Assembly (NCBI RefSeq): GCF_004027225.2
Contig: NC_044290.2
Coordinates: forward strand, 10,246,906 to 10,310,905
Origin: Strigops habroptila
Lineage: Eukaryota > Chordata > Aves > Psittaciformes > Psittacidae
Reading direction: 5' to 3'
Length of the DNA stretch: 64,000 nt
Position 1 is the stretch's first letter. Every line of letters begins with the position of its first letter. Below are positions 1-64,000 of the stretch, piece by piece. A model generated the notes under the pieces. It had not been told where the DNA came from. It saw only the letters and a program-made list of their open reading frames with translations, and did not search any database. The position numbers and the translations under genes were made by a program.

Positions 1-3000
1 AGCATGCCGTGATCCTATGGCCTTCCACTCTGCCTTGATTTCAATTACAACCAGACCCATTCTCATCCCAACCCAGCTGGCCACTGGCATCAGCAGTTGC
101 TGGTGAGTGATGCAGTTCTAGAAATGCGCTCCTTTGTGATACCCATCCAGCTTGGTTGCATCCTGCAGGGCTGTTGGTTATGAAATGGCTGTTTTCACAG
201 TGATGTTTTTAAAGTTCAGCTCTTTTTAATATGGAATTGGTTTTTACTAGTAGGAGTTTTGCAGCATTGTGTTCTGTTTGAAATTACTGCTGCTCTAATG
301 TGCCAAAGATCACCATGTTTTGTTCTGTTTTCTTGTCTAAACCTGACCAGTCCCAGGAAATCAAAATCTAATCTGAAATACTCAGGTATCTCATCTTGTA
401 CCGCATACATGGGAAATGAATGCATTTAGACATGTTGCCAGGACTGTGAGAGAAGGTTATGCACTATGACAGAATGCTCAAGTCCAACATTGACTCCACC
501 AGTGGGTGGTTTGGGTCTTGGCCAAGGCAAGGTGGTTGGAAGGAAGCATGTGGCTTTGCTTGGGTGCTTTGTGGCTTGACCATCTGCAAGGAGAATGAAC
601 AGGCACCATCTCTCACATCCACCCCCTCCAGTTTAGTGCATGCCTGGAAAAAGGCAAAGATAGGTGCTGTCCGTGTAATAAATGGCATCTGAATGACAAA
701 TGGTGCATCTCTAGGGCTTTCCTTTGTGGACTTGGAAAGTTGTGGCTGGAGTGACCGGAGCAACAGAAGAGGTGACTGAGAGTTGGGTTCAGAGAGCTTA
801 GCTCGGCTGTCTATTCTGGGGATGAGTTAATCAGCTAAAATATGTGAGGTCTGCAAGGCATGGTGATGAGCGGGAGCATACGGAGTGGGAAGGCCATGTA
901 GTGACAAGAGCACTGGTGATAGCACGAAAGTCCTTCTGGCAATGTGATTTATTAGGCTATGAGGGTGTCTTTCACATTAAGTGGCAGATGCCTCATCATG
1001 CACCACATTTCACGCAGGATGAGAGCAATTTCGCTGTAGGAAACCATTCTGTGTCTGCAAGGAGGCACTGGACCAAGCCGGTGGCGCTGGTTTTGTGACT
1101 GGTGCCACTCGCAGTGAGAAAGGGCACTTTTAAAACCAGATTTCTATTAGGTGCCTAATTGAGTCATCATCCCTGCCCCCTCCTGCACAAACATTTGCTC
1201 TGCCCTGACATGTGAGCTAACCAAGGCTGGTGAGAAATGCTTTCTGGATATAGCTGGGGAGACATGGGATTGCGGAGCGAGGAGAAGGAGCGAATTTGGG
1301 CCATTTGGTAAAACACAAGATTGTAAAAGACTAAAAAAACCCCCATAGAAAAAATAACAACAAAGAAGTTGTGGTTTCTTAGGCCGGTTGGCATTCCTGG
1401 AAGTTGATGACGCCCTGGATTACTGCTGTTTTTTTAGACCTCTCTCCATGTTTTTAGGATAGTTTGTCTGCAGTGTGGGTATGTGTGGGTAGAGCTGGGG
1501 AATATGAAGAAGGGGGGAAAAAGAAGCTAAAAATGGGCAGGAACAAGCTGCCTGCATATGCTGGGGTTTTTTTCTTAAATTATAAAGAAAAAAGCTTGAA
1601 GTTGTTAAAGATTTGGGTACATGGAGCACAGGCATGGCAAAGGAAGTCGATCCTGAAGACCGCATCTAATACAGGATCTTTTGTGCTCCATTAAACATTG
1701 TGCTTCCTCAGCTATGGGAGAGCTGTGTCTCAGGTTGCAAAATAATCAGCCCAGGCTTCTGATTTATGTCACTTGGAAGCTGCCTTGCTGTGCAGAGAGG
1801 AGGAGGGATGCAGCCAAACCATCCCAGGCCAATGCGCCGGGAGCTTGATGGTATGGATGGTACAGTGGTCTTGCAGGTCTTGTATTGGTGCCACCAGGAA
1901 AGGGATTTGTTTTTGCTGTCCAGTTTTGGTGTCATATCTCATTTTGGCATTTTTTGCTTTGAAAACAATATCTTCTTTGTGAAGTATTTCTCTTTTCCCT
2001 GTGTTACTCATGCTGATGCAGAGCCTCACTGGTCTCCATGGGATGCTGCTGCTTTGTGGGAAGTCCGAAAACTGAAGAGTTAGCTCAGGTGGTCCCTGAG
2101 CAGGAAGGAGGGAAGGTGGGGAGTGAGAAAGCCAAGGTCTCCTCCTGTTTACGTGAGGGTGTAATAGTCAGAGCATGTTCTGGCTATTACAGAACAATGT
2201 TCTGGCTATTATAGGTTGTTCTGCTGATCTCCTGATGGCTGCTCTGGGTGTTTATTGCTCGCACTAAAAGAAAGGTCCAGTTTGTAGTTTGAACATTTAG
2301 AGGGAACTTGGAGGGCAAAACAGTTGTTGCATCAGTGTCTGAAGGAGAAATAACTATTCCCACTCTGCCAGGTTGTGCGATGGTTTCCTGGGGAGAGCAG
2401 CTCTGTGTTGGCTCTGGTACCTGGTGGCAGCTCTAAGAGGGGTGGATGCTGTTGCTGTCAGGAATAAAACACCCATTGCATTTTCACTACAAGCTCTTCT
2501 CTATCCTGAAGCTCTGCAGACATGCCAAGATCACAGAGTTTTTATTTGCCTGTTACCAAAGCAGAGTCTGATGTTCCCAGTCACTGTATCCAGCAGGTCT
2601 ATTCCCTGCCCATTGCTCCTTTCCAGTACAATGAGGTGCTATTTGAAAAGTTCACATTAGCTCTCTTCCTTTTTTCCCCTCAGCTGGAAGCTTCCTTTTA
2701 AAACATTAATATCCTTATTCTATTTTTTCCCCCCAGCAGGTTAATTAATACTTGATTCATCACCTTGAAAGCTAATGGATATTTATCCAGATCCTGAAGG
2801 AAATGAATGCCTTCTATAAATAACTGCAGAAACACTCGCTAGCGCTCACTGACAACCCATCTTTATTTATGCTCCTTCTTCTTCAGGAAACGATCCCTGC
2901 TCGGCTCCAGAGGAGCTAATCCGGACCTTTTCCCAGGGTTGGTTTTGCACTGGCCTGGGTTGATGTTTTCCTGCTTGAGCTTTACTTTGTAAACATGGTG

Positions 3001-6000
3001 CCTTTTTCCAAGGGAAAACGGCAGCTTTTGTGGAGAGAGACCCAGACAGCACAGCCTCATCATCCAGCCTGGGCCAGCAAAGCCTGTTTGGGTGTTTTCA
3101 CGGGCTGGGAGGGCTCTGGCACACTCTGAGAAGTTGTTTAGTTTTGTCTATTGAGAAAACATACTGGAGAGCCCTTTCTGAGTCCTCATCTGCTTCAAAT
3201 AGATGGTGTTTATTGGCTTTGTCTCCAGCTATTACCATTGGTGACCTTAATTAGGAGCATATTAAAAATCACACCTAGTTACACATACATATCCAGAATT
3301 AAGAAGTAATTATTGACTTTAACTATTAACTTGTGCGTTCCCCCTGGGTGCTGCTCTGCATCCATGAGAGCGTCTGTCTGCTCACTGGAGAGGTAAGTCC
3401 TCATTGTCCATGTAGACTTTAAAGGCAGAAATAACTGGATGGGTGTTGGGAAGCTGGACAAGGGGACTGACGGGCACAGAGATGGCACAAGCATTGGAGG
3501 GGATGCTGGAGGCCAACCAAAGCACGACCTGTTGTGATGTGTTGCCTTGGCTTTTCCCACAGCCCTGTCCATTGCTCTCTGCTGACCGTGGCTGTGTCTA
3601 CACCAGGTATTGTGTCTCTTTTATGGGTGTAATGCTGCTCTCACGGCTCCAGAGGGGCTGGGTGATGCTGAGAACACGTAGGGCTTATGCAGACCAAGGC
3701 TGGACAAGTATTACTGATGGCATTTCCACGCTCCTGACCTCAATGCAGTCCAGTGGACAGCTTGCCCTGTGGTCTGCAGGGTGGACTTCATGTCACTTCA
3801 GCAACAATACTTGTTTTGAGGCAGGATAAGGGGAACCAAATGAGCTCGTCCCTCCTGTGTTGCTAGGTCTTTGGTTTTCATATAAGTGGTGCAATTTGTG
3901 AGGATGCCTCCAGGAAGCACCAGCCTTTGGAGTCACACAATTGTGTAGAAATCTCAGCTTTTATTCATTTCCCTGTGCCTCATCAGGATGCAAGCTGAAA
4001 GCTTCAAGCACAAAGGAGCAGTGAGACGTTTTTATGGTTGTATTAAAAATCCATGCTGCTCGAGATGAACTTATGGGCTCTTTTTTTCTCAGGGACATGG
4101 ACTCATAAATGTTTAATTCTTGAGCTTGGCAGCACTGGCTGAATTAGAAACAGAACAACTGATTTTAATGAGTGTAAGATTAATGCAGATGAGCCTGGCT
4201 GAAACTGTGATCGAGCAGAGGGGAGAGGATTGTTTCACTTCACCTAAAGCTCCCTCCTCGGTGGGCTGTCATGTTGCAAAGCATTACGTATTCTCATCAC
4301 TGGACATTACCTGGGGCAGAGATGCTCATTAAACAGGTTCATAATGAATGTTTTGGACATTGTCTCTTGGCAGCTGCCCTGGATCCTCATCAGTCCTGCA
4401 AGGTGGACTTGGCTATTAAGTGTGTAAGTAGGGAAGAAGGATGATGTGGATGGATGTGAGAAACCTCCCTTGACGCTGGGCCAGCACCCACTGGATGGGA
4501 AGGAGAAGACTTTGTGCTGTTGCAGGGAGCCACCACAGCTCCAAGTAAGGTCATGGTGTACACCTGTGCCTATCCCTTGGTGGAGAGCTATTTGTTTGAT
4601 AAAGTGCTATATATATAGCAGTTACTAATGTGAGAGAGCTGGTGCCCCACAACACCCCTGCACTGGGCAGAGCTCGCTTACTACTATAAGCAACCTGTTA
4701 GTTAGCTCAATGACTTGCTTTGCTATACACCTGAAATGAGATATTTATATAGAGAGTGGTTTTATTGCTTAAGCAATAAGGAAAGATGGGGAAGGCTGAG
4801 TTGAACTGATTTCATTTGATTCCCTGGGCAACTAGCAGGTTTATATCTCTGTTTATATTTTATATGTTTGTATCAGGTCGTGCTTTCAGAGATCACATCT
4901 CTGCAGGTTCTGCCTGCTTGGGCTGTTGAGCAAATGCAGTAGGAGCATTCATGAGCAGCATGTGATGAACCATAAGCAATGAGGAGTCTCCCAAGGAAGA
5001 ACTGGGTGACCATGGAAGAGCAGGTTGATTGTCCAGCTTTACAGGGACCTCCTTCCTGACCACAGGTAAGCCACAACATCATGTTCTGCTTCAATGTCCT
5101 CCCCTCAGAAGGAAGAGCCATGCAAGATGTATTAGCAGTCCCCAGCCCAAGGGCTTCTTGGTGTCTGGGGACATCCCAGACATCCCCTATAGGGATTAAA
5201 AGATCAGACAGGCTGCTCAGCAGAATAGTGTGACCGCAGAGGCAATGGAGAGGACATTATTATGGGTCTGCTTTGCAGGTCTCAGGGGTCTAGTAATGAA
5301 ATTGGTGAGGGCAAAGGGGTCCCTGGGACGGAAGTGCTGCACCCCAAAATTAGAGGACCCTGAAAGGCAGCATCCTAAATCACAGCACATCCACTGTGCT
5401 CTTCCCAGGTGCTGGAGAGCCAAGGCTGTGCTTGGGAATGCACAGGAATACACACTCCTGCAGTGGGATTTGTTGTTCTGAGAGCTTATCCTGAACTTGT
5501 ACAGGATTTTTTCCACCTTCACACCCTGTATATTATAAAGCACAATTCCTCATGTTAGCATCGCCTTCAACCAGCAGCAGTCATTAGATTCTATGCCTGT
5601 TGCTTGCTGCAAGGCTGAACGCTGAGCCAGTTCCCCCTCTGCCACACTTCCCACGTTGTGTCTGTGATCATGAGGAAGTAAAATTCCCTACAAAATCAGG
5701 CTGCCACCACATCAGGAGGCTGCCAGCAACCGCCCCCAGGTGCGGCTGTCTTGGAATGCATTTCAATCCCACCCTGAACCCGTTTCTCCTCCTCTGCTTT
5801 TTCCCAATACATTTTCCACCTGCAGCCTGAGCGCCTAGTGCTGGTTTGGAGGGGTGGCCACCCTCTGCTACTGGCTGGGTGGCTGATGGTATCTCCCATG
5901 CCAGAGCAACCTGTCTTCATCCCATTGATGTGCTTTGTTTGCCGTGCTCGGTTTTGGTCCCCTGCTAACCCCATCTCACTGCTCCTATGTTTAATAGCAA

Positions 6001-8598
6001 GGGATAAACCCTCCTCTTTGCTGTATCTCACACATGTTGCAAGTGGCACAGGGTATTAAGTGGAGCATGTCTGTTTAGCACCTGCCAGCAGGGCCTTGGT
6101 GAGGAATGTATTGGTGAGGGATGTGTTGCCTGCCCTGAATTGCAGCGTTTCTTCTTCCTCTACAGGAGATGCCTTCCTCAGCTAACTGACAGCCCCTGGT
6201 GTTATGTTGGGGAAAGCTGCTGAGTACAAGGTCCAGGAGCTCCTGTTTCGGGGAGAAGAGGTTGCAAATGAGCCAGGAAAACTTGTACTCTAGGACTTTA
6301 TCTTCTTGGGATCCTGAAGTGGATGAGATGCTGGCCTGGGATGCGAGACTGGGTGAGTTTTGTGTCTTCACACTTCAGTGATGTTCTTCAAACACTTGAG
6401 ACAGGACCCTGGTCCCCACTGAAATCACTGTGGGTGTCCAGGTCAGGATGTTCATGGCATCTTCCTGATGGCAGGATCAGAGCAGCCTTAACAGCCTTTA
6501 TAGACTCATGGGGCTCCCCAGTGCTCACAGGGATTGCTCTGCCTTTTGAGGTGCTCCACCTGGAGCCGTGCTGGAGAAGAGCAATTTCTCCATGCTTTCT
6601 CCCAGGGTTCCTTAAATAACACACATGTGTTTTAGAACGGTTTTATTAGTCTCTTGGAGTTGATGATTTCTAGTGACCCAACCTCAGTATAAATCTGCGT
6701 ACTCTCAAAAGCCCCGTTAACATCTGCAGCATGGGGCAAAGGCTCAGTTTGTCCCCAAAGGGAAGAAACCAGCCCTGAGCAGAGTCCAGTGGTACCATCT
6801 GGGGCTACTGGAGACCTAATTCCTAAATACCAGCTTTGCTTTTGTGTCCACAGCCCCTGCCATGGAGCCAAGAACCCCAGAGATAACCAGTGCTATGGGG
6901 CAGCACTCACCTGGATACGATGCCTTGGGCTTCACCCACGTGTACCCCAAACCTGCTGGGACAGGGGAGCAGCAGCTCTTGACCAGGGAAGTGATTTTTG
7001 GGCTTTCTCACATTCTCAGCTTGTGACTCATCTTAGACGTAAGTTAGCCCGTGATGTGTGTTACCTTCACACCTCAGGCAGAGCAGGAGAGGACCATTGC
7101 ACTAGTTCTGTGTTGCCAAGGAGAGCTTAAATATTGTGATTAACAAATTGCAGTCTCACATGTACTCAGCCATGGAGGAAGAAACCTTTACAATTAGATT
7201 CCCTGTTCACCACCGGCAGAGCAGGAGTTCCTCCTGTTTTGTCTCTTCCATGACTATATTCTGCTGTGATTTTTAGAGCAGAAAGGGAAAAAAACACCCA
7301 AAAAAAGCATGTTTGATTCTGTTCATTATGCTCAGCCTGGGTTTACATTATGATTGCCAAAGCATGATAAATCAAACAGAAATTACCTAGAGATTTTCTT
7401 TTAAACTTTATTTTCCTGAGCCTCATTAGCTTGCTGGTTCCATCTGCTTTGTTCTTACAGCAAAAGAGCATTGCCATGTATTAATAGCTGTATTTTTTCA
7501 TTTGAAATCAAAACCAGATCGAGGCTTCTCATGCTTTGCTTTCAAATCCTATTTTAAAATATATTGATCATGTATGTGGTGATTTTCTTTCCCTCTGGCC
7601 CTGCTGGCTCTGTAAAGGACAGTCACTAATGGAATGCTTTCAGTCCTGAAGCTCCTTGCATTACGAGGTGCAGTTTTGTAGATTTAAGGACATATTTTAG
7701 AAGGTACAATGTATAGAGAGAAGAAAAATGTGGTTTCTAACAGAGAGACAGGCAAGAAAATATGATTATAAAGCAGGACCTCTACCATTAGGGCGTACAG
7801 AGCAGCTTAGACATGTTAGCCCGTGATGTGGGCATCTTTCAGGAGCTAAATGCTATTGAAAGATCTCATCTTGCATGACTTTAGGAGGAACGGCCGAAAG
7901 TCATCTCATGGCTGAGATGCTGCTCTCTAGGGCAGGTTTGGAGGAGGGTGGCAGCGATGAGACACAAGGCCAACATAGGACACACACAAAACATACCTGA
8001 TGGTGTTTCTTCTGCAGGAGCCAGGAGGCTAACCCACCTTCTGGGTTTTCCGCGTGTACATCTTCCTCTTTCTGTGCCCATCCATTGAGGTCTTGGGGCA
8101 GCTTGAAGATGGGACACAAAGGTCTCCTTTTGCTACCTACCTGCGTGGGAAATGGTTTCCTCATGTGCATCGGGATGGTATGACAGTGCAGGGCCTGGCT
8201 GTGTCCTCCAGATCCTGGGGAAGGTGCTGGGGATAAAAGACCCAAGGTAAGTTTCGCTGTTGATTCCTTGCCTTGTCATGGTAGGAACTGGAAACACTGG
8301 TGCACAGAGAGGGGTGAGGGCAGACCAAGACTGTCTCCAAGACTCAAGTTGCTCTTTGTGATGTTCTCCCCTAGACATGACCCCAGGAGCTTTGCTTGCA
8401 CTGGGAAGCAGCTTGTTTGGAAAGGTTTCCCGTAGCTCCTCCAGACCCACTCAACAAGCTCTAATAATAACTGACTGCTTTACTATTTATACATGAGCAC
8501 AGCAGTGAGGAACTCTGTTCATGCGGCTGAGGCCACCGCAGCCCCTGTGCTCCTACATCACACCACAGCTCTTACCCTCTGCCACCGAGGTGTTCATC
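1..8598. other. 3' flank, no gene recognised
   Basis: I found no run of linked exons, no recognisable protein family and no RNA gene on either strand. The open frames are short (at most 128 aa), low in recognisable motifs and overlap each other. A short imperfect direct repeat (atgttctggctatta, about 2176 and 2195) is present. This may be intergenic or the intron of a gene lying outside the window. In mammals FAM20A follows ABCA8 in this direction, but none of its exons was seen. Confidence 0.55.
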
Positions 8599-8712
8599 TC
8601 AGGCCCTTGAGCAACCTGGCGTATGGAAGGTGTCCCTGCCCGTGGCAGGGGGTTGGAACTGGATGAGCTTTAAGGTCCTTTCCAACTTAAACCAGTTTGG
8701 GATTCTATGATG
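8599..8712 (+). repeat. CR1 LINE 3' fragment
   Basis: It contains GAGCAACCTG, GGTGTCCCTGCCCGTGGCAG, GGTTGGAACTGGATGAGC and ends near GATTCTATGATG, in sense orientation on the plus strand. Truncated at its 5' end, as is usual for avian CR1. Confidence 0.85.
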
Positions 8713-10224
8713 TCCACTCTCCTGCCAGAGCCCCAGCAGCCCTGCCACTATGCATGGGAAAAGGCATTTCCCAGGGTTCTTTCCTTTGGATACACAGTGG
8801 GTTTTTTTGCTTGTTGACAAGGGAGTATTTCCTTTTTGGAAACAGGGATTGTTTTTGCAGCAGCTTTTACTGCAGTTTGTAAAACAAACATTTCCCAAGT
8901 GCTTCATGGTTCAGATGATGTTACTGTTATTGGAACATCAGTGTGAATGTCAGAAAATGTACTTCTTGATGGGTTTTGTGCTGCCCAGCTCCCAGATGTG
9001 ATGCTGAGGACTGCTGGATCCTTTTGGCTGAGCTGGCTGGGGGTTTCCTGCATTGGAAAAGCATTTAGGTTTAGATTAACATGCTGTAGCCCAAGACTAG
9101 TTCTCGCGCCGCTGCATGCAGAAGGGGCGCATCCCCTCTGCTTTGCTTGAGTCAGGCTGAAGCCACCTCTTGTCTCATGAGGGAAGGACATCTGCAGCCA
9201 GTTCTAGTTCTACCCACCTCATTCTCTCTGCTCCCCTTCCTGACAGGCCCCATACCTGCACTTCTGGGAGAAGCTGGAGAAAGTTTTCCCTCTAATACAT
9301 CCTCTCACTATCCCCGCTACATGCAGGATGCCAGATTTGATGCAGATGCTCTGATCTGTTCTGACAAATCCTCTGTTTCTAAGTAGATAATAACTAGAAA
9401 ATCTTCCTAAATAAATCCTGTTTTCAGAGCTGTGCACAGAGTTGCAATTCTTTTCATACTAATTAACTGCTGCTCCTTGCACTGAACTGGGTCCATCCTC
9501 AGCCCCTTGTAGGAGAAAGAGGGCACAGATTTACGGCTGCTGAAGTCAGTGTGGGACCAGAATGGAGTTTTATGACTGTAAAACATGAGTCTGATTTAGC
9601 AGCAGTAATGCCCAAGTGACCAAAACACTCCTTGGCTGAGCAAGTATTAGAGGTAGCAGATAGCTGTAATCCCAAATTGCAGTGGAAAGGACTGGGATAC
9701 CTTGTCATTATATCAGTAGTGGAGCGAAGCTGGCACATGGATCTGACCTGGAAAAGAGGAATATATTAGAATAATACCTGTTTATTTCCATGTCTTCCAT
9801 CAGATCAAGTTGATATATGGATACCGAGACATCCCCCTGGCAAAGGGCTTCCTGGATCTCCATCTATCGCAAGCTGGGACCACATATGGCCATGCTGGTG
9901 AGGTATGTGCGCGTATTGAACAAACACAACTTCTTTGGGGAGGTTCATCATGGGCACACTGAAGAAGTGAACATCCCTGGTGGTGGCGGCTGCTGCATTC
10001 CTGTGGTCACTGCATCTGTGGTCCAGCTTTTTGACCTTTTTCCATCTGCACATCCTCGGTCTGCAGCCAAAGCCATCGGACAGCAGAATAGAGCTGCAGT
10101 ACAAGGCTCTGGCTTGTACAAGAGGCAGCGGTGCCACCTTCAGCACAGAGCAGCAGAGCCTGTGGAGCTCGGGAACAGGAGCCTTTCCTTGGATGGATGC
10201 ATTTCACAGAAAACTGGAAATATC
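8713..10224. other. No gene recognised
   Basis: Sequence between two CR1 fragments. The longest frame (9817-10428 +, 203 aa) runs into the CR1 fragment at 10225-10310 and has no recognisable domain, so I do not call it a gene. Confidence 0.5.
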
Positions 10225-10310
10225 ATAGAATGGTTATGGTCCTTTCCAACGCAAAGATCATCCAGTTCCAGCTGCCTGCTATGGGCAGGGACAGCTCACA
10301 CTAGACCATG
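10225..10310 (-). repeat. CR1 LINE 3' fragment (short, degraded)
   Basis: ATCATAGAATGGTTATGGTC, CATCCAGTTCCAGCTGCC and GCTATGGGCAGGGACAG are CR1 3'-end phrases read in reverse orientation. Confidence 0.75.
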
Positions 10311-10769
10311 TGCTCGCCTCCCCTTGTGCAGCCGTGCACCGCTGCGGTGTCACCAGGAGGTGGCACAGCACGAATGGAGATGCTGCGGAGACAGCAGCCG
10401 CTCCGCACCCCGAAACGACCCGCAGTGATTCAGTAGCAGGACGGTTCCAGGAACGGGCAGGAAAGTCCCATCTTCTTTCTCGGAAACGCGTTGTGCAAAA
10501 CCCTTGTACATGGGAGGGAATAAAAACAAAGGCACAAAACCCACATTTATTTGGAGAGAAGGGAAAAAATGAGCACATTCCCCCGCTTTGAGAACATGCA
10601 GATGTCAGGACAGCCACTGTCTTGTGTCCCCATGGCCTTTCTGCATGAGCAGAGCCTCAGACTCCTGTTCCTCTGTCTGACGCCCTCTAATATCCCATCT
10701 ATCAGTACGTCCTTTAAGGAAACTTCATTTATAGCTTGTATGATATTAATGATGTAAGCTATGAATCAT

Positions 10770-11212
10770 TTATATGCTATAAGCTATAAATTAAGTTTAT
10801 TTAGAAATAAAATACATGCTTTATAAAAGTTATATATTTAAACAATATACAATAAAATATAAAACATAATTCTAATTATGATTATAATGACTTAATATTT
10901 ACATTTACAGTTTTATTTATAAATATATACTTATAAAATCTGTATATTTTATTATATTTATATAAAAATATGTTTATATACTTAATATATATTTATATGT
11001 AATTGTGTATATATATATTTAAAATATAAATATGTGTTTTTATTATATGATATATAATGATATATAAATATAATTATATGTATATATATTATTACATATT
11101 ATTTGTAATTTATATATAATTTTTATATTTATACATTTATATGAATATATTTATGATAAATATATAAATTTAAATATAAATAAATATATGAAAGTATTAA
11201 TAATACTTTCAT
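10770..11212. repeat. A/T-only low-complexity tract (~440 bp)
   Basis: Almost every base is A or T, built from degenerate TATA, AAATATA and TTTATA units with only scattered G and C. It has no coding capacity. It is far longer than any other AT run in the window. Confidence 0.9.
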
Positions 11213-11214
11213 CC

Positions 11215-14200
11215 CCAGATGGAATCAAATGCATGTTCCCCACAGGACATATTTAGCCCAAATTCCCTTGCAGGAGCTCTCTTTAAGCACCTGTGCAATT
11301 TCCAGCTGTATTTTTTGCTAAATATCAGCAATTTTCCCTTTCTAGCAGAGAACAGAGGCTGTACTGACCTCCAGCTCTTTGCATTTCAAGAACATCATTG
11401 TCTATATTTCACTTGTACAGATGATTTTGCAAGGCATTGCTAGGATTGTAAACCATACACCACACCACTTAGCCCATGCCCACTCTGTAACCCAAAAAAA
11501 GCTGATTTCTTCCCAGAAAAGACTTCCTCCTCTCCCAGTTTTCCCTTCTTGGGTTTACATGTCAAAAGTTAACAGAGAATTAATGGGGTCCTAAGAGAAC
11601 AAGGACCAAGCACCTCCTTCGGGTTCTTGGGGTCCTTTGGGTGCACAAGGACCAGCCAAGCGGCTGCTTCTCCCTCCCCAGCAGCTCCCCATGGGGGGGC
11701 TTTGTCTTGCCCAGATGCTTTTTCAAGTCAGTCCAGCTTTTAGCTTTCACAGCATCCTCATGGATGCAGCTTCATGCCATGCCCTCCGATCTGAGCCTGG
11801 AAGAGTTGTCCCTGTCACTACTACAGCCAACCTAGCAGGAAAAACCCCAGGACAGCACATAGGTGTTCTGCAAAAACAGGAAATCAGATGTAGAGGATAC
11901 TGTGCAATCATTTACTCACCGGAGCCCGTTTCTTGCTTTTCAGTCTCTTGTGAGAGGCAATCACAAATCCCCACGTGCAATGTGGTATAGCTCTGCGACA
12001 CGATATTGGCAGGAGCCTCCTGTCCTACCCTGAGAGGGGAAAAAACCATTGCAGTTTCAAGGCCAGTTATTTTTCAAATTAAAGGAAAAAAAAGAGAAAT
12101 AAATGTTATGCCTTTCTTTTGTTCTTTGTGCATTCCTGCTTTGCATCCTGAAACCCTTTAGAGAATTTGTGTTTGGAACATGAAATGGATTTCTCAACAT
12201 GAGGCCAAACAAAACCAAGTTCTGTGGGTGGAGGAAGCGGTGGCCTGTGCCAGCAGCCAGTGCCAGCAAGTAGATGTCCTCAGCTGCCTAAGGTAAGGTC
12301 GAGCAAATCATTCTTCAAATCCTTCTTGCATCCCACAGCACTTGCTTTAAAGTCATAATCATAAACTCATAGAATAATAGAATGGTTTGGGTTGGAAGAG
12401 ACCTTAAACCTCATCCAGTTCCAACCCCCTGCTATGGGCAGGGACACCTTCCACTAGAGCAGGTTGCTCCAAGCCTCATCCAACCTGTGTAAAAATAGCT
12501 CTATTCACATACCTGGATGAGGAGGACGACGTCTTAGATCATCTTGGTGTGTTTTGCAGTTGGAGGAGCTGATGGCTGGGCTGGCTCCTGGCTTTCATTT
12601 GGGACATGGAACAAGAAGACTGCTGCAAGGTAGGAAGCTGCTCAAAGTGAGGGTCAGGCTGGTACGGCCACCTGCAAGAGAAATGATTATTTACTTATAG
12701 GCATTATAGGTTCCTATAGCTGCATCCAGTTACCTGGGAGAGACAATAGTGATGGCAGTGACAGTTCTTCCCACAGACCCATGGTATTTTACCACCACAA
12801 TGACACAGAAAGACCTGTGCCAGCACAGCCCAAATCCATGGGGAGCATTTGTCTTTGGCATCTGGGCTCCCACTGACATCCACCACCCATATCTGACCCA
12901 ACCCAAGACCTCTCCAGGGGCATTAATTACTGGACTAGATGACTTCTGATATTGTCAAATGGCAAACATTCATTCTAAAAAGCCCCAGCAGGAGGGCTGC
13001 ATTCAGTCCTCATGCCAGTGACATCCACCGTGACCACAGACACCCAGAAGCGTTTCTACCTCCACTGCTGCACAGCCTATGTCCTTCTTTACCTGTCCAT
13101 AAAACACCATGTGATGTCTGTGCCGGGATGAGGATGCATAGGGACAAACCGGACACCTCCATTCTGCCCAGAACATAAGTTCATGAACTCCTGTTATCAT
13201 TCAGGCATGACCTAATTGAAACAGCAGGACTTACACAATCATCTCCTCTGTCCCCTTCTTCCACTTCTTTAAAAACACACTTCCTGCTCTTTCCAGCTGG
13301 ACAAGCTATCCTTGTGCCTGCTTTGAAGTAAATATGTTGTTGGGTTTGGCTGCTGTCACAGCCACACATGGTCTTCGGCCTGATATTTTGTCCATCTGCT
13401 GCTAAAGAGAATAGTTTAAAATCAAAAGGGGTTTGAGGTGCGGAGTAGAATTAGGGAGAACCAATGCAAGAGGAAATTCTCAGCTTTTCACATGAATAGT
13501 AATGCAAGCTGAAATGCCTTAAAAGTTAAATACTCTGAGAGATGCTTGTTACGACATCCTGGTACTCACGTGCTGCAAACAGGGGAGCATATGTTGGTTC
13601 GCATTAGCTGAGGGCCTGATCCATCCTGCTCACCCCTCTCCGCATGCAGATGTAATCCAACCCTGATTTCCTCTTTTGTCTCAAGTGAATGGAAAAAGGG
13701 AATTGGACTCCTCCGCCGCCGAGGTTGCCAACATCTGCCTTGCCTCATTTCTTCTGCTTGAAGAACATCTGGCTCTGCTCTGGGACAGCCATGTATGGCC
13801 AGTTGTGTTGCACAGGAACAAGCTGGGCTCGCTGTGATAAAGCTTCTCATCTGCCTGGCTGGAGATGCCCAGTGCCCTCATGGAATGGGAGACCGTGTGT
13901 TCATGGTGCCTTTCCTTCCAGAGCACACACAGATAGCTTTCTGTTTGATGCTGTCAACCTGTTTTCCTCTCCCTGCAGGTTGCTGTGAAAAAAGGATGGG
14001 TTTTGTTCAGTTGGACACAAGATGTGGAGGTGCCTGCCTAAGAAAAAACACATATAGCCATGGCACTGCTGCTGTGAAGGGGGGATACAGCTGTGAGGAG
14101 CTGCACAGGGCTGGGGTACATTGCCTTTACTCTGCCAGGTGTCTTCAGGCAGGACATCCCCTTTTAGGCCATCTGCTATGGGCTTCCTGCAGGACAACAG

Positions 14201-16100
14201 CCCTTTGCTTAACATTGCTCAGCTTTACCCTCCTCCTCCTCCACAGGAGTTAGTCTCTGCTATTTTGCAGCTTGCATCACTGCTTTTTGTGAAGTTCCTT
14301 GAAATTCTCAGAAGTGCTAAATCCCAACAACCCACTTCGTTGTTGTGGCTTGCTTGCACTTAGGGTGAGTTGCTGAACTAGCATTTGAACTAGACAACGC
14401 CCATATCACTATCACAGCTGCAAGAGGATGAGGAGACCTGGAAAGCCGTGTTATTCCTGTCCAGACATTTTGCTAACGCCCCTTTGCTCCCCAGAACTTT
14501 GCAGGGTGAAATGCTCCTAAACCTTGAGCACACGTGTGCCTTGCTCTCCAAACTCAAAACCCACTGCCTGGCACTGATTTTCCTTACCTAAAATCAAAGG
14601 CAAAGGCTGCTCTTTGCTGTTGCTCTGGGATGCCTGTTTGGGGAATGGTGCTTGGGGACCAGCACTGGAAGCAGCTGGTGGTGAATGGCCCTTTGTGTGC
14701 TCGCTGCATAAAGAGGGCATTATTAACTCTGATAAATAAGAATCTCCCTGTTAATAAGAGCAAGTTATTGCATGAGTTACCTCCAGGAACGTGCAGCATC
14801 CGCAGCACAGAGCTGCCTCATCCTCTTTGTGCTGGGTTGATGGATGCACCCTGGGGCACGGCCAACACGCTCTGGTTCAGGTTTGTCAGCAGAGACACTG
14901 TGTGCATGGGGGGCTCCTGCTGTGCTGGAAAACAAGGAGAAGAACCAAAACGTTAGGCCAGTTTTGGAGCTGGTTTGCATGCTGGAGCAGGGCATTCCCA
15001 CTGGTCACGGAGCAGGTACAGAGGCTGCAGCTCCTGGGAACGGTTTTTCCCCCTGCAGCCCTTCAGCTCAGGGCAGGGCAAGGGAGGGAGGAGGAATTCC
15101 TCTGAAGGGATTATTTCAGAAGCCAGTTCATTTCCAGGAAATATCTCTCTTGTTCTTTTTATTTTTTCAATGGAAAAGCCCAGTCCTTGTGAACTTTTGT
15201 TAGTTCCCTCTTGCCAGCAAAGTTCCACTTTGTGCTGGTGACAGAACCCCTTTCTCCAAGCACTGGCCACAGGCCAGGACCTGGAAATCTTGACTATGTG
15301 CTACCAATGCCAGGAACCCTGTCCCCCTGATGCTTCAGCTCCAATCAGCTGGCCTTTGGGGCGCTCTCTGTAGGTCCTTTTCCTTCTCCTCCTTGTGCAG
15401 GAGATAACAGAGCCAGCTCTGCTTGCTTCATCTTTCCCTGTAATGAAAAGCCTCAAATATCATGAAGAATAGTCAATCAAACCTGTGGTAGCAGAGGATG
15501 AAGTGGGTTGGTGGTAGTTCCTTGCAAGAAACAACTGTGCAAGAGATGTTGGAAGGAATAGCCCAGGCAGGAGATGCTCTTCACCCCAGAGAAGGAAATG
15601 CAATTGCCACCAGAAGATTTCACACCTCAGTCCTGCACTCTGTTTTCATGTCTTGCCTGAATCCCAGTGCACTCCTCTTCAACCAGCTGCCAGAGGTGCT
15701 CTCTCTGGGACAGGACTGTGCTGGGGCTTTTATTGCTGTTTGTTGTCTTTACATCACTCAAAGACCTCTTCCCTTTCACAGAGCTCCCATTTCCTGGAGC
15801 TGAGTGCGTGCACAGGTGACTGCAGTGTTGGTGATTGCACTTCCCAGGGGTGGGGATTACAGATGGAGCTGTTGTGCAATCAGGAGGGAAATAATCACGA
15901 TCCTTTTAAATATGTGTGCTCCAACTGCCAAAATCTGTTTTGAAGCTGAGTGGGGAACAGACCCAAGCAGTGATTGCGACACAGCCACCGCTGCAGAGCA
16001 GATAAAGAGAACTGGGCTTCGTTTGTTCTGTGAGAGTTTTAACCTTTGCAAAGGACCTGGGTACAGGGATAAGCGTGCCCGAGCTGTCAGGAGGAGAATA
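11215..16100. other. No gene recognised (one CR1 fragment inside)
   Basis: Apart from the CR1 fragment at about 12363-12500, I see no exon series, repeat or RNA gene. Open frames up to 152 aa (13795-14253 +) lack recognisable motifs. The A/T tract ends just before this stretch and the long CR1 fragment follows it. Confidence 0.5.
12363..12500 (-). repeat. CR1 LINE 3' fragment
   Basis: AATGGTTTGGGTTGGAAGAG, CATCCAGTTCCAACCCCCTG and CCACTAGAGCAGGTTGCTCC are present, in antisense orientation on the plus strand. Confidence 0.88.
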
Positions 16101-16490
16101 ATAGAATCATAGAATGGTTTGGGTGGGAAGGGACCTTTAAAGGCCACCTAGTCCAACGCCCCTGCAGTGAGCAGGGACATCTTCAACTAGAATAGATTGC
16201 TCAAAACCCTGTCCAACCTGATCTTGTATGTTACCAGGGATGAAACACCTACCTCCTCTCTGGGCAAGCTGTGCCAGTGTCTTACCACTTATTGTAAATT
16301 ACTTCTTCCTTATATCTAGTCTAAATCTACCCCCTTCTAGTTTAAAACCATTACCCCTTATCCTATCACAACAGGCACTGCTGTAAAGTTTGTCTCCATC
16401 TTTTTTATAAGCCCCTTTTAAGTACTAAAAGGCTGTTATAAGGTCATTGCAGAGCTTTCTCTTCTCCAGGCTGACAGAGATAGCAAACAT
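16100..16490 (-). repeat. CR1 LINE 3' fragment, longest in the window (~390 bp)
   Basis: It starts ATAGAATCATAGAATGGTTT and runs through the 'leading' CR1 region (ATTACTTCTTCCTTATATCT, CTATCACAACAGGCACTGCT, TCTTCTCCAGGCTGA), which the shorter copies lack. It lies just beyond the candidate poly(A) site of copy A. Confidence 0.9.
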
Positions 16491-16614
16491 GAGGGACTAC
16501 AGCTTGCTGGCCAGTAGCTCTTGGACCTCTGTAGCCACCTCCATCCCCATGGGAAGGAGTCTGAGCTGTTCCTGACAGTCCACAGCAATGATGACATACG
16601 AGGGTGTAACTGCA

Positions 16615-17105
16615 GTTTCTATAGAGACTTTTATTGGAAGGGTATAAAAATAGGGTGCAAATTTCATTAAGATGTATTTAAACATATCGTAGGCAAATAG
16701 CCTCACGCATTGGTGGGAGACGAGCCCAGAAGTTTGGCAGCATGTCCAGAATTCCCTGATGCACCCAGATCTACTGAGCAAAGCAGAGCCTTGATCCCTA
16801 GAGATGGATTACGACCCCTGCAAACCTCTCTGTTCCTTTGCTGTGTGCTGCTCTATTTGGTGAGAGCTCTCAGGAGTGTAGGCACCATTTCATCAACCAG
16901 CCATTGGAAATGCAACTTGGGGTAGGGCTTAATGTAGCAATGTGCAGGTGAAATGTCTTTTGCATTGGAGAGGAACCCTCAGCGGATGCTCACTGGAAAT
17001 TCAGAGCTTGTTCACCTCTTCGTGGTATGCTGATAATGGTAGTAAATATGTGCAGTATCACATCAGGTTAATATGGAGTAATGTGTAAATGAGCATCTTG
17101 GATCT
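16615..17105 (-). other. Copy A 3' UTR (probable)
   Basis: After the TAA of copy A, minus-strand sequence runs about 470 nt to the first AATAAA, at 16635-16630. A transcript ending 10-30 nt beyond it would have a 3' UTR of about 0.5 kb. No other gene signal lies in between. The exact cleavage site cannot be read. Confidence 0.6.
16630..16635 (-). terminator. Candidate poly(A) signal AATAAA of copy A
   Basis: This is the only canonical AATAAA noticed on the minus strand between the stop codon and the CR1 fragment that begins about 145 bp further on. Its position fits a 3' UTR of about 0.5 kb. Confidence 0.55.
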
Positions 17106-18434
17106 TTAACAGTCCACCTGCTGAAGCTGTTTCCATTCAAAAGCCCCATCCAAAGTCAGATCAAAATTATCCTTTTCCTGCTCTCGGGAGAGTTCCAAAA
17201 ACACCTGAAATGGACAAGACAAAACTGATTATTTCTCTGACTTTCACTAGACACTGTGATGCTCCTTTACAAGAGGTACAGCCCTGCAACCCCTATGAGT
17301 GGTATGTGAAGTAGTTTTACATGGGGAGCACGTATACACAGTAGCTAAGACTCTTATGCTCTCTGGCATAAGATGCTGAGAGGCACCCGCTGATCATAGG
17401 TATATCCATAGAGTAAGTTTTACCCATCAATGGTTTGACATAAACATTCCTCATCTTTGCTACCAGCAATTGCTGTACAAGCAGCAATAACCTACTGCTT
17501 CAGGAGCAACCACAGAGGCTGGTCATGGGCATCTACCAAGAGCATCCATCCCCATGATGCGCTGTGTGCCTGACTTGGGTGAGTGGAGTCAGGCAGCAAC
17601 AATTTTCCTGCACTTATCCCATCATGCTAAATCCCAACAACGGAAAAAACTCAGACCATTTTCTACCACTTTCCCAGCAGACGATTCATCACCCACCACC
17701 CCCCAGCAGTCTTTTGGTGGTGCCTCTCTGCTCCACCAAAGTCTCACGACAGCTTTTCTTCCTGCTCACGCCTTTACAGCATAGCCAGCCTTGAAATCAC
17801 CTACCTGAGCCAAAGTGTTCAAAGAGAAGCTGTAGTCCTCAAAGTTGCAATTTCGTTTGGCTGGAGAGAAATGGAAAGAGGGTCAAAAATTAACAGTCTG
17901 TGTTCCACCTTCTCAGAAAACCAACTTGTTTTGCTCTTACCTTCCTCTAGCTTGGAGAATGACTGAGACAGGGGCAGTGCATCTTCCATTGGGACCTTGT
18001 AGACTAGCAAAGAGGGGAACCTTGAAGAAAAAGAAGAAAAGGTGATTCTTGCTCTGTATTGAGGTCCTGGGACCAAAACTTTATGTCATGCTATGAGCTG
18101 GATGTGTGATGTTTTGCTGTAGAGTGCACAGTAGGGTTGGATGTGGTGACATTATCAAAACAGGTCCACATACAGGGACTCTGAGCTGTTCATCCCTCTC
18201 CAACTGAGATCCTGAGTCTGGCCATCACACTGGGCACATTTTTAGGGATGAATTAGTGTTGAAACCACAGTTCATCCCATATGTTATAGTTACCGCTCCT
18301 GACGGGCTGCGCTTGGGAAAATCCTCAAAATCTCAGCATGGAGAAGATCAGCACGCCCTGGATCCTTCACCTTAATTTCCAGCAGATAGCTCTTGCCAAA
18401 CTTGTTCTTCAGGTACTGAATGGAGCCAATGCAC
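17106..18434 (-). CDS. Copy A coding exons 35-38: C-terminal domain and stop
   Basis: Exons 18434-18294, 18020-17941, 17860-17805 and 17204-17106 encode about residues 1506-1630. The tail matches human ABCA8 closely: [68 protein letters not shown]. The reading frame ends QQVDC then TAA (17108-17106). This tail, including the VFLEL segment, is characteristic of ABCA proteins. Exon 38 is three codons longer than in copy B. Confidence 0.93.
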
Positions 18435-21400
18435 CTGCAGGAGGGGGAGGAAAAAGATGGAGTGTGAAACCATTGGTACCCCATTATCTGCTCCTTCCTA
18501 AATTGATGAAATCATAGGGAGCACTTCACAAAGCCCACAGTGATGGGCTCAGGAAGGTGAGGCTGGAGGAGAAACCCCTGTTGCTGCATGGGCTGTTTCC
18601 CAGCTCAGCTGCATTCCCACCGTAGCTGCCCAGACACCAGGATGGCCACACGGTCACACACTGCCTCTGCCTCCTCCATGTAGTGTGTTGAAAGGATGGC
18701 TCCTGACTCCTTGGTTTTCAGGGCGGCACGAAGCGTTTTCCTTAAGACCAGAAGGGGGGAAAAAAGAAGGAGAAAAATAAGTTAACATTCCCAGGAATAT
18801 CAGGCACCACTTCTTATAGCTTTGTCCCTCCAAATGCATCTCCCTTGAAACAAGTGTAAAAATTCGCATACAACAACTTTAGACTGATGTGCAAATGGTA
18901 ATACTTTGAAATAATAATATCGGAATATATATATTAAAAAATATATATATGAGAATACATCCTTTTGACTCAGGTCCCTTTATGAGTCCTTCCAAATCCC
19001 ATGTATGACTGTCCTAAGGTTTGCAATAAGGATGAGGGTAAAATGTTTTTTCTCTCTCCTTGCTCATGCTAGAGAGAACCAAGAAAATGGAATATCCAGC
19101 AAAACCATTGGCAGGTGATGAGCAGCACTAACCACAGATGGGGTGAAACACTCTTTACTTAGCCTTAGGCATTGCATTCTTGGCTTCCAACCCCTTTACC
19201 ACCATTGTGGCACAGTGCCTGAGGTCCTACTCACCAGACACAGCGCTGCCCGTTGGGGTCCATGCCAGTTGATGGCTCGTCCAGGAGCAAGACTGCAGGG
19301 TTGCCGAGCATGCACACTGCAAAGCACAGCTAGGACAGGGAAAAGGGGCTGAGTCAATCCTTTTGCAGTCCCTGGAATTCTGTCTACAAAGAGCTGCAGA
19401 CACAATTGCTTCATTTATGGGAATTGAGGTTTGATTTATAGGCAATGTGGTTTTGGAAAAGGCTGATTTTCCATCACCCCACAGTGGGAGACGACACGAT
19501 GTTCTCCTTGTAGTTCAGAGAACAGGTAGGTCCCTCTGCTAACAAAGGGGATATTTGATTTGTGCTATGAGCAGTGCAGTGCTCATTGTAGGTAACACAA
19601 TACAAACCTTTCTGGTTATCCCAGCAGATAATTTTCTAGGTTTCTTTTTTAGGTAGCCTTGAAGCTGCAGAGCATTTACTATTCTGTGAAGAAAGGGAAC
19701 AAGTGGAAAAAGGAAAGAACATTTTTGTTATTCCAAATCAATACTCTCATCAAGGACTCCCAAAGTGATAAGAAAAAACAACTTTCTTCCCCTTGCCTTT
19801 TACTCCTGCTTGTTTTCATGAAACATTTGTTGCATTATTAAAATGTAAGTGAATATTTGAAGCAAAGTGTACTGAATAAGCCACAAGCTTTTGTCTAAAT
19901 CCAGCATTAGTGTCAATAGCATTATAAATCCATTCCACCTTGCCAATGTCAGCTGAACAGGCAGCGCTTAAGCACTCTTTCTTGTAATGCCCAACTATAA
20001 CATCAGATTTCAGAAAAGCTTCCTAAAGATAACACACTTAAAAGGGCATTAGTGGTAAATTTATCCTCACTAGACGCACTCAGGCGAATTGGAGATTTTC
20101 TTAACCCACTCACTTAATCATGGCATTTAGCACAAAATCGTTTTTGCAGCTCCATTTCCTGAGATTCTTTATGGCTTATTCTGACTTTCTGGCCCTCTCC
20201 TCATAGCCTAGGAGTAGGGATAAACCATTTGCCAACTCCTGGAAGCACCCTCCATCCGTACCGGTTGACAGCAGCAGCCGTATCTTCCTTGGACACCCCT
20301 TTCATGGCTGCATAGACCTGCAGATGCTGGAGCACGGTGAGGTCCGGCCAGAGTGGGTCCTCCTGCGGGCAGTACCCCAGGAAGGGGGGTGCATGGTCCT
20401 GGAGATGGGAGGTTGCTCCATCTCCTCTCTTCATCAGCACCTGCACAAACAAGGTGATCTCTTAACATACAAAGAAGGGTATGGTTCAGAGGAAGGCTAT
20501 GGGCTTCACAGGGATTTAGACAAGGAAACCCAAAGAGCAAGGCAGTGATTTTGCAACCCTCATTTGCATTGTTTCTAAAGATAAACATGGACAATTAAGG
20601 TAGATGCAGCTGCTTGTCAAAGTCAGAACAAGCTCACAGTTTGCTGGTGATGCGCTGGCACAGGGTGCCCAGAGAAGCTGGGGCTGCCCCATCCCTGGCA
20701 GTGTTCAAGGCCAGGTTGGACACAGGGGCTTGGAGCAACCTGCTCTAGTGGAAGGTGTCCCTGCCCGTGGCAGGGGGTTGGAACTGAATGAGCTCTAAGG
20801 TCCCTTACAACACAAACCATTCCATGATTCTATGAATATTTTTATCAATACATTTAGTTTAATACAATCATTACAATTTAATAGCACAGTGAATGTATTT
20901 AAAACCTTGATCACTAATAATGCTTTGAAAAATAATGATAGCTTAGCCTAGGAGCAAGGTTTGCACTTGTGTTTTTATCATGGATCTCTCCCCTTTCTCC
21001 TACCTGCCCAGCAGTCAGTGTCGTCTCTCCAGTGATCATTTTCATAGCTGTGCTTTTACCAGCTCCGTTGGGCCCCAGTAGCCCTAATACTTCTCCTGGA
21101 ATCAATGCATATAATTTCTTAGTAATATTTCCCCTTCAAGAAATATACCAGGCACAGTCCCACAGAAGAAAAAAAAATACAAAAGAGAGTATGCTAATAC
21201 AAAGATCATATAAAAGTAAATAGTATAAATATATGCCTGAGAACCCATGACTTTTCAACTGTAACTGATGCTGTGAGTCTGAGCATTGCTCCCAGGGCTC
21301 TCAGAAGCTTCTGCTGAAGTGGATCCTGGCAAGAAAGGGCTATGTTATTTTAGGTAACAGAGTCAAAGGTAACTAACACGATGCATCCACGTCACATTGT

Positions 21401-24400
21401 CCATTAACACATCAACTACAGACTGAACATGCCTTAACCACAGAGCAAATAGATTTGACCTTTACGTTCTTGCTCAGATAACTGAGAATTAACTCTCTGG
21501 GTATGATCAGGAGTCCAAATTAGGTCTAGGAAAACAGTTCCAAATCTCACCTTTTTTAACACAGAAGGAAACATTTTTGGTGGCCATTTTCTTCTTCTTC
21601 TTAAAAACTGAACCGGCTTGCTTTATTTTATATTCCTTGCACAGATTGCTGACAATAATGACTGATTTCTGGAAGCGAGGAGGGACAAGAAAGATCAGTC
21701 TATTATATCGGATAACATTAAGCCTTCAGTAATATTTTTCCATTAAAAAAGGGAGAAAACCTTCTAAAGATCTTTGTTTTATGGTTCACTGAGAATCTGA
21801 GGTGCAACAGGACAATTTATTGTCCACATTCCTTTTAACAGCTTTCTTCTCTACCCTGATGGAACCCACACTGTATATTTGGGAGTTGGATTCTCCCCAT
21901 GAGAATAATACAGCCAGACCACTGACCTGTACTTATTTGGTGATTTGTTTTTTACCGGTGGGCTTCTTATTGGTATAAAATAAGACAAGACTTGGTCATA
22001 CCTCCTCCTGACTTGGAGCTGCTATGGCATTTCTCACTGCTGCTCTTTCAGCTTTAACATCTTCATCTTCCTCTTCAAGCTCCTCAGGATGCTGGTGGCT
22101 GCTTTCTCTTCTTGGGGAAATCCTACAAATGCACCACATTCATCTTAGCATTTTGTTCTTCAACCTTGTTCTCCACCAATGGAGAACATTCACTCCTGGA
22201 TAAACCAAGAGTTCAACATTTCTTGCATTTTTTAATCAACATTAATTTGAAAAATATATTTATAATCTGTAATTTATAATCAAAGAACCAAGCTGGTACA
22301 TCCACACAGCACAAGCAACACCATATAAAGGTACTAACAAGCCTGAGAGCTGTTTTATAGCTCTGTAGCATTTAAGGAGCTACTTTAGTTATAAAAAAAT
22401 CACCAGTACTACAACAAATATTCAAATATAAGGACAAAAAGGCAATGATATCTGACCAAAATGTTGCCTTCAGGGAAAAGCAGTGTGGTGGAAGCTTAGA
22501 TCTCGCATGTGCCTGCGATGCACGTGTGTTTATACCAACCTAAATATTGGGTCTTTTCTTAGAACTGCTCTTCCATATTTGATCTCCAAATATCGAAGAA
22601 GAAAAATGAAACCCACAGAATGGATATAAGGCTGAAAGAAAAGAGGTTGCCGCATTAACAGCCTTGCCTTCCATGCTACTACGGCTGAAACTGAGAAGGT
22701 GGTGGTGGGGTTATAAAATATGTGGGGGGGAAAACCACAGTATGTAAAAATAAAGCCCATTAACATCTAAATTTGGGGTAATCCTGAAGGATGTGAATTC
22801 TACTGTCACTCACCGATATGAGAAAATACCAATAGTAGAAGAAAAACATCATTCATAAAATGTTTGTTAGCATTAAGTGATTTGGGCTAATTCCATTTCC
22901 CCTTCCCCATTTCAAAGGAGCTAGGTTACTACAAGGGAGTAGCCCATTGAGATGCTCCTGCATGAAATGAGCCCAGGGCTCTTGCCTGTTTACTCATAAC
23001 TGAGGACAGGGCTTTAGTAGACACTCATTACTAAACAAAAGTAATCTTAAAAGTTTTCTTACTGCAAAGACAGCTATTAGTACATCACTCTCTGAAGTCA
23101 CATCAAGTAACTTGGCGTCTTCTATAAAAATCTATAAGAATAATAAGAAAATACACAATGAAGACCTGATGGCTCATTCTGGAAGGGTTAAAAGCAAATA
23201 ACAGATACTTTGAAAATGTAGGAAAGCTTCTGATTTACCCAAAATAGTCACTATACAATGAACAAATAAGATGTTTAACTTTGGGCATCCAATACCAGAA
23301 AAAGGCACAGCACTCAGTACCTGTCTCAAACCCTCCTTCCAGGGGTAATGACCTATCATAGGGAAACATCTCATCTCCTCTCCTTTGAGCAGAGAAGAGG
23401 TGGAGGTGAATGGGACAGGACAGAGGAGGAGCCTCTCCTGTTTGGACTCACTCCTAAGCAATTTGGGGCTCATAAACGGTCTTGCATGTAGCTGGAGGGT
23501 TTCATTAAATTCTTGGCTAACTTTCCACCACCCCACTCAGCTGACATGGAATAAAGCACCTTGTGAGTGTTCTTAATTCTCCCTTGGTTTCCATGCAATG
23601 TAAGATGTGCAATTTTCTCTTATGGTTGTTCAAGCCAAGTTGCTCCACTCTGCGTAGGAAGATCCTAATCTACAATCACAGCTCAACTGCACGAGAAGTA
23701 TCCCCTAACCATAATGAACAGCTGGGAAAATTAGATCTGATCCGAAATGGACATCTAATGATGCACTCTGACCATTGGGAAAATCCCATTCATAAGAGGA
23801 AACTAAGGAGCCTTCCCAGAGTACAGTGTGATTAGCACCAGACTTTGCTCACAAGGACACATAGTTGTGTTCTATGGTGGGATTCCTCTCCTCGCCTAGT
23901 GCTGCTGCTTACCTGCAGGCAGCTCATCGTCACACCCAGCAGCGGGTACACGGGAATCAAAAGAGACAGAATGTAGAGGCTGGCTCTGATATCAGTGAAT
24001 AAATCCATGACTCTGCTGATGATATAAGTAACGAAGCATACCTAAAAATAAAGCAAGAGGGTAACTTAGCTGATGGAAGGGATCACACTCATCACTGGTC
24101 TTAAAAGTTGTGTGGGTCTACTTTTTTAATTTCCTGATGGATTTCTAAAGGTGGACAGGAGATATAAAGATGAGAAACAGTAAGGGGTCAGGAGATTCTC
24201 AACCATCTCTGCCTGAGGGTAGGATGCTGGTTTGGGTCAGCCAGAGAAACTTCTTCCCAGGCACAGGGCTGCTTCAGGGAGAACAATGAAGCACGGCATC
24301 CCATCCTGTTCATTCCATCCCAGGTTCATGCCAAATAATCCATGTCAGGCTGCATCTAACCTAATGGTTCATATCTCAACACCTTACATCTCCTGGATCC

Positions 24401-27400
24401 AAAGTGTTGAACAGAGCGATAAATAACTTTTTTGCCTTCATTCCTGAACCAGCTGAGGGTAGATCCAGGCATTTCCCTGTGCCACAGCAGGATTATGGGA
24501 ACAGAACATGGTGTTAGGAATTTGATATAGAATTGACTGCTATAAAACACATGCTCATATTTATGTTCTACATCTATGCTTGGTGTTTTGACATAGAGTT
24601 CATCCTTAAGATCTCAAAATACTCTTCTATAAACCCTACAGCACATTTTCTAGCCATATGCTTACCACTATCAGGATAAAAGACCAAAAATCACAGTTCC
24701 ATCCTTTGCGAAAGATGAAGGAGATCACATAGATGAAGAGAACAATAGAAATTCCATAGCCAAAAGCACCTGTGATCTACAGAAAGAAAGGGCTTTCATT
24801 AGAAATTAGAGTCATCTAAATAACCAGAAACCTATATATAGCAATATGGTTCAGTTTAAACGATCATATATTAAGATCAAGGTATTCATAAATTACCACA
24901 ATTCTACTGCCAAGTGTAAGGGGGTATATTAAAGGCAAGATTTATTGCCTTTTATTTCCAGCTGGGGAAACCTACATGATAGAAGGTGAAACAAGGAGAA
25001 GGTCACTAAGCACCTGGGGACCCAAAGGTGTCTCCTTTATCCCTACACATGCTCAAAATATTACCTCAATCCCTCCCTAGTGAACCAGCAATCAACAGAA
25101 TGGGATGTACCAGTAGAAAGAGAGCGTCGGCGTGCCAGGAAATCTTGGTGCTCAATGCAAACTGGATCCCAAACATTGAGAAGAGAAGGAGCCAGCACAG
25201 TGGGATGTCCACCAGTGCCTGGCCACACCAGTATGCTGAGGGAAAGAGCCCTGAGACCCTCAGCTGCGCACGAGCTCCCACCTGGGAAGACACAATGCAA
25301 AGGGCAGTTTGTTGACTGCAAAGCTGCTCATGGCATCACACTCAAATGTCCTTGTTGCAATGCAGTTGTAATCCCTTCTGCACACCCCAAATCTGCTCCA
25401 TTTCAAGGGATTTACCTTGTAATCCTGCATGTAGCCCATTGCAAAGTGAGGAGGAAAACCAGGGAATAACAACAGCATATAAAAGAGGTAAAAAGAAACA
25501 AAATAATTCCAGTATTGTGGATCCTCTATCTGAAAACAGAAGAACAAAGCATTTGTAGAAACCATCTGCAACGTAAAGACTAGATGCAACAATTCATTTT
25601 ACTGCATTTCTCATGTAATACAGGGCAGGATGAACACAAAGTGAGATTTGAAACCAAATATTGGCAGGAAGAAGGTTTTCCTCAAACTACAGCCCTGCAA
25701 AGTGATGTAGAGAATAAGGAACCTCCTGAAGAAACCCTCCCAGCCACGTTCAGCATCCCTTGAGATCCACAGGGGAAAAATTAGCTTCAGTTTTCCTGAA
25801 GTCAAACACGATGGTTCCAGAGTGAGCATTGAGGAAGGTGGGTTTACAGGTTTACAGACAGCCCATGTGTTTCCTATTAAAAGCTGATGAGTTCCTGAGA
25901 CCTTAATCAGATTCAAGAACTGTTTTCTGACACCTCTTGGCTTGGACACTTACAGAGAAAAATGGATGGCTCCAGATCCGAATATGCATGGTGGAATTGA
26001 GGGCTCTCAGCAGAGCATTGCTAATGATGTTCACAAGCACCGGGAAGCAGTTGACAATCTCCATGTGGCATAACACGGTAAACCTGTAGCTCTTCAAAGA
26101 GCAAGAAAACAAGATGAAAACTCTTGGCTTTTCTCATCTGCAGTAGAAAAGGAGCATAGCCAGGAGAATCCAGGCCTGGAATAACTTTGCTTACACTTTG
26201 TTTGCTTAAAAACCTGAATTATGAGATATTAGAAGTCAATGCTACAAAAAATATGAAGCTTGAAGTGGAGGATGAAGGTGATAAGGTCTCCTCTATCATG
26301 TAATTTACTGGTTAAAGCATTCACATCTTTGAATCCATGGGCCTTACTCAATAGGACCATCCCACAGGTAGACGTGATGGAGGCATCATGCTGAATTATT
26401 CAGTTATTGGGAAGAAACGGGTGGAGGAGAACAAAAATCCTCACCTGACCTTCGCAAGACACCTTTATAGCCCCATTGTGTTTTAGCTCCTCTGTGGTGT
26501 TTTCCTCACTTGTTATTTCTACTGTGAGATCTTGGCTCTCGAGCATGTGGATGAAGTCTTCAATGTCTGTTCCTGGCGTGAAAGCCAAAAGCAGAGGAAT
26601 CATAATACTGGACAAAAGAGTCTTTGGTGGTTTGTTTTTTTAGTTCAAATCCATGACCACCAAACAAAACCTGGGAAAGTCTAATAACTGTGGACATCAG
26701 ACAGCACACACATGGGGGATCATTGCACATTAATTCTTGTGAAGTTAATGGATTTCAGTCTCATTGACTGCATTTTTGCATTGTCATTTTTTCCCTGCCT
26801 TTGCTGAATTGCTGCAAAACGTGTCCTCCTTTGCGATGGTCTGATGAAGCCAGCACTTTCGTACTCTGGCCAAATAATGTAAAATAGCATCCATTCATAG
26901 GAATATCGAAGGTAAAACTGGAAGTAGACCATTAATTAGTGAGCATTAGTGAGCCCTTACTGGAGTATGGCTTGAGAATCCCACATTGTGAAAATGCAGA
27001 AATTGTTTGGATAGAGGTCTGGATTTGGGGCAGGGAATGAACTGGGTCCCTTCTAATCTCGTTTGCTATGATACCCCTTTTCACATCACTACATCAGGAT
27101 CTCACCCAGTGGGTTTCATTCACAACCCTTTAAAAATGACAATTCCCATCTTCTCCATCACAAAACCCTCAATCATCCCTTAGATCCCCTGCATCCTACA
27201 ACCATCTCCTCTCTCACATTTTCCTTTGCAACGCCAAGCAGCCCCAGCATAGGAAAGGATGAGGAAAGGCTCGTTCCCCTCACCAGTGTTGTTGTGGACC
27301 AGGAGGCTGGTTGTTGTCTCTGACCAAGCCCTCTTCCCCTGGGGCAAGAAATACCGTGCAGATGAGAGCTCCCAAGCACTCACACTCTGCCAGGCAGCAA

Positions 27401-30400
27401 CCAGGGACAGTTGCAAAACCAGAGGAAGCAGAAAAACCACATAGAGCAGCAAACTAAAGAGAGAGATGAAGAAACACTCTGAAAACACATTCAGCAGAAC
27501 GCGGTCGTGTACCGGGAATGGTAAACTGTATTCAGGTTACCCAACGCTCCTTCTGTTAGGAATTTTTGGCAATTTTCAGAAGTCTCAAATTTGATCGTTC
27601 ACAAAGGACCTCAAAACGTATCAGGAAGAGGACCTCAGATGTGGAGTGCCCAAATTTTTAGAGCCATAAAATGCTTTTCAGACTTCCTTAAAGATGCCTA
27701 AATCAGCATCTCCCATCTGTTTCTTGTACCCCAGCAGGAAATACCCACTTGAAGATCAATGGGGCCAAAATAGCTCAACACTGGCAACGTGAGAGAATTT
27801 TAAGCTGAAAGAGGAAGCCTGAAAGTAGCATTTTTCCCTCCTCTTTTTGTACAGTTTATTTTAAAACTTTCCCCTCCCTCTGAAATAAACGGATTTCTAA
27901 ATGATTCTTTTCTTCAGAAAGAAAATAGGTTTCCATTGCATAAATTACTCAGAAAGGAAAAGGCACAAAAAGGGAGATTTTTATACTACTGGCACTGGAA
28001 AAGAAGCAGCTTTCGTCTCCTCTGAGTGCAGATTACCAAGATCATTCATTACTAAAACCTGATATCAACTAATCTAAATGCTCATCAAAACAGCCTGCTG
28101 TGATTGTCTAGATCTGCAAGAGAGAATCGCTTTAGTACTTACATGGACTGCAGGTTTTTCATTGAACTCTTAAGCTTTAAGAAGTGCACCCATGCCATGG
28201 CAGAGACCTGCTGCCTCCAGAGACCCAAGCCGATGACTGCCGCCTTCCCAGAGCCCGAGAGCAGCAGGGAGTCCGGCTCCATCTCATCAGGGCATCGTGG
28301 TCCTGCTTCTGCATGCTCCTCCCCGAGGACGTGCTCATCTGCAGAGAGTTTTCCACGTGCACATTTATGTCTAAGACCAGCTTCTATGTTTTAATGTATG
28401 AAAGCCTAAGAGCCATCTAGTAACCAGATGTTGGAGGCCAGGGGTTATTGCAAAGTAGCCGTTCCCTTTGGCTGCGGGTTGTGTGTTTGCAGCCACGATT
28501 GTACCTTCATCCACTGTGGCTTCTTCCTCCAGTCTCAGGAAGACATCCTCTAGGGTTGTCATGCTAACTCCATAATTGATAATTCCCTGGTCAGAGCAGC
28601 TGTCGAGGCCACTGAACAGATCTGCAGGACAGAGATAATGTGAGTGCCTTCAGCGTTTCAAATATAAGCACATGTAAGCTCCATCCCTGGCAATGTTCAA
28701 GGCCAGGTTGGACAGCGCCTTGGGCAACATGGTCCAGTGTGAAGCATCCCTGCCCAAGGCAGAGGCATTGGAACTAGATGATCTTAAGGTCCTTTCCAAC
28801 TCAAACCATTCTATGATTCTATAATCCTGTGCTAAAATTGTGGGGGAAAATCAAAATGCAACAGTTCTAATTCCTTATGTGACTCTTGTAGAAAATCTCC
28901 CTCTTCATTTCTCTTCCCCCACATTTATGATTATTTTTTTTTCCTATGGACAATTCTTAATTATTTTAATATACTTTACCTGGGAATTTGTTCATATTTT
29001 CTAATGGCAGTTTATATCTCAGCTCGTATTGACTGTGTCCTGAGAATATGACATTGGGGATGTACCGTTTAACCAGAGATGTCACGCTCCCTAAGTCACA
29101 GGACTCATTGACATGGATCCTGTTCAGTTATAAAAACAGAGATGCTTAGTTTTGAAAAAACAAACAAGCAATACAACCAACCAAACAAACCCAACAAACC
29201 CAAATAAAAATAATCCCCCAAACCCAAACATGAACCCAAACTCAACCAACCAACCACCACCACTGTGTTTGATTGGATGCATATAAAGAAAGCTCCAGTA
29301 TATTTCATTCATTCCTTACTCTGGAGTAAATTGTTGATTCAGTTTATTTAACTGACTATTAATTAGATTAATTTTCTTGTTTTGATGACATCTGCTCTGT
29401 GGTTTCCCCCGACAGTCATTCCGGTGGCTCCTTGTACATGCATATTCCCAGATAGCAGTTTCTGGGGCTGAAGTAGATACCTTAAATGATAGCAAATCCC
29501 CCATTTTTTCTTCAAGAACAGAGAAGAACCAACACATTTCAGCCTCCCATGTGAGATAAAAGCCTTGCGGTCTAGAGAAAGAAAGAGCCAAAGGAATTTA
29601 TACTGCAGAGCTGTGGTTCTAAACTGTTTTTGCAGCTGAACCTCACATGGGCTTTCTGATCCAGCGTTGTCCTGCAGAGATGCTGCAGGCTGAGCCAGTG
29701 CTTACCTGCAAGGATATCAGCCTCATCCATGAACTGAGTACTGAACAGGATCACCCGTCCAGCTCTGAGCTCCTTGAGGAGGCTCCACACCTTGTGCCTG
29801 GAAAGAGGATCCAACCCAGCCGTTGGCTCATCCAGGAACAAAACCTGCAGAACGAGTGAAATCAGACATTCCTCATGACAGAGTAATTGCTTGTCTTTTG
29901 GGTTTAGTGTTCTCCTGAAAGCCTCAGGTCCTGAGGGCAAGAGATCCAGGACACCTTTTATACAAGGGCATCTATTCTGGGAGCTGAGGTCAGGGAACTG
30001 TCTATGTGCTTTAAAACTAGATTACCAAGATGGATCAGTAATATAATGAAATTATTAAATTTATTAACTTTAATAATTATGAGAACTTTAAAGATGTCTG
30101 AAATAATGCAAGAACTTTTAGCCAAGTACCTCAGAAGGTTTTACTTACGTTGGACCTGAACATTCCCTATATTACTGAGCCGTGCCTGCTGCTTTACCTG
30201 GGGGGTCCCAAGCATGGCTATTCCAATGGATAACTTCCGTTTCTGTCCACCGCTGAGTTTCTCCGCTTGAGTGTCTTGAATGTTACCGATATCCAGCAGT
30301 TCCAAGATGTTTTGCACCTAGAACAGCACAAGGATGCCCATTCTCAGCACCAGATATCCTTCCATCCTTTACTAGTTGTGAAGGACATCTGGCTGGGACT

Positions 30401-33400
30401 GGAGGTGCAGTTTCTAAGAGCATGTACTGAGGTCTACCACCACCAGCAGGAGGTCATACCCTCATCTCCTCAGGTTGTGCAGATGAATTGCTGTGGTAGC
30501 ATCAAGCCCACAAGCTTGCCTACTAACCTGGTTGATAATGGACACCAGCTTTGGTTCTCAGAAGACACAACCAGGAGGACCCTTTGAGCTTCCCAAAGGA
30601 GCCTTTGCTGAAACATGATGCATTCCAGGGGTGTATTCAGAGAAACACACAACTTACCTCTCGCTCTACCTCTTTGGACTTGATGCCCTTGATTTCTGCA
30701 AAGGTTTTCAAGTTTTCTTTCACCGTTAAGACTTCAAACTGCACATTGAACTGGGGACAAATGCCAATCATCTCTCTAATCTCTTCCCTGTCTCTTATTT
30801 CAGAGAGTTTGTAATTGTAGATGGTTGCAGAGCCTGTTTACAGGAACAAATATGGTGAGGTGGAATGAACTGATCTTTACAGCTTCTGAATCAAGCCCAC
30901 TACTTGCCATCCTACCTTCAGAAGGGAAAGTGAGTCCACTGAGCACATTTAACAGTGTCGTCTTCCCAGCCCCACTGTGGCCGAGTAAGGCAGTGATCTG
31001 ACCCTCATAAATATTTAGAGACAAACCTAGAATGAAAACAACATCAAGTTTGGGAAGAAGTGAGGTTTAACTTGGCTCAACTCGTTGTTGAAGGCAAGAT
31101 AAGTCAAGAAGTATAAGCCCTAAGTAGCAATAATTAGCAAAATGTTAAGCAATGTGGGACAGAGTTCTGCAAACCTTTAACTAAAGGTATAAGAAGCTGC
31201 TCTGTATTTAGCAGAAGAGACCAAAATACAGTAGAAAAAAATCTTTCATCTCTTTAGTCTTATTAAAAATGAAAAATCAGTAAAGGCAAGACAAAATAGT
31301 GACCAGTTACATCACTTAATATTTGACATAAATTTCCAAGCAATGCAAGTGTTTTCTTTGACTGAAATGTTTGCACAACTGTTTTCCCTCATTTTTAACA
31401 GGAAGCAGTATCACAGCTTTCTTACCTCTTAAAGCTTCTGTCTTCTTGTCCTTCTTTTTATATGCTTTTTTAATATTGTTGAGTCTAAAAGGAGGATAAG
31501 GAGAATATTATTTCAGGATTCTTTTTTAGTGGAAGGTGTCCCTGCCTGTGGCAGGAGGTTGGAACTGGATGAGCTTTAAGGTCCCTTCAACTCAAACCAC
31601 TCTATGAAATACATTTCCCTGATGTTCTTTTTCATTCTTATGGGCCTTAATTTACAATGAGAGAAATGGCATAAAAAGTAAGAGGTACTGGGAAGCAACC
31701 CTGAGATTCAGCAGGATTTGGCATGCTCTGTACACAGACGTGAACATCTCTACCTGACACACAACACTGCAGCACCCAGCCTTGCAAAGACAAGCCCATT
31801 GCAACACATGGGTGGTTTATAATGGACTGACCTCCATGTTCTCCTTATTGACCCTAATGGATGTTTAACAAAGTCCAAAACAAAAAATCCCTGTTATTTT
31901 TTAATCTCAATTTATCCAAATTTCACCATTAGTGCTCAGCTTGAATTATCTATTTCTCTCATCTGCATTTTATTACTAATATTTCTCTGTGAAACAAAGT
32001 GTTTTGCAAGAGCCTCATGAACACAAAAACTGCCTGGCTAAGTCAAAATAAAGCTGATGGTGGAAGCGGTGGTTGGTGGGAGCATTAAACCCAAGCTACC
32101 CAAACTCAAAAAGCATGAAAAGCAACTCCTGTCTTTACCTGATGGCCTCTTTTCCCATGAATTCAGGGGGCACTGGCTCTACGTCATCACTGAGGAGCTC
32201 CTCAGGGCTCACTGAAGCTCTGGGCATCTCTCTGGTGGAGCCTCTCCTGCTCCGCACCCAGTACGAGGGCTTCAGGCAGAAAAAAGGGGGGTCTGGGATG
32301 CCATATTTGCCTGATGGGAAAGCAGAGAAGATGACCTGTCATTAACCAAAGTGACAACCAAGACACCATCCTGGACTAAACCTTTAAGAGGGTCTAATAA
32401 GTACTTGGGTTACTCAAAACTGGTACTTTGAGAAGTTAAAGAAAGAGGTTTGGAGATGGGTTTAGACAAGACAAGCAGGTTGGCTTCAGGGCTATATCTA
32501 GTGAATTCAGCATTTACTTAATGAATCAACATATTGTCCCATACATTATTACACTGTTTTCTCATAAACAGTTCAACAGCAATATAAGAGAAAGAAAAAC
32601 CACTAAGTACTTTGTTGTTTTTGATTTGGGACTTAAGAGCATGTGTGCCAGGGGCAGAAAAGTCACTCAGTAATATAATACAATACTTTTTTTTAGGCCA
32701 AAACCTATTTTGAGAATGGAGCAGCCCCTCATTTCCTTGACAAGCTATTACAAACAATCCATATAAATCAAAGGTATAAAATGAGAGAGTATAATCATAA
32801 GTATAAATTATACCTACCTGGCAGAACTTTGTCGAAGTACATAGCTAACAGCATGTACAAGACTGAGTCAAAGACCAACATAATGTAAGTTGAAAATAAA
32901 AAGTATGAATCCTCCATTAGGTTAGAAAAAGAGAAACCCATTCCGTATTTTTCTAAATGGAAAACCTGAAAGAAAGGACAAAGAAGAATAATTTTCAGGC
33001 TGGAAAACTATGCACATGCTGTCAAACCATGGGTGCAATTGACTTTGTTAACCTAGACATCGTCTGTGGTACTGACCAATTTTCCTTTCGTTCTATCTAG
33101 TGAGGAAAGGAAATACATTTATGTCATGCAGACATCTTATGATTTCATTTAGAATTTTCCAGAACAATCCAGAAGCAGAGATCAGAGTGTTATAGAAAAT
33201 CATCGAAGAAACATGATATTGGCACCCTTGACATGACAGAGTCATGACAAAGGCGGTGATATTTTACATAGTGATTGATTTATCCATATGGTAAATTGTC
33301 AGTAAAGTCAGTTTCTTTTCCTTCTGGTGTAGAAATCTCCTCTCCCAGGCAGATTTGTGTGTGTGTGTGTATATATATAAAAAAACATATATATTTGTGT

Positions 33401-36400
33401 GTATATATCTACCTATCTCTCTCTCTCAGGAAATCAAATATTACTGCACAGAATTATCCAAAGTGGGGATGGAGGATGGATGGCTGCAGCAGAAACCTCG
33501 AATTGTGTTTGCAGTGTTTCTGTTGCCAGGAAGAGTTGCTGCAGCAAAAGGGGAATGACCGAGTAGAGAAGAGCTGATGTCCCCAAGTCAACTCCCATCC
33601 TCCTGGGGTCCAGCCCCAGAGGATAATGGTGCCGTTGTGTGCGGCGATGGGCTCCCTGCAGCTTCCTCGGGTTCATGTGGGTGCTACAGAAGTGCACAAT
33701 GACAGATTGTGAGGAGGGCTGTGGTTTTCTTTGCATTCATCAGCTTTTAAACAGGGGAATGGGATGGGAGCATTGGAGCCCCTCTTTGCTGCCCAACAGC
33801 AACTCTGCTCGCATGGAGGTTTCAAGCCATGATGTGGGTATGAATGAAGAGTACCTGAAGATTTTACAAATGTGGAGAACCTGGTCTTTTGAAATGAGGA
33901 CCATGACTTCCTACACCTTTATCACCAAAGCACAGCAGGGTCTTTTATTGCCACTGTCTGTGATAAAATATACTCTGTTTGTCCCCACTATTTGCCCAGG
34001 ACAGCAAACTATTGGGAAGGTTCAGCTGCAGAGACGATGCACCATACCTTTGCAATGCCAGCATTAAATGCAAAAGGACAGAAGAGACCAAGAAACCACT
34101 TTAGTGGTTCAGGAAGATTTTCTATCAGCACCACAAGGCTCAGGCATCCGAAGAGGAAGGTGATGAGGAACCCCACGGAGCCAGCAAGTTTGGAGGTCCT
34201 TAATAGGGAGCAGAGCATGAAAACCAGGTGGATCTGTAATAACAAAAGTTTCCTTCAGTAACTGAAGAAAATAAAACTCTTTAATGGTAGCGCCTCCATT
34301 TGGCAGGCAAAGAGATTGCTGCTGAGCTGAGTCCTTGTAATAAAATGCACTAAAGTCCTTCTTAGTGTGTTGATCTGAGTTTCAAATCAGGTCTTTGGTA
34401 GCCAACCTGTTGCCTGTCAGACCTTCAGGCTGCAATTCAAATCACTGCAGCTGAGTAAGAGAATCCACCCAGCTATTTCAATCAGTATGACCATGCAAAG
34501 GATACAGTCCTGCGCCATGCAAAAGGCCCATCAACAGTGTAATAAATCACATAGTGAGAAAATTTGGCTGTAAAACCTGACTTACACACGCCAGGCCATA
34601 GAGGAAAAACAGCAGTAAGACTGCAGGGAAGCTGCTGAGGTAGAAAGAATCCTGCACCACGAGAGCTGTCAGCAGGCAGGAGAGGACCATCACATAAGCA
34701 GCATACAGCAGACTCCAGGAGAGCCTGAGGATGGAAAGGGGGCATTACAGTTTCATTTAAATAAGAACTGTTATTACAACTTAATCTGCATGTCACAACC
34801 ACTTTATATTAAGATATTAATTATTTCCCAGGGTCAACTCATTTGCATCCTAGGCAGAACAGATAGCACCATCCACCTGAGGAGGAAATACCCAAGGAAG
34901 AAGAATACACGCTTCTGATTTTCCCTTAGAGTACTGGAGAAAACTTATGATCTCATTAACTGACTGTTCAAGTGCCCAGGAGCATACTGACTTCTGGCAA
35001 ACATACTTTAGTTAAAAAAGAGCTCACCAAAACGCAATGTCCTGCAGTCCCATTGTCTTCATCAAAACTTTGAGCTGCTTCTTTTCTCTTACAACATTCA
35101 TTGACAAGAAATACATGAATGGAGAGAAACACATCACGATAGTAATCATGAAGTAACTGTACTCTAGTGTGATTGAGGAGATGACGCTCCGGGACTTCAT
35201 GCGGATGCCAGCAATTGATTTCATTTCTTCCCAAACAGAATGATTTGACACCACCTAAAGGAATTCAAGGTCAATGTTTCAGTACTTATTTTCTACAGCG
35301 AGATGGATTTATATAAGGAACCTTCTGATCCGTCATTCCTAGATGTACTTTTGAATGCAGCTTTATAGAAAACATCAACAAGTAATTCAATAATGCCCTA
35401 CAGGAAGGGCTCATCTGATTTATCTGTCTGCACCTCAGCCAGATTCCCTCCTTTGTCTAATGGGAGAGATAAATCTTTCGGCTCATCCAGAGGTAAGGAT
35501 TCAGGCACACAAATGATTCACATTCCCCAGTGTCCTGTTTCTCTCCCCAGGTATGAAAGCTGCCTGGACACCTGGAGATGCACAGCCAGGTGGAATGAAT
35601 CCTATCCTGCTATACTTTTGAGGAACAATTTGGAAAGGAAGGACAAGAAATGACAGACATGTCTGCTTTGAAACCAAATCATCCAGCAGATGTGCAGAGC
35701 ACCCCAGTCTCCTGCAAGAACTGTCTTTTCCTCGGAATCTGAGTAATTCCGTAAACCAAATAGTGGTATTACACTTGGTTCCCAGCCTTTAAGAGAAATT
35801 GTCATTTAAGAGAAACTGAAGTTAGCACAAATCTTCAAAATTAAATCAAAATCCATCATTTTCTTTAGGAACTGCTGCTTGCATTCAACTTCCCACTGGC
35901 ACTGCCAATAGTACTCAGGTGACCGAGTATTTAAAAAGCTTATTTTTATGCACAATTTTCTGGCTTTGCTATTGCCACAGAACAATTTGTCTCTCCTATA
36001 CCAAGCTTAAAACAAAAGGACCCCTACATCAGCTCGTAAGTTCAATTTACCTCTATAATAGCAGCATCGATGCTGGCCTGCAGGGACAGGAAGCCTTTGT
36101 ACCAATACCTTGGGCTGTGACAGTACCGTGATGAGAAATTATAGCAGTTATCTGCAAGGTGAGAGGTTAAGGGCATCACAGGTAAGAGCAGTGGAAAGTA
36201 AATGGTTTTCACTACAAAAGCTGATGATAAGATGCATGTGCACTATGGGAACTCTTCAAATGGACAGTGTCCCCCTGACCAAAAAAATAACAACTTATTA
36301 AATCACTGAACAGGTATAGGTTAATCCAATAGAGCAATTCCATCCATGCCAGGCAATCACCCACCCACAAATTCTCATTTTGTATTACCTATGTATCCAA

Positions 36401-37632
36401 AGTTGTCATTTGGAATAGCCACATTCCCAGTAGGAAACCTGAGGTGATAGGAGAAGTTGTCCTTAAATACAACCCCTATAATTTCATTATTTGAAATCCA
36501 GGCTTCTTCCAGGGCTCTCTCACTGTCCAGTGCCTCTAATATTATACCTGTGGTGTGTAAGAAAAGTATTGCAATGAGTTTCTATATGAGTTTCTATAGG
36601 TCTGCAAATATGTGCACAGGGATTGGGGGTATATTCTGCTTTTTTAGCACTGCAACTCCTCCTTCCCAGTTCTCCTCACTGGATGGGGTGGCACCTTTAA
36701 ATACTTTACACTTTATCTGTTGAGAAATATACCTCAGAAGAACAAACCAAGGTGTCTTAATAGTATTAGTCTACATAGTGAATATTGGGAAAGATTCAGC
36801 TTTGCAGCTCAGAGGCACACACTGGCCTCACTAGTAACTGATATACTAGAGAAGAAATATTTGTGAGAATGGAAAATTTGGGATGAATTTTCTCCCCTCA
36901 CAAAGACACTGGAGAACTAGTCAAACACAATACCTGTACAATAGGTTAAATAGTGACAAAGCTACATATTTAGCAAGCCAACCATACCTATCATTACAGA
37001 GTTCAAGGCCACTTTATTCATGATCTGTCTTGTGGTCACAGTGATGGGTGTATAAGCAATGGTGACCCCAGTGGCATCATAGGCAGGATCATCCAACTGC
37101 CCGAGGTAGCTGTAAGGCACTTCAGGGTAGCGGATGTTCATCATAAACGTGCACACTATGAAAATCACGGGCAGAAAGAACAGAGACAGCATCCACTCCT
37201 AGGAGAGGAGAGAGCAGAGAAGAGGATTTAATATATGACAATACAAAAGCATATTCTATGTGGGATTAAGGTATAAACAAGAAGCACTAAGTATCTTAGA
37301 TGTTAACATTGCATTGTGCCTGTCACCTCTGTAAATTACTCTGCTCGAAGAACCCATCTGTGCTCTCATATATCACATAAAAACCAGAAGTATTATCAGT
37401 CAAGAAAGTGAAGTCTCAAGTGAAGTCTCAAACCAGCCAGGCTTTCCAAAAGTACTTTAACTTAGGGCAGGCAGGGATTGGCCACTCTCAGGGGTTACCT
37501 ACTCACTTTTGCCTTTCTGTTTCAGCTTACCTGAAAGCTCTGCATCTTCATCCTCCACTTGATTAGTACGTTTTTCCACAAGAGAACTTTAGTTTGCTGG
37601 AACACACTCATATTTCTCTGAAGAGTCTTCAT
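17106..37632 (-). CDS. ABCA8/9/10-type full ABC transporter, copy A (38 coding exons, 1630 aa)
   Basis: A multi-pass membrane ATPase of ABC subfamily A; relatives (ABCA5/6/8/9/10) handle lipids and amphipathic organic anions. Exons in order of transcription (high-low): 37632-37531, 37198-36988, 36547-36389, 36151-36051, 35254-35028, 34724-34586, 34233-34048, 32965-32818, 32310-32139, 31484-31426, 31026-30916, 30833-30658, 30317-30198, 29844-29706, 29571-29481, 29119-28980, 28621-28505, 28338-28143, 27453-27284, 26572-26445, 26091-25954, 25529-25416, 25281-25111, 24776-24666, 24041-23913, 23131-23063, 22631-22540, 22122-22002, 21668-21551, 21095-21004, 20440-20262, 19683-19608, 19329-19235, 18740-18621, 18434-18294, 18020-17941, 17860-17805, 17204-17106. 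All introns are GT-AG, phases agree throughout, and the total is 4893 nt with no internal stop. Both nucleotide-binding domains keep Walker A, Q-loop, Walker B and a signature-like motif. The length fits the family (about 1580-1640 aa). It lies 3.3 kb downstream of its tandem twin, copy B. The ABCA8-like family call is firm; the exact paralogue is not. Confidence 0.95.
18621..22122 (-). CDS. Copy A coding exons 28-34: nucleotide-binding domain 2
   Basis: Exons 22122-22002, 21668-21551, 21095-21004, 20440-20262, 19683-19608, 19329-19235 and 18740-18621 encode about residues 1239-1505. Exon 28 is an acidic lead-in ([14 protein letters not shown]). Motifs: Walker [10 protein letters not shown] (1326-1334), Q-loop GYCPQ (1371-1375), signature-position LSAGITRK (1427-1434; human ABCA8 LSEGIKRK), Walker B VLLLDEPS with Asp1451-Glu1452, D-loop STGMDP, H-loop [14 protein letters not shown] with His1485. 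All ATP-site residues visible here are conventional except the signature. Short exon 32 (76 nt) was found by phase and by the AGKxxxR-like LSAG phrase rather than by an open frame. A CR1 fragment lies in intron 30. Confidence 0.93.
18915..18953. repeat. AT dinucleotide microsatellite, intron 33 of copy A
   Basis: Two (AT)n runs separated by an A-run. Confidence 0.75.
20635..20837 (+). repeat. CR1 LINE 3' fragment in intron 30 of copy A
   Basis: Sense-orientation phrases: CAGAGAAGCTGGGGCTGCCC, GTTCAAGGCCAGGTTGGACA, GGTTGGAACTGAATGAGC, ending CATGATTCTATGAA. Confidence 0.9.
22540..25529 (-). CDS. Copy A coding exons 22-27: second transmembrane domain
   Basis: Exons 25529-25416, 25281-25111, 24776-24666, 24041-23913, 23131-23063 and 22631-22540 encode about residues 1011-1238. 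Conserved phrases are [13 protein letters not shown] (exon 22), [18 protein letters not shown] (exon 23; human 'GLSPSAYWFGQALVDVSL'), VISFIFRKG (exon 24) and [11 protein letters not shown] (exon 27; human 'FTLRCLEWKFG'). Exon 25 (129 nt) is six codons longer than in copy B, and exon 24 one codon shorter. Exon 27 ends at AG|GTTGGTATA, where a second GT lies four bases downstream. Introns of 330-780 bp hold nothing recognisable. Confidence 0.92.
25954..27453 (-). CDS. Copy A coding exons 19-21: TM7 and second extracellular/luminal loop
   Basis: Exons 27453-27284, 26572-26445 and 26091-25954 encode about residues 865-1010. Exon 19 begins with a hydrophobic helix ([18 protein letters not shown]), followed by SARYFLPQG (human 'SPHLYFLAPG') and a NNT sequon. 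Exon 20 has [13 protein letters not shown] and [12 protein letters not shown], counterparts of human 'IDDFIQSVEHQ' and 'YNGAITVCCNEK'. Exon 21 encodes [15 protein letters not shown] (human 'NCFPVLMDIVSNGLL') with sequon NST. The acceptor of exon 19 was placed at TCTTTAG because it preserves phase 2 from exon 18 and matches the copy B boundary. Introns of 350-710 bp show nothing recognisable. Confidence 0.92.
28143..29119 (-). CDS. Copy A coding exons 16-18: linker after NBD1
   Basis: Exons 29119-28980, 28621-28505 and 28338-28143 encode about residues 714-864. Exon 16 encodes SLVKRYIPN...[11 protein letters not shown], matching human 'SLVKQHIPDAK...LIYTLPLER'. Exon 17 encodes [19 protein letters not shown] (human '[18 protein letters not shown]'). 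Exon 18 is the most divergent: an acidic, Gly/Ser-rich stretch (residues ~800-842) precedes the conserved [10 protein letters not shown] that leads into TM7. It is 36 nt longer than in copy B. The poorly conserved part is the usual position of the regulatory linker in ABCA proteins. Intron 16 holds a CR1 fragment. Confidence 0.9.
28680..28830 (+). repeat. CR1 LINE 3' fragment in intron 16 of copy A
   Basis: CCATCCCTGGCAATGTTCAA, GGAACTAGATGATCTTAAGG and CATTCTATGATTCTATAA, in sense orientation. Confidence 0.87.
29150..29266. repeat. CA/CCAAA-rich simple repeat, intron 15 of copy A
   Basis: Degenerate CCAAACAAAC units on the plus strand, G/T-rich on the coding strand. It includes five CCC runs between 29190 and 29237. 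It ends about 30 bp upstream of the exon 16 acceptor. Confidence 0.8.
29481..32310 (-). CDS. Copy A coding exons 9-15: nucleotide-binding domain 1
   Basis: Exons 32310-32139, 31484-31426, 31026-30916, 30833-30658, 30317-30198, 29844-29706 and 29571-29481 encode about residues 425-713. Motifs in order: Walker [10 protein letters not shown] (517-525), Q-loop GICPQ (562-566), signature LSGGQKRK (618-625), Walker B VLFLDEP (638-644), D-loop TAGLDP. The H-loop position carries Gln (FSTQ, residue 674), as it does in human ABCA8 as I recall it. Exon 9 is the variable cytosolic lead-in (residues ~425-481). Exon 15 reads WGICYHL where the family usually has GIGYHL. All seven exons have the same length as in copy B. 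A CR1 fragment lies in intron 9, ~40 bp from exon 10. Confidence 0.95.
31524..31612 (+). repeat. CR1 LINE 3' fragment in intron 9 of copy A
   Basis: TAGTGGAAGGTGTCCCTGCC and GGTTGGAACTGGATGAGC, in sense orientation. It lies about 40 bp from the exon 10 acceptor. Confidence 0.85.
32818..35254 (-). CDS. Copy A coding exons 5-8: first transmembrane domain (TM2-TM6)
   Basis: Exons 35254-35028, 34724-34586, 34233-34048 and 32965-32818 encode about residues 192-424. Exon 5 has the sequon NHS, a hydrophobic helix ([18 protein letters not shown]) and the cytosolic ABCA signature stretch [21 protein letters not shown]. Exons 6 and 7 hold further helices ([29 protein letters not shown]) and the family phrase [13 protein letters not shown]. 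Exon 8 ends [17 protein letters not shown], as in ABCA8 (YLALAIYFEKILP), and is five codons longer than in copy B. Intron 7 (about 1.1 kb) is the longest in the gene and holds a compound microsatellite; the other introns show nothing recognisable. Confidence 0.93.
33353..33430. repeat. Compound microsatellite, intron 7 of copy A
   Basis: (GT)n, then (AT)n with an A-run, a second GT/AT block, and finally (CT)n, all within about 75 bp. Confidence 0.85.
36051..37198 (-). CDS. Copy A coding exons 2-4: TM1 and first extracellular/luminal loop
   Basis: Exons 37198-36988, 36547-36389 and 36151-36051 encode about residues 35-191. Exon 2 opens with a hydrophobic helix ([16 protein letters not shown]), followed by the ABCA-typical loop containing [16 protein letters not shown]. 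Exon 3 carries [16 protein letters not shown], the counterpart of human ABCA8 'VRVTFTNTYSYHLKF'. Exon 4 has an N-glycosylation sequon (NFS) and ends ASIDAAIIE, matching human 'AAINAAIIE'. Exon 4 is one codon longer than in copy B. The introns between them show nothing further apart from a short tandem duplication (gtgaagtctcaa twice, ~37416-37429) in intron 1. Confidence 0.93.
37531..37632 (-). CDS. Copy A coding exon 1: start codon and N-terminal cytosolic stretch
   Basis: The exon encodes residues 1-34. The start ATG at 37632 is chosen because the following residues align with the human ABCA8 N-terminus as I recall it (QQT..LL.KN) and it is the first in-frame ATG after an acceptor-like TTTGTAG that ends 8 nt upstream. 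A second in-frame Met at residue 8 (MSVFQQT) is possible. The segment VLLWKN fits the xLxxKN motif described for post-Golgi sorting of ABCA proteins. It ends on a normal GTAAGC donor, in phase 0. The upstream acceptor implies a non-coding 5' exon that I cannot locate. Confidence 0.88.
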
Positions 37633-40600
37633 CTTTGCACCTACAAACATTTTTTTTTTGCCCCAAATTACTTTCAAATACAAGAAAAACCAGAAGAGCA
37701 GTGGCTGCTTTCACGTGCACATCTGCACAGTGATGCTTTCCTTCCCTTCTCACTGTGAGGAGCAGCTCAGACCTTGTGTGCTGAGCACAAACCAGCCCTG
37801 CAGCACAGTTTCTAGCACGGAGGGACCACATCATCCTCAACATGCTCCCAGCCCTTACAACTTAGTGGTAAGACACTGATTACAACCAGAATTTCACACT
37901 TTCGTGCTGTAGCATGGTAGTGCTGGAGGAGTTATTGATGAAATACAAAGGGAAGATCATTCCACGTGGCCTAAAATGGGTTTAGGTGGCTTTAATAGCC
38001 AAGAAATGACAACATGGTCAATTAAAATCACCAAAACCTTTCTGCATGTCATCTTAATGTGCTGAAGGCTTCATACCAAGAAGCGTTGAGCAACTCCTGG
38101 CTGTAGCGTGAGCTGAGCTCACATGGAAAACAGCGTTGATTGAGAGCAACTCGGAGCTACGAGAGAACAAATTCTTGGAAGTGTGCGGGGAGAGCTGTTG
38201 TTGCTGGGGATATTAATAGAAAACATGAGAGAAACAGCCAGCCATGAGCATGCTTTGGTGTGTTACTCCAACAGACCTGGCAGCATCCTTGAAAAGACGT
38301 GGTCAAAGCAAAACAGAGATTTGTTGCTTAGATTAATGCTGGCGGTGGTATCTTAAAGAAGTAGGCACAGAACTGGCTGTCGAAGTAAGTTTTGCAGATG
38401 AGATACATCCATATTAACCATCAGTAATTATGAGTAACTTTAATGAGGAAAACAACTTGAGTACCTTTAATGGGGAAAAGGACTAAGTAACCCCTATGCA
38501 GAACAACACTCATTGCTCTGTTGCCACATATGTAGCTAAAATATACTTTCAAACAAGACATTGATCTTCTATACATGAAGTCTCAGGCAGAAATAGCAGA
38601 ACATTTATAGATCTAATCCTTCCAAACCTTCCTGTCATATGGAAGGAGGATTTATGTTGTGCTGTTCCCTTTGTGGGATGATTCCTCACAATGCTGACAG
38701 GCAAGACAGAGTTTATCTTCTTCCAATTATTTATACTCAGCCCACAGGAGAGGCATGTTCCCTGTAATGAGGCAGCAGGCACCAGAATGCTGGAAGAGCA
38801 GCTGCAACAAATGGTCTTCTCTCAGTGCATGCTGCAAACACATGCACTAGCACAGCATGCCAGGAGGATGAGCAGGGACACGGGCTCAGTGACAGAAGGC
38901 TTTTCAAATTCAGTCTTTAGCTTACACTGCCTGTCAGGAAAGAAATCTGCTCCTCACGTGCTGGATTAGTTAAAATATGGAGCTGAACTGATCCTACTGC
39001 ATCCTCTTAGCACTGAAAAACTCTGGAAATACACCTCTGTCATAAACTGAGCTCCATTTGTATTATTTCATATCAAAGTATCACCTTTAAGTAGTCACTA
39101 AGCTTAATCACAAGCTTAATTCAGCCTGTCAGAAAGATGCCCAGTGTCCCACCTGTGCATTCATATTCTCAGCCAATATTGACAGTGTTATTAATTACTG
39201 GATGTTTTCATATCTTTTAAATAACAATTTTTACTTGCTTTGAGAAGAATGTTTAACCTTACCTTGATGGGAAGGTTTGAAAGGAATCCAGAGCTTGTCC
39301 TTTGCAGCGTGCCTGTAGAAGCTGAGATGCTGAGCCTCCCTGGGATGGACTGGCCCGGCTGTCCCAGAGGCTCTCAGTGTTCCTTTGTCCACGCACTCAT
39401 TTCTTCACTCCAGCACTTCTGCCAAAAGGCATTCCTCACACCATCACTTCTCTTTTCCCTGGCTTCCTTCCCCCCTCCTTCCTCCTTGGCAGATGTTCAG
39501 ATTTATTTATGTTATAAAAAGCAAACAGAGCATATTGCTGTTGAGTTGCTGGAGCAGATTCTCTGAGAAGTTACTCAGCAAATTCTTGAGTCTTGGCCAA
39601 GAGAAGTAAAATGAGCCAACAACAAACCACACAAAAACCCTTTCTCTGGCAAACTCCGTTGTGTTTCTCAGTGCAGCAAGAGAGGCTGAAGTCAACAGCG
39701 ATATAACAGCACACTGCTGCAGGTGGAAGAGCAAAAGGTGACTCTCACTCATCCCCAAATGGCAAAGGTTGTATTTGCAAAGTTGCAGTGTCACCAGCCT
39801 GGTATGAGAAGAGTGTGTGGGGTGGTTGCCTGGGGGCTTCTCCTGGCAGGAGGGGCCCAAAACTGAGCTACAGCAGCCACCTGCTGGTACCTGCCTGCAT
39901 CCCTGCCTGCATCGCCCAGACACTCATCAGTGCCTGCGTAAGTCATCTGCATCCTCCTTGCCTGCATTACCCATACTGCATCATCCGTACCTGCATCACT
40001 GGCATCATCCACATGAACCAGAGGTGATTTAGAGCTCATGGTGTAGGTAAGGATCTTGCTGCTGTGTCGGTCCCATAGGGTGGAGCTGCCACTGTCCTCT
40101 AGTGAGTCCACAGCCCAGCCTTTCCCCAAGGCTGGATGTATTGAGAAACAGGACAACAGGGCACCAGGGGAAACACCTGGTTGCCTAAATGTAGGGAGAT
40201 TCTATTTTACTTAGTTGTTGTAATTCCTTATTTAAAAGGAGCCCTGGCTGGCAGATGTCTAAGAAGAGATGCTGAACTGCTCAGGCAGGGCCAGGATGCT
40301 GGTGCTTGCTCCATTTCCCCATTAGCGTCCCATTCCTTCCAAGCTCACAAGAGTGTGGGGGCTAGCAAGGAGCCCACCCTTTCTTCAAAAACAAATCAGA
40401 CACACAGAAGACCTGCTCAGCCAACTGTCCTGCTCCAGCACATCTTGTTTATGATTCCAGATAATAGTCACTTTTTAAAGATGGTGATTGAAGAGCTGCC
40501 AGTTTTCAATACACTTTTCCAGGGGCTGCTGAGTCCTCTCCTCTCTCCATGTGTCCAGTGCTGAGGACTAGAGACAGACCAAGGTGACCTGAGCTGGAAC

Positions 40601-40894
40601 ACAGCAACAGCAGCTTTTGGGGTCAAAACACAGCCCCAGACCCCTCCATCAGAAAACACTACCTTTTTTGGCCACATTACACCAGCCAGAAGGATGCCTC
40701 TGTCCTGCTGTCCTCCTGCCATGGATGACTGAGGGTTTCAGAGCCTCCTCTGAATTTGTACATGATTCTCTCCAACAACCAAGCCTCCAGCACAGCCACA
40801 GTGCCCACCTCACAGCCTTGGAACCATCAATTCACCTCAGCCCAGCAAACTTTCATGAGTCAGTCTGAACAGATGAAGGGCAGGCATCAATTTG
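37633..40894. other. Spacer between copy B and copy A; must hold the 5' end of copy A
   Basis: The 3.3 kb between the copy B poly(A) signal and the copy A start codon has no coding exon that I can support. An acceptor-like site (TTTGTAG, ending at about 37641) just before the copy A ATG implies at least one non-coding first exon upstream, probably in this interval. No TATA box or CpG island could be assigned with confidence. A short CTGCATC-rich repeat lies at 39890-40012. Confidence 0.55.
39890..40012. repeat. Degenerate CTGCATC minisatellite in the inter-gene spacer
   Basis: Repeated CCTGCAT, CTGCATCA and TGCATC units with variable spacing over about 120 bp. Confidence 0.65.
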
Positions 40895-41070
40895 ACAAAG
40901 GATAAAGGCTTTATTTATTAAAATAAGATCTGTTTAGTTTGTGAGACAGAAAACCTGCAGAGCAATATGTGTTGCAACATCGGTAATCAAGACCCAGGGC
41001 TGCAGCTGATCACACACATCAGTAACACTGATGAAATACACTGGCTATTTTCCTTTGTGGCTCCAAGGAA
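40895..41070 (-). other. Copy B 3' UTR (probable, short)
   Basis: About 150 nt separate the TGA from the overlapping double signal AATAAATAAA (40919-40910). Cleavage 10-30 nt further would give a 3' UTR of about 170-180 nt. Confidence 0.6.
40910..40919 (-). terminator. Poly(A) signal of copy B (AATAAATAAA)
   Basis: Two overlapping AATAAA hexamers on the minus strand lie about 150 nt after the stop codon of copy B. Confidence 0.65.
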
Positions 41071-41813
41071 TCAGGGGTGAAGTGGTCTCTGCTCCACAGC
41101 CCCATCAGATGCTGCATCAGGGTCATGCTCCTCCAGGTCCCTGGTGAGGTCTACAAACACCTGCAATGTGCCACAGCAGAAACAACCCCATTATAGCCAG
41201 TATTCACCCTGACAGTATTTACACTGGTCACAGGCTATTTCTTCCTTTTACATAGTCAGTTCCTAACCTATAACTTCTACATCAGCATACCTGTTGCAAG
41301 GAGTGCAACGACAAGCTGTAATCCTCAAGCCTGAAATTCTGTTTAGCTGCAGAAGGATGGAGAGGGCATCCATAAAAACCAAATCCATATGAGCAATTTG
41401 AAAGCAATCTTCTTGCTTAATGGATTGTTTCCTTTTACCTGCTTCTAGCTTGGAGAAAGACTGGGACAGAGGTAGTGCATTTTCCATTGGTATCTTGTAG
41501 ATGAGTGAAGAAGTCGTCCTGAAAAAGTAATAAAATGATGAGTTCATCACTGTGTGAGTCAACACCAAGGTTTAGGGGTGCTTGTAGGTACTCCCAAGTG
41601 AATTATTGAACAAGGAACAACAGAGGGTCCCAGCACAAGTCCGGGCTGGGTGTGCAGCCCATGGGCAGTGACCTTCCTTGCCAAGATGCGTAGGGGAAGA
41701 GGTGCAGAACTTCGGTGTGGAGAGCATCGCTTTGCCCCGGGTCTGTCACTTTGATTTCTAGGTGGTAACTTGTGCCAGACTTCTTTTTCAGATCCTCAAG
41801 GGAACCGATGTAC
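41071..41813 (-). CDS. Copy B coding exons 35-38: C-terminal domain and stop
   Basis: Exons 41813-41673, 41518-41439, 41346-41291 and 41160-41071 encode about residues 1484-1605. Phrases: [69 protein letters not shown]. The ABCA C-terminal VFLEL segment reads VFVDL here. The frame ends RPLHP then TGA (41073-41071). Confidence 0.92.
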
Positions 41814-44800
41814 CTGCAGAGGAGGGAAAACATTGCTCAAACCGTCATGATCAGCAAATCAAGCAGCCACTGTATACGAGCAGCAGATGCCTCTCCTCTT
41901 ATTCATCAGCTGTTTACACTGTGCTGCTGAAACAACCTCCTCACCAAACTGTTTGTTACACACTTGGAACAATCCAAACCAAGATATTCTATTAGATTAA
42001 GAAGAATCATAGTTGACAAACTGGTTTGGGTTGGAAGGACCTTAAAGCTCATCCAGTTCCAACCCCCTGCCATGGGCAGGGACACCTTCCATTAGAGCCC
42101 ATAGACCCCAGTGCCCACCGTAGCTGCCCTGACACCAGGATGGCCACCCGGTCACACATCGCTGCCGCCTCCTCCAGGTACTGCGTGCTGAGGATGGCTG
42201 CACGCTCCTTGCTTTTCATGGCAGTCTGAATCACTTTCCTGGGAACAGAGGGGTCACAGTTACTTCCCAGGAATAGCCACAGAAAATCTGGTTTATGTCT
42301 CCCACACCCCAATTGAAATGATGAAGTTATAAATGAGTTGATGACTATTTAAAAGCCGTCAGCTATCTTGTGTAAAGATGACATGTGGATGCTGATGTTA
42401 CGTTGCAATTTGTCATGTCAGCATCCCTCCAAATTTTACACCTTCAGCATAAACTGCTGATGAAAAGCTGGAGCAAAGCACTAAATATCAATGACGAAAG
42501 GGAAGGACTACCTCTGAATTTTTCTCTTGCTCTGAAGAAAACAGGAGTTTTTGTCTTTTGTACCACATACATGGGTTCGGCTGGTGTCTACTGAGATTTT
42601 TTGGGGTGTACCACCATTCAGATTGCATCTGATGGTTAGCAAGGGCTTACTGCCTGCTGAATAAGGAGTTTAAGGGTACTCCATCCCTGTGCATTAGGAA
42701 AAAGGGGAACCTCTCTGCCTGCTCAATGGTTACTACAATAGGGAAGGTAAAACCCATTCCGTTAAGTCTGTCACACACTTCTCAACTTTGCTAAAACATG
42801 GTTGCTCACCACATAAGGCGCTGTCCTTTCAGGTCCATGCCCACTGATGGCTCATCCCAAAGCATTACCATTGGATCTCCCAGGATGCTCAATGCAAAAC
42901 ACAGCTGAAACAGGAAAGACACTGAGGTCAGGTCAGGTTTGCTTTTACTTTACCTGCAGAACTGGCGAGTTGTCCCTCTACACCTTAATTCATGTGAATC
43001 TCTCAGAAGCTGAAGTTCATGATTCCAAAATGCAAGAGGAACAAGGATTCAAAAAAACCACCTCAAGGTGTTCTTAGTTAACATTGGAAACTCCCAAAAT
43101 CAGCTTCCCCCAAAACTTCTAAGCCTGCCAAAGAACTAAAAGGGGTTTTCCATCCCATTTACTGGCAGATGCACATGGTGGGGCACGAAGAGGTGATTAC
43201 CTTGTAAATCCAATTTGTGGTTAGCATTTATTAAACACACAATGTGGGAGAATGGGGAAAGAGAAGAGGGAGGGATCCTGCCAGGCTGGATTCAAAAGCT
43301 ACTGATGGAAACAGATCATGCCAGGAACCCATTCTGCTCAAGGATTTCTGTACACGTTTAAGGAAGAAAGCAGGCATAGAAAAGCTAAAAGTAGCCAACA
43401 CACATCTAACACAAACCTTTCTGGCTTCTCCAGCAGATAACCTCCTAGCTGGGGTTCTTAAATGCTTCTGGAGATCCAAAACCTTTCCTATGCTGTGGGG
43501 AACAGAAAGGAAAAACACTGAAATGACCATCTCTGCTTGCTAAGGCAGGGGTACAGAGGAACCAGACACTAACGTATTTGTTTCAGCTGATACACATCAC
43601 CTAGGGTTACTTGGTGATTTTACTGCTAGCTTGGATGGTAAATTGAGTAATTTTTACTGAAATTCAAGACAATAAGTGCAGCTAATGAGAGAAGTGAGTT
43701 ATTCACCTAACTGACCATGAATTGGAGCAAGTGTAGGGTTTCCTAGATAAAATAGGGTTAAAATCTTTATTGATAAGGAATTGAGAACAGTAACAGCTAG
43801 CAGATCTCATGAGAATGAGATCCCATTTCTCAAAGTGGCATCGAAGGTGCTGCCTCTTAATCACGGCAGCCAGGTTTGCTAGCAGACAAACCTTTCCCTG
43901 TCCTATACCTCTGGAGAGAGGAAGAACCGAAAGCTGACATTTGGTTTTGTACCGGCTGATGATAACTGCTGCATCGTCTTTCCTCATCCCTCTCACGGCA
44001 GTGTAGACCTGCAGGTGCTGGTGCACGGTGAGGTCTGGCCAGAGCGGGTCCTGCTGTGGGCAGCAGCCCAGGCATCCCAGGATGCTCTGCCCTGGGGTGG
44101 AGACAGCTCCATCATGGACCTTGAGCAGCACCTGCAAACACACACACCTCCATAGCTGTAGAATGTTATTCTGGGGAGAACCATTGAACCCCTTGGAAAT
44201 GTGGTTGTGTTTTCTCCTGTGTTGTGAGGAACCTCATGAGCACATAGAATCATGGAATGGTTTGTGTTGAAGGGACCTTAAAGCTCATCCAGTTCCAACC
44301 CCCTACCACGGGCAGGGACACCTTCCACTAGAGCAGGTTGCTCCAAGCCCCTGTGTCCAACCTGGCCTTGAACACTGCCAGGGATGGGGCAGCCACAGCT
44401 TCTCTGGGCACCCTGTGCCAGCGCCTCAGCACCCTCACAGGGAAGTATTTACCACCATAAAACTTTGGGTAATAGTACCAACATGAGACCATTTTTTTCT
44501 TTGTAATTCTTCTCTATTTCAAACATTCAGTCCCAAATCTGTAACAGCAATGGTATTTTCCCTCCCCCAGCACATGCCATTAATCATCCTGCACATAATT
44601 AAGTGATGGATTTTTGCTGGCCCAACCCTGTTCCCATTCGTTTTCAATTTCCTGGGTTTGCAAGGCTGTTTATGAAGAGTGTTATTAATACGTTTTTTAG
44701 ATGTCAACATTTCTTACAGGGTGTGTGAAATTTCTTGATGTGTTTCAAACACACACCAAAGACTTTGTGTAGCTCAAACCCTTAACTCTGTAACACTGAT

Positions 44801-47800
44801 TTTGATGTAAATTAGAATGTGCTCAGACTAAATCAAAGCACATCATTCTTTTCTTCTTACTTCTGCAAATAGGGTTGCATGTACATAAATTCCCTGACTT
44901 TAGGGCTGTGTTGCCAGCTTGCCTTATCACATCCTTAATTCATAAGGGCATCAAGGTCACCCCCTGCTGCCCCAAAAGAGTCACCTACCTCCCCAGCAGT
45001 CACTGTTATATCTCCAGAAATCATGTTTATAGTGGTGCTTTTTCCAGCTCCATTGGGTCCTAACAGACCTAATACTTCTCCTGGAAAAATGATGCAAGAA
45101 CTGTTAATAATAAATATTGTTAATAAAACTGTCTTCCCTGTGTGCCAGGCAATATCTAAAAGAACAGTAGGAGGAAAAACTGCTCATAAATCCCCATAAA
45201 TTAAATGCAGGAGTTCAGGTGTGTTTGGTCCAGTCACACAGAGGAATATTCTAACAAAAATATGGTCTGCAAATGTGACCTTCACATTAGTCATTTATAA
45301 GGAGTTCAGCAAAATACTTGAACCTTTTTTAACTGTAAAAGAGAGGTTTTTGACAGCAACTTTCTTCCTTTTCTTAAAGATGGAACTGGCTTTCTTGTCT
45401 TCATATTCCTTGCGCAAACTGTTGACAACGATCGTTGACTCCTGTGAAGAGATGAAGTGGGAAATAAAACCTCTGTTCCTATCCCACAAGACAGCTCATC
45501 TGTTCTTACCATTAAGTATGACCCTGTAAAGACAACATTCCTAAATTAAAAATCCAGGAAACAGAGCAACAGAATGAAGAAAAGCAGAATAGGATTTAAA
45601 ATACAGTGCCAGCTAAACTCCTCCTGGTGCCAGGGTGACTGTGGGCTTCATGGCGAGATGTGCACTTGGACATCAGATCAGTAAATAACAAGTGCATGAG
45701 CTAAGAAAGCAGACAGGCCTGAAGATGGAGAATGAAAAGAAAACAAGCCATAAGGCTGGTTTCACCTCCTCCTGCTGCAGTGAGGCCATGACATTCCTCA
45801 CTCTCTCCCTCTCTGCATGGACTTCTGGGGGCTCCTCCACAGGGTGCTCCCTGTTCTGGCGGGCAACCAATCTCCTCTTCTGGATCCTACAAATGGAGGA
45901 GGAGAGATAGTGTCAATGGGAATCACTTCCAAAAAGGATTGATTTTTCAAGTTTGTTCCCAGTGTGTTGCCAACGCAGTGCCCTGTAAAATTTGAGTTCA
46001 GGAGGTGTTGCACAGACAGTATCTACTCAAATATTTATTAACTGGGGAAAAAATAATCCTGCTGGCATGCATCAGAAAATAAGGGCTGTATTTAGCTTTT
46101 CTTTCATCAGCAAGCATTGGCTGGTCCTATAAGTATTGACCAGGTTGACACCTTCCACTAGACCAGGTTGGACGGGGCTTGGAGCAACCTGCTCTAGTGG
46201 AAGGTGTCCCTGTCCATGGCAGGGGGTTGGAACTGGATGAACTTTAAGGTCCCTTCCAACACAAACCACTCTGGAATTATATGATATGATTCTATAGTCC
46301 TTTGCTCGACACATGCCAGTGATTTGTTCAAGGAGAATTTAAATACATGTGGCAGATTTTCAAAGGTATTTGGGCATCTCACTCGCAACTGCGTCACATT
46401 TGTCAATATTTGACAACTCAATATTTTTCAAAAACCTCCTACATGACTTAGGTGGTCAGTCACATGCTGTTGGTGACAGATAAGCAGAGAGCAGGTTTCA
46501 AACCCCAACCTGATGAAGCTTATGGGGAAGTTTCCATCCTGCAGCAAGCAACAGTAACACAGTTGAAAAGGAGTTAAAATGTTGGATTTCAGTTTGTAAC
46601 TCTCAGCTTGGCCAGCTGGAGTGAAACATCCTGAAACCTCAGTTATGAAGCTTAATGTAAAAAAGCTTAAATCACATTTGTTGTTCTCTCTAGGACATTG
46701 CAGGTCAACTGACCTTCTATTGCAACATGCTGGGTGGGAATTCACCACCAAACGCATTCAGGGAAACTCCAGTAAGTAAAGTCAGACAATAATAACCCAA
46801 AAGAATATAACCCCCCACCTCCCTTCATTCTCAATTTCCTCCCTTCCAGATAAACTGATTCAAACAAAAAATATTACTTTAACCACACTTTGCTACAGGT
46901 CTTTAAGTTCACTTGTACCCTCCTCCTGCTGTCAGGGGTTGAGCCAGGAGGATGCTGCCTGGTTGTGCAGCACTGAGCCCATCCCACAGACTGGGACAAC
47001 CAGGCTCCAAAGGCACCCTGGTGCCCACGACACACCTGAAAATGGGATCAAGTCTCGTAACTGCTTCTCCAGATCTCATCTCCAAACAGCGCAGGAGAAA
47101 AGCAAAAATCACACAATGGATGAAAGGCTGAAAAGGAAAAAAATGGAATAGGTTCGTATGGAGAGAAGATAACATCACACTTGTTTAGCTTTAACTATAA
47201 GGGGATGCAGGAATCTATCTCATTTACTTCAGCTACTGAAAAGGTCCAGAAGGGGAAGAAGTTAAATTGATGCTTCACATACATTTCCACCTCATATGCA
47301 GATCATTTGCAAAGGCCTTGGCTTCATACTGCAGTTTTAGCTCAGATAATCTGCACCCCAACAGACATCCTACAGGATCAGAGAGCACTCCTTTCTTTTG
47401 TAGAAGCAGCATTAGACTGAGTAGTTGATTAATAATATCCCTGCCTTATACATGAGCTCTGCATAATCCCCCCACTTTTGCCCATATGATACAGCAACCA
47501 GGGGTCACGTATGGCACAAGCCCATGATGACTTGGATGTTCCTTCCATCCAACATTTAATATGAAACTTTGACCGCGTAACCCATGCTTTATTTATGGGG
47601 AGAGTTATAAAAGCCCATTGCAAGTCCATCACATTAGAACGGTCATGCAAAACCCCATCATCGAATTGCTCCTTACTGCAAAGGCAGCTACGAAAATGTG
47701 ATTCCACGTCTCAAGAAGAGTGATATTGTCAAACCATGAGTAACTCTGCAAGAAAAGAAGGTCAGTCAGTCAGAAAAATTCCCTAGCACAGGGTGCCTCA

Positions 47801-50800
47801 GCGCAAGGTCAGGGCAAGCGTGACATGTAGGATGCTCAGCTTTCCTCAGGATGGGATAAAGGAGCTTTGATTTGTACTTATTCTTTTGAGTTCATACTGC
47901 CTCAAAGAGCTGTGGCTTCCTTGGCTAGAGCTAATTCAGAGATATCTCAAATCAATCAGGTTGGATTGATCTTTTTCATCATTGCTTCTCTCTTCCCAGT
48001 CTTTCACCTCCTTCTGCCAGGTTACTTCATCCAGGTATCCCCCTCTACCACCTTCCCCTCCCATCCTACCCTGGCTGCCAAAATACAGTCATTATAACAG
48101 CTCTTTGTAACTAAACCCCCCCAAATATCCCAATCAAACAAGTCCAGTCTTGGCCCCTTATCTCAATCCTCAACTTGGACCCTTTATTCTCCTGTTGTCT
48201 TTTGACAGTTGGCTCTTTGAGACAGGGAATTTGCAAAGTGCCTCTTGCTTTTCCAGTTTGTGCCATTAGGACCATTACTGAATTTAGTAGGACATGTTTA
48301 CTTACTGGTGTACTGAAGATCAACCAGCCCAGAGGTGGAAACACAGGAATCAAAATAGAGAAGGTGAAATAAAGTGCTTCGTGTAGGTCACTGAGCATAT
48401 AGAGCGTAGAATTCACCTCGAATAAATCAGAAAAACATTTCCAATATTAATGTGTTCTTGCTAAAAAGTAGGCTGTCACTAAAAATCAATCTGATTTGGG
48501 TTATTCTGCTGAATAGCGGTATATTTGAAATGAAATCTCAAGTGGTGAGATGTGTAAATCAAATGCTTCAGATTCACTTCACTTACCAGAATGAAGATGA
48601 AAGACCAAATGTAACGATTGCTTCGTCCTGTGCGAAATTTAAAGGCAATTAAATAGACGAGGAGGACGAGAGATACTCCATAACCAATGGTGCAAATGAT
48701 CTGGAGAAAGAGAATGGTGTCAGCGACAAGGAGATGGATGTGGGTATATGAAACCTGCCTAGAGCAATCTGTTTAAATGAAAGTATTTAAAGGACAAACT
48801 CACTGTGAAAGGAGGGAAAGGGATTTGTGTCTGCAGGCAAAGAGCTCACCAGGGGCAGGACAGTGTTGGCCTGCAAGGGGCAGATGCGATTGAAGAGCAC
48901 CAGGACCCCAAACATGAGGCACATCAGGGTCCAGAAGAGTGGGACATCCACCAGTGCCTGCCCACACCAGTATGCTGAGGGGAAGAGCCCTGCGAGCCGC
49001 AGCTGGGCACGAGCCTGGAGCTGTGAAAGAGAATGGGGAAAGGGAGATGATTTAGAATAGCCTAAAGCATCATTCCTGCTCCTCCTTATCCATTACCCTC
49101 AGTCCTTCCTTCCCTGCCTCAGCCTTCCTCTCCTTTTCAAGCACTTCTAAGTCTGTCTTAGTTCTTCTCTTGTTTTAAACCACATCATTATTTAAAAAAC
49201 CCAAACAAATCCTCCTGACCCCCAAAAGCTTTAACACCCCCCAAACTGTTCAGACCCCTCACTGATTCCCTGAGATGGAGGGTAACACACTTTGGAACAA
49301 CATTGTGCTCATGTGACTATATTTCTTCTATATATTATATCTAGATGTATCTAGTTTATTATGATATTATTCTACATGGTATAGATATATCTAGATATAA
49401 TATGATATATTATAGATATAATATATATTATAGATGTAATATCTAGAAATGCCCACTGGTACGTGCTCTCTGCTCTCCAGAGATGTTTCATTTGCATTTA
49501 TTCCTTGTGTAAGACCACTTCCAGCATGTGCTTTTTACCTTGTAATCCTCCATGCTCCTCATTGCAAACTGAGGAGGCAAACCAGCAGCCAAAATCAGCA
49601 TGTAGCTGAGGCAGATGAAAAAGATATCACTCTTTACTTCTGGGTTTTGTATCTGTGGAAGACAAATACGGAGGCATATCAATAAACAGCTTCCCAGGGA
49701 AAATCTAGCTAGCTCAATGCTCCTAGGATGGTTAAACATGCAAGTGCATGATAACACTAATGGGAAGTCATTTGTGTTTAAGAAAATAAAACAAGGCATT
49801 AAAAAAACCCCCAAATTTAGCATCTTAGAAGCTGCAAAAAGTATTGGAATTAGTGTAAACTGTTGTGGATAGATTCCATCTTTTTGATGTTTTTCTTTCC
49901 AAACAGATGCTGAAGAAAAGTGAGGTGTGCAAGAATTACTTGTGAAATACTTATATTTATTCCTATATATAATACTTCTATACATTCCTATACTAAGAAA
50001 TACTTATATGAATTCCTACCATATTGCCACATAGCACAAGCTTAAACGTCTCATGGCACTGAAAACCTGTAGAGCACTTAAACACTGCAGAAGAAATTAC
50101 CATTAAATAGCACTGGTTTTGACTGCTGAGCAATGCCCCCAGGAGCTGGCCAGCAGTTGGACCATTAACCCCAACCCTTGGAGGCTGCTCGCCCAACCAG
50201 GTTTCCAACCCATTGATTATCACTTCGGCATGGCTATTTCAATTCATTTTCATCCAGAAACACTCACACTGTAAAAGGGCTCACTCCAGACACGGATGCG
50301 CGCAGTGGAATTGAAGAGCCTTAGAAAGGTGTTGCTGAGGATATTCACCAGCACAGGGAAGCAGTTGATGGGTTCTGCACTGCACATGACCGTGAATCGG
50401 TAGCTCTGAAGATGTGAGAGCAAAAGACATTACCTTTACACTCATGGAAGGTGTGAGAAGGAGCTGAGAGCAGTGAGGCGTTGAGAGGAAAGCAATGACA
50501 AAGGAATTAGAGTTATTGGTGGGATCATGGAGACCTGGAAATGTGCTAACGAGAACCACAAGGAAAATGAATGATAAAGACTTCTGGAGAAGATGATTGA
50601 TAAAGACAACAACTTCTGGAGAAGAGCACAAAAGACTTGCATTAGTGCTTTCCTCTAAAGATCACTGTTAAGAAGCATGCAGTGGAAAGACCCAAATATA
50701 ATCCTGGTTTCCCCCAAACAGAACTACCAATATTATTTAATATGTCAAACAAATATTCTCCCTTTTGCTGGTGTGTGTATTTTGCTGTGCCTCATTTAAA

Positions 50801-53800
50801 CACATTGCAGAAAATCCTGTTGACACACAGAATGAAAGAAGCAAAAATATCCCTCACCTTGCCTTCCAGGGATATTTTTATAGCTCCGTTATATAGTGGA
50901 ATGCTTGTGATGTTTTTCTCCAGAGTTATTTCTGGGGTTATGTTTTGAGTCTTCAAAGCAGCAAGGAAATCCTCAATTTCTGACCCTGAAATCAAGCCAG
51001 GAACAGAAATTAGAGTAGTTAGAGATTTATTTCTTTAAGTATAAACAGTTTCATATAGGCAAGTTCCCACTTGCAGAGCAGAGGTATGTTAAAACCCCCC
51101 AAACATTCAGAATATAAGCAAACTTATATTTCCCCTATTCTTCTTCTATTATAATTAAACTGGTTAAACACAATGTATGTTTCCACAGTTAGGTTGTTTA
51201 TTGCTTTTAATAAGGAAATAAATGCCTGGTTCGTTGTTTTTTTAAATATCAGCTACTCAGTTATCATCACTAAAACTGCATTTGCTTCTGGCCAAAAGAA
51301 AACACCTCCCAAAGCCACAAGTATATAAAGGGACGTACAGAAATAGCAAGGCAAGGTTGGTCTATCAACTCTAAGAGGACTCAGAGTGGTGCAGAAAGCG
51401 AATCAACATCACATGTTCTTCTTCACCTGTGTCATTGATGATGAGAAGGTTTGATGATTTATTTTGCATTTTCTCTTCAGTGGGAAGGAAATACAAGCTG
51501 GCTGTGATTTCCCAGTTACTGGAGCTGTCCCACAGTTGAAATCCAATGAAAATCATCATCATTGGAAGGATGAATATTCCAAAGAACAGCAATCTAAATG
51601 GAAAAACAGGCCATAAGTGGGTGCAGGGGAACTCCACTTCCAACTGTGTGATTTATGCTGAGAAAGACAAGGGGGAATTTAAAACTTAAGCAATTCAGAG
51701 CTCTACCAGTAAGATCCGACTGTCCTTATTACTGCAGCTTTTCTATGTTTTTCACCTAATTATCTGCTTCTAAATATCACCACCAGTATTTAAGTGTTCC
51801 CTCATTCACCCAAGGTAATGATCAAATACTTTGAAAAGCACCAAGAGGGAAGGCGAGAGCTCTTGTACTTACATGGACCTGAGAAACTTTCCTTCATGCT
51901 TTAGCTTTAAGAAGCGAACTCTCATCACAGCACACACTTGCTGCCTCCAGAGCTCCATCTCGCTCACTGCTGTGCTTCTCTGTTTGGAAAACACCAGGAG
52001 GCTTTGGTCCCTCTCCTCCAGGTCTCCGTCCTCTGTGTGTTCAGCACAAGGAATACCATTATCCACAAAGAGCATTCAAGGGACACATTTTAATCACAGT
52101 CAACAAGAATCTTCTATTCTGGTTAGAGGAATGCTTTTACTTTTTACCCAGAAAACAAACAAGGGCAGAGAAAAGGGGCCATAATCTATCTAGAACGTAA
52201 TTTACATCACTGAGTTCAGATTGGCAGAACCTGGGCTCATCTGGAAACACTTCCAATAGCTTCATTGGCCTTGTGAAATGCTGATGTCTACCTTATTTCT
52301 TCCCACCTCCTGGTCTGGGCAGTGCACCCTTCAAAGGCAAATCACTTCCAATGTCATCCTTCAATTCTTGAGCTTAAAAGCATGTGGGAAGTCAAGATTG
52401 AATCATCGAGACTTCTCCAAGAAGGTCTTCTTCAGGAAAGTTAAATACAACTGCAGCTCTTGACTTACCAAAACCTACTGAAATTCACATTGATACTAAT
52501 TAGGTAATCAATTAAAAGGTATGCCTATGTGGAACCTTAACCATAACTTGCAAATCGGAGTCACTGTTTTACCTTCTTGATCAATGGCTTCCTCACCCTC
52601 CAGCTTCAAGAAAACCTCTTCCAGGGTTGTCCTGCTAACCTCATAGTTAACAACACCCTGTGAAAGGCTGCTCTCCAGATGGCTGAAGAGATCTGCACAA
52701 TAGAAACAACAGACTCAGCCCAGTGACCAAGGCTGGTGTTGAGCAGAAGCTTAGACTGGCAGGATTGATCTTGCATGTTCTAGCATTCACATCATTCATC
52801 TCCATAGCTTAAAAGCCATGACAAATTTATTGCTCTCTTTAGAAGTAAGTAGCAGAAAATTCAGAGTCTTTGATTACCATGGGCCATCATGAAACCATAG
52901 GAGACCCAGTGGATTGTAGTTTGTAGATCAGTTGGTGGATTTTCTTTTGTTCATCTGCGTTATTAATATTAGCATGTCCATTAGAGGCTTTCTATAAGGA
53001 TAATATTTATGGAGCTCTGGGCTTCCAAATCCCATGCAGTATTGACCAGGGAATATAGTTATTCCCTCCACCGAAACTTTGCTGTCTGCTTTTCCCACCA
53101 CTTGGTTTCCCTTTACAACCCTGGCATAAGGACAGGCTTTTCTTACCTGAGAAGCTATTAGTGTTTTCCAAAGGTAGCATATAACGCAGCTCTCCCTGCT
53201 TCTGTCCTTTGAGCACAGCACTGGGGATGTACTGTCTGACCAGGGATGATATAAGCTCAGGGTCACACAACTCATCTATGTGCATCCTGTTTGTATCAGA
53301 AAGCAATTACTATAATATTAAATGAGAAAAAAACAAAGCATGCATCACCCATTTAAAACAGAAAGCCACCAGAAGCTCTTCAAGCCATAGGGAAACCTCC
53401 AAAACTGGGCAGCATTTCAGTGGGGATTTTCATTGACATCTGCAGTGCCCCTGGTTTTGCCATGCACAAAAGGAACACAGAAATTAAAATCCAAAGGAAA
53501 ACAGCTTCCCATTAAAGCAGTTGTACATCGCTGGCACCACAGAAGAGGTGGAAATTACAATTCATTGTACTCTCATCCCATTTGGGCTGCAAAGGAGGTT
53601 GCGAAGTCATTTTAGCTGCATGCACAGAGCTTTGAGTATTGGCTTCCAAAGAAAAGCAGCTTCTTATCCAAAGCAAGATATTTTTGGTAGCGTCAAAAGT
53701 CTTCTAAATTGATTTGTCAAGATTTCTATTACTCTATATAGAAGCTCTGTAGAGACACAAACCCTACAAGAAAGGACATCAACTAGAAGCTTTCCATAAA

Positions 53801-56800
53801 AAGAGTGATGACAAAAAGAAAAGGATTTACCTCAAGTGATAGCCAATTCCCCATTTTCTCTTCAAGTACAGAGATGAGCCCACACACTGTAATCTCCCAT
53901 TTGAGAGGAAAGCTTTCCGATCTAAGGAGGCATGGATACAGAGGATTGAGGGGGGATTTACAACAGTGCAGCAGACTGACCTCACTCTGCTCCTTCTGAA
54001 CTCAACAGGCATTTTTATAATGAAGTTGAGAGGAGTAAGGCCAGTGCTGAAGGGTCTTTCTTTTTAAACTGATTCCTTTCTCCTAAGCATCAAGGTTAAT
54101 CTTTTAATTACACATTCTTACAGGCCTGTGGAAGATTTCCCATGCAGCCCGGGAGCAATATGGAGACAGGAAAAATATTAATTCAAACAATATCACTAAT
54201 GCGTGTGGGTGCTGCTAGTAGTATATCCAGATAATATGCAAGTGCTTCATCCTGATGCAGAACACAAGCAAAGTCTTGGAGAAGCACATCAGTCCAGTTT
54301 TAGCCTTTGCTCAGCCTGGGGTGGGTGGTCGCTGTCAGACAAAATGTGTCCCATGAGCACAGACTGCATCATGGTGGGACCCATATGTAGGCTCTGCAAC
54401 AGGAAAGTCTTGTTTGTAAAGTGTATTCAGCTACAGTGTGAAGATCTAGGCTCACCAGCATGAGCATCAGCTTCCTCCATGGACTGGGTCGTGAAGAGCG
54501 TCACACGTCCAGCCTGGCGCTCCTTCAGAAGGTTCCACACGTGATGCCTGGAGCAGGGATCCAACCCAGCCGTTGGTTCATCTAGAAGCAGCACCTGCAA
54601 AGGCGAATGAGAACAGACCTCCACGTGTCCAAGCTGGAATTTCCATCTTTACATCATTTCATTTCATGTTTTTGATGATCTCATTCCGAGAATAAAATGC
54701 ATCCTCAAATATCAGCCATAGTTATTGCTTTCTCCTATTACAGTATTATTACCATTTTAATCTAAAATACAGTTCTCATTGACCTAGAATCCTCAATCCT
54801 TCCAGCAGCCAAGTGAATTAGCAGTTCAGCAGATTCTGAGTGCCAGGGGAAAAGCACAAGTGTCTATGTGCCAAGTCAAAATGCAAAGCTATGTGCTACA
54901 ACAGTTTGTGTTTTGTATGTATAAATATGACCATTCCCTACCTGGGGATTCCCTAAAATTGCAATTCCAAGAGACAATTTTCTTTTCTGTCCTCCACTCA
55001 GAGCATCAGCATGAATGTCCTGAAGATCAGCGAGGTCCAGCATTGCGAGAACCTTCTGCACCTTGGCAACATACAAAGACAAGAGCCAGATTTCCAAAGC
55101 ACTGGTCGCATTTTAATTCATAGAATCATAGAATCAACTGAGTTGGAAAGACCTTTAAGATGATCAAGTCCGACCTTTACCCCAGGTCTGTCAAGACCAC
55201 CAGTAAACCATGTCATAGAGGCTGGTTATAATCTTTTAAAAAGCTCAAACTTTCCAAGATGCCATGAAACAGAGGTTAGTGACTGACAAGCACATACCAA
55301 CCTCTTGCTCTAATTCTTTCTGCTGAATCCCCTTGATGTGAGCAAAAGTTCTCAGGTTTTCCTTCACTGTTAAGGCTTCAAAATGCAAATTTAACTGGGG
55401 GCAAATCCCAACCATTGCCTGAATTCCTTCCATATCCCATACTTCAGAAACTTTGTGGTTGTATATCATTGCAGAACCTGCAGACAGGAATGAATGAAAC
55501 AAATCTCATATGGTACAGTATTTCCAAGTTATAGGGGGAAAGCAGACTGCTTTGTATTCATACCTTGGACACTAATTCCAGCATTGTGAATGTTTTTCAA
55601 GTGCTTAAAAATTAAAAGGCAAAATAACTTTGTGTTGTCCAAAGCTTTAACACCACTCAAAGACACTTCAGAGCACAAAATCTCTCCCTTAAGAACTAGA
55701 ACATATTTCCTATAGGTATGCAGCTCATGGAAAACATCAGGCCACCCAGACTGAGAAATAACCATCTGTGCATGCTTGCACACATGAGCATATCCATAAG
55801 GGATGCATTATCCTGAAGCTTGTGTTGATGGAGCAATCTGCACTGACAACAAGCCAGATTGGATGACTGAGGCGAGAATTTGGGGTTTTGCATCTTTATT
55901 CTTTTATATATGGAAAGGCAACCATCTTTTCCTCTTCAGCATTGGGGTCCATCATCTTACCTGCTGAAGGCTTGGAAAATCCACTGAGCACATTTAAGAG
56001 AGCAGTTTTTCCAGATCCACTGTGACCAAGTAACGCAGTGATCTGGCCTTCATATATACTTAAGGACAAACCTAGAATAAAAATAGGATGACATTGGCAT
56101 GGAAGTTTGTGATAAATAGACTTGTACCTGTAGCTTGCTACCAAGTATGACAGAGGAGTGACGCTTACAAAGATGAGAGGCAAAAAGCACAGATCCAAAA
56201 CCATAGGTTGCATCTTCAGAAGTTAGGACTAAACTTCGTAAGGAACTTCCAGCCATGAATTGAGGGAACAAGCGTATTAGCTTCCATATTCAAAGAATTT
56301 TGACTTCTGTTTTCTATGGGGTTCATAGACTTTTATTTTAGCATGGCTCAAGAAAAAGTCCACAGAAAGAGAAGAGCCCATACCCTTTCCAACACGTGAG
56401 ATCAAGTTTTTTCAAAGCAGCCAGACTTTGTTACCTCATTTCCTTTAAAAAGAAAATACTTCTTTTGTATTTCTGTGGGTTGTTGGGGTTTTGTCAGTCA
56501 ATATAAACCTTTGAGACCATATTGATACTTTCACCATCACTTGGAGATCTTGCTAAACAAAGGCGTCTAACACACATCCCACAACTATGCTATGACTGTA
56601 TCAACTACCTTCAAACCTGCAGCTGGCAGATGTGCAAGTGCTTGGAGAACAGGGCTCGGGCAGTGACAGCAGCCTCAGCTATAGACAGGGACCAAAAAGA
56701 CAAGTTTTATTTGCCCAAAGTAGTTTACAATTAGAAAGGGAGGTTCAAGAGGGGACTTCTCAACTGGTTCATTGCTGCAAAAGCCACAGCTTTTAAGGAC

Positions 56801-59800
56801 ACTTAAACTGTTGCAAAAAAAGTAATAAATATTTACTTTCCTGGAGTGGGTGGGAAAAAAAAATAACAACCTGGTGGAAATCTGCCAGTCATTTACCCCA
56901 CCAGAAACAACCATTGCATAATGGGTTTTGACAGTGCTGGGGGCAGGATTAAGCACATCTAGTAAATTCTAAAACAGTTTGGGTTCATATCTGATGGAAA
57001 ATGAAATCAAAAGTGTTACAAGACCTCTCTTACCCCTTAGAGCTTCTGTTCTCTTGTCCTTCTTCTTGTATGTTTTTTTAACGTTGTTTAGTCTAAAGGA
57101 AAGGTAAGCAAGCCGTTACTATTGGATCTCACAACTCTGGCACGTTTCTCCTGCCTCAAAATAACCTTGGAAAACTACTGGAAGAGTATTTCTCAACCTC
57201 CTCCTCAAACTGGTCCTGCTCCTTACCAGCTGAAGGGATTGCTTTATAGAATGCATTTCTTCTACTCTTAAAAGCAGAATTAGGTAACGTGCTTTTCTAG
57301 AAGATGTTTAAAAGGTTTCAAAGTCAAACTTAGAGCACTTAGTGAATGAAGCAGAAATCCCTAGGGAATGTAGTTATATAATTAAAAACAATGACCTGGC
57401 TATTATTTTAGCAGATTTATATTTGCTTTCTAGTAATATACAATGGACAGTAACAGCAATGGGCCAAGCTCCATAGCGATGTAAATGATGGTATCTTATG
57501 CAGCATACTCCTTCAGCAATGTTTTAAAGGTGATGGTGAAGGGGGACAGACTCATTGGTGCTGCTGTGCGAAGAGGAAAGTGCAGGGAAAAGAGCTGGTC
57601 CCTGGCACTGAGGATGTACATGCCCAATAAATCTTAAAATCCAGCTCTGGAGTGGAATGAAACACTGAACAAAACCCTTTCGCATATTTACCACTAACCT
57701 TATCTATATATGTTAAATGGCTTGGTCTAACATTTACTCGTGCAATATGGCTATGCCCTCTAGAGTCAAACACAACACTTAGCATTATATTTGTCATGCC
57801 TACAGGAGTCTTTACCTAATTGCTTCCTTCCCATCAAAGCCTGGAGGCATCGGCTCAATGTTATTGCTGAGGACAGGATCGTTGCTGCTCTCGCTGTCAG
57901 CTTGTACCCCCATGTACCCACTCCTGGGCTTGCACCAGTACGATGGTCTCAGGAAGAACAAAGGTGGGTATGGTGCTCCATACTTGCCTGGTTCAGAAAC
58001 AGAGGAGGTGAAATATCAACCAAAATCTGCTATATGTCAGCTCAACTTCGATAAATGCCGTGCCCAGCCACCTCTTCTCTATAGGTGCAGAATATAGACT
58101 TTCAGCAGCATAAAAGGATTGGTAATCTGCAGTTAAAGTTGTCCACTCATCTCTATCTGTAAATGCAGGTGAGGAACGATCACAGCAGAGACCTCATTGA
58201 GAACCTCTTTGGCCCAGAAGGTATAGGAAAATCAGGTCAAGTCCAACAACATCCTTTTAAGCTCAGTGGTTAGGGCTTCTGGAGTAGGATCTCAGTGCCT
58301 CATTGCAGGGTTTAATGTTCCTTTTAGAGCCTGTTTTTGAGGTAGCTACATGCACTCAGCTCGTGGGAAAACAGGATTCTTCCCAACCACTTTCTTACTG
58401 AGCAATACAGCAAACCCAGTTTTCATCCCCTGATGTAACATGCCAAAACTCATTGTTGTTAAGATGCCCTTCCACAACCTGACCAGCTTGCTACTAGGAC
58501 ACCTTTTTTATTGCTCCATGTAAATTACTGTTCTCTCAGTCTATTCCATGGCCCCTTTGGCAACTTTCCGCCTACAAAGAGAGATGATTATTGAAGAATA
58601 ATGCGAGGAAATTTGTATTCTTTCCCTTACATTTCTACTCACCAGGCAAAACTTTATCAAAGTAGATGGCCAACAGCAAATACAAGACACTGTCAAGGCT
58701 CAGTATGAGGTATAGGTTAAAGAAAGGGTACAATTCTGGTGTAAAGGCTGGTCCATATTTGTCCAATTTTAACATCTAGGGGAAAACAAAAAAGCACGAG
58801 TCAGATGCAACACTTCCTTTAGCCAGAAATACTATGTGCCAGCCACTGCTGTGTCATCATGACCATTTTCGCCAGAAACCCACGTCCACTCATGATCATG
58901 ATGCTGTTTCCAAGCAGAACAACACTTTATCACGACCACAAGTATCAGAAGTGCTTCAGTAAGCTCAATTCAAAGTTGTGCAGAAGCTGCAGCACCAGAA
59001 GAGTAATGCACATAATATTTGCTAACGCAGCACTTCAAGACCTCATGGTTCTTGCAAATGTTGGTACCCACTAGACATCCCACTGCTGGGATAATTTTCC
59101 AGAGATTGAAATTAATTGTATACACAGAACTGATAAGTTCATGATGCAGTTGACAAACCTTTGAGATGCCAGCTGTAAAGGCAAAAGGACTGAAGAGATT
59201 TAAAATCCATTCCAAATACGATGGTAGTTCTTCAAACAATGTCAAAAAGCCCAGCAATCCAAAGAGGACGTGAAGGACAAAGCCCACAAAACTGGCAAAA
59301 TTTGACTGCTTTAACAATGAGCTGAGCATGAAACAGAAGTGAATCTGCAGCAGAGAAAACCAGTAGTTAGCATATGCATTTCTGCTGGTGGCTAAATAAA
59401 CCAACATGGAAATCCAATGAGCAAAATTAGAGACCCAGTTGAGTTTCAGCTGTCCCCTACACAGCATGTCACAAGGTTTGCACCATTTAGCAGAGAGGTC
59501 TATAAGGGCAGACAGATAAGACCCCTGTTGGCCTCCCGAGGAGGCTGGATGCCAGGAAGCAGCCCCAGCCTTCCCATTAATGCTAATGTCAGCATCTCTC
59601 TTTACTCTGATCCAAGTCAGAATGTAATAGAAGTGAGATATTAGCCTACAAATTATAACAATAAATCCCAGCAGTGAAGTATTTGTTACTTTCTCGTATA
59701 ATGCCCAGCCCCAGAGCACTCTGTAGTCTTTGAGTTTCAGATGTTTTACTTAGGAAACGGAAAAGAATTGTTCAGCATTTAAGAAGACAAAAGCAGACTT

Positions 59801-62800
59801 ACAGATGCTGTGCCATAAAAGAAATAAAAGAAGTATATTTCAAAAAAGCTGTAGTCATGGATGACTCCTGTAATCGTGATCAGTGTCAGGAGAGTTGCTG
59901 TTATTGAAATGTAAATGGTGTACAGCAAGCTCCAGGATAACCTACAAATGAAGGCACAGTTATTTTTGCCTCTGTACATGACAGCACACGCCATGGCATA
60001 GCCAATATAACGCACATTGTTTTTAATTCAAATACTTCATAATTCCAAATACAAATCTCTTTAGAGTTTCCAGACTGGAAAGGTGCAAATCACAGAACCA
60101 TAGAATGGTTTCGGTTGAAAGGGACCTTAAATCTCATACAGTTCCAACCCCCTGCCACATGCAGGAACACCTCTCAGTAGACCAGGTTGCTCAAACATCC
60201 ATGTCTTGTGGCTACCCAAATCTCTGCAAATGCAATGATGCCAGCGAAGAGCCACAGGGCATCTAATCACTCTAAGGTGATTGTAAGTGATTGCTGCTGG
60301 GGTCTGGGGAGCTACTCTTCTGAGCTGAATGGTGCTACCAGACCCACATCCGTCCCACAAGCTAGTATACATCTTATATACATAATTCCTATAATTACCC
60401 AGTTTATTTCTATGAGACTTACCAGAACGCAATATCTTGCAAACCCATTGCTCTCATTAACACCTTCAGCTTCTTTTTCTCTCTTATAACTTTCACTGAT
60501 AAAAAGTACATGTATGGGGAGAAGCACAGCATAATATAAATAATGAACCAAAAATAATCCAGTTTATACACGGGTTTGATCAAGGGCGATTTCAGACGAA
60601 CACCACTGATTGACTTCATCTCTTGCCACACAGAATGGTTTGTTTTCATCTAAAGGAAAGAAATTAGCCATTCATTTAATTTTCTGTAATGAAACAGCCA
60701 ATATCAGAACAAACAGGTTCTCTTAAGTGTTTATTATTAGTCTGTCAGTAACAATGTTACATTTGTAAGCGGCAAATAACATCAATATTTAGTGTCTCTT
60801 GGTATTGCCTTGTAATACTCACTAACACTGCCTTGAGCCAGGAGAATGATCTGTCATTCTTTTATCTTTTGAATCACTCTATGCATTTGAAAAGTTAATG
60901 ATGATCACAGAAAAGCAACTGGTTTGAGTTTGTTGGGGTTTTTTTGGTTAGTTGGTTGTGTTTTTAAGTTTACAGATAACTCTGGAAAGAATAGAAAATG
61001 TTATTTTCCATCATGATCACACTTACTTCTATGACCGCAGCATCGATGCTGGACTGCACCGATAGGAAACCTGCATACCAGTACAAGGGAATGTTGCAGA
61101 TTGATGAAAAATTGAAGCAGGTATCTGAAAGAAAATAAATGAAGAATTTTATATATTTCCATATATATGTGTGTGTAAATATATATATATACACACACAC
61201 ACACATATAAATTCTCAAGTATAATCTGTGAGGTTGAAAATGTATTTGACCTAAAGGTCAGGAAATCAAGAATCAATGCTGAGGGCAGGAGAGAAGCTCC
61301 TCTAGAAAATCCAGAGCACACTGAAGCTGGGGTCACATCTGCAAAGAGCTACTGACTTGTGTAGACAGGACAAATGACCTCTCCATCCTTTCTATTTTCC
61401 AAGACGAGTTCTTAGCAAAATACTTTTCTTTTTTCTCCATCGACTGATGAACTCACTTGATTTTCATCTCATAATAAGGTTACTATTTGTTTTGGATAAT
61501 TTACTACTTTTAGTCAGTAAGTAGGGGTGATTTTGGTCAAAGAAGTAGTAATATGGACAAATGTGTGTGTAGATTTATGCTTTAATGTATTAAATACATG
61601 TCCATACACTAAATGTTAGAAGTAGATTAGTGTACACGCAACGCTCATTTTCCAGGCATGATCTGACATGGCAAGACTTAGAAAGTAGAGGGACAAAAAA
61701 GACTGTGGATAATGTGTTCTTAAAAGCTTTTTTCTCTAACATTTGTTTCCTTCTAAATAAACAAACTCTCAAATTCTAATTAATATCTTTCAAAAGCACT
61801 TAGCACATAGAGCCTTTGATCCCTTTGCAGTGGCATGGCATCACAGAGATCCATCTAAGCACTTTTTAATGTAAAATCAAGTCCTCTGGTTTCATTTATT
61901 TTGTTACCGATGTGTTCAAAGGCATCACTTGGAGACACCACACGGTAGCTTTGAAATCTGAGATGGTAGGAGAAGTCATCCTTAAAAACAACACCGATAA
62001 TGTCTTCCTCCAAAACTGCTCTTGTTTCCAGATCTTTCTTATTGTCCACCTCTTCTATTATTATTCCTGGTGTTAAAAAAGAGGGAAAACAGAAGAATAA
62101 AACTACCACAGCTGAAACTTAGATTTTACATTATTACATTTATTAAATATGAAAATGGGCATCAGCCACAATCTGTACCCTCAAGAACTATGTTGTCTAA
62201 ACGCTTTTCTCCCTGCACACAATGACTGTGTCAGGGTCAGTTCAGACTGTGCAGCTCTAACAATGATTTAAGAGCAGCATTACCTGTCATTGCAGAATCC
62301 GAAGCCACTTTGCTCATTATGTGCCTGGTGGTGGTTGTTACAGGTGTGTATGCAAGTTTAACCCCTGTAGCATTGAAGGCTGGATCATCCAACCGTCCCA
62401 GGAACTTGTAAGGGATTTCTTGCCGTGGGTAGTGGAATATCATACTTGCTGATGTTTGTATTATTAAGAGAAAAACCACTGATGTGGTCCATTCCTAGTG
62501 AAAGGAAAGAAATGCAGAAGTGAGTGGCAGCCGAATGAATTGGAGGTTGGGTGGTGTGGGAATTGTCTTCAAGGACCCTCCTCATCCAGCTCTACTATGC
62601 ACGGTCCAGCTCCTCCAGCCATCAATGCTGTCTTTCTTGAATGATGAAGAGCCATTTCACAGATATAATAACTTTAAAATATGAGGAATGTTTGAAGTGA
62701 AAAATATGTTTTCTTAGCACTGGAGCCAATGAGGTCTGCTAGTAATTTTACATCCGTGATCATCAACTGGACGTTGTGTTCCTCTGGGCAGCACGGAAAT

Positions 62801-63102
62801 GGGATCAACAACCAAAAGCCACAAGCCAGCTTTGTAACAAGACCTTCTTGTGCCATGATATTGTAGTGTCTCACATTTTCCAGAGAACCACATTACCAGC
62901 TGAGGTTTCTCATATATCACCCAGCATAAAAACAATGCAAAGTAAAAATCATTTGTAGTGGAAATCCTAACTTCCCTTTGGAAGAACTGGTACTTGCCTG
63001 AAAACTTTCTGTCTTCCTCCTCCACACCAGAAGAATATTTTTCCATAGGAGAGCTTGGGTTTGCTGAAGTATTTTTGAGGCTTTCTTGAATATCCCCTGC
63101 AT
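41071..63102 (-). CDS. ABCA8/9/10-type full ABC transporter, copy B (38 coding exons, 1605 aa)
   Basis: Tandem twin of copy A, a membrane ATPase of ABC subfamily A. Exons in order of transcription (high-low): 63102-62998, 62494-62284, 62066-61908, 61124-61027, 60649-60423, 59941-59803, 59344-59159, 58775-58643, 57987-57816, 57092-57034, 56071-55961, 55477-55302, 55061-54942, 54594-54456, 53921-53831, 53286-53147, 52692-52573, 52032-51873, 51593-51427, 50985-50858, 50405-50268, 49652-49539, 49020-48850, 48700-48587, 48416-48306, 47745-47677, 47127-47036, 45886-45766, 45441-45324, 45080-44989, 44131-43953, 43492-43417, 42904-42810, 42238-42119, 41813-41673, 41518-41439, 41346-41291, 41160-41071. 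The total is 4818 nt, in phase throughout, with no internal stop. Intron 1 has a GC donor; the rest are GT-AG. The gene looks intact, but NBD2 carries substitutions at the H-loop, D-loop and next to Walker B that copy A lacks. Which mammalian ABCA it represents is undecided. Confidence 0.95.
42003..42103 (-). repeat. CR1 LINE 3' fragment next to the exon 34 donor of copy B
   Basis: CTGGTTTGGGTTGGAAGGAC, CATCCAGTTCCAACCCCCTG and GGGACACCTTCCATTAGAGC. Its edge lies about 15 bp inside intron 34. Confidence 0.88.
42119..45886 (-). CDS. Copy B coding exons 28-34: nucleotide-binding domain 2 with altered motifs
   Basis: Exons 45886-45766, 45441-45324, 45080-44989, 44131-43953, 43492-43417, 42904-42810 and 42238-42119 encode about residues 1217-1483. 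Walker [10 protein letters not shown] (1304-1312) and Q-loop GCCPQ (1349-1353) are intact and the Walker B pair Asp1429-Glu1430 is kept. The signature position reads LSAGEARK (1405-1412). Residue 1428, before the Asp, is Trp (LWDEP). The D-loop is SVGMDLKG instead of STGMDP. The H-loop is STQY with Gln1463 where copy A has His. The frame is open and splice sites are normal, so these are substitutions, not decay by frameshift. Intron 30 contains a CR1 fragment, and another starts ~15 bp beyond the exon 34 donor. Confidence 0.92.
44242..44447 (-). repeat. CR1 LINE 3' fragment in intron 30 of copy B
   Basis: ATAGAATCATGGAATGGTTT through CCTTGAACACTGCCAGGGAT to CAGCACCCTCACAGGGAA. It is in the same intron as the CR1 fragment of copy A but in the opposite orientation. 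Confidence 0.9.
46148..46297 (+). repeat. CR1 LINE 3' fragment with fold-back start, intron 27 of copy B
   Basis: A sense-orientation CR1 end (GAGCAACCTGCTCTAGTGG ... GGTTGGAACTGGATGAAC ... ATATGATTCTATAG) is preceded by a short antisense piece (CACCTTCCACTAGACCAGG) that is nearly complementary to its beginning. Confidence 0.82.
47036..49652 (-). CDS. Copy B coding exons 22-27: second transmembrane domain
   Basis: Exons 49652-49539, 49020-48850, 48700-48587, 48416-48306, 47745-47677 and 47127-47036 encode about residues 994-1216. Phrases: [15 protein letters not shown] (exon 22), [19 protein letters not shown] (exon 23), [16 protein letters not shown] (exon 24), [11 protein letters not shown] (exon 25), [17 protein letters not shown] (exon 27). 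Short exon 26 (69 nt) was placed by phase and by equal length with copy A. Intron 22 holds an AT-rich palindromic array; introns 25 and 26 (560 and 549 bp) show nothing recognisable. Confidence 0.92.
49325..49447. repeat. AT-rich array with ATATCTAGAT palindromes, intron 22 of copy B
   Basis: ATCTAGATGTATCTAG, ATATATCTAGATATA and several TATAGATATA units recur within about 120 bp. Confidence 0.75.
50268..51593 (-). CDS. Copy B coding exons 19-21: TM7 and second extracellular/luminal loop
   Basis: Exons 51593-51427, 50985-50858 and 50405-50268 encode about residues 849-993. TM7 is [18 protein letters not shown]. The loop contains sequons NKS and NDT (exon 19), two further sequons in exon 20 (NIT twice) and NST in exon 21, so the loop is probably glycosylated. 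Exon 21 has [15 protein letters not shown]. Intron 20 contains a small imperfect duplication (gataaagac...cttctggagaag twice, ~50572-50624). Confidence 0.92.
51873..53286 (-). CDS. Copy B coding exons 16-18: linker after NBD1
   Basis: Exons 53286-53147, 52692-52573 and 52032-51873 encode about residues 709-848. Phrases: [12 protein letters not shown] and LRYMLPLEN (exon 16), [18 protein letters not shown] (exon 17), and [16 protein letters not shown] followed by [18 protein letters not shown] (exon 18). The acceptor of exon 18 (ACACACAG|AGGACGG at 52034-52033) was chosen over the open frame upstream because it preserves phase. The acidic linker is 12 codons shorter than in copy A. Confidence 0.88.
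53831..57987 (-). CDS. Copy B coding exons 9-15: nucleotide-binding domain 1
   Basis: Exons 57987-57816, 57092-57034, 56071-55961, 55477-55302, 55061-54942, 54594-54456 and 53921-53831 encode about residues 420-708. Motifs: Walker A GHSGSGKT (512-519), Q-loop GICPQ (557-561), signature LSGGQKRK (613-620), Walker B VLLLDEP (633-639), D-loop TAGLDP; the H-loop position is Gln669 (FTTQ). Exon 15 has GIGYHL intact. All exon lengths equal those of copy A. Exon 12 ends at GAG|GTTGGTATGT, placed by phase and by VQKVL starting exon 13; a better-looking GTATGT lies four bases on. Introns 9 and 10 (724 and 962 bp) show nothing recognisable; intron 12 has a CR1 fragment of a second subtype. Confidence 0.95.
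55117..55214 (-). repeat. CR1 LINE 3' fragment of a second subtype, intron 12 of copy B
   Basis: ATAGAATCATAGAATCAACT, GACCTTTAAGATGATCAAGT, CTGTCAAGACCACCAGTAAA. The internal sequence differs from the other copies, indicating a different CR1 subfamily. Confidence 0.8.
58643..60649 (-). CDS. Copy B coding exons 5-8: first transmembrane domain (TM2-TM6)
   Basis: Exons 60649-60423, 59941-59803, 59344-59159 and 58775-58643 encode about residues 192-419. Visible are [19 protein letters not shown], the cytosolic [21 protein letters not shown], hydrophobic runs in exons 6 and 7, [13 protein letters not shown], and [17 protein letters not shown] at the end of exon 8. Exons 5-7 match copy A in length. 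Intron 5 carries a CR1 fragment. Intron 7 has no recognisable content. Confidence 0.93.
60089..60200 (-). repeat. CR1 LINE 3' fragment in intron 5 of copy B
   Basis: CATAGAATGGTTTCGGTTGA, CAGTTCCAACCCCCTGCC and GTAGACCAGGTTGCTCAA, in antisense orientation. Confidence 0.87.
61027..62494 (-). CDS. Copy B coding exons 2-4: TM1 and first extracellular/luminal loop
   Basis: Exons 62494-62284, 62066-61908 and 61124-61027 encode about residues 36-191. TM1 is [16 protein letters not shown]. It is followed by [18 protein letters not shown] with an NAT sequon, then [16 protein letters not shown] (exon 3) and SIDAAVIE (exon 4). Exons 2 and 3 are equal in length to copy A. Intron 3 holds a TG/TA/CA microsatellite whose near edge is about 25 bp from the exon 4 acceptor; the rest of this 780-bp intron shows nothing. 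Confidence 0.93.
61148..61212. repeat. Self-complementary TG/TA/CA microsatellite, intron 3 of copy B
   Basis: A (TG)n run, an (AT)n core and a (CA)n run form an inverted repeat. Its near edge is about 25 bp from the exon 4 acceptor of copy B. Confidence 0.82.
62998..63102 (-). CDS. Copy B coding exon 1: start codon, GC donor
   Basis: The exon encodes residues 1-35. The ATG at 63102 lies 8 nt inside an acceptor with a good pyrimidine tract (TTTCTTTCTCTTCCTAG), so a non-coding 5' exon lies upstream, not identified here. Residues 18-23 read ALLWKN, the xLxxKN motif also seen in copy A. The exon ends TTTCAG|GCAAGT: a GC donor with otherwise perfect consensus. Joining there gives SFQ|EWTT, the same boundary as copy A (SFQ|EWML) and, as I recall, human ABCA8 (LM|EWLN). 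Confidence 0.87.
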
Positions 63103-64000
63103 TGTCCCAGCTAGGAAGAGAAAGAAAATATTATCATTTAGAATACAATCATAGAATAAAACAGATCACTGGAAGTGAATATATGTATTCAGGTAAACAC
63201 CAATACCATGCCAAAGGTTAAGAACTTCTCTCCATTTTACAGTTTGGACAACCAAAGTGAAGTTTGAAGGAAATAGTCCAAGATCACACAAGGGAACAGA
63301 GACCTGGGTTGGACTAAGCTGCCTCTTCCACTTGCATCCTTCTTCATCCAAAGAGGCTTTGCAGAAAGAGGCATTCAACTGGCTGTAGTTTGATTCTTTA
63401 TGTACATAAAATTAACAGAGAAAAGCCAGTCCATCCTGTACTAAGAATGTGAGAAGATTGAACAGCATATCGAAGAAAGCAGTTATACATTTTTTCTTTT
63501 TTATGCAGTTATTCAAAATACTTAACACAAATGATCTGCAGCAGCGGGGTCAAGTCCAGCTCCTGAGTGCTAGAAGATATTGATGTGTTCAGTTTTCACC
63601 CAAAAGCTAATACATTGTATTACAGCTCTGGGGTAGATAGAGCAGGGCAGCATTAACACAGCAATGTGTTTCTTTATATCCTCCTAAATACTAAACAGGG
63701 AGTATCTATTGGGGGATATTTCTACGGGGAATATTTATTTCATCTCCAACTTTAACCATGTGGCCAAGCAGCAAATATCCTGTGCAAGAACAATAGCAAT
63801 TTCAGAGCAACTGGTTTCATAACCTCCCCAGGAGGAGAGCAGGGGAGGGAACCTCAGAACATGTTGTTGTATTTTAATCCTTCAAAATGACTGGAACCAA
63901 AAGAAATCAAAGCGAGCTCAAACACACAGTGCTCTATTCCCCTTGGACATCACTTCCTGGTTTCACAGATTGGGCAGCTGGAGTTAATAAACGGTTCTAC
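63103..64000. other. Upstream of copy B coding exon 1: UTR acceptor and unassigned sequence
   Basis: The eight bases 63110-63103 are 5' UTR following the acceptor CTCTTCCTAG (AG at 63112-63111). The rest to the window edge is intron or promoter of copy B, with no other recognisable feature. Confidence 0.55.

Follow-up and report, generated by a model that had tools for sequence, protein, structure and literature searches.

The stretch of DNA that we analyzed (64 kb, C15:10246906-10310905; hereafter the window, to which all positions below refer unless a contig is named) carries two ABCA genes on its minus strand, here called copies A and B. A third ABCA gene, copy C, lies on the same strand upstream of B and beyond the window, completing a head-to-tail arrangement with A and B.

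41071..63102, minus strand: copy B, ABCA8/9-like full transporter (37 coding exons modelled, 1582 aa; Pfam)
17106..37632, minus strand: copy A, the canonical neighbour (37 coding exons modelled, 1595 aa; NBD2 H-loop STHY)
C15:10308906-10368905 (L008-L013), same strand as B: copy C, ABCA5-like (His at both H-loops)

Copies A and B were modelled jointly as spliced genes, with phases forced to be equal and stop-containing exon candidates discarded. Each gene has 36 introns, all with GT-AG ends except one GC-AG intron. The first coding exon of B (63102-62998, minus strand) ends in a GC donor (gcaagtac) instead of GT. Of 1578 aligned residues, 886 are the same in the two proteins. Copy C was matched at 35 of the 37 exons, some of them with low scores, and is presumably ABCA5-like, a name based on its sequence and position. 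NBD exons that are ABCA3-like were seen on another contig at C4:69086000-69095999 (L017) and C4:69099432 (L077).

Matches to Pfam ABC2_membrane_3, ABC_tran and R1_ABCA1 were above cut-off in both halves of B (searched as pieces of 794 and 689 of the 1582 residues), the second ABC2-type membrane domain barely so (32.9 vs 31.6 bits); a 72-residue piece of B and two single exons gave no Pfam match. Chains of ABCA3, ABCA1, ABCA4 and ABCA7 top the list of solved structures nearest to NBD2 of B. By its domain plan, copy B is a full ABCA-subfamily transporter with two TMD-NBD-R1 halves, and by likeness and position it is ABCA8/9-like, clustered with A and the ABCA5-like gene.

Four residues of the NBD2 site are changed in copy B

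Walker A, Walker B with the catalytic Glu, Q-loop and signature are recognisable in both NBDs of B, which keeps the Walker A Lys, the catalytic Glu and the Q-loop Gln of each NBD along with the NBD1 signature LSGGQ. The NBD1 Walker A of B reads GHSGSGKTA (56071-55961, minus strand), in which residue 520 is Ala and not, as in A and C, Thr. Set against a canonical site 2, B departs at the H-loop (Gln1440 for His), while NBD2 retains its Walker A Lys, Walker B Asp-Glu and Q-loop Gln, and NBD1 its LSGGQ. The features of NBD2 are as follows.

44989..45080, minus strand: exon 29 of B, NBD2 Walker A intact (gene model, splice ends)
43953..44131, minus strand: exon 30 of B, NBD2 Q-loop GCCPQ with its Gln retained (Cys1327 in place of the Tyr that precedes CPQ)
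43417..43492, minus strand: exon 31 of B, NBD2 signature LSAGEARK (LSAGITRK in A)
42810..42904, minus strand: exon 32 of B, NBD2 Walker B and D-loop (usable splice sites)
42857..42859, minus strand: Trp1405, TGG, before the Walker B Asp (Leu in A and C)
42842..42844, minus strand: Val1410, GTG (Thr in A and C)
42830..42832, minus strand: Leu1414, CTG, D-loop (Pro in A and C)
42119..42238, minus strand: exon 33 of B, NBD2 H-loop exon (usable splice sites)
42181..42183, minus strand: Gln1440, CAG, H-loop (His, CAC, in A and C)
18621..18740, minus strand: exon 33 of A, NBD2 H-loop STHY, His1450 (joint gene model)

Three of these residues had been reported in an earlier, sequence-only reading of the same DNA, and their codons are read directly: TGG at 42859-42857, CTG at 42832-42830 and CAG at 42183-42181. 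Residue numbers depend on the gene model: W1405, L1414 and Q1440 of B are used here, where the earlier reading had W1428 and Q1463, and the NBD2 H-loop His of copy A is H1450 here and was His1485 there. The altered Walker B and D-loop neighbours that it described (Trp1405 and Leu1414) are thus borne out, and they are extended by a fourth change that it missed, Thr to Val (SVGMD in B vs STGMD in A and C). At the codon level, position 1405 is CTG in A and TTG in C (Leu) and TGG in B; position 1410 is ACT in both A and C and GTG in B; position 1414 is CCC in A and CCA in C and CTG in B; and position 1440 is CAC in both A and C and CAG in B. Because Leu, Thr, Pro and His are kept in A and C, all four changes are, by this comparison, derived in B.

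The codons also bear on the possibility that the B residues stem from faulty assembly or sequencing or from a rare allele, which we regard as very unlikely. A single base separates His from Gln and Leu (TTG) from Trp, and these two could have arisen in this way, but three bases differ between Thr and Val and two between Pro and Leu; because two of the four changes need more than one base relative to both relatives, single-base errors do not explain the set. Moreover, the changes span two exons ~570 bases apart and stand among many B-specific residues. A search of the bird's own genome (1.149 Gb in 89 contigs) gave no second near-identical copy among the seven matches that were scored: the top hits, at 98% and 91%, correspond to the two exons of B, and the next reaches 73%.

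The NBD1 H-loop Gln predates the split of A and B

The statement of the sequence-only reading that B has no H-loop His in either domain holds, with Gln669 (TTQS) in NBD1 and Gln1440 in NBD2. The corresponding NBD1 exons are:

54456..54594, minus strand: exon 14 of B, NBD1 Walker B and H-loop TTQS, Gln669 (gene model)
29706..29844, minus strand: exon 14 of A, NBD1 Walker B and H-loop STQF, Gln (gene model)

At the NBD1 H-loop, A and B have Gln and C has His, and an NBD1-type H-loop has His at 8 of 8 distinct places that could be read besides A and B in the same genome, C included (28 matches, 20 of them given as loci). Because Gln is common to A and B while His is found elsewhere, the Gln would have arisen before the A/B split and is not private to B; on this comparison, it is no sign of loss in B. 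Mammalian ABCA6, ABCA8, ABCA9 and ABCA10 probably have Gln at the NBD1 H-loop and His at the NBD2 H-loop.

Copy B has changed faster than copy A and has lost fixed columns in NBD2

We defined fixed columns as those at which human ABCA1, human ABCA3 and copy C agree, which gave 67 columns in NBD2 and 84 in NBD1. In NBD2, 10 fixed columns are changed in B alone (Y1327C, K1377T, L1405W, T1410V, P1414L, H1440Q, M1442L, C1462Y, Q1467E and F1473S), none in A alone and 7 in both, and the 10:0 split between B and A is significant (two-sided binomial p = 0.002). In NBD1, the counts are 6 in B alone, 2 in A alone and 6 in both (p = 0.29 for 6:2). Private residues, counted with C as outgroup over 1403 compared residues, number 175 in B and 100 in A (p = 7e-6), and by this measure B is evolving faster than A overall. 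For the single domains, the counts are 36 in B and 17 in A in NBD2 (of 261) and 16 in each in NBD1 (of 207); in a relative-rate test, the 36:17 of NBD2 differs significantly neither from the 139:83 of the rest of the gene (p = 0.53) nor from the 16:16 of NBD1 (p = 0.11). It is therefore the fixed-column count that suggests a special loss in NBD2, and there the contrast in B between NBD2 (10/67) and NBD1 (6/84) is not significant (p = 0.18).

In a whole-gene codon model, omega was 0.19 for A and 0.40 for B, a difference that is not significant (2dlnL 3.04), and neutral evolution of B was rejected (2dlnL 7.82, 1 df). For NBD2 alone, omega of B was 0.76, with both neutrality (2dlnL 0.18) and equality with A (2dlnL 3.37) unrejected, and for NBD1 alone both were likewise unrejected (2dlnL 0.69 and 0.70, respectively); with silent sites saturated, these single-domain branch omegas are unstable.

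Copy B has kept an open modelled frame

The sequence-only reading took the open frame to argue against simple decay. In agreement, B has 37 homologous exons in order and no stop in the modelled exons, although the frame agreement with A and the absence of stops are partly built into the model search by the forced phases and the discarding of stop-containing candidates. Exon lengths are equal in A and B for 29 of the 37 exons. Under neutral drift from copy A at rates of 0.3 and 0.66 changes per codon, the whole gene would be expected to gain ~16 and ~30 stops, respectively, while the 1582 modelled codons have none. For NBD2, simulated drift at 0.58 changes per codon gave an expected 4.5 stops and a probability of no stop of 0.005, which rose to 0.07, 0.15 and 0.38 at 0.3, 0.2 and 0.1 changes per codon, respectively. 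These results suggest that B is a gene maintained for most of its history, on which constraint may have been recently relaxed, in NBD2 above all.

An alternative that we consider unlikely is that B is in early decay, with constraint relaxed so recently that no stop or frameshift has been acquired so far. The faster overall change of B and an NBD2 omega indistinguishable from 1 fit this idea, as does the state of two splice sites: the upstream acceptor AG of exon 18 in A is missing in B (52130-51820, minus strand), and the exon 28 donor of B is low-scoring (gttcaagt vs gtgagatt in A; 45441-45324, minus strand). We note that exon 18 was modelled in both copies from an AG further in and in the same phase, though A has the upstream AG. 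A stop-free frame is also compatible with brief drift, being retained in 38% of simulations for NBD2 at 0.1 changes per codon and in 5% for the whole gene at 0.05. At 0.1 changes per codon, however, the whole gene stayed stop-free in only 0.3% of 300 simulations; moreover, exons 28-36 match A in length in 9 of 9 cases, and the excess of private residues in NBD2 over the rest of the gene is, as given above, not significant.

Gln at the H-loop has parallels among the prokaryotic relatives sampled, Trp1405 none

Using patterns from the B segment itself, we gathered 49 prokaryotic relatives. The H-loop residue is His in 43, Gln in 2, Thr in 2 and Asn in 1, and is uncovered in 1; both Thr cases are one-residue alignment slips over what is in fact TTH. 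The two with Gln are the loci L018 and L020, located where the DrrA model exceeds its curated cut-off. At L018, one ATPase gene precedes a permease-like frame; a dimer of its product would carry Gln in both sites and thus probably lack any H-loop His. A search with the L018 ATPase matched 649 plasmid records; among the 40 matches listed we picked 12 by hand, of which 8 have TTQ and 4 have TTH or TSH, one of the latter being annotated NodI. Counting L018 and L020 as well, 14 bacterial and archaeal relatives were inspected and 10 have Gln; these carriers of Gln are distant from B, and the sample is non-random and biased to Gln.

For the other three changes, the picture is uneven. Val in the SxG motif is ordinary (16 of 49 relatives). 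At the D-loop Pro position, Leu occurs in 3 of 48 relatives (one of them poorly matching), Val in 3 and Ile in 1. Trp before the Walker B Asp was found in 0 of 49, and an exact search for codons of WDEPxxGLDP across 299 genomes from a single bacterial phylum gave one raw match, a count that has no denominator. In this sample Trp1405 is thus the most unusual change, ahead of Gln1440. The question raised in the sequence-only reading of whether active relatives have the same residues is accordingly answered in part: with relatives judged by sequence, Gln comes close, Pro to Leu finds a weak parallel and Trp finds none.

The best NCBIfam score for the 72-residue B segment was to TIGR01188 (DrrA), with 57.5 bits against a curated cut-off of 312.45 bits that applies to the whole protein; we did not assign B to this family, the score being for the segment only.

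Discussion

The sequence-only reading went from the loss of the H-loop His to slow or absent ATP turnover. As stated, this step is unsupported, given the Gln in the biased set of relatives and the behavior of MRP1, in which, as summarized in a review (PMC7756269), transport stays close to wild type when the NBD2 H-loop residue is Gln or Asn and is almost entirely lost with other replacements. His mutants of HisP, MalK and HlyB, with replacements other than Gln, are described in another source as having lost ATPase activity, with Pdr5 as an exception (PMC9867378). Against a tolerated single swap in B, on the other hand, speak the 10 fixed NBD2 columns lost only in B and the unparalleled Trp. 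Slow or absent ATP turnover in B is, on these grounds, possible.

ATP sites in these transporters are composite, site 1 being formed by the NBD1 pocket and the NBD2 signature and site 2 by the NBD2 pocket and the NBD1 signature. Copy A combines an H-loop Gln with LSAG opposite in site 1, and His with LSGGQ in site 2. This pattern fits the degeneracy of human full-length ABC proteins, which, according to section 7 of the review, always affects site 1 (PMC7756269). Our working model is that the ancestor of A and B already had a site 1 with Gln at the H-loop and the altered signature LSAG, and a standard hydrolyzing site 2 made of the NBD2 pocket and the NBD1 LSGGQ. Later, in B, site 2 would have drifted, with His changed to Gln, Leu to Trp, Thr to Val and Pro to Leu. 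The Gln of B would still be able to contact the ATP gamma-phosphate, and neither catalytic Glu has been lost; B is therefore expected to bind ATP at both sites and, at site 2, to hydrolyze it more slowly but still usefully. We favor this model, in which B is a kept, putative lipid transporter whose drifted site 2 works more slowly, with a confidence that is evenly balanced.

A further alternative is that B no longer usefully hydrolyzes ATP, with both sites binding ATP and clamping the NBDs together, so that B would act as a slow switch, a partner or a scaffold and not as a pump. The absence of an H-loop His from both NBDs points in this direction, as do Trp, Val and Leu around Walker B and the D-loop and the loss of 10 of 67 fixed columns in B only. 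Degenerate sites that are too slow for transport are well known, but in human full-length proteins they are always site 1 according to the review (PMC7756269). Both catalytic Glu are present, however, and Gln is tolerated in MRP1 and common in DrrA-type ATPases; moreover, nothing in our sequence analysis points to a switch role, or directly to the regulatory role suggested in the sequence-only reading. We therefore view this alternative as rather unlikely. A bolder proposal, which we hold to be improbable, is that a B with no H-loop His in either site and a site 2 rebuilt by Trp, Val, Leu and Gln is fixed across birds as a slow ATP-gated switch or a Gln-based pump.

If the changes are fixed in birds, B would offer a natural test of the need for the H-loop His, with Gln in both sites and copy A as a matched control in the same cluster. 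As a vertebrate protein with a changed site 2, B would also be an exception to the site-1-only degeneracy that the review describes for human proteins (PMC7756269). Literature searches for bird or clustered ABCA8/9/10 genes and for changed H-loops listed no paper recognized as describing such a protein, a weak result in that subscription papers lie mostly outside the search; the ABCA subfamily is termed under-studied in a review (PMC8717091).

Compared with known systems, B shares with the ABCA5/6/8/9/10 cluster the two TMD-NBD-R1 halves and the head-to-tail position by an ABCA5-like gene, and with copy A the exon plan and the Gln at the NBD1 H-loop; it differs from the cluster in having Gln and not His at the NBD2 H-loop and in Trp, Val and Leu at Walker B and the D-loop. 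The NBD2 mutants of MRP1 (ABCC1) have the same His to Gln change in the hydrolyzing site, but they belong to another subfamily, are engineered and, as presented in the review, are without the Walker B and D-loop changes (PMC7756269). TAP, Pdr5 and CFTR resemble B in having ATP sites that depart from consensus, H-loop included, as the same review describes (PMC7756269); in the human degenerate-site proteins covered there, however, the departure is in site 1, whereas B has a changed site 2 and keeps both catalytic Glu. With regard to DrrA-type exporters, OtrC is reported to have an ATPase part 41% identical to DrrA and to show ATPase activity in membranes (PMC3533511), and a paper on a mycobacterial DrrA describes its H-loop in words as conserved (PMC11539658). 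The exporter ATPases of this type (TIGR01188) share with B an H-loop of the TTQYLEEA type with Gln, as in L018, L020 and 8 of the 12 further relatives, but are half-size ATPases with a separate permease gene, and L018 and L020, at ~40% identity to B over 80 residues, have Leu before the Walker B Asp and a GLDP D-loop.
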